From: an uncultured Rhodocyclaceae bacterium
GTDB taxonomy: Bacteria; Pseudomonadota; Gammaproteobacteria; Burkholderiales; Rhodocyclaceae
NCBI GenBank assembly: GCA_907163225.1
Contig: OU015322.1
Span: 2,395,001 to 2,459,000 of the forward strand
Direction of reading: 5' to 3'
DNA length: 64,000 nt
The notes under the pieces are model-generated. The model did no database searches. It saw only the letters and a program-made list of their open reading frames with translations, and was not told where the DNA came from. Numbering within the stretch: position 1 is the stretch's first letter; each line of letters starts with the position of its first letter. The position numbers and the translations under genes were made by a program. Below are positions 1 to 64,000 of the stretch, in pieces.

Positions 1-455
1 AGTACGGCATGATCAAGACCGACCACATCCTGTTCATCGCGTCCGGCGCTTTCCATCTGTCCAAGCCGTCCGACCTGATTCCCGAGTTGCAAGGCCGCTT
101 TCCGATCCGCGTCGAACTCGACTCCCTGTCGGTGGCCGATTTCGAGTGCATCCTGACCCAGACCGACGCCTGCCTGACCAAGCAGTACCAGGCGCTGCTA
201 GAAACCGAAGGGGTCCACGTTGAGTTTGCCGATGATGGTATCCGGCGCATGGCGGAAATTGCTTTCCAGGTGAATGAGCGGACGGAGAACATTGGCGCTC
301 GTCGCCTGCATACGGTTATGGAAAAGCTGCTCGAAGAGGTCTCGTTCGTCGCCGGCAAGGCGGGACTGGACAAGGTTCTGGTCAATGCTGCGTATGTCGA
401 CGAGAAACTCGGCGAAGTCGCCGCCGACGAGGATCTGTCACGCTACGTGCTGTAA
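1..455 (+). CDS. hslU: HslU, ATPase subunit of HslUV protease (3' part only)
   Basis: C-terminal about 150 residues of the HslU (ClpY) AAA+ unfoldase, which feeds substrates to the HslV peptidase in the cytoplasm. The reading frame is open from base 3, so the 5' part lies outside the window. Visible family features are the end of the large AAA+ domain ([20 protein letters not shown], the sensor-1/arginine-finger side), the sensor-2 helix [15 protein letters not shown], and the conserved C-terminal tail ending DLSRYVL, which in the family docks into HslV. The protein ends normally. hslV would be expected just upstream. No terminator is obvious before the next gene. Confidence 0.97.
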
Positions 456-539
456 GACTGCGGGAAATCCCGGCTGTGCGGGCGCCGCGCGCGTCCGCAC
501 AATCCACGCTGTTGCCACCCTACATTTGAGGCCTTCCAT

Positions 540-1427
540 TTGGACGAGCAAAGCCTGAGCTTTCGCCTGCTGGCCATCCTTTTTCCGATTTTCGGGATCG
601 TCGCGGCCGGCTATTTCTACGCCCGCAAGCACAAGCCGGAAATGGCGGTCGCCAACCGGCTGAACATGGATGTCTTCGTGCCGGCGCTGGTTTTTGCCGC
701 GATGGCCGGCAAGTCCTTCGATCTCGCGGCCTATGCCCCGCTCGCGCTCGGCGGCTTTCTCGTCCTTGCGACCTGCGGCCTGCTCGCCTGGCCAATAGCC
801 CGGATGATCGGCATCCAGCCCAAGACGCTGGTGCCGCCGATGCTGTTCAACAATTCCGGCAACATCGGCCTGCCGCTTGCCGTGCTGGCCTGGGGCGAGG
901 CAGCGCTGCCGGCGGCGGTGATCCTGTTCATGGTCGAGAACACCTTGCACTTTTCCTTCGGCGCCCGTCTGCTCGACCCCAAGGCGCGCTTGCTGACCTT
1001 GTGGCGCGTGCCCGTGCTTTTGGCCGCAATTTTCGGGTTGACCGTAGCGATCCTGAAAATCCCGGTCTGGACGCCGCTGGTCATCGCCATCAAGATGCTC
1101 GGCGACGTTTCGGTGCCGCTGCTCCTCTTTTCGCTCGGCGTACGGATGACCGATGTGTCGTTCGGCGAATGGAAGCTGGCGGTGGGGAGTGCCGTGCTGC
1201 GACCACTGGCCGGCATGTTGATCGCCGCCGGTGTCATCCAGCTGCTCGGCCTGCAGGGGCGCGACGCCGCGATGCTGTTCGTCTTCGGCGCCCTGCCGCC
1301 CGCCGTGCTCAACTTCCTGTTTGCCGAGCGCTACAAGCAGGAACCGCAGCGCGTGGCGTCGATCGTGCTGATCGGCAATCTGGCGGCGCTGCTTTTCCTG
1401 CCGCTGGCGCTGGCTTACGTGCTTTGA
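540..1427 (+). CDS. AEC-family (auxin efflux carrier-like) membrane transporter
   Basis: About 295 residues, almost entirely hydrophobic, with some ten predicted membrane helices, as in the AEC/PIN-like permease family. It begins inside a helix-forming segment (LSFRLLAILFPIFGIVAAGYF). The conserved NNSGNIGLP segment around residue 100 and the C-terminal PPAVLNFLFAERY are typical AEC motifs. The substrate cannot be told from sequence. Known bacterial members move malate, other organic acids or unidentified solutes. The start used is TTG at 540. A dispersed repeat copy lies directly after the stop codon. Confidence 0.85.
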   Translation: MDEQSLSFRLLAILFPIFGIVAAGYFYARKHKPEMAVANRLNMDVFVPALVFAAMAGKSFDLAAYAPLALGGFLVLATCGLLAWPIARMIGIQPKTLVPPMLFNNSGNIGLPLAVLAWGEAALPAAVILFMVENTLHFSFGARLLDPKARLLTLWRVPVLLAAIFGLTVAILKIPVWTPLVIAIKMLGDVSVPLLLFSLGVRMTDVSFGEWKLAVGSAVLRPLAGMLIAAGVIQLLGLQGRDAAMLFVFGALPPAVLNFLFAERYKQEPQRVASIVLIGNLAALLFLPLALAYVL

Positions 1428-1428
1428 A

Positions 1429-1454
1429 TTTGGCCGTTTTTTCCGGTTGACCGT
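1429..1454 (+). repeat. Dispersed T-tract/CGGTTGACCG element, copy 1
   Basis: Intergenic copy of a recurrent element: GGCCG, a TTTTTTCC tract, then CGGTTGACCG at 1444-1453. It starts 2 nt after the AEC transporter stop and lies between convergent genes. CGGTTGACCG is nearly palindromic (CGGT-TG-ACCG). See the findings for the full set of copies. Confidence 0.75.
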
Positions 1455-1466
1455 GGCAATGCCGGT

Positions 1467-1838
1467 TTACCGGCCGTAACGATCCATCTGGCGCCGGTCG
1501 CGCTTGGTTGGCCGGCCGTGGATGTCGGCGGCAGGGTCCTGGACGAACTGCCGGCTTTCCCGCGCCGCTTCCCGGGCAGAAATGCTTTCCGGCGTTTCTT
1601 CGTAGAGCAGCCGGGCTTCCGGCGCCGGGCCGCGTTTGTCCGAGAGGGCTTTGACCGTCACTTCCCAGCGCGTTTCGCTGTTGGCGATGTCGAGCCGGTC
1701 ACCGATCTTGATCTCACGCGCCGGCTTGATGGTCGCGCCGTTGACCTTCACCTTGCCACCGCTGACGGCGTCGCTGGCCAAGGAGCGCGTCTTGAAAAAA
1801 CGCGCTGCCCATAGCCATTTATCGACGCGCAGGCTCAC
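1467..1838 (-). CDS. hslR: S4-domain RNA-binding protein, Hsp15 family
   Basis: 123 residues with an N-terminal S4 RNA-binding fold (RVDKWLWAARFFKTRSLA, then GKVKVNG around residues 27-35) and a basic, arginine-rich tail. This is the layout of Hsp15, which in E. coli binds stalled 50S subunits carrying nascent chains and helps recycle them. The start is GTG, overlapping the lysA stop by 4 bp (GTGA), so it is probably translated as the last gene of an lptM-lysA-hslR operon. Length matches the family. Confidence 0.9.
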   Translation of the reverse strand: MSLRVDKWLWAARFFKTRSLASDAVSGGKVKVNGATIKPAREIKIGDRLDIANSETRWEVTVKALSDKRGPAPEARLLYEETPESISAREAARESRQFVQDPAADIHGRPTKRDRRQMDRYGR

Positions 1839-3097
1839 TTGGGCAGGATGGACTCGCCGGCGTAAAGTTGTTCGACCGTTTCGCGCTGGCGAATGACGTG
1901 AATCTTGTCGCCATCGACCATCACTTCGACGGCGCGCGGCCGGGTGTTGTAGTTCGAGGCCATCGCCATGCCGTAGGCACCGGCCGACATCACGGCGAGC
2001 AGGTCACCAGCTTCCACGGCGAGCGGACGGTCCTGGCCAAGGAAGTCACCGGTTTCGCAGACGGGGCCGACGACGTCGTATGTGGTGCCTGAACCAGAGC
2101 GCGGAACAACCGGATTGATGTCGTGCCAGGCTTCGTAAAGCGCCGGGCGCATCAGGTCGTTCATGGCGGCGTCGATGATGGCGAAATTCTTGGCCTCGCC
2201 CTGCTTGAGGTATTCGATGCGCGTGAGCAGCAAGCCGGCGTTGCCGACCAGCCGGCGACCCGGTTCGAGCACAACCTGCAGTCCGCGCCCGGCCAGCTTG
2301 TCGAGCAGCGGGGTCAGGTAGGCTGCGACGGTCGGTTGCACTTGGTCGGCGTTGTACTTGATGCCGAGGCCGCCACCGAGGTCGAGGTGATGAATGTGGA
2401 TGCCTTCTGCGGTCAACTGGTCAATGAGGGCCAAAATGCGGTCGAGCGCCTCGACGAAAGGTGATGGGTCGAGCAGTTGCGAACCGATGTGGCAGTCGAC
2501 GCCAGCGATTTCGATGTTCGGCAAGGCCGCGGCGCGGCGGTAGAGGGGCAGCGCGTCGTCGTAGGCAACGCCGAACTTGGCACCCTTGAGGCCGGTGGAA
2601 ATGTAGGGGTGGGTTTTCGGATCGACGTTCGGATTGACGCGCAGGCTGATCGGCGCCTTCTTGCCGCACTGGCCTGCCACCTCGTTGAGGCGCTCGAGTT
2701 CGGGAATCGATTCGATGTTGAAACAGAAAATGCCGGTGTCGAGTGCCAGTTTCATCTCGGCAGCGGTCTTGCCGACGCCTGAGAAAACCACTTTTTTCGG
2801 ATCGGCACCAGCAGCCAGCACGCGCCGCAGTTCACCGCCGGAAACGATGTCGAAACCGGCGCCAAGACGGGCGAAAACGTTCAGGATGGCGAGGCTGGAA
2901 TTGGCCTTGACGGCATAGCAGACCAGCGCGCCCTTGCCGGCGGCGTGGCCGCTGAGCACGTCATGGAATTCCTGCAGCGAGGCTTCCAGGGCGGCACGGG
3001 AGTAAACATAGGCCGGTGTGCCGAACTGTTCGGCAATGGCGGGCAGGGCAACGGATTCGGCGTGCAGGACGCCGTCTTTCAGGGCAAATTGGGTCAT
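1835..3097 (-). CDS. lysA: Diaminopimelate decarboxylase
   Basis: 420-residue PLP-dependent fold-type III decarboxylase that converts meso-diaminopimelate to L-lysine, the last step of lysine synthesis. Lys64 in VCYAVKANSS is the expected PLP-binding lysine. HIGSQ, the glycine-rich DLGGGLGI phosphate-binding loop and EPGRRLVGNAG are the usual LysA motifs. GPVCETGDF carries the catalytic cysteine contributed across the dimer. The start ATG overlaps the stop of the upstream small lipoprotein gene by 4 bp (ATGA), and its own stop overlaps hslR, indicating a tightly coupled operon. Confidence 0.97.
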   Translation of the reverse strand: MTQFALKDGVLHAESVALPAIAEQFGTPAYVYSRAALEASLQEFHDVLSGHAAGKGALVCYAVKANSSLAILNVFARLGAGFDIVSGGELRRVLAAGADPKKVVFSGVGKTAAEMKLALDTGIFCFNIESIPELERLNEVAGQCGKKAPISLRVNPNVDPKTHPYISTGLKGAKFGVAYDDALPLYRRAAALPNIEIAGVDCHIGSQLLDPSPFVEALDRILALIDQLTAEGIHIHHLDLGGGLGIKYNADQVQPTVAAYLTPLLDKLAGRGLQVVLEPGRRLVGNAGLLLTRIEYLKQGEAKNFAIIDAAMNDLMRPALYEAWHDINPVVPRSGSGTTYDVVGPVCETGDFLGQDRPLAVEAGDLLAVMSAGAYGMAMASNYNTRPRAVEVMVDGDKIHVIRQRETVEQLYAGESILPK

Positions 3098-3255
3098 GGG
3101 GCTTTGGGGCTGGTGGTCGTGCTAACATCCTTGACGGCTGGTTTGGCATTGCCAAACAGCGGTTCCGGCGCAGGGCCGGTGGGCCGTTCAAGCGGGCCTC
3201 GCATGCCGCAGGCGGCAAGGCTCAGGATGATCAGTAGGGCAGCGATTCTGGACAT
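3094..3255 (-). CDS. lptM: Small LptM/YifL-type lipoprotein
   Basis: 53-codon gene. The translation starts MSRIAALLIILSLAACGMRG, a short signal peptide with a lipobox (LAAC, Cys16), followed by a proline-rich tail. It resembles YifL/LptM, the small outer-membrane lipoprotein that helps mature the LptD translocon in E. coli. The conserved CGxxGPL pattern after the lipobox and its location immediately upstream of lysA and divergent from cyaY match the usual neighbourhood. Its TGA overlaps the lysA ATG. The functional call rests on the family pattern and synteny. Confidence 0.8.
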   Translation of the reverse strand: MSRIAALLIILSLAACGMRGPLERPTGPAPEPLFGNAKPAVKDVSTTTSPKAP

Positions 3256-3296
3256 GTTCGGGGCGCTGTCAGCGAAGCACAGGATGGTAGCACACG

Positions 3297-3614
3297 ATGG
3301 ATGACAAGGAATTCAACTCACTGGCCGAGGCGGTACTGGTCAGGATTGATGCGGCACTTGAGGCTAGCGGCGCTGACGTGGATTGCCAGCTGGCGGCCGG
3401 CGGCGTGCTGGAAATCGAGTTTGACGATGGCAGCAAGATCATCGTCAATCGCCACGGCGTGGCCAAGGAAATCTGGCTGGCAGCCCGTTCGGGCGGCTTT
3501 CATTTCCGTTGGGATGGCGCCGTCTGGCGCGATACGCGTGATAGCGCCGAGTTGATGGAGAAGTTGTCGATGCTCGCCAGCCAGCAGGCCGGCGAGTCCA
3601 TCATCCTGCGCTGA
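3297..3614 (+). CDS. cyaY: CyaY, bacterial frataxin
   Basis: 105 residues with the frataxin fold: an acidic N-terminal helix (DDKEFNSLAEAVLVRIDAALE), then a beta sheet containing LEIEFDDGSKIIVNRH and the GGFHFRW segment. The family binds iron through the acidic helix/strand edge and tunes IscS-dependent iron-sulfur cluster assembly. It is divergently transcribed from lptM-lysA, a conserved arrangement in proteobacteria, and its stop directly abuts the stop of the convergent PBP1A gene. Confidence 0.93.
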   Translation: MDDKEFNSLAEAVLVRIDAALEASGADVDCQLAAGGVLEIEFDDGSKIIVNRHGVAKEIWLAARSGGFHFRWDGAVWRDTRDSAELMEKLSMLASQQAGESIILR

Positions 3615-5930
3615 TCAGTCGCTGGGCGGTGTGCTGAGGTCGGGTTCTGGGAGCGGTTCCGCTTCCTTTTCTTCCTCTTCAGGCGGTGTTTCTTTCTCCG
3701 CGTTCTCGGTGTAAACGTAACTCTTTTCCCGCCCTTCGCCACGAGGCATCAGACCCGGCGGTGCTTGCGGAAGCAGGTTTGGAACATCCTTGAGGGCGCG
3801 GTTCATGTAGCCGATCCAGATCGGCAGGGCGGCGGCGCCGCCGGTTTCCTTGTCGCCCAGTTTGCGCGGCTGGTCGAAGCCGACCCAGGCACAAGCGGCG
3901 ACGGTCATCTGATAGCCACAGAACCACGCATCGTTGTATTCGTTCGTGGTGCCAGTCTTGCCCGCCAGATCCTTCCGTTTAAGGGCAACCGAGGCCTTGG
4001 CGGCCGTTCCGTACATGGTGACGTCGCGCAGCATGGCGTCCATCATGAAGGCGTTGCGAGGATCGATGATGCGGGTGCTTTCCTCGCCGGCCTCAATTTG
4101 CGCTGACTGCGCCAGTACCTGATTTGCCCCGTCGCGTATTTCGCGTACAACGAAAGGATTGACCTTGTATCCCCCGTTGGCAAAGACGGCGTAGGCCGAC
4201 ACCATTTGCCAGGAGGTCACTGAACCGGCGCCGAGTGCCATGGTCAGATACGGCGGGTGCTTGGCGGCATCAAAACCAAAGCGCGCCGCATAGTCCTGAG
4301 CGTAACGGGTGCCGATCGATTGCAGGATGCGGATCGAGACCATGTTCTTGGATTTGGCCAGCGCCGTGCGCATTCGCATCGGGCCTTCGTATTTTCCGTC
4401 GTAATTGTGTGGCTCCCAGGCCGCGGTTCCGGTCTGGCTGGCCGGGATGACGATCGGCTCATCGGCAATCACGCTATTCGGGCTGTAGCCCTTTTCCAGT
4501 GCCGCCGAGTAAATGAACGGCTTGAAGCTGGAACCCGGCTGGCGCCATGCCTGGGTGACATGATTGAACTTGTTGCGGTTGAAATCAAAGCCGCCGACCA
4601 AGGCGCGAATTGCGCCATTTTTCGGGTCGACCGCAACAAATGCGGATTCAACTTCCGGTAGCTGGCTGATCTGCCACGCCCCCTTGTCATCCTTTTGCAG
4701 ACGAATGATGGCGCTGCGCTTCAGGCGCTTGTTGGCCGGCGCCTTCTCATCAATCATCTTGGCGGCAAATTTCATGGCGTCGCCGGACAGCGTCAAGACC
4801 TCGCCGCCCTTGCGATAGACCTTGATCTGTTTGGTGTTGACCGACAACACCAGGCCGGGAATCTGGTCGCCTGCATCGGGGATATCCTGCAGGACTTCAT
4901 CAATCGCCTCGTCCTGATCGGACTTGAAGTCCTTCATGTCTACAAAGGATTCGGCACCCCGGTAGCCGTGCCGACGGTCGTAATCCATGACCCCCTTGCG
5001 CAGGCTGATGTAAGCGGCATCCTGCTCGGCCTTGATCAGGGTGGTGTAAACCTTCATGCCGCGCGAATAAATTTCCTCTGGAAAACGCTCTGCAGTGATC
5101 TGGCGTGCCATTTCAGCAACGTATTCGGCGTGAACTGCGTATTCGACCAGTTCGCGTTTTAGCACCAGCGGCTCCTTGAGTGCAGCTTCGTGCTGTTGTG
5201 CGGAGATATAGCCCAATTCGTGCATGCGGCGCAGCACATATTGCTGACGAAGGCGGGCACGATTGGGGTTGACGACCGGATTGTAGGCAGATGGCGCCTT
5301 TGGCAGGCCGGCCAACATCGCAGATTCGGCGATGGAAATATCCTTGAGCGGCTTGCCAAAATATATCTGGGCCGCTGCAGCAAAGCCGTAGGCACGCTGG
5401 CCGAGAAAAATCTGATTGATGTACAGCTCGAAAATCTGATCCTTCGACAGATTGCTTTCAATTTTGAAAGCGAGCAGTGCCTCGTATAGTTTTCGGGTGT
5501 AAGTTTTTTCACCGGTCAGAAAGAAATTGCGGGCCACCTGTTGCGTAATTGTCGATGCGCCCTGGCGCTTGCCGCCGCCCAGCAGATTGGCGCCTGCCGC
5601 CCGGACGACACCGGTGTAATCAATGCCCCCGTGCTTGTAGAAGCGGTCGTCTTCAGCCGCCAGGATCGCCTGTTTCATGACGGAAGGAACATCCTGAATG
5701 GCCACAACAGCTCGGCGCTCTTCGCCATACTCACCGATAAGGAAGCCATCGGCAGTGTAGATGCGTAAAGGTATCTTCGGCCGATAATCCGTTAGAACCT
5801 CAAGTGAGGGCAGGTTGGGATAGGTTAGTACGAGAATGATCAGGCCCATCGCTATGCCAATTGCGACGAGACCAACGAGGAATATGACAGGGTAAAGCAC
5901 GACGCGAAGCGCCGGAGGCAATGAGGGCAC
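3615..5930 (-). CDS. mrcA: Penicillin-binding protein 1A (class A, bifunctional)
   Basis: Bifunctional peptidoglycan synthase in the inner membrane. After the start there is a membrane anchor (VVLYPVIFLVGLVAIGIAMG). The GT51 glycosyltransferase domain follows, with EDDRFYKHGGID and GASTITQQVARN. An OB-like insert and the transpeptidase domain come next, with catalytic PGSSFKPF, KSKNMVS and KTGTT. The tail is rich in Glu and Pro. I chose the GTG at 5930 because it places the anchor at the N-terminus. A longer frame reaches an ATG at 6029 and adds 33 residues unlike any usual PBP1A leader. It is divergent from pilM, the classical arrangement of this locus. Confidence 0.93.
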   Translation of the reverse strand: MPSLPPALRVVLYPVIFLVGLVAIGIAMGLIILVLTYPNLPSLEVLTDYRPKIPLRIYTADGFLIGEYGEERRAVVAIQDVPSVMKQAILAAEDDRFYKHGGIDYTGVVRAAGANLLGGGKRQGASTITQQVARNFFLTGEKTYTRKLYEALLAFKIESNLSKDQIFELYINQIFLGQRAYGFAAAAQIYFGKPLKDISIAESAMLAGLPKAPSAYNPVVNPNRARLRQQYVLRRMHELGYISAQQHEAALKEPLVLKRELVEYAVHAEYVAEMARQITAERFPEEIYSRGMKVYTTLIKAEQDAAYISLRKGVMDYDRRHGYRGAESFVDMKDFKSDQDEAIDEVLQDIPDAGDQIPGLVLSVNTKQIKVYRKGGEVLTLSGDAMKFAAKMIDEKAPANKRLKRSAIIRLQKDDKGAWQISQLPEVESAFVAVDPKNGAIRALVGGFDFNRNKFNHVTQAWRQPGSSFKPFIYSAALEKGYSPNSVIADEPIVIPASQTGTAAWEPHNYDGKYEGPMRMRTALAKSKNMVSIRILQSIGTRYAQDYAARFGFDAAKHPPYLTMALGAGSVTSWQMVSAYAVFANGGYKVNPFVVREIRDGANQVLAQSAQIEAGEESTRIIDPRNAFMMDAMLRDVTMYGTAAKASVALKRKDLAGKTGTTNEYNDAWFCGYQMTVAACAWVGFDQPRKLGDKETGGAAALPIWIGYMNRALKDVPNLLPQAPPGLMPRGEGREKSYVYTENAEKETPPEEEEKEAEPLPEPDLSTPPSD

Positions 5931-6091
5931 GGTGATCTTAAAAGACAAAATTAACGTTGCGCCGATTATACGCTGGGGCAAATCCCCGCCGTGAAATTGC
6001 TTTACACCTCCGAATGTTATTGTTAGCATCTGAAGTGAATTATTGGTTATTTTGCTAAATACGTATTCCGTAAGGACTTTTTGGGGGTCTG

Positions 6092-7177
6092 GTGGGCTTC
6101 GATATCTCAGCGTTGTTAAATCCCAAGGCGCGTTCCTTGTTCGGATTGGACATCAGTTCGTCCGCCGTCAAGATGGTTGAACTCAGTGCCAATGGGAAAG
6201 ACGGCTATCGCGTTGAGCGCTACACCATAGAGGTGTTGCCCAAGGATGCCGTATCTGATGGAAACATCGCCAACCTGGAAGGTGTGGTCGATTGCGTCAA
6301 GCGTGCCTGGAAACGGATGGGCACCTCGACTCGCAATGTTTCCATGGCACTCCCCGGCTCCGCGGTCATTACCAAGAAAATCATTGTTCCAGCTGGTTTG
6401 CGTGATGAAGAGCTTGAGGCTCAGGTCGAAACTGAGGCAAATCAATACATTCCATTTTCGATTGATGAAGTGAATCTGGATTATCAAGTGATTGGGCCGG
6501 CGCCAGCCGTCCCCGATGAGCTTGAGGTCTTGATCGCAGCCTCGAAAAAAGAGCGCGTCGAAGACCGCGTTGCAGTGGCTGACTCCGCCGGCCTGAAGGC
6601 GATTGTGGTGGATGTTGAGTCGTTTGCTGCGTTGGCGGCTTTCGAGTTAATCGAGCGTCAGTTGCCGGAAGCCGGCAAAAATCAAGTCGTTGCCCTGATC
6701 GATGCCGGTGCAAACGTGATGAACTTGACCGTGCTGCGCAATGGGCAGCAGGTCTATGCTCGTGAACAGGCTTTTGGTGGTGGGCAATTGACTCAGGATA
6801 TTGCTCGCCACTACGGCATGAATTTCGAAGATGCCGAAACGGCAAAGCGCGCGGGGAATCTCCCCGAAGGTTATGAAATCGAGTTGCTGAACCCTTTCAT
6901 GGAAAATTTGGCGCTGGAGGTCTCGCGAGCGCTGCAGTTCTTCTTCACCTCAACTCAATACAATCAGGTTGATCACATCGTTCTGGCTGGTGGGTGTGCC
7001 GTCATTCCGGGTATTGATGAGGTGGTGGCTACCCGGACACAAGTGAATACGCTGATCGCCAACCCGTTCGCCAATATGGTGCTGTCAGATCGTGTCCGGG
7101 CCAAAAGCTTGCTCGCAGACGCGTCGTCTCTGATGGTGGCCTGTGGCTTGGCGCTGAGGAGGTTTGATCCGTCATGA
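6092..7177 (+). CDS. pilM: PilM, type IV pilus inner-membrane assembly ATPase-like protein
   Basis: 361 residues with an FtsA/actin-like fold. It carries an N-terminal LFGLDISSSAVKMVEL phosphate-1 motif, a central ALIDAGANVMNLTVL segment and a C-terminal VLAGGCAVIPGID motif. PilM sits on the cytoplasmic face and binds the N-terminal peptide of PilN (here MIRINLLP in the next gene), linking the PilNO complex to the motor side of the type IV pilus. The start is GTG. It is the first gene of pilMNOPQ, each overlapping the next by 4 bp. Confidence 0.96.
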   Translation: MGFDISALLNPKARSLFGLDISSSAVKMVELSANGKDGYRVERYTIEVLPKDAVSDGNIANLEGVVDCVKRAWKRMGTSTRNVSMALPGSAVITKKIIVPAGLRDEELEAQVETEANQYIPFSIDEVNLDYQVIGPAPAVPDELEVLIAASKKERVEDRVAVADSAGLKAIVVDVESFAALAAFELIERQLPEAGKNQVVALIDAGANVMNLTVLRNGQQVYAREQAFGGGQLTQDIARHYGMNFEDAETAKRAGNLPEGYEIELLNPFMENLALEVSRALQFFFTSTQYNQVDHIVLAGGCAVIPGIDEVVATRTQVNTLIANPFANMVLSDRVRAKSLLADASSLMVACGLALRRFDPS

Positions 7178-7743
7178 TTCGTATCAACCTCCTGCCGCAT
7201 CGCGAAGAGGCGAAGAAAGCCCGGCGCGAACAATTTTTTGTATTGGCTGGCCTGGTCTCAGTTCTGGGCGCGCTGATTGTATTTGCCGTGTACACGTTCA
7301 TTGGAAGTGCAATCAGCAATCAGGATGCCTCAAATGATTTTCTCAAGAGAGAAATCGCCGTCCTTGACAAGCAACTCGACCAGATTAAGCGCCTGAAAGA
7401 ACAAACTCAGGCCTTGCTGTCGCGCAAGCAGGTTATTGAAAATCTTCAGCGTGATCGCGGAGAAACAGTTTATCTGCTTAGCGAATTGGTCAAACAGGTG
7501 CCGGAGGGTATTTACCTCAAGTCGCTAAAGCAGGATGGCTTGCGCGTGAGCATTACTGGTCACGCTCAGTCAAATGCACGTATCTCGGCACTGATGCGCA
7601 ATCTGGATGCTTCTCCTTGGCTGGAAGCGCCGCAATTGATTGAAAGTAAGGCTGTGGTGGTGAACGGACGTCGAATCAATGAATTCGGCATGAATTTCGT
7701 TCTCACTCGCGTCAAAGTGGAAGACGTGAAGGAGAAAAAATGA
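7174..7743 (+). CDS. pilN: PilN, type IV pilus alignment subcomplex protein
   Basis: 189-residue bitopic inner-membrane protein. The cytoplasmic N-terminus MIRINLLPHREE is the conserved PilM-binding peptide. A single membrane helix follows (FFVLAGLVSVLGALIVFAVY, about residues 22-41), then a coiled coil and a periplasmic ferredoxin-like domain. It forms heterodimers with PilO. The ATG overlaps the pilM stop (ATGA) and its stop overlaps pilO. Confidence 0.96.
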   Translation: MIRINLLPHREEAKKARREQFFVLAGLVSVLGALIVFAVYTFIGSAISNQDASNDFLKREIAVLDKQLDQIKRLKEQTQALLSRKQVIENLQRDRGETVYLLSELVKQVPEGIYLKSLKQDGLRVSITGHAQSNARISALMRNLDASPWLEAPQLIESKAVVVNGRRINEFGMNFVLTRVKVEDVKEKK

Positions 7744-8423
7744 TCACAAAAAATATCTCCTTGCCCAATATTGATTTTCGTTCGATAGCCGATGATTTTC
7801 GGCTGATGAACCCGAATGAACCGGGGGCATGGGCAATAGTTCCTAAGGTCACAGTCCTGATCGGGTTGTTCGCTCTGATCCTTCTTGCGGGCTGGTGGTT
7901 TGTCTGGAACGACCAATTGGCTGAGCTTGAAACCAAGCAGCGTGAAGAAGAAACGCTCAAACAGCAATATCTGGACAAGAAGCGCCAGGCTGTAAATCTG
8001 GATTTGTATATCCAGCAGCTGGCTGAAATTGATCGCTCATTTGGTGCATTGCTCAAGCAGCTGCCGGATAAATCGGAAATTGAAGCGCTGTTGATCGAGG
8101 TGAATCAGGCGGGTCTAGGTCGCGGACTGCAGTTCGAGCTGTTCAAGCCAGGGCAGGAGCAGGTCAAGGATTTCTACGCTGAGCTTCCTATTACGGTAAA
8201 AATAAATGGTAGCTATCACGATTTCGGGGCATTCGCTGCCGACATTGCCAAGCTGCCCCGCATCGTGACCTTGAACAATATTTCCATTGCGCCGGTGAAG
8301 GATGGTGGGGTTCTTTCTCTTGACGCCACAACCAAAACGTTCCGCTATCTGGATGAAGAAGAAATTGCGAAGCAGAAAAAAGCTGAGCAAGAGAAGAAAG
8401 CTGCGCAAGGAGCGAAGAAGTGA
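7740..8423 (+). CDS. pilO: PilO, type IV pilus alignment subcomplex protein
   Basis: 227 residues: a short cytoplasmic part, one membrane helix (VTVLIGLFALILLAGWWFVW, about residues 38-57), a coiled coil rich in Glu/Gln/Lys, and a periplasmic domain. It pairs with PilN and contacts PilP. The C-terminus is an unusually lysine-rich tail (KKAEQEKKAAQGAKK). Translation is coupled to both neighbours through 4-bp overlaps. Confidence 0.95.
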   Translation: MITKNISLPNIDFRSIADDFRLMNPNEPGAWAIVPKVTVLIGLFALILLAGWWFVWNDQLAELETKQREEETLKQQYLDKKRQAVNLDLYIQQLAEIDRSFGALLKQLPDKSEIEALLIEVNQAGLGRGLQFELFKPGQEQVKDFYAELPITVKINGSYHDFGAFAADIAKLPRIVTLNNISIAPVKDGGVLSLDATTKTFRYLDEEEIAKQKKAEQEKKAAQGAKK

Positions 8424-8965
8424 AACGGATATTGCTCATCGCCATGTGTGGCCTCATCGGAGCGTGCTCAGGAAGCGATCACGAAGAGCTGAAACAATGG
8501 ATGGCAGAAAACACTTCGGACATGCGCGGAAGCATTCCGAAGCTGCCTGAAGTCAAGCCCTATGAGCCTGTGCCATACGACGTTGATGGTACGGTTGACC
8601 CATTCAAGCCCAGCAAGATTGAGCCAGAGTCCAAATACAAGCAGGTCGCTGGCAAGGGTGGCGCATTCCAGCCCGATTTCGAGGCACGGGAGGTTCGCAA
8701 TAGCCTTCTTGAAAAGTATCCGGTCGAATCCTTGAAGATGATCGGCTATATGAATGTCAACAAGCGCCCAATGGCTGTTCTTCAGGTTGAAGACAAGGTC
8801 AAGCAGGTCAAGGTCGGTGACTACATGGGGCTGGATTTCGGTATGGTGACGCAGATTTCGGACACTGAAGTTCAACTGCGCGAATTGATTCAAGATTCTG
8901 CGGGTGACTGGACTGAGCGCAAGAGCTCGCTCTACCTGCAGAGCAAGGAGGGAAGCAAGAAATGA
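8420..8965 (+). CDS. pilP: PilP, type IV pilus inner-membrane lipoprotein
   Basis: 181 residues with a lipoprotein signal peptide (MKRILLIAMCGLIGACSGSD, lipobox Cys near residue 16). A disordered linker follows, then a C-terminal beta-sandwich (ESLKMIGYMNVNKRPMAVLQ). PilP connects the PilNO complex to the PilQ secretin in the periplasm. The frame overlaps both pilO and pilQ, so all five pil proteins are probably made from one transcript. Confidence 0.95.
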   Translation: MKRILLIAMCGLIGACSGSDHEELKQWMAENTSDMRGSIPKLPEVKPYEPVPYDVDGTVDPFKPSKIEPESKYKQVAGKGGAFQPDFEAREVRNSLLEKYPVESLKMIGYMNVNKRPMAVLQVEDKVKQVKVGDYMGLDFGMVTQISDTEVQLRELIQDSAGDWTERKSSLYLQSKEGSKK

Positions 8966-11130
8966 AATTGATCAACTACGCGATGGCTGCCACATTGGCC
9001 TGCCTTGCTCTATCGTCGCCAGTCCGCGCAGAGTCGTTGCCGACCAATGCCATCGAAGCGGTGAACGTTGCACAGCAGGGCAATGAGGTTGCGCTTCGGA
9101 TTGACTTGAAGGAGCCCTTGGCATCCCCTCCGCCCGGATTCAGTGTTGCAAACCCCGCTAAAATTGCCCTGGATTTCCAGTCGACCGCAAACGCCTTGGG
9201 GAAAAATAGCCAGGCGTTCAATTTGGGCGATTTGCGCAGCATGAATGTTGTACAGGTTGGTGACCGCACCCGGGTTGTGCTGAACCTCGTTCAAAACATG
9301 AATTACAAGACCCGCCTAGATGGCAAGGCTTTGTACGTAACGCTTTCGCCAATCGAAAGATTGGCCGACTCCGCCGCGCAGCGTAGCACGCGTTTTGCGG
9401 AGGAAAGTCTGGTGGGGCGTCGCCATGCTGTCAATGATGTGATTTTCCGTCGTGGCAAGGATGGCGAAGGTCGCATTGTTGTTGATTTGAGCGATAGCGG
9501 CACCGGCATTGATATTCGGCAGCAGGGCCCAAATCTGGTCGTGGATTTCATGAAGACGACTGTTCCGGATCGGCTGCGTCGCAAGCTCGATGTTTTGGAT
9601 TTTGCTACACCGGTTACCTCTGTGGAAACCAAGGCTTTTGGCGACAACGTCCGGATGATTATTTCCCCCAAAGGCGTCTGGGAGCATAACGCGTATCAGA
9701 GTGACAACCAGTTTATCGTTGAGGTAAAACAGATTGTCGAAGACCCGAACAAGCTCGTGCAGGGGTCAAAGGTTGGATATCAGGGGCCACGGGTTAGCAT
9801 CAACTACCAGAACGGCGATGTACGCGCCCTTTTGCGACTGATGGCCGAGGAGTTGAACCTCAACGCCGTGATCAGCGAAACTGTAACGGGTACCACAACT
9901 TTGGTATTGAAGGATGTACCCGCAGATCAGGTTATTGACATCATCTTCCAGCAAAAGGGTCTGGATATGCGCAAGAAGGGCAACATCATCATGATTGCCC
10001 CGCGAGATGAAATAGCTACGCGTGAAAAGCTCGATTTTGAATCCAAGCAGCAGATCAGCGAACTGGAGCCGATCAAGCACGAACAGTTTCAGTTGAATTA
10101 TCAGAAATCAGTTGATGTGGCGAAGTTGCTCGCCGGTGTGGCATCCGGCGGCGGTGCCGGGGGGGCTGCGGGAAGCTCAGCCCAGCGCATTCTTAGCAAA
10201 CGCGGTAGTGCCGTTGCTGATTCCCAATCGAACATTCTGTTCGTCAACGATATACCGTCGAAACTTGATGAGATCCGCTCATTCCTGAAGGCCATAGATG
10301 TTGGCGCCCGCCAAGTCTTGATTGAGGCGCGAGTGGTAGAGGCGACCGATAGCTTTAACCGTAGTATTGGTGCCAAATTGGGTTTGATAAATTCCAAGTC
10401 GATTAATTTGGGAAGTGGAGTAAACGCTATCGGTGGAACCTACGGCCCCAATACGGGCACAGTAACAATAACTGATGGGGTAAGGAAGGAAGTTTCAAAT
10501 CCTGGAATTTTGACGCAAACCCCAATGGTTGGTGTGAATTTGCCTTCATTCGCATCAACCGGTGGAACGATGGCGTTTTCATTGTTCAACTCCGCTTTGA
10601 CCCGGATTCTCAATGTTGAAATTGCCGCCTTGGAGTCGGATGGTCTTGGAAAGGTGATTTCAAGTCCTCGCGTTATTACGGCAAACAACGTCAAGGCCAA
10701 AATTGAAGACGGTACTGAGGTTCCTTACGTCGTGTGTACCGAAAGCACGACCGGGCGAACCTGTACGGTGAGTTTTAAGCCGGCGAAATTGTCGTTGGAA
10801 GCCACGCCTCAGATTACGCCCGAAGGAACGGTCAGAATGGCGCTCGTGGTTAAGAAAGAGGAGCCGGATTGGACCAGGGCAATCGCTGGTAATCCCCCAA
10901 TCAAGAGTTCGATTGTTGAAACGAACGTAGTTGTTGAGAATGGCGGCACGGTAGTGATCGGTGGTGTATTCATTACCGACAGTCAGGATATTATCGAGAA
11001 AGTGCCACTGCTTGGTGATATTCCTTATCTGGGCTGGCTGTTCAAATACAAAAACGACACGGGCAAGCGTCGCGAACTTCTGGTTTTCATCACACCGCGT
11101 GTCATATCCGACAAGATGCGCTTTGACTGA
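8962..11130 (+). CDS. pilQ: PilQ, type IV pilus outer-membrane secretin
   Basis: 722 residues. A signal peptide (to about residue 23, SSPVRA) is followed by two AMIN-type beta domains that bind peptidoglycan. Then come the N0/N1 secretin domains (VSINYQNGDVRALLRLMAEE) and the C-terminal secretin barrel, including the conserved EARVVEA segment and the signature GGVFITDSQDIIEKVPLLGD. It forms the outer-membrane channel through which the pilus extends. It is the last gene of the pil operon and is followed by a rho-independent terminator. Confidence 0.97.
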   Translation: MKLINYAMAATLACLALSSPVRAESLPTNAIEAVNVAQQGNEVALRIDLKEPLASPPPGFSVANPAKIALDFQSTANALGKNSQAFNLGDLRSMNVVQVGDRTRVVLNLVQNMNYKTRLDGKALYVTLSPIERLADSAAQRSTRFAEESLVGRRHAVNDVIFRRGKDGEGRIVVDLSDSGTGIDIRQQGPNLVVDFMKTTVPDRLRRKLDVLDFATPVTSVETKAFGDNVRMIISPKGVWEHNAYQSDNQFIVEVKQIVEDPNKLVQGSKVGYQGPRVSINYQNGDVRALLRLMAEELNLNAVISETVTGTTTLVLKDVPADQVIDIIFQQKGLDMRKKGNIIMIAPRDEIATREKLDFESKQQISELEPIKHEQFQLNYQKSVDVAKLLAGVASGGGAGGAAGSSAQRILSKRGSAVADSQSNILFVNDIPSKLDEIRSFLKAIDVGARQVLIEARVVEATDSFNRSIGAKLGLINSKSINLGSGVNAIGGTYGPNTGTVTITDGVRKEVSNPGILTQTPMVGVNLPSFASTGGTMAFSLFNSALTRILNVEIAALESDGLGKVISSPRVITANNVKAKIEDGTEVPYVVCTESTTGRTCTVSFKPAKLSLEATPQITPEGTVRMALVVKKEEPDWTRAIAGNPPIKSSIVETNVVVENGGTVVIGGVFITDSQDIIEKVPLLGDIPYLGWLFKYKNDTGKRRELLVFITPRVISDKMRFD

Positions 11131-11153
11131 TTGCATTTGCCCGTAGTAACGAA

Positions 11154-11181
11154 GGGCCGGCATAGCCGGCCCTGATTTTTT
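11154..11181 (+). terminator. Rho-independent terminator of the pil operon
   Basis: Perfect 8-bp stem GGGCCGGC / GCCGGCCC with a 3-nt loop (ATA), followed by TGATTTTTT. It lies 24 nt after the pilQ stop and 33 nt before the aroK start, so pilMNOPQ and aroKB are at least partly separate transcripts. Confidence 0.9.
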
Positions 11182-11213
11182 GTGCCTGGCCGTTAGTCAG
11201 ATAAAATTCGACT

Positions 11214-11741
11214 GTGGAAAATCGTCGCAACATATATCTCGTCGGACTGATGGGGGCTGGAAAAACGACCGTCGGGCGCCAAATCGCCAAACGCCTGTCG
11301 CGGCCTTTCTTGGATTCCGACCATGAGATCGTCAATCGAACCGGTGTTCCGATTCTGACCATCTTTGAAATCGAAGGCGAGGAAGGCTTTCGGCGGCGGG
11401 AGGCTCAGACTGTCCAGGAGCTCACCGGAGCGGATGGAATTGTTTTGGCAACAGGGGGGGGCGTTGTTATCGACCCTGAAAATCGCCGACGGCTCCACGA
11501 ATCCGGGTGGGTGGTCTATCTGAATGTTCCCCCTGTTCTGCTCTATGAGCGCACTCGGCATGATCGGAATCGCCCCTTGTTGCACGTGGCCGACCCGCTG
11601 ACGCGACTGGAAGAGCTTTACGCTGTTCGGGACCCCTTGTATCGGGAGGCCGCACACATCGTTGTTGATGGCGGTCATCTGGTCGCGTCCAGCGTCGTGT
11701 CACACCTGTTGAGGGAATATAACCGCCTATGCAAGCCATGA
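11214..11741 (+). CDS. aroK: Shikimate kinase
   Basis: 175 residues. It phosphorylates shikimate at the 3-OH with ATP in the chorismate pathway. Walker A is [11 protein letters not shown] (residues 11-21). DSDHEI, the GFRRREAQ shikimate-binding segment and ATGGGVV follow in family order. RNRPLL is the lid region. The start used is GTG at 11214. It overlaps aroB by 13 bp, giving the usual aroK-aroB pair. Confidence 0.97.
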
Positions 11742-12823
11742 AAAACACCCTGGTCGTTGCGCTGGAAGAGCGCTCTTACCCCATCCACATCGGCGTCGGG
11801 CTCATGGGGCTGGCTGAGCTTATCCTGCCTCACATAAAGCAAAAAAAAGTAGTGGTGGTAACCAACACCACCGTGGCGCCACTGTATCTGGAGGTGCTGC
11901 GGTCAACGCTGAAAAAGGGCGAAATTTCAGTCTTGCCGGTTGTCCTGCCAGATGGGGAGCAATTCAAGACGTGGGAAACGCTCAATTTGATATTTGACGC
12001 CATGCTTGGTGCGCGCTGTGAGCGCGGTACGACACTAATCGCCCTGGGCGGAGGCGTCATCGGCGACATGGGCGGATTCGCAGCCGCCTGTTATCAGCGC
12101 GGCATGCCCTTTATCCAGGTGCCGACGACGCTACTGTCGCAGGTTGACTCATCGGTTGGCGGAAAGACAGCAATCAATCATCCCCTTGGCAAGAACATGA
12201 TCGGCGCTTTTTATCAGCCGAAATTGGTTCTGGCTGACTTGTCGACACTGGATACATTGCCTGACAGAGAGCTAAAGGCCGGGCTTGCGGAGGTCATCAA
12301 GTACGGTCTGATACGCGACCCGGATTTTTACAATTGGCTAGAAAGCAATATTGAAAAATTGTTGACCCGCGATAAGGAAGCACTTGCATATGCCGTACAT
12401 CGCTCCTGTGCCAACAAGGCAGAATTGGTCGCTGCGGATGAAAAGGAAAGTGGTGAACGGGCCTTGCTAAACCTCGGCCATACCTTTGGTCACGCCATTG
12501 AAACCGGGATGGGATATGGCGAATGGCTTCACGGAGAAGCGGTTGCAGCCGGCACGCTAATTGCTGCTGAATTGTCGTGTCAGTTGGGCTGGTTGAATGC
12601 CAAAGATGTGTCCCGAATCGAAAACATCTTTGTTCGGGCGGGTTTGCCGGTGTTCGGTCCGAAGCTTGGTGTGGCGAGCTATCTTGAGCTGATGAGCCAT
12701 GACAAAAAGGTGCAGGATGGAAAGTTGCGCCTAGTTCTGCTGAAAGAAATCGGAATGGCTGTTATGTCGGAACAAGCGAGCGTTGCTCAGATTGGTGCGG
12801 CAATCGAGGCGCGATGCACCTAA
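11729..12823 (+). CDS. aroB: 3-Dehydroquinate synthase
   Basis: 364 residues. It converts DAHP to 3-dehydroquinate using NAD and a divalent metal. Family motifs visible are PDGEQFKT, the NAD-binding [45 protein letters not shown], and the metal-binding HTFGHAIE near residue 252. The first ATG (11729) overlaps aroK. An ATG three codons later is possible, but the GAGGGAA ribosome site suits the first better. Confidence 0.97.
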
Positions 12824-12877
12824 GCAGGGATGTCTTTCTCTCGGGTGGGCGTTGCTGGTGCGCTGCAGCATCTTGAA

Positions 12878-12905
12878 TTGACAGGGGTTTGCCAGTATAT
12901 TTGAT
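12878..12905 (+). promoter_or_regulatory. Possible sigma-70 promoter upstream of gltB
   Basis: A perfect TTGACA at 12878-12883 is followed 16 nt later by TTTGAT, a weak -10. It lies in the 180-nt gap between aroB and gltB. The -35 is clear and the -10 is poor, so the call is tentative. I saw no riboswitch-like structure in the rest of this gap. Confidence 0.35.
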
Positions 12906-13010
12906 GGTTGCCTCTAATTTTCCTACTGGCCGAAGCGGCAAATATGCTATTCGGCTATTTTCATCATTGGCCCATAATCACTGGCCAAGTTATTTGAAGG
13001 AATGCGTGTG

Positions 13011-16000
13011 ATGGAACCGGCTGTACCTGATCGGCAGGGTTTGTACGATCCCGCCAACGAGCACGACGCTTGCGGCGTGGGCTTTGTGGCCCATTTTAAA
13101 GGCCAGAAAAGTCACGGCATCGTTGAGCAGGGCTTGTTGATTCTGAAAAATCTGGATCACCGCGGCGCTGTTGGCGCTGACCCGCTGCAGGGTGACGGTG
13201 CCGGTATACTTATCCAGATTCCGGATCAGTTTTATCGCGAGGAAATGGCCAAGCAGGGCGTGACGCTTCCGCCGCTTGGTGAGTATGGCGTCGGCATGGT
13301 TTTTTTGCCGCAAGAAGCTGCTTCTCGCTATGCCTGCATTGAAGAAATCGAGCGCTCAGTAAAGGCTGAGGGACAAGTGCTGCTTGGCTGGAGAGATGTT
13401 CCGGTCAACGCCGATATGCCGATGTCGCCAACAGTCCGAGCCAAAGAGCCGGTGATCTGCATGGTCTTCGTTGGCCGTGGCCCGGATGTATTCGTGACTG
13501 ATGCTCTTGAACGCAAGCTCTATATCATTCGCCGTCGTGCTGCCAACGCCATCAAGTCGCTGAAACTGAAGCACGGACAGGAATTTTACGTGCCGTCCTT
13601 CTCGGCTCGTACCGTAAATTACAAAGGTCTACTGCTGGCCGATCAGGTTGGTGTCTATTACCTTGACCTGCAGGACAAGCGCACCGTTTCCGCGCTAGCC
13701 TTGGTTCACCAGCGCTTTTCGACCAACACCTTCCCGACCTGGGATTTGGCCCACCCGTTTCGCTACATCGCGCACAACGGCGAAATCAACACGGTTCGCG
13801 GCAACGTCAACTGGTTCAAGGCTCGCGAGCAGGCAATTTCGTCCCCGATTCTCGGTGAAGACCTGAAAAAAGTCTGGCCCCTGCATTACCCCGGTCAGTC
13901 TGACTCCGCATCATTCGACAACGCCCTCGAACTGCTCGTCATGGGCGGTGGCTACTCGCTGGCTCAAGCCGTCATGCTGATGATTCCGGAGGCGTGGGAA
14001 AAGCACACCACGATGGACGAGAACCGTCGCGCTTTCTACGAATACCATGCTGCGATGATGGAGCCGTGGGATGGCCCCGCTGCCGTGGCGTTCACCGATG
14101 GCCGTCAGATTGGCGCCACGCTCGACCGTAATGGTCTGCGCCCGGCGCGGTATCTGGTAACTGACGACGACCTCGTGGTCATGGCTTCCGAATCTGGCGT
14201 GCTGCCGATTCCCGAAAAGAAAATTGTCAAAAAGTGGCGACTGCAACCGGGCAAGATGTTCCTGATCGACATGGAACAGGGGCGTATCATTGATGACAAG
14301 GAACTGAAGGATTCGCTGGCCAAGGCAAAGCCTTACCGCGAATGGATCGAAAAAATCCGCATCAAGCTCGATGAAGTCGAAGCGCCAGCAGAGGCCTGCG
14401 ACACCTCCACCGCATCCTTGCTTGATCGTCAGCAGGCTTTTGGCTACACGCAGGAAGACATCAAGGTCATCCTGGAGCCAATGATCCAGAACGGTGAAGA
14501 GGCTACCGGTTCCATGGGTAGCGACTCCGCGCTGCCCGTTCTGTCGAGCAAAAACAAGACGCTGTATACCTACTTCAAGCAGTTGTTCGCTCAGGTCACC
14601 AATCCGCCAATCGATCCGATTCGCGAAGAGCTGGTCATGTCGCTGGTTTCGTTTGTCGGTCCGAAACCGAACTTGCTGAATACCGCAGATATCAACCCGC
14701 CGATCCGTCTTGAAGTCTCGCAGCCGGTGCTGACCAAGGCTGACATCGAGAAGTTGCGTCACATCGGCAAGTACACCTCCGGCAAGTTCAGTTCCTTTGA
14801 ACTGGACATCTGCTACCCGGTTGCCTGGGGCAAGGCTGGTGTCGAGGCCCGCCTGGCTTCTCTGGCAGCTGATGCAGAGGATGCAGTTCGTTCCGGAGCT
14901 AACATCCTGATCGTCTCCGACCGCAAGGTCGATGCCGACCATGTCGCCATTCCAGCACTGCTGGCCACCTCCGCGATCCATCAGCATCTGGTCAAGAAGG
15001 GCTTGCGTACCAGCACCGGTCTCGTCGTCGAGACCGGTTCGGCCCGTGAGACCCATCACTTTGCCCTGCTGGGCGGTTACGGCGCCGAAGCGGTTCACCC
15101 CTACCTTGCGCTCGAAACGATCGAGGGCTTCGCCAAGGGGGATGCTGAAAAGGCAGAGAAGTACGTCAAGAACTTCGTCAAGGCCATCGGTAAGGGCTTG
15201 AACAAAGTCATGTCCAAGATGGGCATCTCGACCTACATGTCCTACACCGGCGCCCAGATTTTCGAAGCCATCGGCCTGCAAAAGGATTTCATCGAGAAAT
15301 ACTTCACCGGCACGCCGTCCAATGTCGAGGGCATTGGAGTTTTCGAGGTCGCGGAAGAGGCGATTCGTCTGCACGAAGAAGCATTCTCGACTGACCCAGT
15401 GTTGAGCAACATGCTCGACGCTGGCGGTGAGTACGCTTTCCGTATTCGTGGCGAGGAGCATCTGTGGACGCCCGATACCATCGCCAAGCTGCAACACGCA
15501 ACCCGTTCGGGCAAGACTGACACCTACAAGGAATACGCTGCACTGATCAACGATCAGACCAAGCGCCACCTGACATTGCGCGGGCTCTTTGAATTCAAGC
15601 CTCAAGGCACCCCGATTCCGCTCGAAGAAGTTGAATCGGCCAAGGAAATCGTCAAGCGTTTCGCTACTGGCGCCATGTCGCTCGGCTCCATTTCTACCGA
15701 AGCCCACACCACGCTGGCTATCGCGATGAACCGCATTGGCGGCAAGTCGAATACCGGTGAAGGTGGCGAGGATGCCAAGCGTTTCGCCCCGGTCAAGGGC
15801 GGCGCCAAGCTGTCCGAGATCATTGGTGCTGGCCGTATTGAGCGCGACATCGAGTTGAAGGATGGCGATTCCCTGCGTTCCGCCATCAAGCAGGTCGCGT
15901 CCGGCCGCTTTGGTGTGACGACTGAGTACCTGGTTAACGCCGATCAGATCCAGATCAAGATGGCCCAAGGCGCCAAGCCGGGTGAAGGTGGTCAATTGCC

Positions 16001-17645
16001 GGGTCACAAGGTGTCCGAGTACATCGGCTTCCTGCGTCACTCGGTACCGGGCGTAGGCCTGATTTCGCCGCCGCCGCACCACGACATTTACTCGATTGAG
16101 GATTTGGCCCAGCTGATTCACGATCTGAAAAATGCCAATGACCGCGCCTCCATTTCGGTCAAGCTGGTTTCGGAAGTGGGTGTCGGCACCGTGGCTGCCG
16201 GTGTTGCCAAGGCCAAGGCCGATCACGTTGTGATCGCCGGCTTTGACGGTGGCACGGGCGCATCGCCACAATCCTCGATCAAGCACGCCGGTACGCCGTG
16301 GGAACTCGGTTTGGCCGAAACCCAGCAGACGCTGGTCTTGAATCGTCTGCGTTCGCGTATTCGTGTCCAGGTTGATGGCCAGTTGAGAACCGGCCGCGAT
16401 GTCGTCGTCGGCGCCCTGCTAGGTGCTGACGAATTCGGCTTCGCTACAGCACCGCTGGTGGTCGAAGGCTGCATCATGATGCGCAAGTGCCACTTGAACA
16501 CCTGCCCGGTAGGTGTGGCCACCCAGGATCCGGAACTGCGCAAGCGCTTTACTGGCCAGCCTGAGCATGTCGTGAACTACTTCTTCTTCATCGCTGATGA
16601 AGTTCGCGAAATCATGGCTCAGCTGGGCATTCGCAAGTTTGACGATCTGGTCGGTCGTGCCGACTTGCTCGATATGCGTACCGGTATTGAACACTGGAAG
16701 GCCAAGGGCCTGGATTTCTCCAAAATATTCTTCCAGCCCGCCGTTCCAGCCGAAGTGCCGCGTCGCCATACCGAAATTCAGGATCATGGTCTGGAAAAGG
16801 CACTTGATCACAAGTTAATCAAACAAGCCCAGCCAGCGCTCGAAAAGGGTCAGAAGGTCCAGATCGAAACTTCGATCATCAACGTCAATCGCACCTGCGG
16901 CACCATGCTGTCGGGTGAAGTTGCTCGCCGCTACGGCAATGCAGGCCTGCCGGACGACACCATTCACGTCAAACTGACCGGCACCGCTGGCCAGGCCTTC
17001 GGTGCTTTCCTGGCCAAGGGTGTGACGCTGGAATTGACAGGTGAAGGTAACGACTACGTTGGCAAGGGCTTGTCGGGTGGTCGCATCATCATCAAGCCGA
17101 GCCCGGATTTCCGTGGTGACACGCAGGAAAACATCATTGTCGGCAACACTGTTCTCTACGGTGCGACCGATGGCGATGCCTTCCTGGCTGGTGTTGGCGG
17201 CGAACGCTTCGCCGTCCGCAATTCCGGCGCGACTGCGGTGGTCGAAGGCGTGGGCGACCACGGCTGCGAATACATGACGGGTGGCACGGTGGTTGTGCTG
17301 GGCATGACCGGCCGCAACTTTGCCGCTGGCATGTCGGGCGGTATTGCCTACGTGCTGGACGAAGATGGCAGCTTCAAGACCCGCGCCAACCTGGCCCAGG
17401 TTTCACTTGAGAAAGTTCTGCCGGCAAACCGTCACGCTGCCGGTGAGCCGCTGCACCTTGGGTTGCCTGATGAAACGCAGCTCAAGGAACTGATCACCCG
17501 TCACGCTGAATTCGCCGGTAGTCTCACCGCCAAGGCGATTCTGGCTGACTGGGATACTTACCGCGAGAAGTTCGTCAAAGTTTATCCGCACGAGTACAAG
17601 CGCGCCCTTACCGAAATGGCCGCTGCACAGAAGGAGGCCGCATAA
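13011..17645 (+). CDS. gltB: Glutamate synthase (NADPH), large subunit
   Basis: About 1544 residues. The N-terminal class II glutamine amidotransferase domain begins after a 20-residue propeptide at Cys21 (HDACGVGF), the catalytic nucleophile that releases ammonia from glutamine. A central domain, the FMN-binding synthase barrel ([10 protein letters not shown], then [14 protein letters not shown]) and the C-terminal beta-helix GXGXG domain follow. [12 protein letters not shown] carries the three cysteines of the 3Fe-4S cluster. I chose the ATG at 13011 because GAAGG sits 10 nt upstream. The ATG at 13002 would leave almost no spacing. It is translated just ahead of gltD. Confidence 0.97.
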
Positions 17646-19111
17646 TGGGCAAGCCGACTGGATTCATGGAATTCGAACGCCTGAACGAGGCGTACGACCC
17701 GGTTGAACAGCGCCTGACGCATTACAAAGAGTTCGTTCATGCGCTGAGCGACGACGACGCCAAAACCCAGGGCGCGCGTTGCATGGACTGCGGTATTCCG
17801 TTCTGCAACAGCGGTTGCCCGGTGAACAACATCATTCCTGACTGGAATGACCTGGTTTATCGCGGCAACTGGAAGCAGGCACTGGAAGTACTGCACTCGA
17901 CCAACAACTTCCCCGATTTCACTGGCCGCATCTGTCCGGCGCCGTGCGAAGCCGCCTGTACTCTGGGTATCAACGCTGCGCCGGTGGGCATCAAGTCGAT
18001 CGAACATGCAATCATCGACAAGGGTTGGGAAATGGGCTGGGTGGTACCGCAGCCGCCGAAGTCGAAGACCGGCAAGAAGGTCGCCGTCGTTGGTTCCGGT
18101 CCGGCCGGTCTGGCTGCTGCCCAGCAGTTGGCGCGCGTTGGCCATGACGTGACCGTGTACGAAAAGAGCGATCGCCTCGGCGGCCTGCTGGCCTACGGCA
18201 TTCCCGACTTCAAGATGGAAAAGACACTGGTCGATCGTCGTATCGCCCAGATGGAAGCGGAGGGCGTCGTCTTCAAGACCAAGGTTGTGGTCGGCGACAA
18301 GAACCTGCCGGCTGGCATCAACAATGACGCGACCACGGTTGTGTCTGCTGAGCAGTTGAAGAAGGATTTCGATGCGGTGATTATCGCCGCCGGTTCCGAA
18401 GTGCCGCGCGAATTGCCGGTTCCGGGCCGTGAGTTGAAGGGCATCTATGCCGCGCTGGAGTTCCTGATTCCGCAAAACAAGGAAATTCAGCAGGGCAAGG
18501 CCAATCCGATCAACGTCAAGGGCAAGCACGTCATCGTCATTGGTGGCGGCGATACCGGCTCTGACTGCGTTGGTACGTCGAATCGCCACGGCGCCGCTTC
18601 GGTTACTCAGTTTGAGCTGATGCCGATGCCGCCGGAGCAGGAAAACAAGGCGCTCACCTGGCCTTACTGGCCGTACAAGCTGCGTACTTCTTCTTCGCAT
18701 GACGAAGGCTGCAGCCGTGATTTCGCGGTTGCCACCAAGTCTTTCGTGGACGATGGCAAGGGCAACGTCAAGGCGCTGCTGGCAGTTCGCGTCGAGTGGA
18801 AGGACGGCAAGATGGTCGAAGTGGCCGGTTCCGAATTCGAGCTGCCCTGCGACAACGCTTTCCTGGCCATGGGTTTCACCAATCCGGTCGGCGGACTGCT
18901 GGATGCTTTTGGCGTAGAAAAGGATGCTCGTCAGAATGCCAAGGCAACGACGGATGGCGAGGGTTGCTACAAGACCAATGCCGACAAGGTTTTCGCCGCC
19001 GGTGACGTCCGCCGCGGTCAGTCGCTGGTGGTCTGGGCGATTCGCGAAGGCCGTCAGGCAGCTCGCGAAGTCGATCAGTTCCTGATGGGTTCGACAACGC
19101 TGCCACGCTGA
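17645..19111 (+). CDS. gltD: Glutamate synthase (NADPH), small subunit
   Basis: 488 residues. It oxidises NADPH and passes electrons through FAD and 4Fe-4S clusters to GltB. The N-terminal ferredoxin-like region has [14 protein letters not shown] and CPAPCEAAC. The FAD-binding Rossmann motif is [14 protein letters not shown] and the NADPH-binding motif is [11 protein letters not shown]. The C-terminal [16 protein letters not shown] is the typical FAD-contact end. The ATG overlaps the gltB stop by one base (TAATG), so the subunits are coupled. Confidence 0.97.
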
Positions 19112-19116
19112 TTTCA

Positions 19117-19168
19117 TTTTTGGCCAAAAAACCCCGTTGACCGCAAGGTCGACGGGGTTTTTGTTTTT
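19117..19168 (+). terminator. Rho-independent terminator after gltBD (contains a variant of the dispersed element)
   Basis: Stem CCCCGTTGACC (19132-19142), loop GCAA, and GGTCGACGGGG, with one G-T pair, followed by a T-rich run. The A-tract before the stem can extend pairing with the T-tract. The 5' arm contains GTTGACCG preceded by TTTTTGGCC, so it looks like a copy of the dispersed element incorporated into a terminator. Confidence 0.85.
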
Positions 19169-19287
19169 TTGCACATCCGTTTGCGCTGGATCAACTGCTG
19201 GACTTTGCAAACACCCTGTCACCTTCGACAGGCATGGCTGATCATGTGAAAATGCGGTTTGCCTAACCTCATAAGATCTCGTCCAAC

Positions 19288-20646
19288 ATGAACATCGTCA
19301 TTCTCGCTGCCGGCCAAGGCAAGCGCATGCACTCCAACCTTCCCAAGGTATTGCACCCGGTCGCCGGCAAGGCGCTGGCCCAACACGTTATCGACACAGC
19401 GCGCCTGTTGTCGCCGGAGAAGCTGATTGTCGTCTACGGACATGGCGGCGAAGTAGTCCGCGCCACGCTGGCGGCAGACGACATCCTGTGGGCCGAGCAG
19501 GCGCAACAACTGGGTACCGGCCATGCTGTCGCCCAGAGTCTGTCGCAACTTGGCAACGCGGCACAGACGCTGGTTCTCTACGGCGACGTGCCGCTGACAA
19601 CCGTCGCTGCGCTCAAACGTCTGCTGCAGGCTGGCAAGGACGGTCTTTCCATCCTCACCGTCAACCTCGAGAACCCGAGCGGCTATGGCCGCATCGTGCG
19701 CGATGCAGTCGGCAACGTGACCAGCATCGTTGAAGAAAAGGATGCCACGCCCGAGCAAAAGACCATCTGCGAAGTCAATACCGGCATCATGGCGATGCCG
19801 ACGGCGCGTCTGGCTGAGTGGCTGAGCAGCCTCAAAAACAATAATGCCCAGGGCGAGTACTACCTGACCGACGTCGTGGCCCTGGCCGTGGCTGAAGGCA
19901 TGCCGGTACGCACGGCGCAGCCGGAAGGCGAGTGGGAAGTGCTGGGCGTGAACAGCAAGGTGCAACTGGCCGAACTGGAGCGTCAGCATCAGCGTAATCT
20001 GGCCGACCAGTTGCTGGTCGCCGGTGTGCGCCTGGCTGATCCAGCGCGCATCGATATTCGTGGCACGCTGACCCACGGTCGCGATGTATTCATCGACGTC
20101 GGCTGCGTTTTTGAAGGCAAGGTCGAACTGGCCGATGCGGTCGAAGTCGGCCCCTACTGCGTGCTGAAGAACGTCAAGGTTGGTGCCGGCACGCGGATCG
20201 CCGCTTTCTGCCATTTCGAGGATGCGGTCATCGGCCCCGATGGCGTCCTTGGCCCCTATGCGCGCCTGCGTCCGGGCACCGAGCTTGGTGCCGAGGTGCA
20301 TATCGGCAACTTCGTCGAGGTCAAAAAGAGCAAGATCGGCAACCAGTCCAAGGCCAACCACCTTGCCTACATCGGTGATGCCGAGATCGGGCAGCGCGTC
20401 AATGTCGGCGCCGGCACGATCACCTGCAACTACGACGGTGCCAACAAGCACCTCACCATCATTGAAGACGACGTCTTCATCGGCTCCGATACGCAGCTGG
20501 TGGCACCAGTGACGGTCGGTCGGGGGGCCACGCTGGGGGCCGGCACGACGCTGACCAAGAATGCCCCACCGGACGCGTTGACCGTGTCGCGCGCCAGGCA
20601 GATGACGCTGCCGGGTTGGGCGCGTCCGCAGAAAGTAAAGAAATAA
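19288..20646 (+). CDS. glmU: GlmU, bifunctional GlcN-1-P acetyltransferase / GlcNAc-1-P uridylyltransferase
   Basis: 452 residues. The N-terminal nucleotidyltransferase has [19 protein letters not shown] with the UTP-binding signature, and YGDVPLTT. The C-terminal left-handed beta helix carries acetyl-CoA-dependent activity ([27 protein letters not shown]). It makes UDP-GlcNAc for peptidoglycan and LPS. The stop overlaps the start of the next small gene by one base. Confidence 0.97.
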
Positions 20647-20972
20647 TGGATTGGGGCTTCATGGCTTTCGCCGTGGCCTCGACACTGTCGCTGGCGGGTG
20701 GCGGCCTGTTGCTGCTGATCGGCTACATCGGCACCGTGCCGGCGGCCTTCAGCTTTGGCTGGAAGACGGGGTTGCCGGTACTGCTCCTGCCCGTCATCGG
20801 GCCGGTCTGGTTCGCGCTAAACCGTGGGCCGGAGTTTCGCCGCGCGGCCATCCAGCTGACTGCAGGCCTGGCACTGGTTGCCGTTGCGACCGGCCTGATC
20901 ATGGGCTTGGGCCCCGGCTACGCAGAGAAGCTGGTCGCCGAAATGATAGAGGCAGACCAGAAGACCCGTTGA
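20646..20972 (+). CDS. Small membrane protein of unknown function
   Basis: 108 residues with three likely membrane helices (FAVASTLSLAGGGLLLLIGYI, LPVLLLPVIGPVWFAL, LTAGLALVAVATGLIMGLG) and a charged C-terminus. It starts at the ATG that overlaps the glmU stop (TAATG), so it is likely translated with glmU. I do not recognise the family. The real start is not the in-frame ATG 30 nt upstream, which lies inside glmU without a ribosome site. Confidence 0.7.
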   Translation: MDWGFMAFAVASTLSLAGGGLLLLIGYIGTVPAAFSFGWKTGLPVLLLPVIGPVWFALNRGPEFRRAAIQLTAGLALVAVATGLIMGLGPGYAEKLVAEMIEADQKTR

Positions 20973-21005
20973 TTTATCGTTCGTTAATCGCTCAGGGAGA
21001 AAAAG

Positions 21006-23057
21006 ATGTCCAAGTACACCACCGAGGCACTACGTTCCATTGCATTGGTCGGCCATGGTGCCGCCGGCAAGACCAGTCTGGCCGAGGCCTTGCTGTTTGC
21101 CACCGGTGCGATTGCGGCCAAGGGCAGCGTTGAAAAAGGCAATACGGTTGCCGACTTCGATGCGCAGGAAAAAGAGGCCAGCCACTCCCTGACTTCTGCC
21201 GTGGTCAATTTTGGTTATGAAGACACCCACGTTCATCTGATCGACACCCCGGGCTACCCGGATTTCGCCGGTCAGGCCATTGCTTCGCTGGCTGGTGTCG
21301 ATACGGCGCTGGTCGTGGTCAACGCGCAAACCGGCGTCGAGCTGATGACCGAGCGCATGATGCGCTACGCCGCCGACCGCAAGCTGTGCCGAATGATCGT
21401 CATCAACAAGATCGACGCCGACAACCTCGATCTGCCGGGGCTGGTGGCCGATATTCGCGAACGTTTCGGCAAGCAGTGCATGCTGCTCGACCTGCCGGCC
21501 CATGGTGCGGCCGACGTCGTCGAAGTGCTGGAACATGATGCCGGCGACGCCGACTTCGAGTCGGTCGCCGCCGCCCATCGCGCGCTGATCGACCAGATCG
21601 TCGAAGAAGACGAAGACCTGCTCGCCCAGTATCTCGAAGACGGCGCTGATCCCAGCGCGAAGGCACTGCATGCGCCATTCGAAAAGGCGCTGCGCGAAGG
21701 TCACCTGATCCCCATCCTGTTCACCTCGGCCAAGACCGGCGCCGGCATCAAGGAACTGCTGCACGTCCTGGCCTCACTCGCGCCGAACCCGGCCGAAGGC
21801 AACCCGCCGCCGTTCTACAAGGGCGAGCCGGGCGACAAGACTGAGCCTTTCCAGGCCGTGCCTGACGCCTCCAAGCATGTGCTGGCCCACGTTTTCAAGG
21901 TGGTGGCCGATCCGTACATGGGCAAGATTGGCGTCTTCCGCGTTCATCAGGGCACGGTGAAGAAGGACATGCAGCTCTTCGTCGGCGACAGCAAGCGGCC
22001 GTTCAAGGTCGGGCACCTGTACCAGTTGCAGGGCAAGGACAGCATCGAGGTTGATGAACTGCAGCCGGGCGACATTGGCGCCATCGCCAAGGTCGATGAA
22101 ATTGATTTCGACTGCGTGCTGCACGATTCGCACGACGAAGATCACATCCACCTCGTGCCGCTTGAGTTTCCCAAGCCGATGGCCGGGCTGGCCGTCGAAA
22201 CCAAGAAGAAGGGTGACGAACAGCGTCTGTTCGACATCCTCGGCAAGCTGGCCATGGAAGACCCGACTTTTGTCGTCGAGCGCCATCCGACCAGCAACGA
22301 AACGGTCGTTCGCGGCCTTGGCGAAATTCACCTGAAAGCCAAGCTGGCGCGCATGGCCAGCCAGTACAAGCTGGAAGTCGATACCCAGCCGCCGCGCATT
22401 CCCTACTGCGAGACGATCACCGGTTCGGCCGAGGCGATTTACCGCCACAAGAAGCAGTCGGGCGGCGCCGGCCAGTTTGGCGAGGTGCATCTGCGCATCG
22501 AGCCGAAGGGCCGTGGCGAGGGCTTCGAGTTCGTCGATGCGGTCAAGGGCGGCGTCATTCCCGGCGTCTTCATGGCGGCGGTCGAAAAGGGCATCCGGCA
22601 GGGTCTGGAAGGTGGCGTCGTTGCGGGGTATGCGGTCGATGACCTGAAAGTCACGGTTTTCGATGGCAAGACTCATGCGGTTGACGGCAAGGAAGTCGCC
22701 TTCACTATCGCCGGCCGCAAGGCCGTCATCGAGGCGATTCGCGGTGCCAAGCCTATCGTGCTGGAGCCGATTGTCAGCATCGAAATCGTGGTGCCGGAAA
22801 ACGCCATCGGTGATCTGACCGGCGACCTCTCCGGTCGGCGCGGCCACATAACCGGTACCGATGGCCGTGGCCGCGGCATGTCGGCTATCACCGGCGAAGT
22901 GCCGTTGGCTGAGCTGAACGACTACCAGTCGCGCCTCAAGTCGCTGACTGGTGGCCAGGGCAGCTACACCATCGAGTTTGCGCGCTATGCGGCGGTGCCG
23001 CCGACTGTGCAGCAGCAACTGGCGAGCAAGTTCCAGCTGCACGACGAGGACGAGTGA
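21006..23057 (+). CDS. Elongation factor G-like GTPase
   Basis: 683 residues with EF-G domain order: GTPase (G1 GHGAAGKTS, G3 DTPGYPDF, G4 NKID, G5 SAKTGAGI), domain II, then domains III-V ending near PTVQQQLASKF. The G1 loop differs from the AHVDHGKT of canonical translational EF-G, and the neighbours are not rpsL/rpsG/tuf. It therefore belongs to the EF-G-like paralogue group rather than the main fusA. Its substrate step, whether translocation, recycling or something else, cannot be assigned here. A GGGAG ribosome site precedes the ATG. Confidence 0.85.
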   Translation: MSKYTTEALRSIALVGHGAAGKTSLAEALLFATGAIAAKGSVEKGNTVADFDAQEKEASHSLTSAVVNFGYEDTHVHLIDTPGYPDFAGQAIASLAGVDTALVVVNAQTGVELMTERMMRYAADRKLCRMIVINKIDADNLDLPGLVADIRERFGKQCMLLDLPAHGAADVVEVLEHDAGDADFESVAAAHRALIDQIVEEDEDLLAQYLEDGADPSAKALHAPFEKALREGHLIPILFTSAKTGAGIKELLHVLASLAPNPAEGNPPPFYKGEPGDKTEPFQAVPDASKHVLAHVFKVVADPYMGKIGVFRVHQGTVKKDMQLFVGDSKRPFKVGHLYQLQGKDSIEVDELQPGDIGAIAKVDEIDFDCVLHDSHDEDHIHLVPLEFPKPMAGLAVETKKKGDEQRLFDILGKLAMEDPTFVVERHPTSNETVVRGLGEIHLKAKLARMASQYKLEVDTQPPRIPYCETITGSAEAIYRHKKQSGGAGQFGEVHLRIEPKGRGEGFEFVDAVKGGVIPGVFMAAVEKGIRQGLEGGVVAGYAVDDLKVTVFDGKTHAVDGKEVAFTIAGRKAVIEAIRGAKPIVLEPIVSIEIVVPENAIGDLTGDLSGRRGHITGTDGRGRGMSAITGEVPLAELNDYQSRLKSLTGGQGSYTIEFARYAAVPPTVQQQLASKFQLHDEDE

Positions 23058-23063
23058 TTTTCA

Positions 23064-23083
23064 TACCCCGAAAAGGGGTTTCA
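23064..23083 (+). terminator. Weak hairpin terminator after the EF-G-like gene
   Basis: ACCCC-GAAA-AGGGGT followed by TTC: a short stem with a GNRA-like loop and only a weak T-run, a few nt after the stop. Confidence 0.4.
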
Positions 23084-23135
23084 CGATGACAAAACCAAGG
23101 CTGGCCCTGGCGCCATAGAAGCCGGGGCTGGTCGC

Positions 23136-23160
23136 ACGGTCAACCAGAAAAAAGGGCGAA
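23136..23160 (-). repeat. Dispersed T-tract/GGTTGACCG element, copy 2 (minus orientation)
   Basis: On the minus strand: GCCC, a TTTTTTCT tract, then GGTTGACCGT. It lies 48 nt after the stop of the minus-strand hybrid kinase, in its 3' flank. Confidence 0.7.
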
Positions 23161-23208
23161 TTTCCGCGAGCCTGTTTTCTTTCGTGGATGGCTCGCGGGT
23201 GGCACTTC

Positions 23209-26200
23209 CTAAGCCGCGTCGGCGGCTTTGAAGGCGCCCCTGATGCCGCCAAGCACGCGTTCAAGTTCAATCTCAAAGTGCGCCAGGCAGCTATCAATTT
23301 CCGGGCTATTTGAGCTAATCGCTTTCTCCAGCGCGGCCGCCAGAGTGGCCAAGTTTCTGGCGCTGATCATGCCACTTGTGCCCTTGACGCTATGGGCAAG
23401 CCGCGTCGCCAGGGACAACTCGCCGGCCGCCAGCGCCTCGCGGATGCGTGCCGCTTCGCCGGTAAAGCGAGCTTCAAAATCCCGCAGAACCCTTTCAAAA
23501 AGGGCTTGCCGGTTGAGCATGCGGCGCAGCCCGTCTTCGGCGTCGATTCCCGGTAACTCCGGCAGCTTTCCATCTGCCGGCGCCACTTGCGGCGCCTTGG
23601 GGGCCGACGTTTTCACCGGGAGCCAGCGGAGAATGACCTCAAGCAACTGCACCGGCTCGATGGGCTTTGTCAAAAAATCGTTCATGCCGGCTGCAATGGT
23701 TCGCTTGCGTTCATCGTCAAGGGCATGGGCGGTCAGCGCGATGATCGGAATGGTGCTTGCAACCTGGCCGCTACGGATACGCCGGGTTGCTTCCAGGCCA
23801 TCCATTTCCGGCATCTGGATATCCATCAGGATCAGGTCGATGCCGGTGCCGTCTGTGGCTAGCTGTTGCAACGCAATCTCGCCGTTGTCAGCCATCCGTA
23901 CTGATGCACCGAGGGATTCCAGCAGGTCGCGCATGATCAACTGATTGGTTGGCACATCCTCGGCAACAAGAATGTGAAAACCTGCCAGCGGTGCGGCTGG
24001 CTCTGTTGGTGCGGGTGGCGATACGTCTTCTGCTTTCCCGTCTGCCTGCAACTGGGTAAGGACTGCATTCAGCCGGGCCGCGGTAACGGGCTTCTCAATC
24101 ACATTGTCGAAATCCCCCAGCGCATCGAGATAGCGCGCGGAATGAATGTTTTCCCCCGTAACCATGACCAGTTTGGTCGCCTTGCCGCACTCGTTGCGAA
24201 TGTGCTGCGCCAAGGCCAGACCATCCATGCCCGGCATGTTGAGATCCAGCAATACACAATCCAGCGGCGCGCTCGCTGCGTCTCGTATGAAGGACAGCGC
24301 AGCTTCGCCTGAATCGACAGTATGGACTGAGCATCCATTTTTGATCAGCAACTGTTCGAGCACCTTCCGCGCCAGGCTGTTGTCGTCGACGACCAGCACC
24401 CGATAGCCCGCGCTGGACAGTGATGGCGGGGCGGCGGCTTCGACCCCTAGCCAGATCGTAAAGTTGAACGTCGAGCCCTGTTGCAACTGGCTATCGACAC
24501 TAATGCAGCCCCCCATCATCTCGATCAATCGTTTGCCGATAACCAGTCCCAGTCCGGTGCCGCCGAATTTTCGGGTGACGGAACTGTCTGCCTGGGAGAA
24601 AGCCTGGAAAAGATTGTTTGACTGAGCTTCCGACATGCCGATGCCCGTGTCGACAATCCGGAAGCAGAGTTCGATTCGTCCGTTAACCGGTGCAGCGGCG
24701 TCGATATGGACGGTGATAGACCCTTCCGCTGTAAATTTGATCGCGTTGCTGACCAGGTTGATCAGGATTTGTGACAGGCGCAGGGCGTCGCCGTGCAACG
24801 CCTGGGGAATGTTTGGGGCAACGACATATTCCAGAATCAGACCTTTTTCCTGGGCGCGGCCACGGAGCAGACTCGATACGTTGTCGAGAACTTCGTCTAG
24901 GGAAAAGTGCGCCTCTTCAAGCTGCATCCGACCAGCGTCGATCTTAGAGAAGTCGAGAATGTCGTTGATGATGGCGAGCAGCAATTTGCCCGCACCTTCG
25001 ATTCGTTTGACGTACTCCTTCTCGCGCACCCCCAGCTTGTTTTGCAGGAGCAGATAGGCCAGGCCGATGACTGCATTCAGCGGGGTCCGGATTTCATGGC
25101 TCATGTTGGCAAGAAATTCACCACGGGCCCGAGAAAGATTTTCTGCTTCCTGCCGTGCTTTCTCACGTAAAACAGATAGTGTGCGCTCACGCTCACTGTC
25201 GAATGCCAGGCGGTTACGCAGGGACTCCAGCCCTTGGAGCAACAAGGCAATTTCGTCACTGCCCCGGATATCCAGCGGCGTATCGAAGCGCCCGTCCGAC
25301 ATTGCCTGAAATGTGGTCAGGACCTGGGTATTGATCGGCTTGAGGACGAGCTTCCGAAGCAGGATCAAGGTGATCAAGAAGATCGCCACGGCCATCGCCA
25401 AGCCTCCGGCAATGACCAGTAAAACCACGCGATGGGAGAGTGCAGTGAATTCCTCAACCGCCGATCCGCTGGCGATAACCCATTTCGGGCTGTCAAGGGT
25501 CTCGAAAACCACCAGTTTCAAGCGTTCCTCCGTTTCACCCGCTTCGGCGTTTTTCCAGTTGTAGTAAATTTCACCCTGGTTTTGGCTGGCCATCTCGGCA
25601 ATTAAGCCGAGCCCGGTGTGTTCGCGGGCGTCGGCCAATATCTGGCCTTCGCGATAGGGGTGGAGGATCATCGTGCCGAAGTGCTGTCCCGGTGTGGCGT
25701 CGGCGATGTAGTAATAACCGGTTTCGCCGACTTTCATCGAGCGCACCTGCGCTTTGAGTGTTTCCAACTGTTCCGCCAGGTCGATGCCGATGGCGCTGGC
25801 ACCGATCACCTTGCCGGATGCATTGAAAATGGGTGTGTAACTGGTCAGATACTGGCGACCAAAGACGCGAGCAAGTCCCTTATAGCCTTTGCCGGCCAGC
25901 AGCAGTGCATGCGCCGGGCTATCTGTCATCAGAAAAGTGCCGGTGGCAGAGGTGCCAACTTCGTTGGTTGTGGACGTCATTCGGCGCTGGAAGCCTTCCG
26001 GCGTCAGCACAAAAATACTTGCCTGCCCTCGCCAATCCCGGCCGAGCAAACTGATCCGTGAAGCGTCCTGGCGAGCCAGAGCTTCCAGAGCACCGAGGCT
26101 GGCCTTCTTCTCGCTACCCATCGCCTCGTAGACACGCTCTGACAGCGTTTTTGAGTGCTCGACGACTTCGATGTTGGCGGATTCAACCCTTGCCAAAACG

Positions 26201-26844
26201 GCTGCACGCAGCAGACTGACGTCGTGACGGAGTTGTTTACGGGCGTTGTCGTTCAGTGTCTGGGAAACATGATCAGCCAGAAAATATGCGACGGCACCCA
26301 GAACGATAACGGCAGCGAGCAGTGAGGCGAGTATCACCTTGGCGGTGAGTCCGGCGTTTTTGTAACGAGTACCCAGTCGCTCGAGCAAGCCACCGCTCGG
26401 CAACACGCCGTGTCTGAAGTTCAGCGCGACTTTGGGGTCGGCGCGCATGGCCGCAAAGGCTTGCTCGGCACTTTGAATTTGCGCACGGCTGGGCTTTCGG
26501 CGCATCGACATAAAGCCGACAATGGCGCCGTCTTTCCAGATTGGCGAAACATGGGCCTCAACCCAATACGCATCGCCATTCTTGCAGCGGTTCTTGAGCA
26601 TGCCGATCCAGGGGCGCCCGGCGGAAAGGTCACGCCAAAAATCGGCAAATACCGCGCTCGGCACATCGGGATGCCGGATCACGCTATGCGGCTGGCCAAG
26701 CAGTTCTTCTTCGGAAAAACCGCTGATTTCTACAAAGTCGGCATTGGCGAAAACGATCCGGCCCTGAATGTCGGCCCGGGAAATGATGAGTTGATCATCC
26801 TCCAGTTCGATTTCATGGCCGCTTGTAAACCCGTTGTCGCGCAT
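23209..26844 (-). CDS. Hybrid sensor histidine kinase (PAS-Cache-HAMP-HisKA-HATPase-REC-REC-Hpt)
   Basis: About 1211 residues. An Aer-type PAS domain sits at the N-terminus (VEISGFSEEELLGQPHSVIR). A membrane helix (VILASLLAAVIVLGAVAYFL) leads to a periplasmic Cache-like sensor domain. A second helix and HAMP follow, then HisKA with the H-box FLANMSHEIRTPLNA, HATPase_c (FGGTGLGLVI), REC1 (LLDLNMPGMDG), REC2 (LMDIQMPEMDG) and a C-terminal Hpt domain with AHSVKGTSG. It is a complete phosphorelay in one chain. I moved the start to the ATG at 26844, next to GGGGAA, 21 codons inside the longest frame. No dedicated response regulator is adjacent downstream. The signal is unknown. Confidence 0.9.
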   Translation of the reverse strand: MRDNGFTSGHEIELEDDQLIISRADIQGRIVFANADFVEISGFSEEELLGQPHSVIRHPDVPSAVFADFWRDLSAGRPWIGMLKNRCKNGDAYWVEAHVSPIWKDGAIVGFMSMRRKPSRAQIQSAEQAFAAMRADPKVALNFRHGVLPSGGLLERLGTRYKNAGLTAKVILASLLAAVIVLGAVAYFLADHVSQTLNDNARKQLRHDVSLLRAAVLARVESANIEVVEHSKTLSERVYEAMGSEKKASLGALEALARQDASRISLLGRDWRGQASIFVLTPEGFQRRMTSTTNEVGTSATGTFLMTDSPAHALLLAGKGYKGLARVFGRQYLTSYTPIFNASGKVIGASAIGIDLAEQLETLKAQVRSMKVGETGYYYIADATPGQHFGTMILHPYREGQILADAREHTGLGLIAEMASQNQGEIYYNWKNAEAGETEERLKLVVFETLDSPKWVIASGSAVEEFTALSHRVVLLVIAGGLAMAVAIFLITLILLRKLVLKPINTQVLTTFQAMSDGRFDTPLDIRGSDEIALLLQGLESLRNRLAFDSERERTLSVLREKARQEAENLSRARGEFLANMSHEIRTPLNAVIGLAYLLLQNKLGVREKEYVKRIEGAGKLLLAIINDILDFSKIDAGRMQLEEAHFSLDEVLDNVSSLLRGRAQEKGLILEYVVAPNIPQALHGDALRLSQILINLVSNAIKFTAEGSITVHIDAAAPVNGRIELCFRIVDTGIGMSEAQSNNLFQAFSQADSSVTRKFGGTGLGLVIGKRLIEMMGGCISVDSQLQQGSTFNFTIWLGVEAAAPPSLSSAGYRVLVVDDNSLARKVLEQLLIKNGCSVHTVDSGEAALSFIRDAASAPLDCVLLDLNMPGMDGLALAQHIRNECGKATKLVMVTGENIHSARYLDALGDFDNVIEKPVTAARLNAVLTQLQADGKAEDVSPPAPTEPAAPLAGFHILVAEDVPTNQLIMRDLLESLGASVRMADNGEIALQQLATDGTGIDLILMDIQMPEMDGLEATRRIRSGQVASTIPIIALTAHALDDERKRTIAAGMNDFLTKPIEPVQLLEVILRWLPVKTSAPKAPQVAPADGKLPELPGIDAEDGLRRMLNRQALFERVLRDFEARFTGEAARIREALAAGELSLATRLAHSVKGTSGMISARNLATLAAALEKAISSNSPEIDSCLAHFEIELERVLGGIRGAFKAADAA

Positions 26845-27010
26845 ATTCCCCAAACTTGAACATTGAATCGCTGGACTTCTGTTCCGTGGTGATGGCTGCC
26901 AAGACACATTGCAGGTAACCGTAGGCTACGTCGGCCTTTGCGACGATGCCATAATGCTGGATATTGCCACATATGGCCAAAGTCATATAGTGGTAATTTC
27001 AACAAAATTA

Positions 27011-27757
27011 TCAAGAATTTTTCCGGCGCTCGATGGCCGGATTTTCCCCGCCTGACCAGTTGACCGTAGCCAGGAAAAGATAGCCCGCGCCATACACCGT
27101 CTTGATGAAGGCCGGGCTTTGCGGGTCGGGTTCGAGCTTGCGGCGCAAGCGGGAAATGCGAACGTCGATGGCACGGTCGTTGGGGGCCAGATCGCGGGTG
27201 CCCATCAGTTTTTCGCGCTGCAGGATACGGTTCGGATTGCTGACAAAAACCTTCAACAACTCGGTCTCCGCTGTGCTCAGTGCATGTTCCTCGCCATCGG
27301 GGGCAGTCAGCGTGTTGTTGCCGAGATTGAACCGCCAGCCGGCGAACTCGGCTATCTGGCGAACTGATGTTTCGTTGCCCTCGCGCCGGCGCACGATGCT
27401 ACGCACGCGGGCGACGAGCTCGCGCGGCTCGAACGGTTTGAGCACGTAGTCGTCGGCACCGAGTTCGAGGCCCATGACGCGGTCGCTGACATGCGCGCGC
27501 CCGGTCAGGATCAGGATGCCGCAGCCCGACTGGGCACGCACGCGCTGCATGGCTTCGAGGCCGTCCATGTCGGGCAGTCCGAGGTCGATGATGCACAGGT
27601 CGGGGGCCAATGAGCGCAGGCGGCGCAGCAGGTCGCCGCCGCTGCGGCACCAGACGGTGCGAAAGCCGAAGTCGGCCAGCACCTGTTCGATGATTTTCGC
27701 GACATCGGGGTCATCCTCGACGATGGCGATCAGCTTGGCGGGTTCGGTATCTCTCAT
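27011..27757 (-). CDS. OmpR-family response regulator
   Basis: 248 residues. The N-terminal receiver domain has the acidic pair VEDD, the phospho-acceptor in IIDLGLPDMDG (about residue 57), and the conserved Lys in VLKPFEP. The C-terminal winged helix is of the OmpR type (HALSTAETELLKVF, then NDRAIDVRISRLRRKL). The ATG overlaps the stop of the upstream kinase gene (ATGA), so the two form a cognate pair. The last 20 codons (from about WSGGENPA) overlap a degenerate copy of the dispersed element. Confidence 0.92.
   Translation of the reverse strand: MRDTEPAKLIAIVEDDPDVAKIIEQVLADFGFRTVWCRSGGDLLRRLRSLAPDLCIIDLGLPDMDGLEAMQRVRAQSGCGILILTGRAHVSDRVMGLELGADDYVLKPFEPRELVARVRSIVRRREGNETSVRQIAEFAGWRFNLGNNTLTAPDGEEHALSTAETELLKVFVSNPNRILQREKLMGTRDLAPNDRAIDVRISRLRRKLEPDPQSPAFIKTVYGAGYLFLATVNWSGGENPAIERRKNS
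27036..27069 (+). repeat. Degenerate copy of the dispersed element inside the regulator 3' end
   Basis: GGCCGGATTTTCCCC, a short insert, then CAGTTGACCGT, read on the plus strand across the 3' end of the minus-strand response regulator. It is less regular than the other copies and could be chance. Confidence 0.3.
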
Positions 27758-29775
27758 GTTTTACCTTGGTGTACGGCTTGCAGGGCGCGAGCCAGATCCT
27801 GGCGAACGAATGGTTTGGCCAGCACCGGCAGGGCATTGCTGCCCGGCGCTTCGGTTTCGTCGGTATAGCCGCTCATCAGCACGAAACGCACGCTGGGGCG
27901 TTCGGCCATGACGCGTTCGGCCAGCTGCCGGCCGTTAAGGCTGCCGGGCATGATGACGTCGCTGACGACGATGGCAATGTCGGCAATCTGCTCGATCATG
28001 GCCAGCGCCTGCGTTCCGTCTTCGGCTTCGATAACCGGGTAGCCGAGGTCGATCAGTTGCTGGCGAATGACGCGGCGCACGTTCGGCTCATCCTCGACCA
28101 GCAGGACCAGTTCGCCGCCGTGGGGGAGATTTGCATCTTCGCCCGGCAGGTCGACATCAGTCGCCGGGGCCGCCAGCGGCAGCACCATCAGGACGGTCGT
28201 TCCGTGCTCTGGCTGACTCTGGATCGAAATGCCGCCGCCCGATTGCTTGGCAAAGCCGTAGGCCATGGCCAGGCCCAGGCCGCTGCCCAGCCCCAGGCGC
28301 TTGGTGGTGAAAAACGGTTCGCAGGCGCGGGCCAGGGTGGTGGCATCCATGCCGCTGCCGTTGTCGGCGACTTCGATCAGGGCGTAAAGACCGGGCGAGA
28401 CATCGAAGGCCGCCGCGTCGGTGGATAGCTCGACGGCGCGGGCCGCGATGTGCAGACGGCCGCCTTGGGGCATGGCATCGCGCGCGTTCAGGGCAAAGTT
28501 GAGCAGGGCGCTTTCGAGCTGACCGGGGTCGACCAGCGCGTGCACCGTCGTACCGGCCATGTCGGTCGAAACAGCAATCGATTCGGGCAGCGAGCGGCGA
28601 ACCAGTTTGCCCAGGTTGACGATGAGCTGGCCGATGTCGACTGTCTGCGGCTCCAGCGGTTGCTGCCGCGAAAAGGTGAGCAGCCGTTTGATCAGCTGGA
28701 CGCCACGCCGGGCGGATTGCAGGGCGGGCTCGACGAAATCGTTGACCGCACTGTCGTCCGGGCGGTGATCCTGCAAGGCGGCGAGGTTGCCGATGATGAC
28801 GGTGAGCAGGTTGTTGAAATCGTGCGCCAGGCCGCCGGTCAGCTGGCCGATGGCTTCCATTTTCTGGGCCTGAACGAGGGCGGCCTGCATGCGTTTCTGT
28901 TCGGTGATCTCGTGCGAAAACACGAAAAATCCGAGATTTTTCCCGTCGACCGTAACTTCCGGCACCAGGGTGCTGCGCGCAAAAACAACTTGTCCCTGAC
29001 GCTCCATCTGGTATTCGTAAGTGACCTGCTGGCCGGCCAGCGCCCGACGCACCGGGTCGCGCACCTGGCTGTAGACCTGGGGGCCGATGACATCGAGCAC
29101 GGCACGCCCGGTGACGCCGCCTTCCGGGTGGCCGTACCAGTCGGAGTAGCCCTTGTTGGCGTACTGATAGACCTCGTTCTGGTCCACGTAGCCGATCAGG
29201 ATGGGAATGGTGTCGTTGATCAGGCGCAGGCGCTCTTCATTGCGGCGCAAGGCAGCGGCGATCCGTTCGTTTTCCTCGCTGGCCAGCCGCAGCTTGGCGT
29301 TGGCGTTTTCCAGCTGGGCGGTGCGCCGGCGCACCCGCTCGTCGAGCTGAACGTTCTGGTGTTCGGTCAGGTGCTCGATGTAGCGTTGTTCGGTGACATC
29401 GCTGTACAGCGTGACGAAACCCTTGCGCGGCAGGGGTTCGCCACGCAGCAGCAGGACGCGGCCATTCGGACGCTGGCGCTCGGTGACGTGGGGGGCGAAA
29501 TTTCTCGCGGCCGCCACGCGCTCGGCGATCTGCGCCTCGATGTCACCCGGCCCATATTCGCCACGCTCGGCATTGTGGCGAATGAAGTTGGCGAAAGGCG
29601 CTCCCACGTAGGCCAGTTCGTCGGGAAATCCGAGCAGTGTCAGGAAAGTTCGGTTCCAGGCGACCAGGCGCAATTCGGCGTCGAACACGGTGATGCCCTG
29701 GTCGAGCAAATCCAGCCCGGCCTGCAGCATCTCAGGGCGCGGCGTGGGTTCAGTCGAGGTGGCGTCGATGGGCAT
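27754..29775 (-). CDS. PAS-domain hybrid histidine kinase with C-terminal receiver
   Basis: 673 residues with no membrane helix, hence probably cytoplasmic. Two PAS domains come first ([19 protein letters not shown] of the PAS_7 type near residue 20, and a second with [20 protein letters not shown] near residue 185). A HisKA-like H-box of the LAHDFNNLL type, HATPase_c ([10 protein letters not shown]) and a C-terminal REC domain ([10 protein letters not shown]) follow. It precedes and overlaps the OmpR-family regulator gene. The fused receiver may act as an intermediate or a phosphate sink. The sensed signal is not evident. Confidence 0.88.
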
Positions 29776-29936
29776 CGGGCGATTCTAGTTCAGGCATCAA
29801 TGAGCAATTTGCCGTGTAACGATTCGTTACATTCTGCCAATAGTTGCGCAAGAGTGTTTTGCCATTCTCACAACAAATAAAAAAACTTGCCCCAAAAGGG
29901 AACAGCACCCGGCAAGAATTCGTGAGGAGATAAATC

Positions 29937-31574
29937 GTGGTGAACCCGTATACCGTCGGGCTGGATCAAAATCCGGCCAACTTTGTTGCACTGTCCCCGC
30001 TCAGTTTTCTCGAGCGCTCGGCCTTTGTTTATCCGAGGCGCATCTCGGTCATTCAGGGCGCCCGCCAGTACACCTGGAAGGAAAGCTACGACCGTAGTCG
30101 TCAGCTGGCTTCCGCCCTGAAAAACCGCGGCATTGGCAAAGGCGACACGGTCGCTGTCATGCTGCCCAACACCGCATCGATGTTCGAGTGCCACTTCGGC
30201 GTACCGATGACCGGCGCCGTACTCAACACCCTGAATACCCGCCTCGATGCCGAAGCCATCGCCTTCATGCTCGCCCACGGTGAGGCCAAAGTACTGATCA
30301 CCGACCCTGAATTCACCAAGGTGGTCAAGGCTGCGCTGGAACTGCTCGAAGGGCCGAAGCCGCTGGTCATCGACAGCCTGGATCCGGATTTCACCGAAGG
30401 CGAAGCGCTGGGTGAAAAGGACTACGAAGCTTTCCTGAATGAAGGTGAGGCGGATTTCGCCTGGCAACTGCCGGAAAACGAGTGGGACGCCATCGCGCTC
30501 AACTACACCTCGGGCACCACCGGCAATCCGAAGGGCGTCGTTTATCACCACCGCGGCGCCTACCTGAATTCGGCCTCGAACATCATTTCCTGGGGCATGC
30601 CGCCGCACTCGGTCTATCTCTGGACGCTGCCGATGTTCCACTGCAACGGCTGGTGCTTCCCCTGGACGCTGGCAGCCAATGCCGGGACCAGCGTCTGTCT
30701 GCGCAAGGTCGATCCGGCCCTGATCTTCGGCTTGATCAAGGAACACAAGGTCAGCCACATGTGCGGTGCGCCGATTGTGTACGGCATGATGATCAACGCC
30801 CCGGCTGCGCTCAAGGAAGGTATCGAGCATCAGGTCAACGGCCTGATCGCCGGTGCTGCGCCACCTGCCGCCATCATCGAGGGCTGCGAGACGATGGGTT
30901 TCAATATCACCCACGTTTATGGCCTGACGGAAACCTACGGCCCGGCCTCCGTCTGCGCCAAGCACCCGGAATGGGACAAGTTGCCGATTGACCTGCGTGC
31001 CGCCCGCAACGGTCGTCAAGGTGTGCGTTACCACATGCAGGAAGGTATCGAAGTTCGTGATCCGGTCAGCCTTGAGCCGGTGCCCTGGGATGGCGAAACC
31101 ATGGGTGAGATCATGTTCCGCGGCAATCTGGTCATGAAGGGCTACCTGAAAAATCCGAAGGCGACCGAGGAATCTTTCGCCGGTGGCTGGTTCCATACCG
31201 GCGACTTGGCGGTGGTTCATAGCGACGGCTACGTCAAGATCAAGGATCGCTCGAAGGACGTCATCATCTCCGGTGGCGAAAATATTTCGTCGCTGGAAGT
31301 CGAGGATGTGCTCTATCGCCACCCGGCGGTCATCGCTGCGGCGGTGGTGGCCAAGCCCGATGAAAAGTGGGGCGAGGTTCCGGCCGCGTTCATCGAGCTG
31401 AAAGTCGATGCCAAGTGCACCGAGGCCGAGATCATCGAGCACTGCCGCGGCCACCTGGCTCGCTTCAAGGTGCCGAAGACCGTGGTTTTCGGCGAACTGC
31501 CGAAGACATCCACCGGCAAGATCCAGAAATACGTTCTTCGCCAGCACGCAAATTCAGCGCTCGCCATCGAGTAA
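29937..31574 (+). CDS. Long- or medium-chain acyl-CoA synthetase (AMP-forming)
   Basis: 545 residues of the ANL superfamily. It activates a carboxylic acid to acyl-AMP and then acyl-CoA. The P-loop-like YTSGTTGNPKGV, VYGLTETYGP, the hinge GDLAVVHSDGYVKIKDRSKD, and the C-terminal catalytic lysine in TGKIQKYVL are all present. It resembles the medium-chain fatty acyl-CoA ligases that begin with a PLSFLERSAFVYP segment. The start is one of two adjacent GTG codons, 8 nt after GAGGAGA. It opens a run of genes for acyl-CoA oxidation, which supports a fatty acid or related substrate. Confidence 0.88.
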   Translation: MVNPYTVGLDQNPANFVALSPLSFLERSAFVYPRRISVIQGARQYTWKESYDRSRQLASALKNRGIGKGDTVAVMLPNTASMFECHFGVPMTGAVLNTLNTRLDAEAIAFMLAHGEAKVLITDPEFTKVVKAALELLEGPKPLVIDSLDPDFTEGEALGEKDYEAFLNEGEADFAWQLPENEWDAIALNYTSGTTGNPKGVVYHHRGAYLNSASNIISWGMPPHSVYLWTLPMFHCNGWCFPWTLAANAGTSVCLRKVDPALIFGLIKEHKVSHMCGAPIVYGMMINAPAALKEGIEHQVNGLIAGAAPPAAIIEGCETMGFNITHVYGLTETYGPASVCAKHPEWDKLPIDLRAARNGRQGVRYHMQEGIEVRDPVSLEPVPWDGETMGEIMFRGNLVMKGYLKNPKATEESFAGGWFHTGDLAVVHSDGYVKIKDRSKDVIISGGENISSLEVEDVLYRHPAVIAAAVVAKPDEKWGEVPAAFIELKVDAKCTEAEIIEHCRGHLARFKVPKTVVFGELPKTSTGKIQKYVLRQHANSALAIE

Positions 31575-31637
31575 TCCGCTGCCCCTTGCTGCCATGCATT
31601 GGTCGGCAGGGGCTGCGTATTTGAAAAGGAAAATCCC

Positions 31638-32387
31638 ATGAAGATACTTGTCCCCGTCAAACGGGTCGTTGATTACAACGTCAAAGTCCGCGTCAAAGCG
31701 GACGGCACTGGCGTTGATCTGGCCAACGTCAAGATGAGCATGAACCCCTTTGACGAAATCGCCATCGAAGAAGCCGTCCGCCTCAAAGAAGCCGGCATCG
31801 CCACCGAAGTCATCGCCGTCTCCTGCGGCGTTGCCGCCTGCCAGGAAACCCTGCGCACCGCCATGGCCATCGGTGCCGACCGCGGCATCCTCGTCGAAAC
31901 TGACGTCGACCTCCAGCCGCTCGCCGTCGCCAAGCTCCTGCAGGCCCTCTGCGCCAAAGAACAACCGCAAATCGTCATCTGCGGCAAACAAGCCATCGAC
32001 GACGACGCCAACCAGACCGGCCAGATGCTCGCCGCCCTGCAAAACTGGCCGCAAGCCACCTTCGCCTCCAAAGTCGTCCTCGCCAACGGCAAAGCCACCG
32101 TCACCCGCGAAATCGACGGCGGCCTCGAAACCCTCGAGATCAGTCTCCCCGCCGTGGTCTCTACCGACCTGCGCCTGAACGAACCGCGCTACGCCACCCT
32201 CCCCAACATCATGAAAGCCAAGAAAAAGCCGCTCGACACCGTCAAGCCGGCTGACCTTGGCGTCGACGTCACCCCGCGCCTGACCACCCTCAAGGTCGCC
32301 GAACCCGCCAAGCGCAGCGCCGGCATCCGCGTTGCCGACGTCGCCGAACTCGTCAACAAACTCAAGAACGAAGCGAAGGTGATCTAA
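31638..32387 (+). CDS. etfB: Electron transfer flavoprotein, beta subunit
   Basis: 249 residues. ETF beta binds AMP and, with EtfA, carries electrons from acyl-CoA dehydrogenase to ETF-ubiquinone oxidoreductase. It begins [20 protein letters not shown] and has the family segments [19 protein letters not shown] and [17 protein letters not shown]. The ATG at 31638 has AAAAGGA ahead of it. The longer open frame upstream has no ribosome site. Confidence 0.96.
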
Positions 32388-33317
32388 ATGGCTATCCTCG
32401 TCATCGCCGAACACGACAACACCGCCCTCAAGGCCGCCACCCTCAACACCGTTGCCGCCGCCCAGAAGATCGGGGGCGACATTCACCTCCTCGTCGCCGG
32501 CAGCAACTGCAGCGCTGCCGCCCAAGAAGCCGCCACGCTCAATGGCGTCAGCCTCGTCAAAGTCGCCGACGCCGCCCACTACCAAAACCAGACCGCCGAG
32601 AACCTCACCGCACTGGTCATTGCCAACGCCGCCGGCTACAGCCACATCCTCGCCCCGGCCACCACCTTCGGCAAGAACCTGGCCCCGCGTATAGCCGCAC
32701 TCCTCGACGTCGCGCAAATCTCCGAAATCACTGGTGTCGAATCCGCTGACACCTTCGTCCGCCCGATCTACGCCGGCAATGCCCTGGCCACCGTCAAGAG
32801 CGCCGACCAAACCAAAGTCATCACCGTGCGCAGCACGGCGTTTGATGCGGTCAACCGGGAAAATGCGGCAAAAATCGACAGCATCAGCCCAGCCGCCGAC
32901 ACCGCCCAAAGCACCCTCACGAACCGCGAACTCACCAAATCCGAGCGTCCCGAACTCGGGGCCGCCAAGATCATCGTTTCCGGTGGTCGTGGTCTGGGTA
33001 GTGGCGAGAACTACCACACCCTGCTCGAACCGCTCGCCGACAAACTCGGTGCGGCGCTCGGCGCAAGCCGTGCCGCCGTCGATGCCGGCTTCGTTCCGAA
33101 CGACTACCAGGTTGGCCAGACCGGCAAGATCGTCGCCCCGCAGCTTTACATCGCGGTCGGTATTTCCGGTGCCATCCAGCATCTGGCCGGGATGAAGGAG
33201 TCGAAGGTCATCGTCGCCATCAACAAGGATCCCGATGCGCCGATCTTTCAGGTGGCGGATTACGGCTTGGTCGCTGACTTGTTTGAAACCGTGCCGGCGC
33301 TGGTCGCCGCAGTCTGA
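32388..33317 (+). CDS. etfA: Electron transfer flavoprotein, alpha subunit
   Basis: 309 residues. The C-terminal FAD-binding domain has [32 protein letters not shown] (the ETF-alpha signature region) and [15 protein letters not shown]. The ATG directly follows the etfB stop, so the two subunits are made together. It is the redox partner of the two downstream gene products. Confidence 0.97.
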
Positions 33318-33335
33318 ATCCAAAAGGAATAAATA

Positions 33336-35114
33336 ATGAGCACCTATATCGCCCCGATTCGCGACATGCAGTTCGTCCTCAACGAAGTGGCCGGCCTCGA
33401 AGAAATCTGCGCCCTGCCCGGTAACGAGGAATGTTCGGTCGATCTCGTCGAGTCCATCCTCGACGAAGCGTCCAAATTCGCCACCGGCGTTCTCGACCCG
33501 ATCAACAGCGTCGGCGACCGCACCGGTCACGTCTGCAAGGACGGCGTCGTGACGACGGCGCCCGGCTTCAAGGAAGCCTACAAGCTGTTCGCCGAAACCG
33601 GCTGGAATTCCATGCCCTTCGACCCGGAATACGGCGGTCAGGGCCTGCCGGCAGTCGTTTCGATGGCCGTCAATGAAATGTGGAAGGGCGCCAACATGGC
33701 CTTCGGCCTGTGCCCGATGCTGACCGGCGGCGCCATCGAAGCCATCGCCCACCACGCTTCCGACGAACTCAAGCAGAAATACCTGCCGAAGATGATCGAA
33801 GGCACGTGGACCGGCACGATGAACCTGACCGAGCCGAATGCCGGTTCCGATCTGGCCGCCATTTCGAGCAAGGCCAAGGCGGTCGGCGACGGCAGCTACC
33901 TGGTCAGCGGCACCAAGATTTTCATCACCTGGGGCGAGCATGACGTTGCCGAGAACATCATCCACCTCGTGCTGGCCCGCCTGCCGGATGCACCGCCGGG
34001 ACTGAAGGGCATTTCCCTGTTCCTCGTGCCGAAATTCCTGGTCAATGACGACGGCTCTCTCGGCAAGCGTAACGACCTGATTTGCGCTTCGATCGAACAC
34101 AAGCTGGGTATCCATGGCAGCCCGACCGCCGTCATGTCCTACGGCGAGAATGAAGGGGCCGTCGGCTACCTGATCGGCGACGAGAACAAGGGTATCGGCT
34201 ACATGTTCACGATGATGAACCACGCTCGTGTGAACGTCGGCCTCGAAGGCGTCGGCATCGCCGAACGCGCCTACCAGCACGCGCTGTGGTATGCCCGCGA
34301 ACGTGTCCAGGGCAAGATCATCGGTGACAAGTCCGACGAGAAAAAGACCATCCTGCATCACCCGGATGTCCGCCGCCTGCTGATGGACTGCAAGTCGCGC
34401 ACCGAAGCGATGCGCACGCTGGCCTACTACGCCGCCGCCAACATTGACCGCGCCCATGCCGGGGATGCCGCCGCGCAGGCGCGCGTCGATCTGCTGACCC
34501 CGGTCGTCAAGGGCTGGAGCACGGAGCAGGGCGTCGAGCTGTCGTCGTCCGCGCTGCAGGTCTTCGGCGGCGTCGGCTTCGTCGAAGAAACGGGTGCCGC
34601 CCAGTACTACCGCGATTCGCGCATCACGACCATCTACGAAGGCACGACGGCCATTCAGGCCAACGACCTGGTCGGCCGCAAGCTGGCCCGCGAAAAGGTG
34701 CCGGGCGCCGCCATGAAGGCGCTGATCGCCGAGATGACGGCCGATGCCGAAGTCTTCGCCGGCAACGCACAACTGGCCGGCATCGCTGCCAACCTGAAGA
34801 ACGGCATTGCTGCCCTGACGACTGCATCCGACTGGATCATCGCCAACTACGAGAGCGCCCCGGCGGCCGTGCATGCCGGCTCGGTGCCTTTTCTCAAGCT
34901 GACCGGCATCGTGGTCGGCGGCTGGCTCATGGCCAAGTCGGCGGCGATTGCCGTCAAGCACCTCGCTGACGGCAGCAGCGACGATTTCTACAAATCCAAG
35001 CTGGCCACCGCCAACTACTTCGCCGCCCACCAGCTGCCGTTCGCCGCGGCCTACTCGGCTGAAATGACCGGCGGTGCCGAATCGGTCTTCGCCCTGCCGG
35101 AAAGCCTGTTCTAA
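33336..35114 (+). CDS. Acyl-CoA dehydrogenase with extra C-terminal domain
   Basis: 592 residues, longer than classical 380-residue acyl-CoA dehydrogenases because of an added C-terminal domain, as in the DmdC/FadE-like group. FAD-contact segments [13 protein letters not shown] and FITWGEHDV are present. The catalytic-base region is within [23 protein letters not shown], with a Glu in [11 protein letters not shown]. Electrons go to the EtfAB encoded just upstream. Chain-length preference cannot be read from sequence. Confidence 0.92.
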
Positions 35115-35116
35115 CC

Positions 35117-36760
35117 ATGAGCGCGCGTACCGATCGCGACGCGATGGAATACGATGTCGTGATCGTCGGCGGCGGCCCTTCGGGGCTGTCTACGGCGATC
35201 CGCATCAAACAGCTGGCCGAGCAGAACGGCAAGGAAGTGTCGGTCTGCCTGCTGGAAAAAGGCTCGGAAATCGGCGCCCACATCCTGTCCGGCGCCGTCA
35301 TCGAGCCGAAGGCGCTGGCCGAACTTTTTCCCGACTGGCAGGACCGCGGCGCACCGCTCAACACGCCGGCTGGTGAGGACAAGCTGCTCTATCTGACCGC
35401 CACCGGCTCGTACAAGCTGCCGACGCCGCCGCAGATGGGCAACCACGGCAACTACATCATTAGCCTGGGCAATCTGGCTCGCTGGCTCGGTGAGCAGGCC
35501 GAGGGGCTCGGCGTTGAAATCTACCCGGGTTTCGCCGCAGCCGAAGTGCTTTACCACGAGGATGGCTCGGTCAAGGGCGTCGCCACCGGCGACCTCGGCA
35601 TCGGCAAGGATGGCCAGCCCGGCCACAACTTCCAGCCGGGCATGGAACTGCACGCCAAACAGACCATCTTCGCCGAAGGCTGCCGCGGTTCGCTGACCAA
35701 GGAGCTGTTCGCCAAGTTCAATCTGCGCGACGGCGTCGATCCGCAAACCTACGGTATCGGTATCAAGGAGCTGTGGGAAATCGATCCGGCCAAGCACCAG
35801 CCGGGGCTGATCGTGCACACCGTGGGCTGGCCGCTGCAATCGGACACCTACGGCGGCTCCTTCCTTTATCACCTGGAAAACAACCTCGTCGCCATCGGCA
35901 TGGTCGTCGGCCTGGATTACAAGAATCCCTGGCTGTCGCCCTACGAGGAATTCCAGCGCTACAAGACGCACCCGGCGATTCGTGGTTTCTTCGAAGGTGG
36001 CCGACGCATTTCCTACGGCGCCCGTGCGCTGTCAGAAGGCGGCTATCAGTCCGTTCCCAAACTGACCTTCCCGGGCGGCCTGCTCATCGGCGACACCGCC
36101 GGCTTCCTCAACGTGCCCAAGATCAAGGGCACGCACATGGCGATGAAGTCGGGCATGGTCGCCGCCGAAGCGGTCTTCGAGCACCTCGCCAAGGAAGACG
36201 CGGGGGCGGAAGCCACCGAATACGCCGAGCAGATCAAGAAGTCCTGGCTGTGGGACGAGCTGTACCAAGTCCGCAACATCCGCCCGGCCTTCAAGTGGGG
36301 ACTGTTCGGTGCGTTGGCCTATGGCGCGATCGACACCTACGTCTTCAAGGGCAAGGCGCCGTGGACCATGCGTCATCACGACGACCACACGCAGCTTGGC
36401 GACAAGAACAGTTACCCGAAGATCGCCTATCCGAAGCCGGATGGCCAGATCACGTTCGACCGCCTGTCCTCAGTCTTCCTCTCGGCCACCAACCACGAGG
36501 AAAACCAGCAGACGCACCTGCGGCTGAAGGATGAAAGCGTCGCCATCGGCGTGAACTACGCCAAGTACGGTTCGCCGGAAACGCGTTACTGCCCGGCCGG
36601 CGTCTATGAAATTGTCGGCGAGGAAGAAGGCAAGCCGCGCCTGCAGATCAACGGGCAGAACTGCCTGCATTGCAAAACCTGCGACATCAAGGACCCGACC
36701 CAGAACATCAACTGGACGGTTCCGGAAGGTGGCGGAGGGCCGAATTATCCAAATATGTAG
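35117..36760 (+). CDS. Electron transfer flavoprotein-ubiquinone oxidoreductase
   Basis: 547 residues. It transfers electrons from ETF to the quinone pool at the inner membrane. The N-terminal FAD site is [17 protein letters not shown] membrane-surface ubiquinone-binding region lies in the middle. The C-terminal 4Fe-4S domain carries YCPAGVYE and CLHCKTCDI. The start follows the dehydrogenase stop by 2 nt, completing the acyl-CoA to quinone electron path (dehydrogenase, ETF, this enzyme) in one operon. Confidence 0.96.
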
Positions 36761-36785
36761 GGACTGACCGGCTGGCTGCATTTCT

Positions 36786-36815
36786 GCGGTCAACCGGAAA
36801 AATCGCCCAAAAAAC
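36786..36815 (-). repeat. Dispersed T-tract/CGGTTGACCG element, copy 3 (minus orientation)
   Basis: On the minus strand: TTTTTTGGGCGATTTTTCC followed by GGTTGACCGC. It lies 26 nt after the ETF-QO stop and 55 nt before the DUF485 gene, in opposite orientation to both genes. Confidence 0.75.
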
Positions 36816-36870
36816 AAAAATAGAGAACAGCACAGCGTTTCAAAATTCATCAGAATTTTCAGGAGGTTTC

Positions 36871-37185
36871 ATGTCACAAGAAAGTATCCAGGCGAAGATT
36901 CGGAGCAATCCGAAATTTGCCGAACTGGTCGGCAAGCGCACCCGCTTCGCCATCATTCTCTCGCTGGTCGTGCTGGTGCCGTACTACACCTTCATGTTCC
37001 TCGTTTCCACGCAGCCGCAGATTTTCGCCGCCAAGATTGCCGAAGGCAGCGTCATCACCATCGGCTGGCCGATCGCCGCGCTGATCGTCGTTGCCGGCTG
37101 GGTGCTGACGGGTGTCTACGTCAGCCGCGCCAACGGTGAGTTCGACAGCATCACCGCCGAAGTCCTCAAGGAGGCCCGCAAATGA
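36871..37185 (+). CDS. DUF485 small membrane protein (YjcH-like)
   Basis: 104 residues with two membrane helices ([20 protein letters not shown] and [23 protein letters not shown]) and a C-terminal [13 protein letters not shown] typical of DUF485. In E. coli the homologue yjcH sits upstream of actP in the acs operon. Here too it overlaps actP by 4 bp. AGGAGG precedes the ATG at 36871. It probably acts with, or stabilises, the symporter. Confidence 0.9.
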
Positions 37186-38855
37186 AGCGCTCCCTCACCG
37201 CATTGATCGCCGGCAGCCTGCTCGCCGTCTCCTTTGCCGTATTTGCCGGTCCCGGCGCCATCGAAGGCGTCGAGAAACAGCCGGTCAATTTCAGCGCCAT
37301 CGCGATGTTTATGATCTTCGTCATCGCCACGCTCGGCATCACCAAATGGGCCGCCGGCAAGACCAAGACCACGGCTGACTTCTACACCGCTGGCGGCGGC
37401 ATCACCGGCTTCCAGAACGGTCTGGCCATCGCCGGCGACTACATGTCCGCCGCGACCCTGCTCGGTCTGACCTCGATGGTCTATTTCAAGGGCTACGACG
37501 GCTTCATCTACGCCGTCTGCTTCTTCATCGGCTGGCCGATCATCCTCTTCCTGATGGCGGAACGCCTGCGCAATCTCGGCAAATTCACCTTCGCCGACAT
37601 CGCCTCCTACCGCCTCGACCAGAACCGCATCCGAACCTTCGCGGCCATCGGTTCGCTGACCGTCGTCTGCTTCTACCTCATCGTCCAGATGGTTGGTGCC
37701 GGCCAGTTGATCCAATTGCTCTTCGGGCTGGAATACAACTACGCCGTGGTCGTCGTCGGTCTGCTGATGATGGTGTACGTCACTTTTGGCGGCATGACCG
37801 CAACGACCTGGGTGCAGATCATCAAAGCCTGCCTGCTGCTCGGCGGCGGTATCTCGCTCATGCTGATGACCCTGGCCCAGTTCGGCTGGTCCTTCGAGAA
37901 CCTGTTTACCAAGGCCATCGAGTCGCACAAGCTCGGCGAAAAGCTGATGTCACCGGGTACGCTGATGGCTGACCCGATCTCGGCGTTCTCGCTGTCGCTC
38001 GGGCTGCTCTTCGGTACCGCCGGCCTGCCGCACATCATGATGCGCTTCTTCACCGTGCCGAATGCCAAGGAAGCCCGCAAATCGGTGTTCTACGCCACCG
38101 GCTTCATCGGCCTGTTCTTCCTCGTCACCATGGTTCTCGGCGCAGCCGCGATCACCATCGTCGGCACCAACGGCGCCTTTTTCGAAGGCGGTCAGGTTGG
38201 CGGCAAGCTGATCGGTGGCGGCAACATGCCGGTCATGCACCTCGCCAAGGCCGTTGGCGGTGACATCTTCCTCGGCTTCCTGTCCGCCGTCGCCTTCGCC
38301 ACAATCCTGGCCGTCGTTTCCGGACTGGCCCTGGCTGGCGCCTCCGCCATCTCGCACGACCTCTACGCCCGCGTCATCAAGAAGGGCACGGCATCGAGCG
38401 CGCAGGAAATGAAGGTCACCCGCATCGCTTCCGTCGGCCTCGGCCTCACCGCCATCCTGCTCGGCATCGCCTTCAAGGATCAGAACGTCCTGTTCCTCGT
38501 CGCGCTCGCCTTCGGTGTCGCCTCCTCGGTCAACTTCCCGGTGCTCATCCTGTCCATGTACTGGAAGGGCCTGACCACCCGTGGCGCGCTGTGGGGCGGC
38601 ATTGCCGGCCTGGTCTCGTCGGTCGGACTGGTCATCCTGTCGCCGACCGTGTGGGTCAAGATTCTCGGCAACAAAGCCGCCATCTTCCCGTACGACCACC
38701 CGGCCATCGTCTCGATGACGCTCGCCTTCTTCGTCACCTGGCTGCTTTCGGTGACCGACAAGAGCGCCCGTGCTGCGGCCGAAGCCGCCGCTTTCGAAGA
38801 GCAGTTCATCCGTGCCCAAACCGGCCTGGGTGCTGCCGGGGCGCACGCGCACTAA
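37182..38855 (+). CDS. actP: Cation/acetate symporter ActP (sodium:solute symporter family)
   Basis: 557 residues with an N-terminal signal-like segment and about 13 helices of the SSS family. Family segments are [20 protein letters not shown], the [18 protein letters not shown] stretch and [10 protein letters not shown]. In E. coli ActP takes up acetate and other short monocarboxylates. The overlap with the DUF485 gene supports the call. No acs gene is adjacent in this window. Confidence 0.92.
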
Positions 38856-38910
38856 GCAACTCTGCAGGTGAGATATCGGGAGAACAGCCCCCGCCGTCTC
38901 ATTCCTTTCA

Positions 38911-38934
38911 AGGGGCCTTCGGGCCTCTTTTTTT
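38911..38934 (+). terminator. Rho-independent terminator after actP
   Basis: Stem AGGGGCC, TTCG tetraloop, GGCCTCT (one G-T pair), then six T residues. It lies 55 nt after the actP stop. The remaining DNA to 39133 holds nothing I can support. Confidence 0.88.
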
Positions 38935-39133
38935 GCGCTGGGGATTTCAGTTCGGTTTTTGCTTGCTTGGTACCTAGAGTGCCGAGAGCAACCACACATC
39001 ACTTTCCCCATGGCGGACTATCGAGATGAGGACGTATCGTTATTGTTTGCGTCGATATAAGGTCGCGACGAAGTAGAACATCTTGGCCGCTCGTCCATTA
39101 CGCGTGCATAATCCTCGGGAGGCTATCAATTTT

Positions 39134-39436
39134 ATGCTCCCGGCGGTGCCGCTAAATACCTGCTGGGCTTCTCAGGAAAGTCCCGTGTTTTCGCTAAACA
39201 CCAAAGTCATTCTTCGCACTTTTAATGGTACTTCGTCGCCTCCCGCAAGCGGACTCCCCGGCGAGAATTACTGGCTGCTGATTGGAGAGTGCGGAACCAC
39301 AATCGAACCAACAAATGCCAGAAATCGGGTGCTGGTAAGGTTTGATAACCCGGTTATTGAACTGGGCCTGATTTGTCACAATCCCGTTCCCAACAGCCTG
39401 TATATCCTGATTACTGATCTGGAGGCTCACCAGTGA
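39134..39436 (+). CDS. Hypothetical protein
   Basis: 100 residues from the ATG at 39134, which has GGGAGG 11 nt upstream. A longer frame from a TTG at 39083 is possible but has no ribosome site. No signal peptide. The second half looks like a small beta-rich domain (LVRFDNPVIELGLICHNPVPNSLYILITDL). I do not recognise the family. It overlaps a 33-codon frame by GTGA, suggesting a small accessory operon. Confidence 0.55.
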   Translation: MLPAVPLNTCWASQESPVFSLNTKVILRTFNGTSSPPASGLPGENYWLLIGECGTTIEPTNARNRVLVRFDNPVIELGLICHNPVPNSLYILITDLEAHQ

Positions 39437-39534
39437 AATCTGATGCACTGAATCCCAACACATCGGTCAACTGCCCTCAGTCGTGGCCCGGTTTTCCACG
39501 CTTGCTTGAAAAACTCAATGCCATTTCCCGATAA
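39433..39534 (+). CDS. Very short ORF coupled to the preceding gene
   Basis: 33 codons starting with the GTG that overlaps the previous stop (GTGA), ending ISR-stop. There is no recognisable domain. It overlaps the next gene by 17 nt. It may be a real small protein or only a leader that couples translation between its neighbours. Support is the exact GTGA junction alone. Confidence 0.3.
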   Translation: MKSDALNPNTSVNCPQSWPGFPRLLEKLNAISR

Positions 39535-39814
39535 TCTTGGCGTAATTACTTGCCGTTGCGTCCTTGAGGCAAAGGAGCCGGTGTTGTTCGTTTCACATGC
39601 CGGGGGTGAGTGGCAGATGTATTGCCGGGATACAAATCACGACTTTGAAGATGAGGAAGCCATGAAAAAAGAATTGCTGTTGGTTCATGTCGCCCATCTA
39701 TTAGCGCAGGACGCCACGTTAAATGAGATCTCGGATTTGCCAATTGATATGGGGGCGGAGCGCTCACATGTTGGGGGTTCCTGGAACTGGTTTGAAAATG
39801 CAGATGACGCCTGA
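39518..39814 (+). CDS. Hypothetical protein
   Basis: 98 residues from the ATG at 39518 (12 nt inside the longest frame, which begins with TTG). Composition is acidic, with distinctive segments VLFVSHAGGEWQMYCRD and LPIDMGAERSHVGGSWNWFE. It has the look of a small cytosolic protein widespread as a stand-alone hypothetical, but I cannot assign a function. It lies in a stretch of small genes that may be accessory. Confidence 0.6.
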   Translation: MPFPDNLGVITCRCVLEAKEPVLFVSHAGGEWQMYCRDTNHDFEDEEAMKKELLLVHVAHLLAQDATLNEISDLPIDMGAERSHVGGSWNWFENADDA

Positions 39815-39927
39815 AAACAAGCAGCTAGCCGTTTTTCCGGTCGCCTGTGTGTCGCTAACCCCTTCGAAGCCAGCCTGCGCTGGCGGCCCTTTATGTTGAA
39901 TATTGGGCATTTCATGAAGCCATCTGC

Positions 39928-40560
39928 ATGACAGGTAAGGAGGCAAATTTCGAGACTAACCGGTGGGCTGCACGCATCGCTGCGGCACAGCAAAACACTT
40001 CCTGCAGAAAAAATGGCGTAGCGCATCAACGCATCAAATATGGTGATGAGGAAAATGACTGGGGCGCAAACGATCATCCTTGTGGCGACTGCGGGGTGGC
40101 AAAAGGCCAATTCCATGTGCCCGGTTGCGATGTAGAACGCTGCCCATCGTGTGGCGGTCAGATGATTGGCTGCGACTGTTCTTCGTCAGGGATACCGAAA
40201 AAGCCGGCAAGACCTTTCTCGAAAAGAGAGCAGGGCATCGTCGAGGCCAGAAAGCTATTCCACTGGCGGCACACCGGGTTTGCGGAAAACGGGGATTCAA
40301 TTTTTGAGATTTCGAACAACTCCCTCATGGTGCTTCCGTATCTATCCATCGGGGTGCAAGGCAAAGGTGGGAGCAAGCTGGTTGGCGGCGCGTGGCTTAA
40401 CGTGTCCGCTGTGGCTCCCGGTGAGACTGCCAAGGTAGCGCATCAGTGCTACAAGGAAATGCTTGCACCTGAAGAGCACGAGTTCTTCAATAAACCTGAC
40501 CCAACGCCTGAAACAAGGGATCGCTATTGGGAATTCGAAAAAATGTCGCGTCGTGAGTAG
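39928..40560 (+). CDS. Hypothetical protein with a cysteine-rich zinc-ribbon-like segment
   Basis: 210 residues. Residues about 50-88 hold a dense Cys/His cluster ([19 protein letters not shown], then [15 protein letters not shown]) with spacings expected for one or two zinc-binding ribbons. The C-terminal half has no motif I recognise. The ATG at 39928 is the only reasonable start in frame. A good AAGGAGG lies just after it without a usable start codon behind it. Function unknown. Confidence 0.6.
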
Positions 40561-40610
40561 CCGGCCATGAATATGAAACACCTTGCGTAACCTCGCTCCC
40601 TCTCATACCC

Positions 40611-41180
40611 ATGTCCATCTTTTCACCTGCTGATACCAAAGACCGGAATTTTCGCTGGCTGACCTATGGCTTGGCGGCGCTGGCTCTGGTGATTTGTTAT
40701 GCGGTGGCTTCGTTTCTGTTCGGGCGGCTGATTGGTTTTGTGGTCTGCGTGCCGATTCTGGGGGCCTTTGTGGCTCGGCTGATTGTCAATCATGGTTCGG
40801 CCGGGTATCGCGGCTTTCGCTGGCTGGCGCTGCACGAGTTCAATGGCAACTACCATGCGTTCAACGACCTGCAGGTTCGGGTTGAGTGGGATGTCGATCA
40901 GTGTCGGGTGATGGCCGGGGATGTTTTTAACGTCATGCACGAGCGTCCGGATGCGCAGGCTCGCCGCCGTTTGTGCGTCGCTTACGGCGAGCACGGGTTT
41001 TTTCAGGATGAGCGTGGCGAATGGTGGTTTGGCGAGGCGGCGGTGTTGCAATGGCTGAGCCTGCGCGGCCAAAGGTTCGACGAGCGGGCGCAGCGTTTTC
41101 ATCGCTGGTTCGAGAGAGACGTCTTTCCGCCCATGCGCAAGAAGGCGGAGCTCAAGGCGCGGGGGTTGGCAGCGGAGTAA
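40611..41180 (+). CDS. Hypothetical membrane protein
   Basis: 189 residues with two adjacent membrane helices (LTYGLAALALVICYAVASFLF and LIGFVVCVPILGAFVARLIV, about residues 17-60) and a soluble C-terminal domain (FNDLQVRVEWDVDQCRVMAGD). No family recognised. The ribosome site is weak. A dispersed element copy follows the stop by about 20 nt. Confidence 0.6.
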   Translation: MSIFSPADTKDRNFRWLTYGLAALALVICYAVASFLFGRLIGFVVCVPILGAFVARLIVNHGSAGYRGFRWLALHEFNGNYHAFNDLQVRVEWDVDQCRVMAGDVFNVMHERPDAQARRRLCVAYGEHGFFQDERGEWWFGEAAVLQWLSLRGQRFDERAQRFHRWFERDVFPPMRKKAELKARGLAAE

Positions 41181-41198
41181 GCGGCGCCGACTATTTCA

Positions 41199-41226
41199 TT
41201 TTTCGGCGTTTTTTCCGGTTGACCGC
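41199..41226 (+). repeat. Dispersed T-tract/CGGTTGACCG element, copy 4
   Basis: TTTTTCGGCG, a TTTTTTCC tract, then GGTTGACCGC. It sits between convergent genes (the membrane protein ending 41180 and the ClpX-like gene ending 41294). Confidence 0.75.
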
Positions 41227-41293
41227 GCCCCGCAGGAAGTACCCTTGGGGTATGGGATCGCGGTTTTTTGGCTGCAGCAGCCCGGCTTGAGAT

Positions 41294-42292
41294 TCAGGTC
41301 GAGGAAATCTCGGCACGCTCGAACAGCGAGCGAATCACCACGCGGCGGATGCCCGGATTGTCCGGCACGGCGTACATCACGTCGGTCATCATCTCCTCGA
41401 AGATGCCGCGCAGGCTGCGCGCCCCGGCCTTGTACTCGATGGCCAGCTCGGCCATCTGCTGGAAGACGGTCGGCTCAATTTGCAGCTCGACACCATCGGC
41501 CGCCAGCATGGCGCGGAACTGGCGGTAGATGGCGTTCTTCGGTTCGGTCAGGATGCGCACCAGCATGTCCTGCGTCAGATCATGCAGGCGGGTGACGATG
41601 GGCAGGCGGCCGGCGAATTCGGGGATCAGGCCGAATTCGAGCAGGTCGGTCGGTTTGACCCGCGCGTTCAGGCGTTCGAGGATTTTCTGGTCGTCGCCCT
41701 CGGTGGTCGAAATGAAGCCGAAGGTGTGCGTCTTGGTCAGGATGTGATCGAGCCCGACAAAGGCGCCGCCGCAGATGAACAGGATGTTGGTGGTATCGAT
41801 GTGCCGCCCGTCCTTGAGCCGCACCGGTGCGCCTTCCATGATCTTGAGCAAGGCGTGCTGGACGCTTTCGCCGGAGGTGGCCCGGGCCTGGCCGCCGATG
41901 GCCTTGAGCTTGTCGACTTCATCGACGAAAACGATGCCGCGCTGGGCGCGCTCCAGGTCGCCGTCGGCGCGGTCGAGCAGGCGGTGCAGGATGGCCTCGA
42001 TCTCGTCGCCGACAAACTGCGTCTGGGCCAGCGAGGTGGCATCGGCGGTGACGAAAGGCACGTCAAGAATGCGCGCCAGCGTTTCGCAGAGCAGGGTCTT
42101 GCCGGTGCCGGTCGGGCCAATGAGCAGGATGTTGCTTTTGGTCAGCTCGACGCTATCTTCCGCAGCACTCGCCGCCATGCGCCGAAAATGCGCGTAAATG
42201 GCGACCGCCATTGTGCGTTTGGCATCTTCCTGGCCGATCACGTGTTCGGAGAGTTGGCGGACGATTTCACTGGGTTTGAGCTGGGCTGACAT
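41294..42292 (-). CDS. ClpX-like AAA+ ATPase without the zinc-binding domain
   Basis: 332 residues. It has the AAA+ core of ClpX: Walker A GPTGTGKT, Walker [10 protein letters not shown], and [17 protein letters not shown] with sensor motifs. It starts directly at [16 protein letters not shown], so the N-terminal C4 zinc domain of about 60 residues is absent. The pore loop reads QFVG instead of GYVG. The region where ClpX has its IGF ClpP-docking loop reads [14 protein letters not shown]. It is therefore a paralogue whose partnership with ClpP is doubtful. The start chosen is the ATG at 42292. An ATG at 42304 is also possible. It is divergent from gpmI. Confidence 0.85.
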
Positions 42293-42362
42293 CGGGTTTT
42301 CCATGGGTTTTGGGCGGCGCGAAAGGTAAAATACTGCTTTTCCATCGCTGCCGGAACCCATC

Positions 42363-44003
<1,641 letters not shown>

Positions 44004-44045
44004 AACTGGATGAAAGGCGGAGGCCGTCCGGCGGACAGGCTTCCG

Positions 44046-44073
44046 TTTTTGGCGATTTTTCCCGGTTGACCGT
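44046..44073 (+). repeat. Dispersed T-tract/CGGTTGACCG element, copy 5
   Basis: TTTTTGGCGA, a TTTTTCCC tract, then GGTTGACCGT, 43 nt after gpmI and upstream of the phasin promoter. Confidence 0.75.
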
Positions 44074-44117
44074 GGAAGATGGCCACTGGCGCTGTGTTCC
44101 GGAAATCAGCGCCGAAG

Positions 44118-44161
44118 ATAATTGCTGCAGTGCACAATTTTACGAAAATGTGCGCTATACT
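44118..44161 (+). promoter_or_regulatory. Phasin promoter with operator-like box
   Basis: TATACT at 44156-44161 is a good -10. Upstream lies the box TTGCTGCAGTGCACAAT (44122-44138) over the -35 region. An almost identical box occurs at 44837-44853 before the putative small RNA. Phasin promoters in PHB-forming bacteria are repressed by PhaR through TGC/GCA-rich sites, so a PhaR operator is a reasonable but unproven reading. Confidence 0.5.
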
Positions 44162-44201
44162 CGGCTCCGAACAAACCAACTATCACTTTCAGGAGCCACA
44201 C

Positions 44202-44717
44202 ATGTCTATCAATGCCGAACAATTCGCCGCCGCCAACAAAGCAACCGTTGATTCCCTGCTGTCTGTTGCCAACACCGCCCTGGCTTCTGCCGAGCGTATC
44301 GCCGCTCTGAACCTGAACACCGCCCGCGCAGCCCTGGAAGACACCGTTTCCGGCGTCAAGACCGTGATGGAAGCCAAGGATCCGAAGGCTGCCCTGGCTG
44401 CCCAAACCGCCCTGGCCCAGCCGGCTGTTGACAAGGCCGTCGCCTACTCGCGCTCGGTGTATGAAATCACTGCCCAGACCCAGCAGGATTTGGCCAAGAT
44501 GGTTGAAGCCCAATTCGGCGACTTCCAGAAGTCCATGGCTGGCATGGTTGAAATGGCCACCAAGTCTGCCCCGGCTGGTTCCGAAGGTGCTGTTGCTGCC
44601 ATCCAGAGCGCTATCGCTGCCGCCAATTCCGCTTTTGGCAACATGAACACCGTCGCCAAGCAATTCGCTGACGCTGCTCAAGCCAACATGGCTTCGATGA
44701 CCAAGAAGTCCAAGTAA
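44202..44717 (+). CDS. phaP: Phasin family protein (PHB granule surface)
   Basis: 171 residues, Ala-rich and helical without membrane segments. It follows the phasin pattern: an N-terminal FAAANKATVDSLLSVANTAL, then ERIAALNLNTARAALED and a long amphipathic middle. Phasins coat polyhydroxyalkanoate granules and control their number and size. The ATG at 44202 follows AGGAG by 8 nt. The longer upstream frame runs through the promoter and is not used. A terminator follows the stop. The presence of phasin implies PHB synthesis elsewhere in the genome. Confidence 0.93.
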   Translation: MSINAEQFAAANKATVDSLLSVANTALASAERIAALNLNTARAALEDTVSGVKTVMEAKDPKAALAAQTALAQPAVDKAVAYSRSVYEITAQTQQDLAKMVEAQFGDFQKSMAGMVEMATKSAPAGSEGAVAAIQSAIAAANSAFGNMNTVAKQFADAAQANMASMTKKSK

Positions 44718-44740
44718 GTTTCTCGGGGCTCCCCGAATCA

Positions 44741-44770
44741 AAAGCCCCGCGGATTCCGTGGGGCTTTTTT
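44741..44770 (+). terminator. Rho-independent terminator of the phasin gene
   Basis: Stem AAAGCCCCGCGG / CCGTGGGGCTTT with a 3-nt loop and a T-run. A smaller hairpin (TCGGGG/CCCCGA, 44723-44736) lies just before it. Confidence 0.9.
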
Positions 44771-44832
44771 CATGGCCGGCTGGAAACGATCTAGTAGCCA
44801 GTGATTCGCGCAAATTACGAAGAAAACACAAA

Positions 44833-44868
44833 ATAATTGTTGCGGTGCACAATGATTTTTGGCATAAT
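44833..44868 (+). promoter_or_regulatory. Promoter with the same box as the phasin promoter
   Basis: The box TTGTTGCGGTGCACAAT (44837-44853) matches the phasin box at 15 of 17 positions. TTGCGG (44840-44845) can serve as -35, 17 nt from an extended -10 TGGCATAAT (CATAAT at 44863-44868). The operator thus overlaps the -35 directly. It would start transcription near 44875. Confidence 0.6.
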
Positions 44869-44874
44869 GAATCT

Positions 44875-44932
44875 GTCTCCTCCATCTCCTCCAGGAAATG
44901 GATTTAAGCCCGCCTCGCGCGGGCTTTTTTTC
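44875..44932 (+). ncRNA. Putative small RNA with tandem TCTCCTCCA motifs
   Basis: Predicted transcript of about 58 nt between the promoter above and a strong terminator (AAGCCCGC, CTCGC loop, GCGGGCTT, then seven T, 44906-44932). The 5' part has two tandem TCTCCTCCA units (44876-44884 and 44885-44893), complementary to Shine-Dalgarno sequences such as the AGGAG before phaP. No convincing ORF fits before the terminator. It is inferred from promoter, motif and terminator only. Confidence 0.5.
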
Positions 44933-45054
44933 TTGGTCCAGTCAACCGCTCTTTGCTTCGATTCAGTTACCGCCCTTTGCCGGGCTTGGCGGCGCATGCT
45001 GCTGAAAACGGTTATGCTCAAGCGTTACTGGTCGAGCTACAGAAAGGAATCCTG

Positions 45055-45303
45055 ATGCACACCACAAAGGTTCTAGAACACCTCAAGAAACACGGCCAGC
45101 TGCTTGATTTCGATATCGCCGCAGCCACCAACATTTCGCTGGATGACGTCAGGGCTTCGCTCTCTGAATTGTCCGCACGAGGCGATATCTCTCGTTGTAC
45201 GGTCACCAGTTACGTTAAAGGCAAGGCAATCGAAGGCTTTCAGTGTCGCGTTTCCGGATTCATTCCGCGTCCGGCACCGGGCAGAAAGCCTGGCGTCAAG
45301 TAA
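45055..45303 (+). CDS. Small winged-helix protein, putative transcriptional regulator
   Basis: 82 residues from the ATG at 45055, which has AAAGGA 8 nt upstream. The first 60 residues read as a winged helix-turn-helix (KVLEHLKKHGQLLDFDIAAA, then ISLDDVRASLSELSARGDIS). The C-terminus is short, basic and Pro/Arg/Lys-rich (PRPAPGRKPGVK). It probably binds DNA. Target and ligand are unknown. Confidence 0.65.
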   Translation: MHTTKVLEHLKKHGQLLDFDIAAATNISLDDVRASLSELSARGDISRCTVTSYVKGKAIEGFQCRVSGFIPRPAPGRKPGVK

Positions 45304-45459
45304 AACTGATTGAGGCGCCCCGGATCGAATGCAATCCTGGTGTTCGATCTGGCTGGCCCTCCCTTCTTGCGCCAAAATCTTGCACTCCCGACCGTGTGGG
45401 AGCCTTTACTCGCGCGCTAGAAACGGTTAAAAAGCTTGCCGCCCCTTATGGAGAACCCA

Positions 45460-45654
45460 ATGCCGGAAGAAGATCTCGACGCAAAAGCAGACCGCATGCT
45501 GGACGCCGCACTCGGCGGCCTGACGCCGCATGAGGCGCTGGTCAAAGCATCACTGGCTGAAGCGGCCAATGTGGACGAACGCAATCTGGCCAAGGAAAAA
45601 AATCGGGAGCGTGCCTTGAAGTTGCTGGCTGCGCTCGAAAAATCGATGGGTTGA
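45460..45654 (+). CDS. Hypothetical small protein
   Basis: 64 residues, charged and helical (EEDLDAKADRMLDAALGG, then NLAKEKNRERALKLLAALEK). The ATG at 45460 follows GGAG by 6 nt. An in-frame ATG at 45448 is less well placed. No family recognised. Confidence 0.5.
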   Translation: MPEEDLDAKADRMLDAALGGLTPHEALVKASLAEAANVDERNLAKEKNRERALKLLAALEKSMG

Positions 45655-45663
45655 GTCCCGTCT

Positions 45664-46020
45664 TCAGGCGTTTCGCTGGCGAACAATGGGCGGCACGAAC
45701 TTGACGGAGAACTTCCAGCCGTCGGATGTTGCTTTTAAAACCAGCGACTTTGATTTAGCACCTTCTTCAAACGCCGGCTCCGAACCGAGCAGTTCAACTG
45801 CACCGATGCCCTTGATGACGCAGACGCCGGGCAGGGTGATAAAGGCTGCTTCGGAGGCGACCAGCACGAACTGTCCCTCTTTTGTCTCTGAGCAGGCCAG
45901 CCCCTTGGGCACGCTGGAGGGCGCTTCCTTCCAGCCCTGACGCAATTTGTCCAGGGCGTTCTCGAGTTCGCTGGTGATTTTTACGGCCAGCGTGACTTCA
46001 CGGGATTTGGCGTTTCCCAT
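45664..46020 (-). CDS. Hypothetical protein
   Basis: 118 residues with no signal peptide or membrane helix. It is mixed alpha/beta with an N-terminal charged helix (SELENALDKLRQGWKEA) and a C-terminal strand-rich region (GWKFSVKFVPPIVRQ). AAGGAAAT precedes the start on the minus strand. It is convergent with the small gene ending at 45654. No function can be assigned. Confidence 0.6.
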   Translation of the reverse strand: MGNAKSREVTLAVKITSELENALDKLRQGWKEAPSSVPKGLACSETKEGQFVLVASEAAFITLPGVCVIKGIGAVELLGSEPAFEEGAKSKSLVLKATSDGWKFSVKFVPPIVRQRNA

Positions 46021-46127
46021 CGGATTTCCTTTGCAGAAATGACCAGTCTGGCGATGTTTTTCGGAAGGACTGATCGTCTTTCAGGCAGCATTGCACAAAA
46101 TTCGAAGTCTGGCGCCGGACATCAGTT

Positions 46128-46550
46128 TCAAACCATTGAAAAATAGTATTCGCAGCCCAGCGCGAGCAGCAGCGGCAAATAGGGCAATGTCACTGTCGGT
46201 CGGCACGCGCTGGCTGCATAGCCGAGCACCAGTTTCTGTGCTCCCGGCCTCTGGAGTGACCATTCTGTGTTCAGTTGCATGGCTTCCTGCCCCGGTTTTT
46301 CCTGTCGGAGCAGGTGCTCGACACGCAGCAGGCGGCCACCTAGCCTGGCCTGATAGGTTTTGAATACACCTTCAAGCAACCAGCACAGCGCTACTACGAA
46401 CGCCGTCCAGCGTATCGGCAGGCCGAATGCCAACCCAGCGAGGCATAGTACCAGCCCAGCGATTTTGATAAAAAGTGCGAGTTTTTCGTACTGCTCATGA
46501 TCACATTGCAGGGTTTGCCATTCCTGGGCAAGTAGTGTGTGTTGATTCAT
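46128..46550 (-). CDS. Hypothetical membrane protein
   Basis: 140 residues from the ATG at 46550. Two close helices (LALFIKIAGLVLCLAGLAFGL and WTAFVVALCWLLEGVF, about residues 24-63), a soluble stretch rich in Gln/Arg, and a hydrophobic C-terminus (LPYLPLLLALGCEYYF). It follows the PEP-CTERM gene by 13 nt on the same strand, so they may be co-transcribed. Function unknown. Confidence 0.6.
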   Translation of the reverse strand: MNQHTLLAQEWQTLQCDHEQYEKLALFIKIAGLVLCLAGLAFGLPIRWTAFVVALCWLLEGVFKTYQARLGGRLLRVEHLLRQEKPGQEAMQLNTEWSLQRPGAQKLVLGYAASACRPTVTLPYLPLLLALGCEYYFSMV

Positions 46551-46563
46551 GCTTGATGCCTGT

Positions 46564-47388
46564 TCAGTAAGTAGATTTTCCGCGGCGATAGGCCATGCCG
46601 GCGATGAAACCCAGTCCTGCCAGCAACATCGCCGCCGCGCCAGGCTCCGGTACGGCTGAGATGCTGACCGAGCCGCTGTCCTGTACGGTGAAAGCCTGTT
46701 GCGACAGAGTAACATTGCCCCCTTCGCATGCGTCGGCCAGTCCGCAAATGATTTCGGAGACTATCAGGGCGTCCGGCATGCGCAGGGCATTGGAAATGTT
46801 GAGTTCAAGTTGCACGTTTGACAGGCCTGCCATGTCAGTTCCGCTGGCGGTGTATAAGTAGCCCTGGCTAACGCTGCCGGTGATACCCCTTGCTTTCAAC
46901 GCCACCATGCCCTGATCGTCTGCAATGTAACCATCGAAAATATTGAAGCTGGCGACAAGTTTGCCGTTGTCGGCGCCGTAGTTTGCGGCACTGGTTGCAA
47001 AGTCGAAGGCGGTATCGGCATAAAGTTTGATCTGGCCACCGCTCATGCGCAACGCTTTCCGGTCTAAATAGCTGCCCGTGCCGATCACGCTGTAGGTCGC
47101 GGTGAGGTCGTTGGCGCCAAACGGAGCACTCCCGTCGGCATTGAGGATGCGATAGGCGCCGTTTTCGATGAACGTAAATGCGTATGGATTGCCGGTGTCC
47201 GTCGGTAACAATTGCACATACCCGACACCGCCGATATTGACGCTTGACACTCGCCTGGCAGTTGAAGCACCGCTACCAACCGGATTGATCTGCCAATCCT
47301 CTGTCGCGATGGCTGATTGCGAAGACAGTACAAAGGCCAGAGTGCACATGCCATGCCTGGCTACATTGAAAAATCGAGTGAATGTCAT
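46564..47388 (-). CDS. PEP-CTERM exported protein
   Basis: 274 residues. An N-terminal signal peptide (cleavage near SQSAIATEDW) and a C-terminal sorting signal: VPEPGAAAMLLAGLGFIAGMA followed by YRRGKSTY, that is PEP motif, hydrophobic helix, basic tail. PEP-CTERM proteins are cleaved and anchored or secreted by an exosortase, often together with exopolysaccharide. The middle is a beta-rich domain without a catalytic motif I recognise. No exosortase gene is in the window. Confidence 0.88.
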   Translation of the reverse strand: MTFTRFFNVARHGMCTLAFVLSSQSAIATEDWQINPVGSGASTARRVSSVNIGGVGYVQLLPTDTGNPYAFTFIENGAYRILNADGSAPFGANDLTATYSVIGTGSYLDRKALRMSGGQIKLYADTAFDFATSAANYGADNGKLVASFNIFDGYIADDQGMVALKARGITGSVSQGYLYTASGTDMAGLSNVQLELNISNALRMPDALIVSEIICGLADACEGGNVTLSQQAFTVQDSGSVSISAVPEPGAAAMLLAGLGFIAGMAYRRGKSTY

Positions 47389-47828
47389 ACAAATCTCTTG
47401 TTGGGAAAAGCTGCGGGTGCCGTTGATTTATTCGCGCCGAAACCCACTGTGTTTAGGGGCTACGGCAATCTTTCAAAAAATGCCAATGGCGAATACATTC
47501 AATTTTAAATTACATTTGTTGCTAAATAGATATTTTTATCAGGTTTAGATATTAAATTCAAATAAATTTAGAAGTGTCAACTCTGCGGATCGTTTGCAAA
47601 GAAGGGGCCGTGGGAGTTTTCGGAGGTCTTCCCATTGGTAGCGGCAGCTACGCCGACAAATGAATCGCGGCAATGATTTCAGGGATGGCTAAACCATATG
47701 CTTCGAAACAACAGGTTTGTTGGGTCTTATTATTCGGTTTTCTCGAAGTGTTCCTGTTGGCGAACTGGTGGCGCGATGTTGCCGGGCTTTCTACAATGGG
47801 CGCCTGATCATTTGTCACCCATTGCCCC
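47389..47828. other. 440-bp intergenic region, AT-rich in part
   Basis: Between the divergent PEP-CTERM gene and terC. Bases about 47500-47580 are clearly AT-richer than the surroundings. I see no supported gene, repeat or RNA. Promoters for both neighbours must lie here but I could not pick clear boxes. Confidence 0.6.
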
Positions 47829-48587
47829 ATGCTCGAATTCCTGCTCTCCCCCGAAATCTGGATCGCTTTCTTTACGTTGACTGCGCTCGAACTGGTGCTT
47901 GGCATCGACAACATCATTTTCATCTCCATCCTGGTCGACAAGTTACCCAAGGAAAAACAGGAGACGGCGCGGCGGATCGGCCTGTTTCTGGCGATGTTTA
48001 TGCGGATCGGCTTGCTGCTGCTGCTGTCGTGGATTGTCGGTCTGACTGAGCCGGTGCTGACACTGTTCGGATTTGGTATTTCCGGGCGTGACATGATCCT
48101 GATTGCCGGTGGCCTGTTCCTGATCTGGAAGAGTACCGGCGAGGTGCACCAGTTGCTAGAAGGCGAGGAGGGTGAGGCATCGAGCAAGGTGGCTTCGAGC
48201 TTTGCCGGCGTCATCGCCCAGATCATCGTCATCGACCTGGTGTTTTCGCTCGACTCGATCATCACGGCGGTCGGCATGGTCAGCGAGGTCGGTGTGATGA
48301 TCGCTGCCGTCGTTGCCTCGGTCGGCCTGATGATGCTGTTTGCGCGCTCGATCGGCGAATTCGTCTCGAATCATCCGACGATCAAGATGCTGGCGCTGTC
48401 TTTCCTGGTCGTCGTTGGTGTCGTGCTGATCGCTGACGGTTTTGGCCACCACGTGCCAAAGGGCTACATCTATTTCGCCATGGCCTTTTCGGTCGGTGTC
48501 GAGATGCTCAACATCCGCATGCGCAAAAAGACCGTCAAGCCGGTCGACCTGCGCGAAGCCTACTCCCGGGAATTTGAGGCGGACTAA
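47829..48587 (+). CDS. TerC-family integral membrane protein
   Basis: 252 residues with seven or so helices. The TerC signature ELVLGIDNIIFISILVDKL is near residue 20, and a second acidic membrane motif DLVFSLDSIITAVG is near residue 137. Members of this family are linked to manganese export or metal loading of exported proteins, and some to tellurite resistance. The exact role here is not determined by sequence. Confidence 0.9.
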   Translation: MLEFLLSPEIWIAFFTLTALELVLGIDNIIFISILVDKLPKEKQETARRIGLFLAMFMRIGLLLLLSWIVGLTEPVLTLFGFGISGRDMILIAGGLFLIWKSTGEVHQLLEGEEGEASSKVASSFAGVIAQIIVIDLVFSLDSIITAVGMVSEVGVMIAAVVASVGLMMLFARSIGEFVSNHPTIKMLALSFLVVVGVVLIADGFGHHVPKGYIYFAMAFSVGVEMLNIRMRKKTVKPVDLREAYSREFEAD

Positions 48588-48593
48588 TTTGCC

Positions 48594-49157
48594 TCAAACT
48601 GGCGACAGGATGGCGGTGACGCGGCCCGGCTCGATGCGGATCGAACGGAGTAGCCAGCGTGCTGCCTTTTCCTGCGCGGTACCATCTTCGCGCAGGACGT
48701 AAACCGGCTTGGCGCGAAAATAGGCGTTCATCAGCTGGGTGATGGCCTGTCGGGCCATCGGCTCTGCTTCGCGCGGAATGGCCTGTGATTGCACCGCATG
48801 GGCGACCGGGTTGTCGAGGAAAAAGGCCTTGGCATTGTCGTCGTAGCGCAGGCCTGACGTTCCTTCGACGGCTACCGGGACAGCCGGTTGACCGAGTAGC
48901 GAGACATTCATGCGGGCGCTCAGGGCGGCCCGGCCTTCCGGGTTGCCAAGGCGGATCGTCGGCGTTTCCAGAAACGACACGATGACCATGCCTTTGCCGT
49001 AGCTTTTCTGCATCGTACCGCTCTTCTCTATCTGCGCTTGAGCATCGGCCTCCGAGAAATAAATTTCCCGTTCCAGGAAGCCGGCGCTCCACGTGAGACT
49101 GCAGGTCAGCAGGGTCAGTGCGGTTAGTGCAAATTTCAGTTTCATCGTCGCTGTCAT
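48594..49157 (-). CDS. Exported DUF1439 protein
   Basis: 187 residues from the ATG at 49157, which sits 6 nt after GAAGG. The in-frame ATG at 49163 abuts the ribosome site. The signal peptide KFALTALTLLTCSLTWSAG has no clear lipobox at the cleavage site. The body resembles the DUF1439 (YceB-like) tubular lipid-binding fold (SGLRYDDNAKAFFLDNP, FRAKPVYVLRED). Role unknown. Its stop nearly abuts that of terC. Confidence 0.7.
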   Translation of the reverse strand: MTATMKLKFALTALTLLTCSLTWSAGFLEREIYFSEADAQAQIEKSGTMQKSYGKGMVIVSFLETPTIRLGNPEGRAALSARMNVSLLGQPAVPVAVEGTSGLRYDDNAKAFFLDNPVAHAVQSQAIPREAEPMARQAITQLMNAYFRAKPVYVLREDGTAQEKAARWLLRSIRIEPGRVTAILSPV

Positions 49158-49175
49158 GTTCATCCTTCAATTCGA

Positions 49176-50246
49176 TCAGGCAGATTTTCCTGCCCATTTG
49201 CGTCGGTAGTGTACCGGCGCCATGCCGGTCCACTCGACAAAAGCGCGATAAAAGGCCGAGGTGTCCGCGTAGCCCAGGTCGGCGGCGACCTTGGCGATGG
49301 CGTCCTTGCTCTTGGTCAGGCGGGCTAGCGCCATGTCGCGGCGCAGGGCGTCCTTGATGCCGCGAAAGCTGGAGCCCTCCTCTTCCAGTCGGCGGTGAAT
49401 GGTGCGCGGCGACAGGTAAAGTCGGCTCGCAATTTCGTCAAGGCTCAAGGTTTCGGGCAATGCTGCGCGCAGCAGGTCGCGAACGCGGATGACCATTTCG
49501 CGGTCGCGCCGGTAGAGCGTGGTGATCTTGCCCGGGGCGCCGTCGAGGAATGTGGTCAGCGCCGCTTCGTCACGGCGGATGGGCAGGTCGAGCAGGTTTG
49601 CGTTGAAGCTGGCGACCAGCGTACCGGTGCCGCCTGGCACGGTCGGCGCGAAACGAGAATCCTCGGTGAAGATCAAGGCGTAGTCAGCGAAATGGGCTGG
49701 CTTGCGGTAGGGAAATATAACGTTGTCCAGACCGATGCCGCGCCCGGCTAGCCAGCATGACAGGCCGTGCAGCAGGCGGAGCAGCCATTCAAAAGCGAAA
49801 ACGCGGCCAGGATCGTCGGTTTCCTCGGCCAGCTTACGAGTTTCCGCGATGACCAGTTCGGCATGGCCGTGCGAGCGGCGGACGCTGACTGCCAGGTCGG
49901 GCAGCACGACGTGCAGAAAACGGGCGGCTCGGGTCAGCGCCTCGGCCAGCGTCTGGGCGCTCAGGCAGCCGCGGCACAGGAATTCGAAGCTGCCGACGCG
50001 CATCGGCTGAGCAAAGAGGCCGAAGCCTTCGTCGTCCAGTTCGTGGTTCAGTTGGTTGTAGAGCGCGGCGTAGCGGTCGATGGGGATTCGGCTGGCGGTG
50101 TCTGCAATATCAATGTCAGTCACTGCCAGTAGCGAGGCGGGGTCGATCCGGCGGCGGATCAGACCGGCTAGCATGCCGGTGACAAAGCCCATTGCAACAG
50201 TGGCTTGTGTACGGTTGGGTGATTCCGGGTTGGTGCGACGCAGCAT
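49176..50246 (-). CDS. AraC-family transcriptional regulator
   Basis: 356 residues. The N-terminal region of the Arabinose_bd type (residues about 20-210) precedes a C-terminal AraC DNA-binding domain with LSLDEIASRLYLSPRTIHRRL and ADLGYADTSAFYRAFVEWTG. It is divergent from icmF, with a dispersed element copy directly in front of its start codon. It may regulate icmF or genes for the same acyl-CoA pathway. That is only inferred from position. Confidence 0.88.
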   Translation of the reverse strand: MLRRTNPESPNRTQATVAMGFVTGMLAGLIRRRIDPASLLAVTDIDIADTASRIPIDRYAALYNQLNHELDDEGFGLFAQPMRVGSFEFLCRGCLSAQTLAEALTRAARFLHVVLPDLAVSVRRSHGHAELVIAETRKLAEETDDPGRVFAFEWLLRLLHGLSCWLAGRGIGLDNVIFPYRKPAHFADYALIFTEDSRFAPTVPGGTGTLVASFNANLLDLPIRRDEAALTTFLDGAPGKITTLYRRDREMVIRVRDLLRAALPETLSLDEIASRLYLSPRTIHRRLEEEGSSFRGIKDALRRDMALARLTKSKDAIAKVAADLGYADTSAFYRAFVEWTGMAPVHYRRKWAGKSA

Positions 50247-50273
50247 TTCTGGCCGTTTTTTCCAGTTGACCGT
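50246..50273 (+). repeat. Dispersed T-tract/GTTGACCG element, copy 6
   Basis: TTTCTGGCCG, a TTTTTTCC tract, then AGTTGACCGT, starting at the first base of the AraC-type gene's start codon and lying in the 140-nt divergent gap to icmF. Confidence 0.7.
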
Positions 50274-50387
50274 AATACTCTAACACCTTGGCGGAATTTG
50301 CACGATCGTCGTCTTTGAGCACAATGACGCGATGCTGGAAGCAGCCTACGATAAGCGCCTTTCCACACTTTCGTTGAGGCATGCGTC

Positions 50388-53300
50388 ATGACCGATCTTT
50401 CCGTTGCCAAGAAGCTTTCTCCGTACAAGCCGAAGAACAAGGTTCGTTTCGTCACCGCCGCCTCGCTGTTCGACGGCCACGACGCCTCGATCAACATCAT
50501 GCGCCGCATCCTGCAATCGACCGGCTCCGAAGTGATCCACCTCGGCCACAACCGCTCGGTGCAGGAAATCGTCAATGCCGCGCTGCAGGAAGACGTGCAG
50601 GGCATCTGCATCACCTCCTACCAGGGTGGCCACGTCGAATTCTTCAAGTACATGATCGACCTGCTGAAGGCCAACGGCGGCGCCAACATCAAGGTGTTCG
50701 GCGGTGGCGGCGGCGTCATCGTGCCGTCGGAAATCAAGGAACTGCACGAATACGGCGTGACCCGTATCTACGCCCCGGAAGACGGCGTCCATATGGGCCT
50801 GCAGGGCATGATCAACGAAGTCGTACAGAAGTCCGACTTCGATGTCGCCGATGAAGGTGTGCCAACCGTCGAGCAAGTGCTGGCTGGCTTGAAGGCTGGC
50901 GACAAGCGCCTCCTGGCCCGGGTCATCACCCTGCTCGAAAACGGCGAAGCCCCGGCCCTCAAGGAGCCGCTGCTCAAGGCGGCGGCCGAAGCGAATATCC
51001 CCGTACTCGGCATCACTGGCACCGGCGGCGCCGGTAAGTCCTCTCTCACCGATGAAATCGTCCGCCGATTCCGCCTCGATCAGGGCGATACGGTCAAGAT
51101 CGGCCTGATCTCCATCGACCCGTCGCGCAAGCGTACAGGCGGCGCCCTGCTCGGCGACCGCATCCGGATGAACGCCATCGAACATCCGAACATCTTCATG
51201 CGTTCGCTGGCTACCCGCGATACCGGCTCGGAAATTTCCGTCGCGCTGCCGGAAGTCATCGCCGCCTGCAAGCTGGCCGGTTTCGATCTGGTCGTTGTCG
51301 AGACCTCCGGTATTGGTCAGGGTAATGCGGCCATCGTGCCTTTCGTTGATCTGTCGCTGTACGTGATGACGCCGGAGTTCGGTGCTGCCTCGCAGCTGGA
51401 AAAGATCGACATGCTCGACTTCGCCGATTTCGTGGCGATCAACAAGTTCGACCGCAAGGGCGCCGAGGATGCGCTGCGTGACGTCCGCAAGCAGTACCAG
51501 CGCAACCGCGAAGCTTTCACCACGCCGACCGACGACATGCCGGTGTTCGGCACGCAGGCCGCCCGCTTCAACGACGATGGCGTCACCGCCTTGTATCAGG
51601 CGCTGGTTCCGGCCCTGACCGAGAAGGGGCTGAAGCTCAAGCCCGGTCAATTGCCGATCGTCACCGTCAAGCAGTCCTCGACCCAGCGCGCCATCGTGCC
51701 GGCCCAGCGCGTCCGTTATCTGGCAGAGATCGCCGACACCGTGCGCGGCTATCACGCTCACACCGAAGAGCAGGTCAGGATCGCCCGCGAACGTCAGTCG
51801 CTGCGCATTGCCAAGGGTGTCTTTGCCGGTTGCGACAAGAACGTGGCCGATTTCGACGAAATGCAGGCGTTCAAGGATGCCCAGCAGGATCCGAAAGCCA
51901 AGAAGCTGCTCGACATGTGGCCGGCGACTGTTGAGGCCTATTCGGGCGACGAGTACGTCGTGAAGATTCGCGACAAGGAAATCCGTACCAAGCTGGTTTC
52001 CGAATCGCTGTCCGGCACCAAGATCAAAAAGGTCATCCTGCCCAAATTTGGCGATGACGGCGAAACGCTGCGCTTCCTGATGCGCGAGAACGTGCCCGGC
52101 TCCTTCCCTTACACCGCCGGCGTCTTCGCCTTCAAGCGCGAGGGTGAAGACCCGACCCGTATGTTCGCCGGCGAAGGCGATGCCTTCCGCACCAACCGCC
52201 GCTTCAAGCGCGTTTCCGAAGGCATGCCGGCCCACCGTTTGTCGACCGCCTTCGACTCCGTGACCCTGTACGGCTGCGACCCCGACGAGCGCCCGGACAT
52301 CTACGGCAAGATCGGCAATTCCGGTGTCTCGATCGCCACCCTCGATGACCTGAAAGTGCTCTACGACGGCTTCGATCTGCTCTGTCCGACCACCTCGGTT
52401 TCGATGACGATCAACGGGCCGGCACCGATCATCCTCGCCTGCTTCTTCAATACCGCCATTGATCAGCAGATGGCCAAGTTCGAAAAAGAAAACGGCCGCC
52501 AGCCGACCGAGGACGAAGCCCAAAAGATTCGTGAGTGGGTGCTCAAGTCAGTGCGCGGCACCGTGCAGGCTGACATCCTGAAAGAAGACCAGGGGCAGAA
52601 TACCTGCATCTTCTCAACCGAATTCGCGCTGAAGATGATGGGCGACATCCAGGAATTTTTCGTCCATAACCAGGTGCAGAATTTCTACTCGGTGTCGATC
52701 TCCGGGTATCACATCGCCGAAGCCGGTGCGAATCCGATCAGCCAGCTCGCCTTCACCCTCTCCAATGGCTTCACCTACGTCGAGAGCTACCTGGCGCGTG
52801 GCATGCATATCGACGACTTCGCGCCCAACCTGTCGTTCTTCTTCTCGAACGGCATGGACCCGGAATATTCCGTGATCGGCCGCGTTGCCCGCCGCATCTG
52901 GGCGCTGGCGATGAAGAACAAATACGGTGCCAACGAACGCAGCCAGAAGCTGAAATACCACATCCAGACCTCGGGCCGCTCGCTGCACGCCCAGGAGATG
53001 GATTTCAACGACATCCGCACCACGCTGCAGGCGCTGATCGCCATCTACGACAACTGCAACTCGCTGCACACCAACGCCTACGACGAGGCGATCACGACGC
53101 CGACCGAGGAAAGCGTGCGCCGCGCCATGGCCATCCAGCTCATCATCAACCGCGAGTGGGGCGTTGCCAAGAACGAGAACCCGAATCAGGGCGCCTTCGT
53201 CATCGACGAGCTGACCGATCTGGTCGAAGAAGCCGTGCTCAAGGAATTCGAAGCCATCGCCTCGCGCGGCGGCGTGCTCGGCGCCATGGAAACCGGCTAC

Positions 53301-53651
53301 CAGCGCGGCAAGATCCAGGAAGAGTCGATGTACTACGAACACAAGAAGCACGACGGCTCGTACCCGATCATCGGCGTGAATACCTTTCTGAATCCGAAGG
53401 GAATGGCCCAGCAGGAAATCGAACTGGCCCGTTCGAGCGACGAAGAAAAGCAGTCGCAGATCAAGCGTTTGCGCGATTTTCAGGCAAAAAACGCGTCGAC
53501 CGCAGCAGGCATGCTGACCAAACTGAAGCAGACGGTCATCGAAGACGGCAACGTCTTTGCCGTGCTGGTTGATGCGGTCAAATGCTGTTCGCTCGGCCAG
53601 ATCAGCAGCGCGCTGTATGAAGTCGGCGGCCAGTACCGCCGCAGCATGTAA
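50388..53651 (+). CDS. icmF: IcmF, fused isobutyryl-CoA mutase with G-protein chaperone
   Basis: 1087 residues. Domain order is a B12-binding domain with [10 protein letters not shown] (the cobalamin His motif), a MeaB/ArgK-type GTPase with Walker [11 protein letters not shown] at about residue 211, a linker, and the acyl-CoA mutase barrel. The active-site stretch [12 protein letters not shown] fits IcmF rather than methylmalonyl-CoA mutase, which has a different Tyr/Arg pattern there. It interconverts isobutyryl- and n-butyryl-CoA with adenosylcobalamin, linking to the acyl-CoA oxidation genes elsewhere in the window. The gene is intact. A decayed partial copy of its 3' end lies at 58294-58757. 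Confidence 0.95.
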
Positions 53652-53884
53652 GCCGCGGGGACAAAGGGAGGCAGTGGCATTCATGTGGGGTCGCAGTGAA
53701 GGGATTCTTGCCTGAATAGCCGTATGGGCCCATAGACATTCTGCTCTCTCCGTTCGGAACTCCTGTGCCTGTCCACGCGACGCATGCCGGGTGTCTATCG
53801 ACGCAGCCGTTCCGAATGAACGCTACTCTACTGGGGGGTACGAACCACGTGCCTTCTGCTGCAAGAATGCGGATGTGGAGGGCG

Positions 53885-54142
53885 CCGGCATCGACCGAAC
53901 GCGAATTCCGGCGCCACCTTGACTGAGGCATCTTGGTGCAGGATTTTGCTCGCGTCCACTTTTGCGGCTGCGGCCATTATTTCATCGTTGCCTACTCTTG
54001 CAAGGTAAGCGACATCTGCTCCGCCTGGTGCCGACAAGTGGACCACCGCTCTTGGAGGCAGTGGATGGAGCGGACGGAGGATGGCAGCGACCTCTTGGTG
54101 CAGCCATTGCCGGTGTTTGAATTCGATCAACGGATTGCGTAG
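53885..54142 (+). mobile_element. Decayed IS91-family (Y2) transposase fragment
   Basis: In one plus frame the DNA reads TEREFRRHLD, stop, GILVQDFARVHFCGCGHYF, then IVAYSCK and an ICSAW remnant. IS91/ISCR transposases start with a very similar zinc-binding block (EFRRHLDCGILAHGFARV, then CGDCGHDFLVAFSCKGRGVCPSC). Here the Cys codon TGC has become TGA at 53924 and a later Cys is Trp. Only the N-terminal zinc region survives. The rest of the gap 53652-54409 holds nothing I can name except a dispersed element copy. Confidence 0.6.
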
Positions 54143-54275
54143 TAGTCGAGCAAAATTAAAGTGATTGAAGTCGCCTAACAAGTGCGCTAGCCCAATTCCT
54201 GAGAGTGCCAAACAATTGGCGTATTTTTGGTGTTGGGTTTTGACGGGGCGCGGGTTTTGGTAAGGGTTTGGGAGG

Positions 54276-54302
54276 TTTTGGCGGAAATTCCCGGTTGACG
54301 AT
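54276..54302 (+). repeat. Dispersed element, copy 7 (variant)
   Basis: TTTTGGCGGAAATTCCC followed by GGTTGACGA. The T-tract is interrupted and the last bases diverge. It lies about 110 nt upstream of the TIR gene. Confidence 0.55.
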
Positions 54303-54409
54303 AAGCTGCATCAGTATGGATACTTGCGGAATGACGGTTGAATTTCTAATCTTCTACCAGACTGTACCAACGACAAGCGGCTTTCACTATAAACAGATGG
54401 TGAGGACAA

Positions 54410-55690
54410 ATGCCCTACGACTTCTTCTTCAGCTATCGCCGCGCCGATTTCGGGGCGCAGATGAAGGAATTCTTCATCGACCTGTCGGAGGAGGTGCGCA
54501 AGCTGCGCGGTCTGGACAGGCATGAGAACATTGCCTTCTTCGACCAGGAAAACATTGAGACCGGCGACAATTGGGATGCCGCGCTGCTCAATGCTCTGCA
54601 GCAGAGTAAGGTGCTGGTTCCGTTGTATTCACCGGCTTACTTCAAGAGTGAATACTGCGGCAAGGAGTGGCAAAGTTTCCATCTGCGCCGCCTGGCTCAC
54701 GCCAAGCAGCATGGGGGGAGCGAGCCGGCGGTGATCCGGCCGGTGATCTGGATCCCCATCCGCAAAGACAACAAGCTCACCTTGCCGGGAAACGTCAGTG
54801 ATGCGGTGAAACGTGTTCAGTTCACCTGGAAGGAGGAGGATTTGGCCATCAACCAGAAGGGTCTGGAGCAGATGGTGCGTATCAAGGTCAATAACACTCA
54901 GCAGTACTGGAACTTTGTGCGCGATTTCGCCGAAGAGCTCAAGGATGTGATCGAGCAGATCGACCTGCAGCCCCTGGATCAGGTGCCCGCCCTGGCGGAC
55001 ATTCCTTCCGCCTTCAATGTGGCCATGCCAGTTGGCGGGCCGGCGCCGGTGGGGAAGCAGGGTTTCCGCAGGCACGTGCGCTTTATTTTCGCTGCCTTGG
55101 ACCCGGTGCATCTCGGTGCCGGCCGTAACCCGACGCCCTATCAGGATGAAGGCGGCGCAGACTGGAAGCCTTTCTACCCGGACCATCAGCGCCGCATCGG
55201 GCCGATGGCCACTCATATCGTTTCCGACACTGACATCGACTTCGACTGCGACCAGATCGAATTGAGCAAGGATCTGGCCGGTGCCGTACGCGCGGCGCTC
55301 AAGGAGGGCAAGCCGGTGGTGGTCTTCGTTGACCGCTGGTCCCTGTACTCCAGTCCCGAGTTCCAAGACATCTTCCGTGAGTTCGACGGCCAGAACTTCA
55401 ATAACTGCGCAGTGCTGCTGCCTTGGAATCCAGGTGATCCGGAACTGGCGGCCAACAAGCAGAATATTGATCAGGTAGTCGCAGACGTGCTCCGTTTCCG
55501 TTCCCAGTACGCTCCATCGTCGCCCTACTATTGCAAGGATGTGGGTTCGGAGGAAGAGCTGCGTCAGACCCTGCGCGCGGTACTCAATCAGATCCAGGCT
55601 GAAATGCGCCGCGTCGCCCCTGTACGGCGCAATGTGGGGAGCGGTATTGCCCGACCACTGATCAGTGGGCCCGGAGGAGTGATGCCATGA
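54410..55690 (+). CDS. TIR-domain protein with FxsC-like C-terminal domain
   Basis: 426 residues. The TIR domain spans residues 1-150: FFFSYRRAD (box 1), then FKSEYCGKEWQSF with Glu86 at the position of the catalytic glutamate of NAD-cleaving TIR domains. A second domain at about residues 215-400 (HVRFIFAALDPVHLG, VVVFVDRWSLYSSPEFQDI) matches my recollection of the TIR-like FxsC protein of FxSxx-COOH systems. No signal peptide or membrane helix. The ATG follows GAGGA. It overlaps the next gene by 4 bp (ATGA). It is probably the nucleotide-modifying effector or signal arm of a two-gene conflict system. Confidence 0.82.
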   Translation: MPYDFFFSYRRADFGAQMKEFFIDLSEEVRKLRGLDRHENIAFFDQENIETGDNWDAALLNALQQSKVLVPLYSPAYFKSEYCGKEWQSFHLRRLAHAKQHGGSEPAVIRPVIWIPIRKDNKLTLPGNVSDAVKRVQFTWKEEDLAINQKGLEQMVRIKVNNTQQYWNFVRDFAEELKDVIEQIDLQPLDQVPALADIPSAFNVAMPVGGPAPVGKQGFRRHVRFIFAALDPVHLGAGRNPTPYQDEGGADWKPFYPDHQRRIGPMATHIVSDTDIDFDCDQIELSKDLAGAVRAALKEGKPVVVFVDRWSLYSSPEFQDIFREFDGQNFNNCAVLLPWNPGDPELAANKQNIDQVVADVLRFRSQYAPSSPYYCKDVGSEEELRQTLRAVLNQIQAEMRRVAPVRRNVGSGIARPLISGPGGVMP

Positions 55691-58272
55691 GCTCGGCACG
55701 CGGCGGACGCATCATTACATTTTATTCTTACAAGGGCGGCACCGGCCGTTCCATGGCGCTGTCTAATTTAGCTTGGGTGCTGGCCGCCAACCGCAAGCGG
55801 GTACTGTTGATGGACTGGGATCTAGAAGCGCCCGGACTGCACCGCTACTTTCATCCGTTCCTGGCTGACAAGGAATTGACCACCTCGCGCGGTCTAGTGG
55901 ATCTGCTGGCCGACTATGCAGACCTGGCCATCCAGCCGCCAGTCGAAGGGGAGGAAGACGACTGGTACCGGGAACTCACCGATCTCACACCCTACCTGCT
56001 GGGAATCAACTTTCCCGACTTTCCCGAGGGTGGACGTATTGACCTACTGCCCGCCGGCCGCCAAGGCGCTGGTTATGCTGACAAGCTGCATGCCTTCGAT
56101 TGGGATACTTTTTATGAACGCCTCGGCGGCGGCACGTACTTGGAAGCCGTCAAGGCGCGCCTGCGCGAAACCTACGACTACGTACTAATCGACAGCCGCA
56201 CCGGGGTCAGCGATACTGCCGGTATCTGCACGGTTCAGATGCCAGACGTGCTGGTCACCATGTTCACCTACAACAACCAGAGCATACGCGGCGCACTGGC
56301 GGTAGCACAGTCGGCCGCCGATACGCGCAGGCGCCTGTATGGTCAGTTCTCGCATGAGACCTTTCGCGTCTTTCCCGTCCCCTCGCGCGCCGACCCGTTC
56401 GAAGTGCGCAAGCTTCAACTGCGTCAGGCGTATGCGCGCCGGTTGTTTGCCCCGCTGCTGGATCACATGCCGGAACGCGAACACAATGGATACTGGAGCG
56501 CCGTGGAGGTGCCCTACAACGCCTTTCTGAACTACGAGGAAGTGCTGTCACCACTGATTTTCAACCCCGAGGACCCCAAGCTGCCCATGGCGTCGGTGTT
56601 GCGTTTGGCCCGGGAGGTCACCGACGGCGACGTGACCCGCTATGACTTGCCCTTGTCGCCGGAGCAGAAGCAAAAACTGCTACAGGCCTATGAGCAGGTC
56701 GATGATCAATCGGCCAGTCCCGAGGTAACGGCCGCCCAGGCGACAACGGTAACCGAAAGCCCGGCCGATGCCCTGATACGTGGCGCAGATGCCCTGCTCG
56801 GCCAGTTCAGCCAGACTGAACTCGACTTGGCTGGCCGCCTGCTGCTGCGCCTGGTACGCTTGCCGCGCGGCCAAGAACCGTCCGGTCTTAAGCGACTGCT
56901 GGTGCCGATAGATACCCTCCCCGACGATGAACGCTCGATCATGGATCGATTCGTCCAAGCGCGTGTTTTGCGCCTGACCCAACTTCAGGAAAACACGTCA
57001 GTGGAGGTCGCCGACGAGGCTCTGCTGGCACGCTGGCGACAGCTTATCGCCTGGGCCGAGACGGATAAAGTGTTCCTGGAACAGCGGTACTGGATACAGG
57101 CCGCCTGGGAGCAGTGGCGGCACGCCGGCCAGCCGGAAAAACTATTGCTAGCCGATCCGCTGCTGGCGCATGCCACTCGGTTGCTGTACACCCATGCGCC
57201 GCAACTGACCACGGATGAAATCGAATTCATACGGGCCAGCGGAGACTACCGCGCCAAAGAGGAGGCCCGGGAAGCTAGTCTCGCAAGCGTCCCGCCCCCG
57301 CCCCCGTCCGCGTCGGCTCCCGCCGCATCGCTGCGACGCGTAGTTCTGCCCGGCTGGATCTATGCTGTTCTCGGCCCGCTGGCCGTGCTTCTGGTCATCC
57401 TGTTTGTTACATCGAGTTCCATGTGGGGCAAGAAGAACATATCTCAAAGTGAGCCGCCCGTTTTGGTAGCGGCCACCGCGCCATCGTCCGCTCCGACAAC
57501 CGGTCAGTGGCCACCACCTCAATCCCAGACGACTGCCAACGAGGCAGCCATTGGGTTCAACATCGCAGGGCAACAAAGCCTGCTGGCCGGCCGACTGGAC
57601 GAGGCCATTGGCAATTTTTCTACAGCCCTGAAACTGCGACCTGACTTCGCTGAAGCGCTGTTCAACCGCACCATCGCCTATCAGCTCATGAAGGAGAACG
57701 ACAAGGCCATCGCCGACTTGGTCGCCGGCCTTAAGCTGCGTCCGGATCAGATCGACGCGCAACTGGAGTTGGCAAGGTTGCTGGCGGAGAGCAAGGACAG
57801 TCAGGCCGCTATCAATCAGTATCAGATCGCCCTGGCAATGAACCTGACCCCCGAACAGCGCCAGGAGGCCGAGAGGTCGCTGGAACGACTCAACCCTACG
57901 CCAGACCTGCCCCAGGTCTACTTGCATATCAACAATCGAGGCGATTACGCCTTTGCCGAACGTTTGAGCACTGAACTTAAGTCCGCAGGCTCCCAAGTCA
58001 AGGGAATTCAGGTGCTGGCCCAGTCCACCACAGCCGATGTGCGCTATGCCAATCTCTCAGACGAACGCTTGGCCCGACGTTTGCAAGTCACGGTTCAGAC
58101 GGCCCTGACCAATGCCAACTATCCAACTCGGGTCGGATTGCTGTACATCGGCAACAAATATCAGAGCGTACCCCGAGGCCGAATAGAAATTTGGCTGCCG
58201 CCCCTGACGCAAATGAAGCAAAGCGGCGATACGACAAAGATTTACCAGGATTCAGCGAAGCGCGCCCAATAA
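55687..58272 (+). CDS. KGGVGR-type ATPase fused to nSTAND1-like arm, membrane helix, TPRs and LytR_C-like tail
   Basis: 861 residues. The N-terminus is a ParA/MinD-like (SIMIBI) ATPase with the variant P-loop YSYKGGTGRSMA (residues 13-24) and MDWDLEAPGLHRYFHPF. Residues about 365-520 instead resemble the winged-helix and helical arm that ends nSTAND1 ATPases (VEVADEALLARWRQLIAWAE near 440, then LTTDEIEFIRASGDYRA). A Pro/Ala linker leads to one membrane helix (557-578). After that come TPRs (EAIGNFSTALKLRPDFAEAL and a second unit) and a C-terminal domain (VYLHINNRGDYAFAERLSTEL) like LytR_C-type tails in conflict proteins. A GGAGGAG site and ATGA overlap couple it to the TIR gene. Confidence 0.8.
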   Translation: MSSARGGRIITFYSYKGGTGRSMALSNLAWVLAANRKRVLLMDWDLEAPGLHRYFHPFLADKELTTSRGLVDLLADYADLAIQPPVEGEEDDWYRELTDLTPYLLGINFPDFPEGGRIDLLPAGRQGAGYADKLHAFDWDTFYERLGGGTYLEAVKARLRETYDYVLIDSRTGVSDTAGICTVQMPDVLVTMFTYNNQSIRGALAVAQSAADTRRRLYGQFSHETFRVFPVPSRADPFEVRKLQLRQAYARRLFAPLLDHMPEREHNGYWSAVEVPYNAFLNYEEVLSPLIFNPEDPKLPMASVLRLAREVTDGDVTRYDLPLSPEQKQKLLQAYEQVDDQSASPEVTAAQATTVTESPADALIRGADALLGQFSQTELDLAGRLLLRLVRLPRGQEPSGLKRLLVPIDTLPDDERSIMDRFVQARVLRLTQLQENTSVEVADEALLARWRQLIAWAETDKVFLEQRYWIQAAWEQWRHAGQPEKLLLADPLLAHATRLLYTHAPQLTTDEIEFIRASGDYRAKEEAREASLASVPPPPPSASAPAASLRRVVLPGWIYAVLGPLAVLLVILFVTSSSMWGKKNISQSEPPVLVAATAPSSAPTTGQWPPPQSQTTANEAAIGFNIAGQQSLLAGRLDEAIGNFSTALKLRPDFAEALFNRTIAYQLMKENDKAIADLVAGLKLRPDQIDAQLELARLLAESKDSQAAINQYQIALAMNLTPEQRQEAERSLERLNPTPDLPQVYLHINNRGDYAFAERLSTELKSAGSQVKGIQVLAQSTTADVRYANLSDERLARRLQVTVQTALTNANYPTRVGLLYIGNKYQSVPRGRIEIWLPPLTQMKQSGDTTKIYQDSAKRAQ

Positions 58273-58293
58273 AGTAAGAGACAACCTCCACAG

Positions 58294-58757
58294 CATCTGG
58301 GCGATCACGATGAAGAACAAGTACGACGCCAACGAGCGCAGCCGGAAGCTAAAGTACCACATCTAGACGTCCGGCCATTCGCTGCACGCCCAGGAAATGG
58401 ACTTCAACGATATTCGTACGACGCTGCAGGCGCTGATCGCCATCTACGACAACTGCAACTCGCTGCACACCAACGCCTACGACGAAGCGATCACGACGCC
58501 GACCGAGGAGCCCGTGCGCCGCGCCATGGCCATCCAGCTGATCATCAACCGCGAGTGGGTCGTTGCCAAGAACGAGAGCCCGAATCAGGGCGCCTTCGTC
58601 ATCGACGAACTGACCGATCTGGTCGAAGAAGCCGTGATGAAGGAATTTGAAGCTATTGCCTCGTGAGGCGGCGTGCTCGGCGGCCATGCGTTGCTCGCTC
58701 GGCCAGATCAGCTCAGCGCTGTATGAAGTCGGTGGCCAGTACCGGCGTAGCATGTAA
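58294..58757 (+). pseudogene. Broken duplicate of the icmF 3' end
   Basis: Homologous to icmF from about 52894 onward, roughly 90 percent identical by eye. One CAG codon is TAG (58364-58366 region). A CGC is TGA near 58664. About 300 bp of icmF (about 53286-53585) are missing before the final [13 protein letters not shown]-stop, which is restored at 58755-58757. An 89-codon remnant (58397-58666) is open but is not a gene. Together with intact icmF it brackets the TIR/KGGVGR operon. Confidence 0.93.
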
Positions 58758-58813
58758 AAACGTCAGCTGTGCTCCCTCCCGAATGCCCAGGTGGCGTATT
58801 GCCCGCGATTCCT

Positions 58814-58880
58814 TTGGCATTGCGTCTGCATCTTGGCTAACATGATGCGAACTCGACCCCGAGCCAGTCGCGTTCGCATC
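58814..58880 (+). promoter_or_regulatory. Promoter and inverted repeat before the TIR-NB-ARC operon
   Basis: TTGGCA (58814-58819), 18-nt spacer, TAACAT (58838-58843). Directly after the -10 starts an inverted repeat: GATGCGAAC (58844-58852) and GTTCGCATC (58872-58880). Inner arms CGAC/GTCG give a 13-bp paired stem with one mismatch and a 9-nt loop. It ends 6 nt before AGGAGGG and covers the expected start site. It could be a repressor operator or a 5' mRNA hairpin. Confidence 0.6.
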
Positions 58881-58896
58881 AAACCAGGAGGGAAGC

Positions 58897-61740
58897 ATGA
58901 ACGAATCCGCGGTATCGCTTTCCCCGGCGTCGGCGGAATTCGACTATTTTCTCAGCTATCGCCGTAGCGACACTCCCCGTATTCAACCTTTGCTTGATGC
59001 GTTGACCAAGCTTGGCTTGCGCGTCTGGCGAGATACTGCCGAAATCGAGGATTTTTCCTCCATTCAGCGCGCCATCGACCACGGCTTGGCCCGCTCGAAA
59101 ACGATGCTGGTCTGGTACTCGGCGGCCTACCCGAAATCCCGCGCCTGCCAGTGGGAGCTGACGGCAGCCTACATCGCAGCCCAGGCCGAGGGCGATCCCC
59201 GGCGGCGCATACTGGTTATCAATCCGGAGGCAGCGAGCAGCCACATCCACCTGCCGGAACTTTTGGACCAGCAATACCTGCTGGCGCCAGCCGCCGACGA
59301 TCCCGCCACCGTTACTGCGGCGGCGCGTCGTATCAGCGAGGCGCTGGCCGCGGTCAACGGGCCACTGGGCGCCATTCGGGCGCTGCAGATGCCGCGCTGG
59401 CTGCCGGCACCGGCCACCGGCTCCAGCCGCTTTGTTGGCCGGCTAGCCGAAATGTGGCGCATCCACGGCCAGTTGTTGGCCGGCGAGGCTGCCATGCTCA
59501 CCGGCAGCGGCGGCAAGCCCGGGCTGGTGCAAGTCCGGGGCTCGGGCGGTATTGGTAAAAGCCTGCTGGCCGAAGAATATGCGCTGCGTTTCGGCGCCGC
59601 CTACCCGGGTGGCGTCTTCTGGCTGCGTGCGTTCGGGCACGCCGACGGTGGCGTGGAACTGAACCCCGAGCAAAGGGCCGCCAGCCGCGATACCCAGCTT
59701 CGCGACTTTGCCCAGTATCTCGGGCTCGATGTGCGGGGACTGGAGGCCGCCGCGGTGAACGGCCGGCTGCACGCCTTTTTCGCAGAACAGGGCCAGCCGT
59801 TCCTGTGGGTGGTGGACGACTTTCCCTCGACGCCGGGGCCGGAAGGCCTCAAGCCTTGGCTCGCGCCGCACGCTCTCGGCCGCAGTCTGGTGACGACCCG
59901 CGCTCGCCGCCTGGACGCCGTCGCCCACATCGAGCTGCCGCAGCTCGACGCCGACGAGGCCTTTGATCTGCTCACCCGCGCCGGTCAAGCCGAGGCTCTG
60001 CCGCCCAATGGGCCGGAGGAGGAAGCTGCCGCCCGCGAAATTTGCCGACAACTCGGCTATCACGCGCTGGCCATCGACGTCGCGGCCGGCCTGGTTCGAC
60101 GCCGGGGCTACCAACCCTTCCTCGACGGCCTCGGACGCACCGAAAAGGACATCCTCGACCTCGCCGCCGAACTCGGCGAAGACCTGCCCAACGGCCACCA
60201 ACGCAACATCGCCGCCACCTTCCTGAGCAGTATTGAACTGCTGGACGCGGCGGGCCTCGACATCCTGCGCCTCGCTGCCCAACTGGCCGCTGCGCCCATC
60301 CCTCGGCAACTGCTGGCTGACTGTTTCGCCGCTGCTGACGGGCTCGATCAAGGCGAAGCCGACGACCGCACTGACCTCGCCATCGACCAGGTCTTGAAGC
60401 ATTCCCTGGCCGAAGAAACGGCACCTGGCACCGTCACAATCCACACCCTGATTGCCCGCACCCTGCGTTTCAGGGAGTCGGACAAGGCGCGGGTGTCAGC
60501 GTTGCGGCATGCGGCCAATGTCGCGCTGAACGAAAAATTGCCGGCGGTGGCCGACATTCGCCGCCACGGCGAGCTGGAACAATGGGTCGTGCACGCGCGG
60601 TCGATGACTGCCGTTGTGGACGACGAGCAGACGGCAATCCTGCTGGGCTGGGTGGCTCGCCATGATCTTGAACGAGCCGATTTTAGGGTGGCTGGTGACG
60701 GATTTGGGCGGCAGTTTGAAGAGCGTCGTCGCCTGCTGGGGGCGGAACATCCGGCTACGCTGACGTCGATGAACAACCTGGCCAGCACGCTCTGGGCTCA
60801 GGGCGATCTGGCCGGCGCCCGGGAACTTGAAGAGAAGGTGCGCGACGCGCGCTCTCGCCTGCTGGGGGCGGAACATCCGGATACGCTGACGTCGATGAAC
60901 AACCTGGCTAGCACGCTCTGGGCTCAGGGCGATCTGGCCGGCGCCCGGGAACTTGAAGAGAAGGTGCGCGACGCGCGTTCTCGCCTGCTGGGGGCGGAAC
61001 ATCCGGATACGCTGACGTCGATGAACAACCTGGCCGGCACGCTCCGGGCTCAGGGCGATTTGGCCGGCGCCCGGGAGCTTGAGGAGAAGGTGCGCGACGC
61101 GCGCTCTCGCCTGCTGGGGGCGGAACATCCGGATACGCTGACGTCGATGAACAACCTGGCCGGCACGCTCCGGGCTCAGGGCGATTTGGCCGGCGCCCGG
61201 GAACTTGAGGAGAAGGTGCGCGACGCGCGCTCTCGCCTGCTGGGGGCGGAACATCCGGCTACGCTGACGTCGATGGGCAACCTGGCCAGCACGCTCTGGG
61301 CTCAGGGCGATCTGACTGGCGCCCGGGAACTTCAGGAGATGGTACTCGACGCGCATCATCGCCTGCTGGGGGTGGAACATCCAGATACGCTGACTTCGAT
61401 GAACAATCTGGCCAGCACGCTCCGGGCTCAGGGCGATTTGGCCGGTGCCCGGGAGCTTCAGGAGAGGGGGCTCGAAGCGCGTCGTCGCCTGCTGGGCGCG
61501 GAGCATCCGGAGACCTCGATAATTGCTTGGAATTACCTGCTTAGTCTGCATCAGTCTGCTAGCACTGAAGCGTGCCTTGATATCTTCCGGCGCGACTTGG
61601 CCTGGTTGCTGTCGTGCGATGAGGAGACTCTCGGTGCCGACCAGCGCAGCATCGCCGGCAAGTTGCGGGAAATGCAGGCGAGCGGGGATCTGGGTGACGA
61701 TGCTTCGCTTGACGGGCCGATAGACAAAATGGATGCATGA
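58897..61740 (+). CDS. TIR-NB-ARC-TPR protein (NLR-like STAND ATPase)
   Basis: 947 residues. TIR at about residues 14-150: DYFLSYRRSD, then SRACQWEL with Glu87 at the catalytic position. NB-ARC core: P-loop RGSGGIGKSLL (about 215), hhhh-Asp-Asp Walker B FLWVVDDFP (about 302), TTRAR, and a GYHALAI motif in the place of GLPLA. Residues about 613-870 are six near-identical 42-residue TPRs plus a partial seventh (consensus LLGAEHPDTLTSMNNLA). By analogy with STAND sensors the TPRs would detect a ligand and TIR would act after ATP-driven assembly. A strong AGGAGGG ribosome site precedes the ATG. Confidence 0.88.
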   Translation: MNESAVSLSPASAEFDYFLSYRRSDTPRIQPLLDALTKLGLRVWRDTAEIEDFSSIQRAIDHGLARSKTMLVWYSAAYPKSRACQWELTAAYIAAQAEGDPRRRILVINPEAASSHIHLPELLDQQYLLAPAADDPATVTAAARRISEALAAVNGPLGAIRALQMPRWLPAPATGSSRFVGRLAEMWRIHGQLLAGEAAMLTGSGGKPGLVQVRGSGGIGKSLLAEEYALRFGAAYPGGVFWLRAFGHADGGVELNPEQRAASRDTQLRDFAQYLGLDVRGLEAAAVNGRLHAFFAEQGQPFLWVVDDFPSTPGPEGLKPWLAPHALGRSLVTTRARRLDAVAHIELPQLDADEAFDLLTRAGQAEALPPNGPEEEAAAREICRQLGYHALAIDVAAGLVRRRGYQPFLDGLGRTEKDILDLAAELGEDLPNGHQRNIAATFLSSIELLDAAGLDILRLAAQLAAAPIPRQLLADCFAAADGLDQGEADDRTDLAIDQVLKHSLAEETAPGTVTIHTLIARTLRFRESDKARVSALRHAANVALNEKLPAVADIRRHGELEQWVVHARSMTAVVDDEQTAILLGWVARHDLERADFRVAGDGFGRQFEERRRLLGAEHPATLTSMNNLASTLWAQGDLAGARELEEKVRDARSRLLGAEHPDTLTSMNNLASTLWAQGDLAGARELEEKVRDARSRLLGAEHPDTLTSMNNLAGTLRAQGDLAGARELEEKVRDARSRLLGAEHPDTLTSMNNLAGTLRAQGDLAGARELEEKVRDARSRLLGAEHPATLTSMGNLASTLWAQGDLTGARELQEMVLDAHHRLLGVEHPDTLTSMNNLASTLRAQGDLAGARELQERGLEARRRLLGAEHPETSIIAWNYLLSLHQSASTEACLDIFRRDLAWLLSCDEETLGADQRSIAGKLREMQASGDLGDDASLDGPIDKMDA
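60733..61510 (+). repeat. 126-bp tandem repeat encoding TPRs
   Basis: Six full 126-bp units and part of a seventh start at 60733, 60859, 60985, 61111, 61237, 61363 and 61489. Units 2-4 differ at very few bases, including silent positions, which indicates recent duplication or gene conversion. The frame is kept, since 126 is divisible by 3. Confidence 0.93.
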
Positions 61741-61750
61741 AAGGAACGAG

Positions 61751-63190
61751 ATGACGGATGCGATGAAAAAAGTGCTTATGCCCTCCAGTACACTGAAGGC
61801 GCTCAAACGATGGCCGGGCGCCAGCGCCGAGCGCGCCGCCGTGGTCTTCATTCATGGTTTCGGCGGCGACTGGCAGTCGACCTGGCAGTCCTTTCCCGAT
61901 TTTCTCGCCGCCGATACCCGGCTGGCCGGCTGGGACATTTATTCGCTCGGTTACGACTCGCATTTGCGGGTCGATGTCGTCAAGTTGTGGAGCGCCGATC
62001 CGGATTTGCAGGCGGTGGCGGACAAGCTGACGACCGATGTCCGCGTTGGGGAACTGAAGTCTTACAAAAGCCTGGCTCTGATCGCCCACAGCATGGGCGG
62101 GCTGGCCGTCCAGCGCGCCTTGCTCGATAGCGCGGCGCTGCGCGAGCGGGTCAGTCACGTTTTTCTGTTCGGCACGCCGAGCGGCGGGCTGGTCAAGGCT
62201 TCGTTGATTCGCTTGCTGAAGCCGCAGTTGCGAGACATGGCCTCAGGCGGCGACTTCATCAAGCGGCTGCGCCAGCAATGGGACGGGCTTTTCAAGCCGA
62301 AGAAAGGCAAGTCCTTCACCCTCTCGGTGGTCGGCGGCCTGCGCGACGAGTTTGTGCCTTACGAGTCTTCGCTGGGGCCGTTCCCGGAGGCCGACTATCC
62401 CGGCTCGCGCTTCGTCGTGCCGGGTAATCACCTGGAAATCGTCAAACCGGGCGCCGCCGATGCGGAGAGCGTGCAACTCGTCATCAACCGTCTGGTCGGC
62501 GAGGCGGCGCCGGCCGGGCCGTGGAATGCAGCGCGGGTGGCCATTGAGTCGCGCGATTTTCAGCGGGCAGTGAACTTGCTCGAAGCGCGGGCGGCGGAGC
62601 TGGATCAGGAGGGGCTGGCGCAACTGGCGTTGAGCCTGGAAGGTGTCGGCCGCCAGGAGGACGCCATCGATTTGCTCAAACGTCACGGCAATTCCGGCAC
62701 CGACGCCATGGGGGTGCTGGCCGGGCGGCTCAAGCGGCGCTGGCTGCTGACCCGGAGCGAGGCGGACGGCAGTGCGGCCCGCCAGCTCTACACCGAGGCG
62801 CTGACGCTGGCGTCGGCCGCGAATGACTTCGCCCAGGCCTACTATCACGCGGTCAACGTCGCTTTTTTCGAACTTTTCGCCGACAAGCAGCGTGTGTCTG
62901 CACGTGCCACGGCGCAGCGGGCGCTCGACTATTGCGCCCTGGCCGAGGAGTCCGAACTGACCCCCCAGCGCAAATGGCGGCTGGCCACCGAGGGCGAGGC
63001 CTTGCTTCATCTGGGCAGGGCGGAGGAGGCTTATGCGCGCTACCGGCAGGCGGCGGCGCCCGAGCTGGGCGCCACGCCGCGGGAACTGGAATCGATGTAC
63101 CGCCAGGCCATCTACCTGAGCCGCGAAATCGGCAACACGGCGATGCGCCGGGAATTGACCAAAATCTTTCGTCACGAGGACGGCGTATGA
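61751..63190 (+). CDS. Alpha/beta hydrolase (putative lipase/esterase) with helical-repeat tail
   Basis: 479 residues from the ATG at 61751, which has AAAGGA 6 nt upstream. The frame extends 18 nt further to an ATG inside the previous gene. The hydrolase domain at residues 28-250 has an oxyanion HGFGGDWQSTW, nucleophile Ser114 in IAHSMGGLA, a likely acid in GLRDEFVPY (Asp199), and His227 in VPGNHLEIV, so the triad looks complete. The second half (about 250-479) is TPR-like helices. It has no signal peptide, so a cytosolic substrate such as membrane lipid or acyl groups is plausible. It is co-transcribed with the TIR-NB-ARC gene. Confidence 0.78.
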   Translation: MTDAMKKVLMPSSTLKALKRWPGASAERAAVVFIHGFGGDWQSTWQSFPDFLAADTRLAGWDIYSLGYDSHLRVDVVKLWSADPDLQAVADKLTTDVRVGELKSYKSLALIAHSMGGLAVQRALLDSAALRERVSHVFLFGTPSGGLVKASLIRLLKPQLRDMASGGDFIKRLRQQWDGLFKPKKGKSFTLSVVGGLRDEFVPYESSLGPFPEADYPGSRFVVPGNHLEIVKPGAADAESVQLVINRLVGEAAPAGPWNAARVAIESRDFQRAVNLLEARAAELDQEGLAQLALSLEGVGRQEDAIDLLKRHGNSGTDAMGVLAGRLKRRWLLTRSEADGSAARQLYTEALTLASAANDFAQAYYHAVNVAFFELFADKQRVSARATAQRALDYCALAEESELTPQRKWRLATEGEALLHLGRAEEAYARYRQAAAPELGATPRELESMYRQAIYLSREIGNTAMRRELTKIFRHEDGV

Positions 63191-64000
63191 AACCCCTTTG
63201 CTTCGTATTGATGCCCTTTGGCACCAAAACCATTCCCTCCGGCCAGACGGTCAATTTTGATGCGGTCTATGAAACCCTGATCCGGCCAGGCATCGTTGCG
63301 GCGGGGATGGAGCCCTTGCGGGCGGATGAGGAGGCGATGGGCGGGATGATCCACAAGCCGATGTACGAGCGGCTGATTCTGTGTGACTACGCGGTGGCCG
63401 ACCTGACCGGGGCGAATGCCAACGTGTTCTACGAGCTCGGCCTGCGCCACGGGGTGCGGCCGGCGACAACGGTAATGCTGTTTGGCGAGAAGGGGCCGCT
63501 GCCCTTCGATGTGGCGCCGCTGCGCACGATCCGCTACGAACTGGCGGCTGACGGCAAGCCGGCCGCTGCCGCGGCGGGGGCGGCCGGGGTGACGAAGTTT
63601 CTCGACGAGGCGTGGCGCAATCGCGATGAGCCGCCGAAGGACAGCCCGGTTTTCCAACTGGTCGAAGGCTACGCGGCGCCGGATATCGCCCGCCTGAAGA
63701 CCGATGTTTTCCGCGACCAGGCGAACTACGCGCTGGCCGCGCGGGAAAAGCTGGCCGCCGCCCGGCGGGCCGGCAAGGATGCGGTGAAGGCAGCGGCGGC
63801 CGAATTGGGCGACTTTGCCGCCGCCGAGTCCGGCGTGGTGATCGATCTGTTGCTCTCTTATCGAGCGGTCAGCGACTGGCAGGGCACGGTTGATGTGGTC
63901 GGCGCGATGGCCAAGCCGCTGCGCCAGAGCACCTTGGTCCAGGAGCAGTACGGTTTTGCGCTGAATCGGCTGGGTCGTAAGGACGAGGCGGAGTTGGTGC
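63187..64000 (+). CDS. TRAFs-binding-domain-like (DUF4071-type) protein, 5' part
   Basis: Starts at the ATG overlapping the hydrolase stop (ATGA) and is open through the window end, at least 271 codons. The N-terminal 120 residues read MKPLCFVLMPFGTKTIPSGQ, then HKPMYERLILCDYAVADLTG and NANVFYELGLRHG. That is a TIR-like/deoxyribosyltransferase-type fold seen at the front of bacterial TRAFs-binding (DUF4071) proteins. A helical Ala-rich region follows, probably TPR-like. The ADLTGANANVFYELG motif holds the Glu expected at the active site of that fold. The downstream end is not visible. Confidence 0.65.
   Translation, partial: MKPLCFVLMPFGTKTIPSGQTVNFDAVYETLIRPGIVAAGMEPLRADEEAMGGMIHKPMYERLILCDYAVADLTGANANVFYELGLRHGVRPATTVMLFGEKGPLPFDVAPLRTIRYELAADGKPAAAAAGAAGVTKFLDEAWRNRDEPPKDSPVFQLVEGYAAPDIARLKTDVFRDQANYALAAREKLAAARRAGKDAVKAAAAELGDFAAAESGVVIDLLLSYRAVSDWQGTVDVVGAMAKPLRQSTLVQEQYGFALNRLGRKDEAELV

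Follow-up and report, generated by a model that had tools for sequence, protein, structure and literature searches.

A TIR-FxsC and KGGVGR gene pair, conserved and mobile across several phyla, in a strain-specific insertion of a Rhodocyclaceae bacterium

The gene pair formed by a TIR-FxsC protein and a KGGVGR protein is conserved and mobile across several phyla, and has so far been best known from a peptide system of soil actinobacteria. In an uncultured Rhodocyclaceae bacterium it occurs in a two-gene form within a stretch of 64,000 nucleotides (the window, contig OU015322.1), where it is part of a strain-specific insertion among conflict genes. The recurrent gene order across phyla, together with curated-profile matches on two intact genes, shows that the pair is not a product of chance. 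Judged from sequence, the pair may act as a mobile two-protein, membrane-anchored NADase immune switch of the abortive-infection type, a reading to which we assign a probability of about one half. The two genes and their parts are the following:

54410..55690, + strand: gene 1, TIR-FxsC protein, 426 aa, candidate NAD-cleaving effector
54410..54961, + strand: TIR domain of gene 1, residues 1-184 (TIR profile and TIR fold)
54665..54667, + strand: GAG codon of Glu86 in gene 1, candidate catalytic glutamate (column invariance, alignment with a solved TIR)
55055..55630, + strand: FxsC C-terminal domain of gene 1, about residues 216-407 (TIGR04276, model)
55687..58272, + strand: gene 2, KGGVGR protein, 861 aa, candidate membrane-anchored hub and sensor
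55708..56313, + strand: KGGVGR MinD/ParA-like domain, residues 8-209 (NF047398, Foldseek)
56764..57138, + strand: nSTAND1-like stretch of gene 2, residues 360-484 (PF20703)
57355..57423, + strand: single predicted membrane helix of gene 2, residues 557-579 (hydropathy, model)
57565..57885, + strand: TPR region of gene 2, about residues 627-733 (TPR_11, TPR_1 and others)
57913..58194, + strand: C-terminal alpha/beta domain of gene 2, about residues 743-836 (alignments)

Gene 1 is predicted to be an NAD+-cleaving TIR enzyme. It reaches 50.9 bits with TIR_2 in the Pfam scan (cut-off 28), and Glu86, already singled out in the preliminary description, is kept in all 57 rows of an FxsC alignment that comprises the window and, of the 75 FxsC rows listed, 56 (L105 and a further 18 judged redundant being left out); in a profile alignment it falls on Glu86 in the 'SS.WC..E' motif of the solved Roq1 TIR. 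The glutamate of TIR enzymes is their catalytic residue. The earlier description of gene 1 as FxsC-like was upheld for its C-terminal part, which scores 70.8 bits with FxsC_Cterm (TIGR04276, cut-off 55), and fell short for the N-terminal part, which with 117.2 bits remains under the FxsC_Nterm cut-off of 130 (NF040588). Trp252, Pro254 and Asp308 are invariant columns of the C-terminal domain, in the structure model of which strands and helices alternate. As a second TIR, this domain was rejected, since a profile comparison with the N-terminal TIR gave a probability of only 1.6%. The order of strands and helices in its model resembles that of a TIR, and the result lists of a fold search with the whole model of gene 1 were taken up by N-terminal TIR matches.

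Gene 2 is coupled to gene 1 as first described, the ATGA at 55687-55690 being common to the end of the one and the start of the other. The YSYKGGTGR P-loop reported for it is also present, and NF047398 (AAA_KGGVGR) scores 150.1 bits against a cut-off of 90. The motif, in full YSYKGGTGRSM with KGGTGR at residues 16-21, is a deviant Walker A which retains the leading lysine and has arginine in place of the 'GK[ST]' lysine, so that nucleotide hydrolysis is not to be assumed; for the systems described by Kaur et al. (PMC7159879), the MinD/ParA-like domains are predicted to be inactive. A Foldseek search with the predicted structure matches the domain fold to Soj and MinD with target-normalised TM-scores of at most 0.78. 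Further along, PF20703 (nSTAND1) scores 54.2 bits over positions 257-378 of its 379, i.e., its last third, with no STAND NTPase domain found upstream of it in gene 2, and we take this stretch to be a winged helix. The predicted membrane helix (hydropathy 2.45 across 19 residues) lies in a low-confidence stretch of the model, the whole C-terminal half of which is of low confidence. The C-terminal alpha/beta domain, without a match in the Pfam scan, is shared in alignments with the proteins of Caenimonas sedimenti (L028), Azohydromonas aeria (L039) and the order genome G673 (L027).

The pair lies between the resident icmF and a remnant of an icmF 3' end, adjoining a transposase remnant, within an 11 kb insertion of conflict genes which also carries TIR-TPR, hydrolase-TPR-S and TRAF-binding/TPR-S genes:

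50388..53651, + strand: icmF, intact housekeeping gene, left border of the insertion (NF045497, 1962.6 bits)
53845..54003, - strand: transposase remnant preceding gene 1 (a segment of an Aeromonas plasmid transposase gene matches it with 71% DNA identity)
58288..58757, + strand: icmF 3' end remnant with internal deletion, matching the resident icmF in two places with 90% and 85% identity
58897..61740, + strand: gene 3, TIR-(NB-ARC)-TPR STAND-type protein (TIR_2, TPR_10)
61733..63190, + strand: gene 4, alpha/beta hydrolase with TPR-S, overlapping gene 3 (PF20308 55.3 bits, Abhydrolase_6 32.5 bits)
63211..64000, + strand: gene 5, MAP3K/TRAF-binding protein with TPR-S, extending beyond the window end to a stop at L148:11528 (PF13281 132.7 bits, PF20308 86.4 bits)

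The icmF C-terminal part is matched in 55 of 60 genus genomes, and the remnant beside the pair, with 92.9% identity to the icmF of another genus member versus 90.5% to the resident gene, is taken to be foreign in origin. For the transposase remnant, the Aeromonas plasmid was the sole plasmid record matched. A promoter scan gave 5 (mean after shuffling, 2.3) and a terminator scan 13 (mean after shuffling, 9.1); neither was used for any conclusion.

Close to the host, the pair is rare. It was found in none of the 75 other genus genomes searched (1/76 with its own; for 51 of the 76, completeness is 90% or more and contamination no higher than 5%), and among 297 family genomes only its own exceeds the FxsC_Cterm cut-off, three more giving weak matches of 21.5-22.7 bits. 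Gene 1 is matched in 4 of 399 order genomes, own counted, and both of its halves, own aside, only in G673. KGGVGR matches at E 1e-20 or better, with up to five candidates scored per genome, were found in 5 of 369 class and 10 of 398 phylum genomes, again own counted, with scores other than its own of at most 272 bits. At 18 KGGVGR loci from genus, class and phylum, each spanning just 1.5 kb beside the match, FxsC was seen at the window's own locus and, weakly (26.6 bits), at L187.

On a wider scale, a scan with the KGGVGR domain only found an FxsC-like gene adjoining KGGVGR on the same strand in 76 of 80 retained genome loci, a proportion biased toward the pair by a query made from FxsC-linked KGGVGR proteins; weaker KGGVGR relatives mostly lack FxsC. 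Pairs occur in Actinomycetota, Pseudomonadota, Acidobacteriota and Nitrospirota, the nearest to the window being those of Comamonadaceae and Sphaerotilaceae. In both the FxsC and the KGGVGR tree (unrooted, with an unresolved backbone), the window, Caenimonas and Azohydromonas form a well-supported branch separate from the FxsB-bearing rows, in agreement with the earlier suggestion of a system distinct from the actinobacterial FxSxx ones. G673 falls within the window's group in the FxsC tree (98/96) and with Nitrospira L042 in the KGGVGR tree (91/91, possibly a long-branch join). For the most part, gene 1 and gene 2 are inherited as a unit. Lineages differ in the C-terminal half of their KGGVGR protein, and the neighbouring genes differ among the six non-actinobacterial pairs profiled, a set that excludes L041 and L042. 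The proposed defence context was borne out in part: conflict genes adjoin the pair at four of the six assessed loci, but the Caenimonas and Azohydromonas pairs stand amid housekeeping genes, adjoining rpoC or between cheZ and flhB. Carriage of the pair by phages was rejected, as viral contigs scanned for FxsC yielded no relative and none of their 10 KGGVGR loci has an FxsC-like ORF at E 1e-5.

The absence of FxsB and of an FxSxx peptide, first noted near the pair, extends to the whole genome, where the best FxsB score (TIGR04269) is 37.6 bits against a cut-off of 370 and 583.1 bits in the positive control L072, and the best peptide score (TIGR04268) is 14.2 bits against 28, short peptides being easily overlooked. 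The accompanying idea of a reduced system is not supported, given the separate branch of the window, the FxsB-free pairs of Actinomycetota and the distribution of FxsB itself. FxsB is present at 57 of the 60 full-flank loci whose KGGVGR protein has the TIR-NB-ARC-TPR form and at none of the six where it has another form (Fisher value 9e-7, or 5.5e-5 without L059 and L060, which ignores relatedness and is not proof); FxsB thus tracks the C-terminal module of the KGGVGR protein rather than the FxsC-KGGVGR pair. In Actinomycetota, FxsB is missing from the fetched stretches of three pairs with full flanks (L029, L033, L035) and three with short flanks (L031, L034, L036). Since FxsB goes with the TIR-NB-ARC-TPR form and not with the pair, the pair can be regarded as a core with exchangeable sensor modules, to which peptide maturation is an optional add-on. 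Recent loss from an actinobacterial FxSxx operon has no support in either tree; an old loss is conceivable, as both are unrooted and have an unresolved backbone.

In the proposed switch, the KGGVGR hub would keep or assemble the TIR protein at the membrane, and the exchangeable C-terminal module of gene 2 would detect an invader or envelope damage. Detection would shift the nucleotide or assembly state of the hub and cause the TIR domains to cluster, and clustering would turn on NAD+ cleavage and halt the infected cell. The actinobacterial FxSxx systems would have the identical core with a TIR-NB-ARC-TPR module, and the peptide made by the radical SAM enzyme would bind or gate this module and not the core. 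Against the switch stand the FxsC_Nterm score under cut-off, the arginine in the hub P-loop together with the inactivity predicted by Kaur et al., the conflicting placement of G673 in the two trees, the two pairs outside defence islands, the survey query biased toward FxsC-linked proteins and the low confidence of the gene 2 model in its C-terminal half. No experiment on the role of FxsC or of the KGGVGR protein was found in the open-licence literature.

The TIR might instead yield an ADP-ribose-type messenger that activates a separate effector (the product of gene 3, gene 4 or another gene) without exhausting NAD+, as the Thoeris TIR makes a messenger of this type. A caspase-domain gene immediately 5' of the pair in G673, and the hydrolase-TPR-S and TIR-TPR genes adjoining the pair in the window, would suit such a relay, which we nevertheless consider unlikely: neighbours are not constant over the six loci, those profiled in Caenimonas and Azohydromonas are housekeeping genes, ThsB models match gene 1 weakly (19.1 bits), and no ThsA-like family was matched in genes 1-4 (PADLOC, Pfam) or gene 5 (Pfam). 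A caspase effector in the host was also considered and rejected, the two Peptidase_C14 matches lying about 650 kb from the pair with no link found.

The pair could instead serve regulation or envelope stress, with the TIR as an assembly domain. The membrane helix predicted in gene 2, the substituted P-loop lysine and the two relatives in housekeeping neighbourhoods fit this role, which is made rather improbable by the invariant glutamate, the presence of the pair in a single genus genome, the varying C-terminal modules and the conflict neighbours at most assessed loci. It is more doubtful still that the five insertion genes are a single system in which genes 1-3 rebuild the actinobacterial KGGVGR-TIR-NB-ARC-TPR chain. 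All five share a strand and an insertion, and gene 3 (TIR_2 56.6 bits, TPR_10 266.2 bits, NB-ARC 15.1 bits under a cut-off of 23.5) narrowly misses the FxSxx_TPR cut-off (NF040586, 285.4 against 300) and has 26-34% identity to three actinobacterial chains over 427-827 columns; for gene 2, the 25 matches listed do not include FxSxx_TPR. However, the gene 3 score peaks in its TPR repeats (residues 595-899), no gene of this type was recognised beside the Caenimonas and Azohydromonas pairs, and the icmF remnant between the pair and gene 3 makes a separate arrival probable.

Returning to the membrane-anchored NADase switch, its extension to the whole family can be put forward tentatively, at slightly less than even odds: FxsC-KGGVGR would be an autonomous, phylum-crossing immune core with a TIR executioner, a MinD-like membrane-associated hub and interchangeable sensors, the peptide being accessory to one sensor type. 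The sensor types named for this core are NB-ARC-TPR, NACHT, C-type lectin, pentapeptide and TPR. If this is true, the FxSxx system represents just one form within a larger immune family, and peptide maturation is predicted to go with the NB-ARC sensor and not with FxsC. The two-gene form of the window, Caenimonas and Azohydromonas reduces the FxSxx question to an experimentally tractable core, for which the questions are whether the TIR cuts NAD+, whether the MinD-like hub is the switch and what each sensor targets.

Among known systems, AbTir and other bacterial TIRs differ from gene 1, whose second domain is another one and which is paired with a KGGVGR protein of its own, and Thoeris resembles the pair in having a TIR enzyme within a small operon. 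The closest likeness by branch is with Caenimonas sedimenti and Azohydromonas aeria, where an nSTAND1-like stretch also lies 3' of the KGGVGR domain and no FxsB exceeds the cut-off in the genomes; identity to the window is about 31-35% for FxsC and 56-59% for the KGGVGR domain, and the differences are the housekeeping surroundings and, in Azohydromonas, the lack of a TPR match. A Rhizobium beringeri plasmid (L022) and Edaphobacter (L040) have ATGA-overlapping TIR-FxsC/KGGVGR genes like the window, with FxsB not found, but in both the KGGVGR protein carries an FGE-sulfatase domain at its end. The FxSxx-COOH system consists of the FxsA peptide, the FxsB radical SAM enzyme, the TIR-like FxsC and a KGGVGR-TIR-NB-ARC-TPR protein; for the window neither FxsB nor an FxSxx peptide was detected, and in the counterpart of that last protein the place of TIR-NB-ARC-TPR is taken by the nSTAND1-like stretch, the membrane helix, the TPR region and the C-terminal domain. 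On plasmids of Streptomyces (L023) and Kitasatospora (L026), FxsC lies 3' of MoxR or AAA genes. MoxR and vWA families, as in VMAP-MoxR-vWA systems, were absent from a Pfam scan of eight window proteins and gene 5. FxsC-KGGVGR pairs may already be present in the source data of Kaur et al. (2020; PMC7159879), by whom the FGE-sulfatase domain is described as a C-type lectin fold. The FxSxx-COOH system and the VMAP-MoxR-vWA systems of that survey share with the window a KGGVGR gene placed directly after FxsC.

The FxsC-KGGVGR pair, represented here by a TIR-FxsC gene (gene 1, 54410..55690, forward strand) and a KGGVGR gene (gene 2, 55687..58272, forward strand), is the unit. When the KGGVGR domain alone was used as the query, an FxsC-like ORF adjoined the KGGVGR gene on the same strand in 76 of the best 80 genome loci among at least 556 confirmed relatives, the exceptions being L052 and L053 (both at a contig edge), L059 and L064. 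By construction this set is the FxsC-linked subfamily, the query having been derived from FxsC-linked proteins and only the top matches retained; among remoter KGGVGR proteins (scores of about 280 bits or lower with that profile) most come without FxsC, apart from two weak exceptions, at L025 and L187. The trees of the two proteins are concordant on the main groups: the window together with Caenimonas and Azohydromonas; Rhizobium and Edaphobacter, which are of different phyla; L033 to L036; and L029 with L031 and L060. They are discordant on the long-branched L027 of genome G673. The concordance suggests that the two genes were transferred together. KGGVGR proteins without an FxsC-like ORF are also found on ten viral-labelled IMG/VR contigs (L108-L117), and on rhizobial plasmids remoter KGGVGR genes (L024:6327-6992, L025:6403-6993) have either an HTH gene or an ORF with weak likeness to FxsC upstream, which may be other partners of the wider family.

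The modules joined to the KGGVGR domain differ between loci.

Module types of KGGVGR proteins, read from Pfam scans
TIR-NB-ARC-TPR: L072 (FxsB-bearing control), L029
FGE-sulfatase: L022 (Rhizobium beringeri plasmid), L040 (Edaphobacter)
nSTAND1-like stretch and TPR: window, L028 (Caenimonas sedimenti)
nSTAND1-like stretch, without a TPR match: L039 (Azohydromonas aeria)
TPR: L027
TIR-pentapeptide: L042 (Nitrospira)
TIR-pYEATS: L052
TIR with nSTAND5-type end: L041
NACHT: L033 (over the cut-off), L034 (24.9 of 26.7)

By a local probe, the NB-ARC type makes up 68 of the best 80 loci of at least 556 relatives. Within these best 80, counting loci whose flanks reach 6000 bases or more upstream and 4500 or more downstream, a gene resembling FxsB, the radical SAM maturase of FxSxx-COOH peptide systems, lies near 57 of 60 NB-ARC loci (not L029, L056 or L064) and near 0 of 6 others, two of which (L059, L060) resemble truncated forms. 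FxsB over the cut-off is absent from the window's whole genome and from 7 of 7 further hosts with other architectures (whole genomes; for L022 the plasmid record only), and the positive control L072 scores 583.1. The preliminary description called the pair a reduced system; because FxsB is found with NB-ARC loci and, in the loci and genomes compared, not with other architectures, the pair is better described as a shared core that bears another module. Four actinobacterial FxsC-KGGVGR pairs (L033-L036) have a KGGVGR protein with a NACHT-type NTPase, just below the cut-off in L034 and by alignment only in L035 and L036, together with hydrophobic helices; the stretches fetched, with short flanks for L034 and L036, hold no FxsB.

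In the window the pair lies 3' of icmF, in the following order.

50388..53651, forward: icmF, left border of the insertion
then: transposase remnant
54410..58272, forward: the pair
58288..58757, forward: icmF 3' remnant
58897-64000 and L148:5898-11528, L148 carrying the sequence on past the window: TIR-(NB-ARC)-TPR, hydrolase-TPR-S and TRAF-bd/TPR-S genes in tandem, possibly a separate conflict system
L148:11653: putative metalloprotease gene (family read by eye)

Among 18 fetched relatives of the same genus, a homologue of the metalloprotease-like gene lies within about 165 bases 3' of icmF in four (L157, L158, L160, L161) and 1.8 to 10.5 kb beyond it in six, and was not found in the fetched stretch of eight. 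Given these differing distances, the site is variable, and the window carries there an insert of 11 kb of conflict genes. The genes 3' of icmF (window 53652, L150-L167) differ between genus genomes, their families being read by eye only. Since the icmF remnant is nearer to icmF of G721 (92.9% identity) than to its own (90.5%), its source is most likely another member of the genus; over the same part, the resident icmF shares 95.3% identity with its counterpart in G684. A KGGVGR gene of the gene 2 type occurs in 1 of 76 genus genomes, that of the window, and another of the 76, G147, has one distant KGGVGR (82.3 bits) without FxsC.

Neighbours of other pairs include, at L022, two TIR genes, one above the cut-off of 28 (32.5) and one at its edge (27.1), along with a SLOG gene, a TIR gene at L040 (34.3) and a caspase gene at L027 (95.4); rpoC adjoins the L028 pair, and the L039 pair sits between cheZ and flhB. 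The caspase-domain (L027:8949-10673), TIR-FxsC (7639-8877) and KGGVGR-TPR (5258-7642) genes of G673 share one orientation, and a three-gene version of the system is possible. Two Peptidase_C14 (caspase-family) matches, one in an 1836 aa frame, lie elsewhere in the window's own genome (G000:C1:3099747-3104820).

The P-loop of gene 2 reads KGGTGRSM, whereas the aligned ParA/MinD structures have KGGVGKTT or KGGTGKTT; the first lysine is kept and the second replaced by arginine. The part of Kaur et al. (PMC7159879) covering MinD/ParA-like domains predicts those of its systems to be inactive. From the motif, nucleotide binding by gene 2 is plausible and hydrolysis doubtful. What is observed is the architecture of the pair, its conservation, the mostly shared inheritance of its two genes, the variation in modules and signs of mobility; beyond this, a mechanism can be proposed in which the pair would assemble at the membrane, gene 2 would act as a switching hub, the TIR domain of gene 1 would have NADase activity and the outcome would be abortive infection. 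With the single helix predicted in gene 2, its N-terminal domain would be cytoplasmic and its TPR half outside; the flanking charges favour neither orientation.

Both the FxsC and KGGVGR domains have names in NCBIfam. Searches of the open-licence literature, supplements aside, turned up no publication describing an FxsC-KGGVGR pair that lacks the peptide. The passage of Kaur et al. (PMC7159879) on actinobacterial peptide systems describes an AP-ATPase with an extra inactive MinD/ParA-like domain. On a Streptomyces plasmid (L023) and a Kitasatospora plasmid (L026), FxsC forms the C-terminal end of a large protein encoded after an AAA-ATPase gene and a MoxR gene, respectively, an arrangement that would fit the vWA member of the ternary systems which Kaur et al. 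describe.
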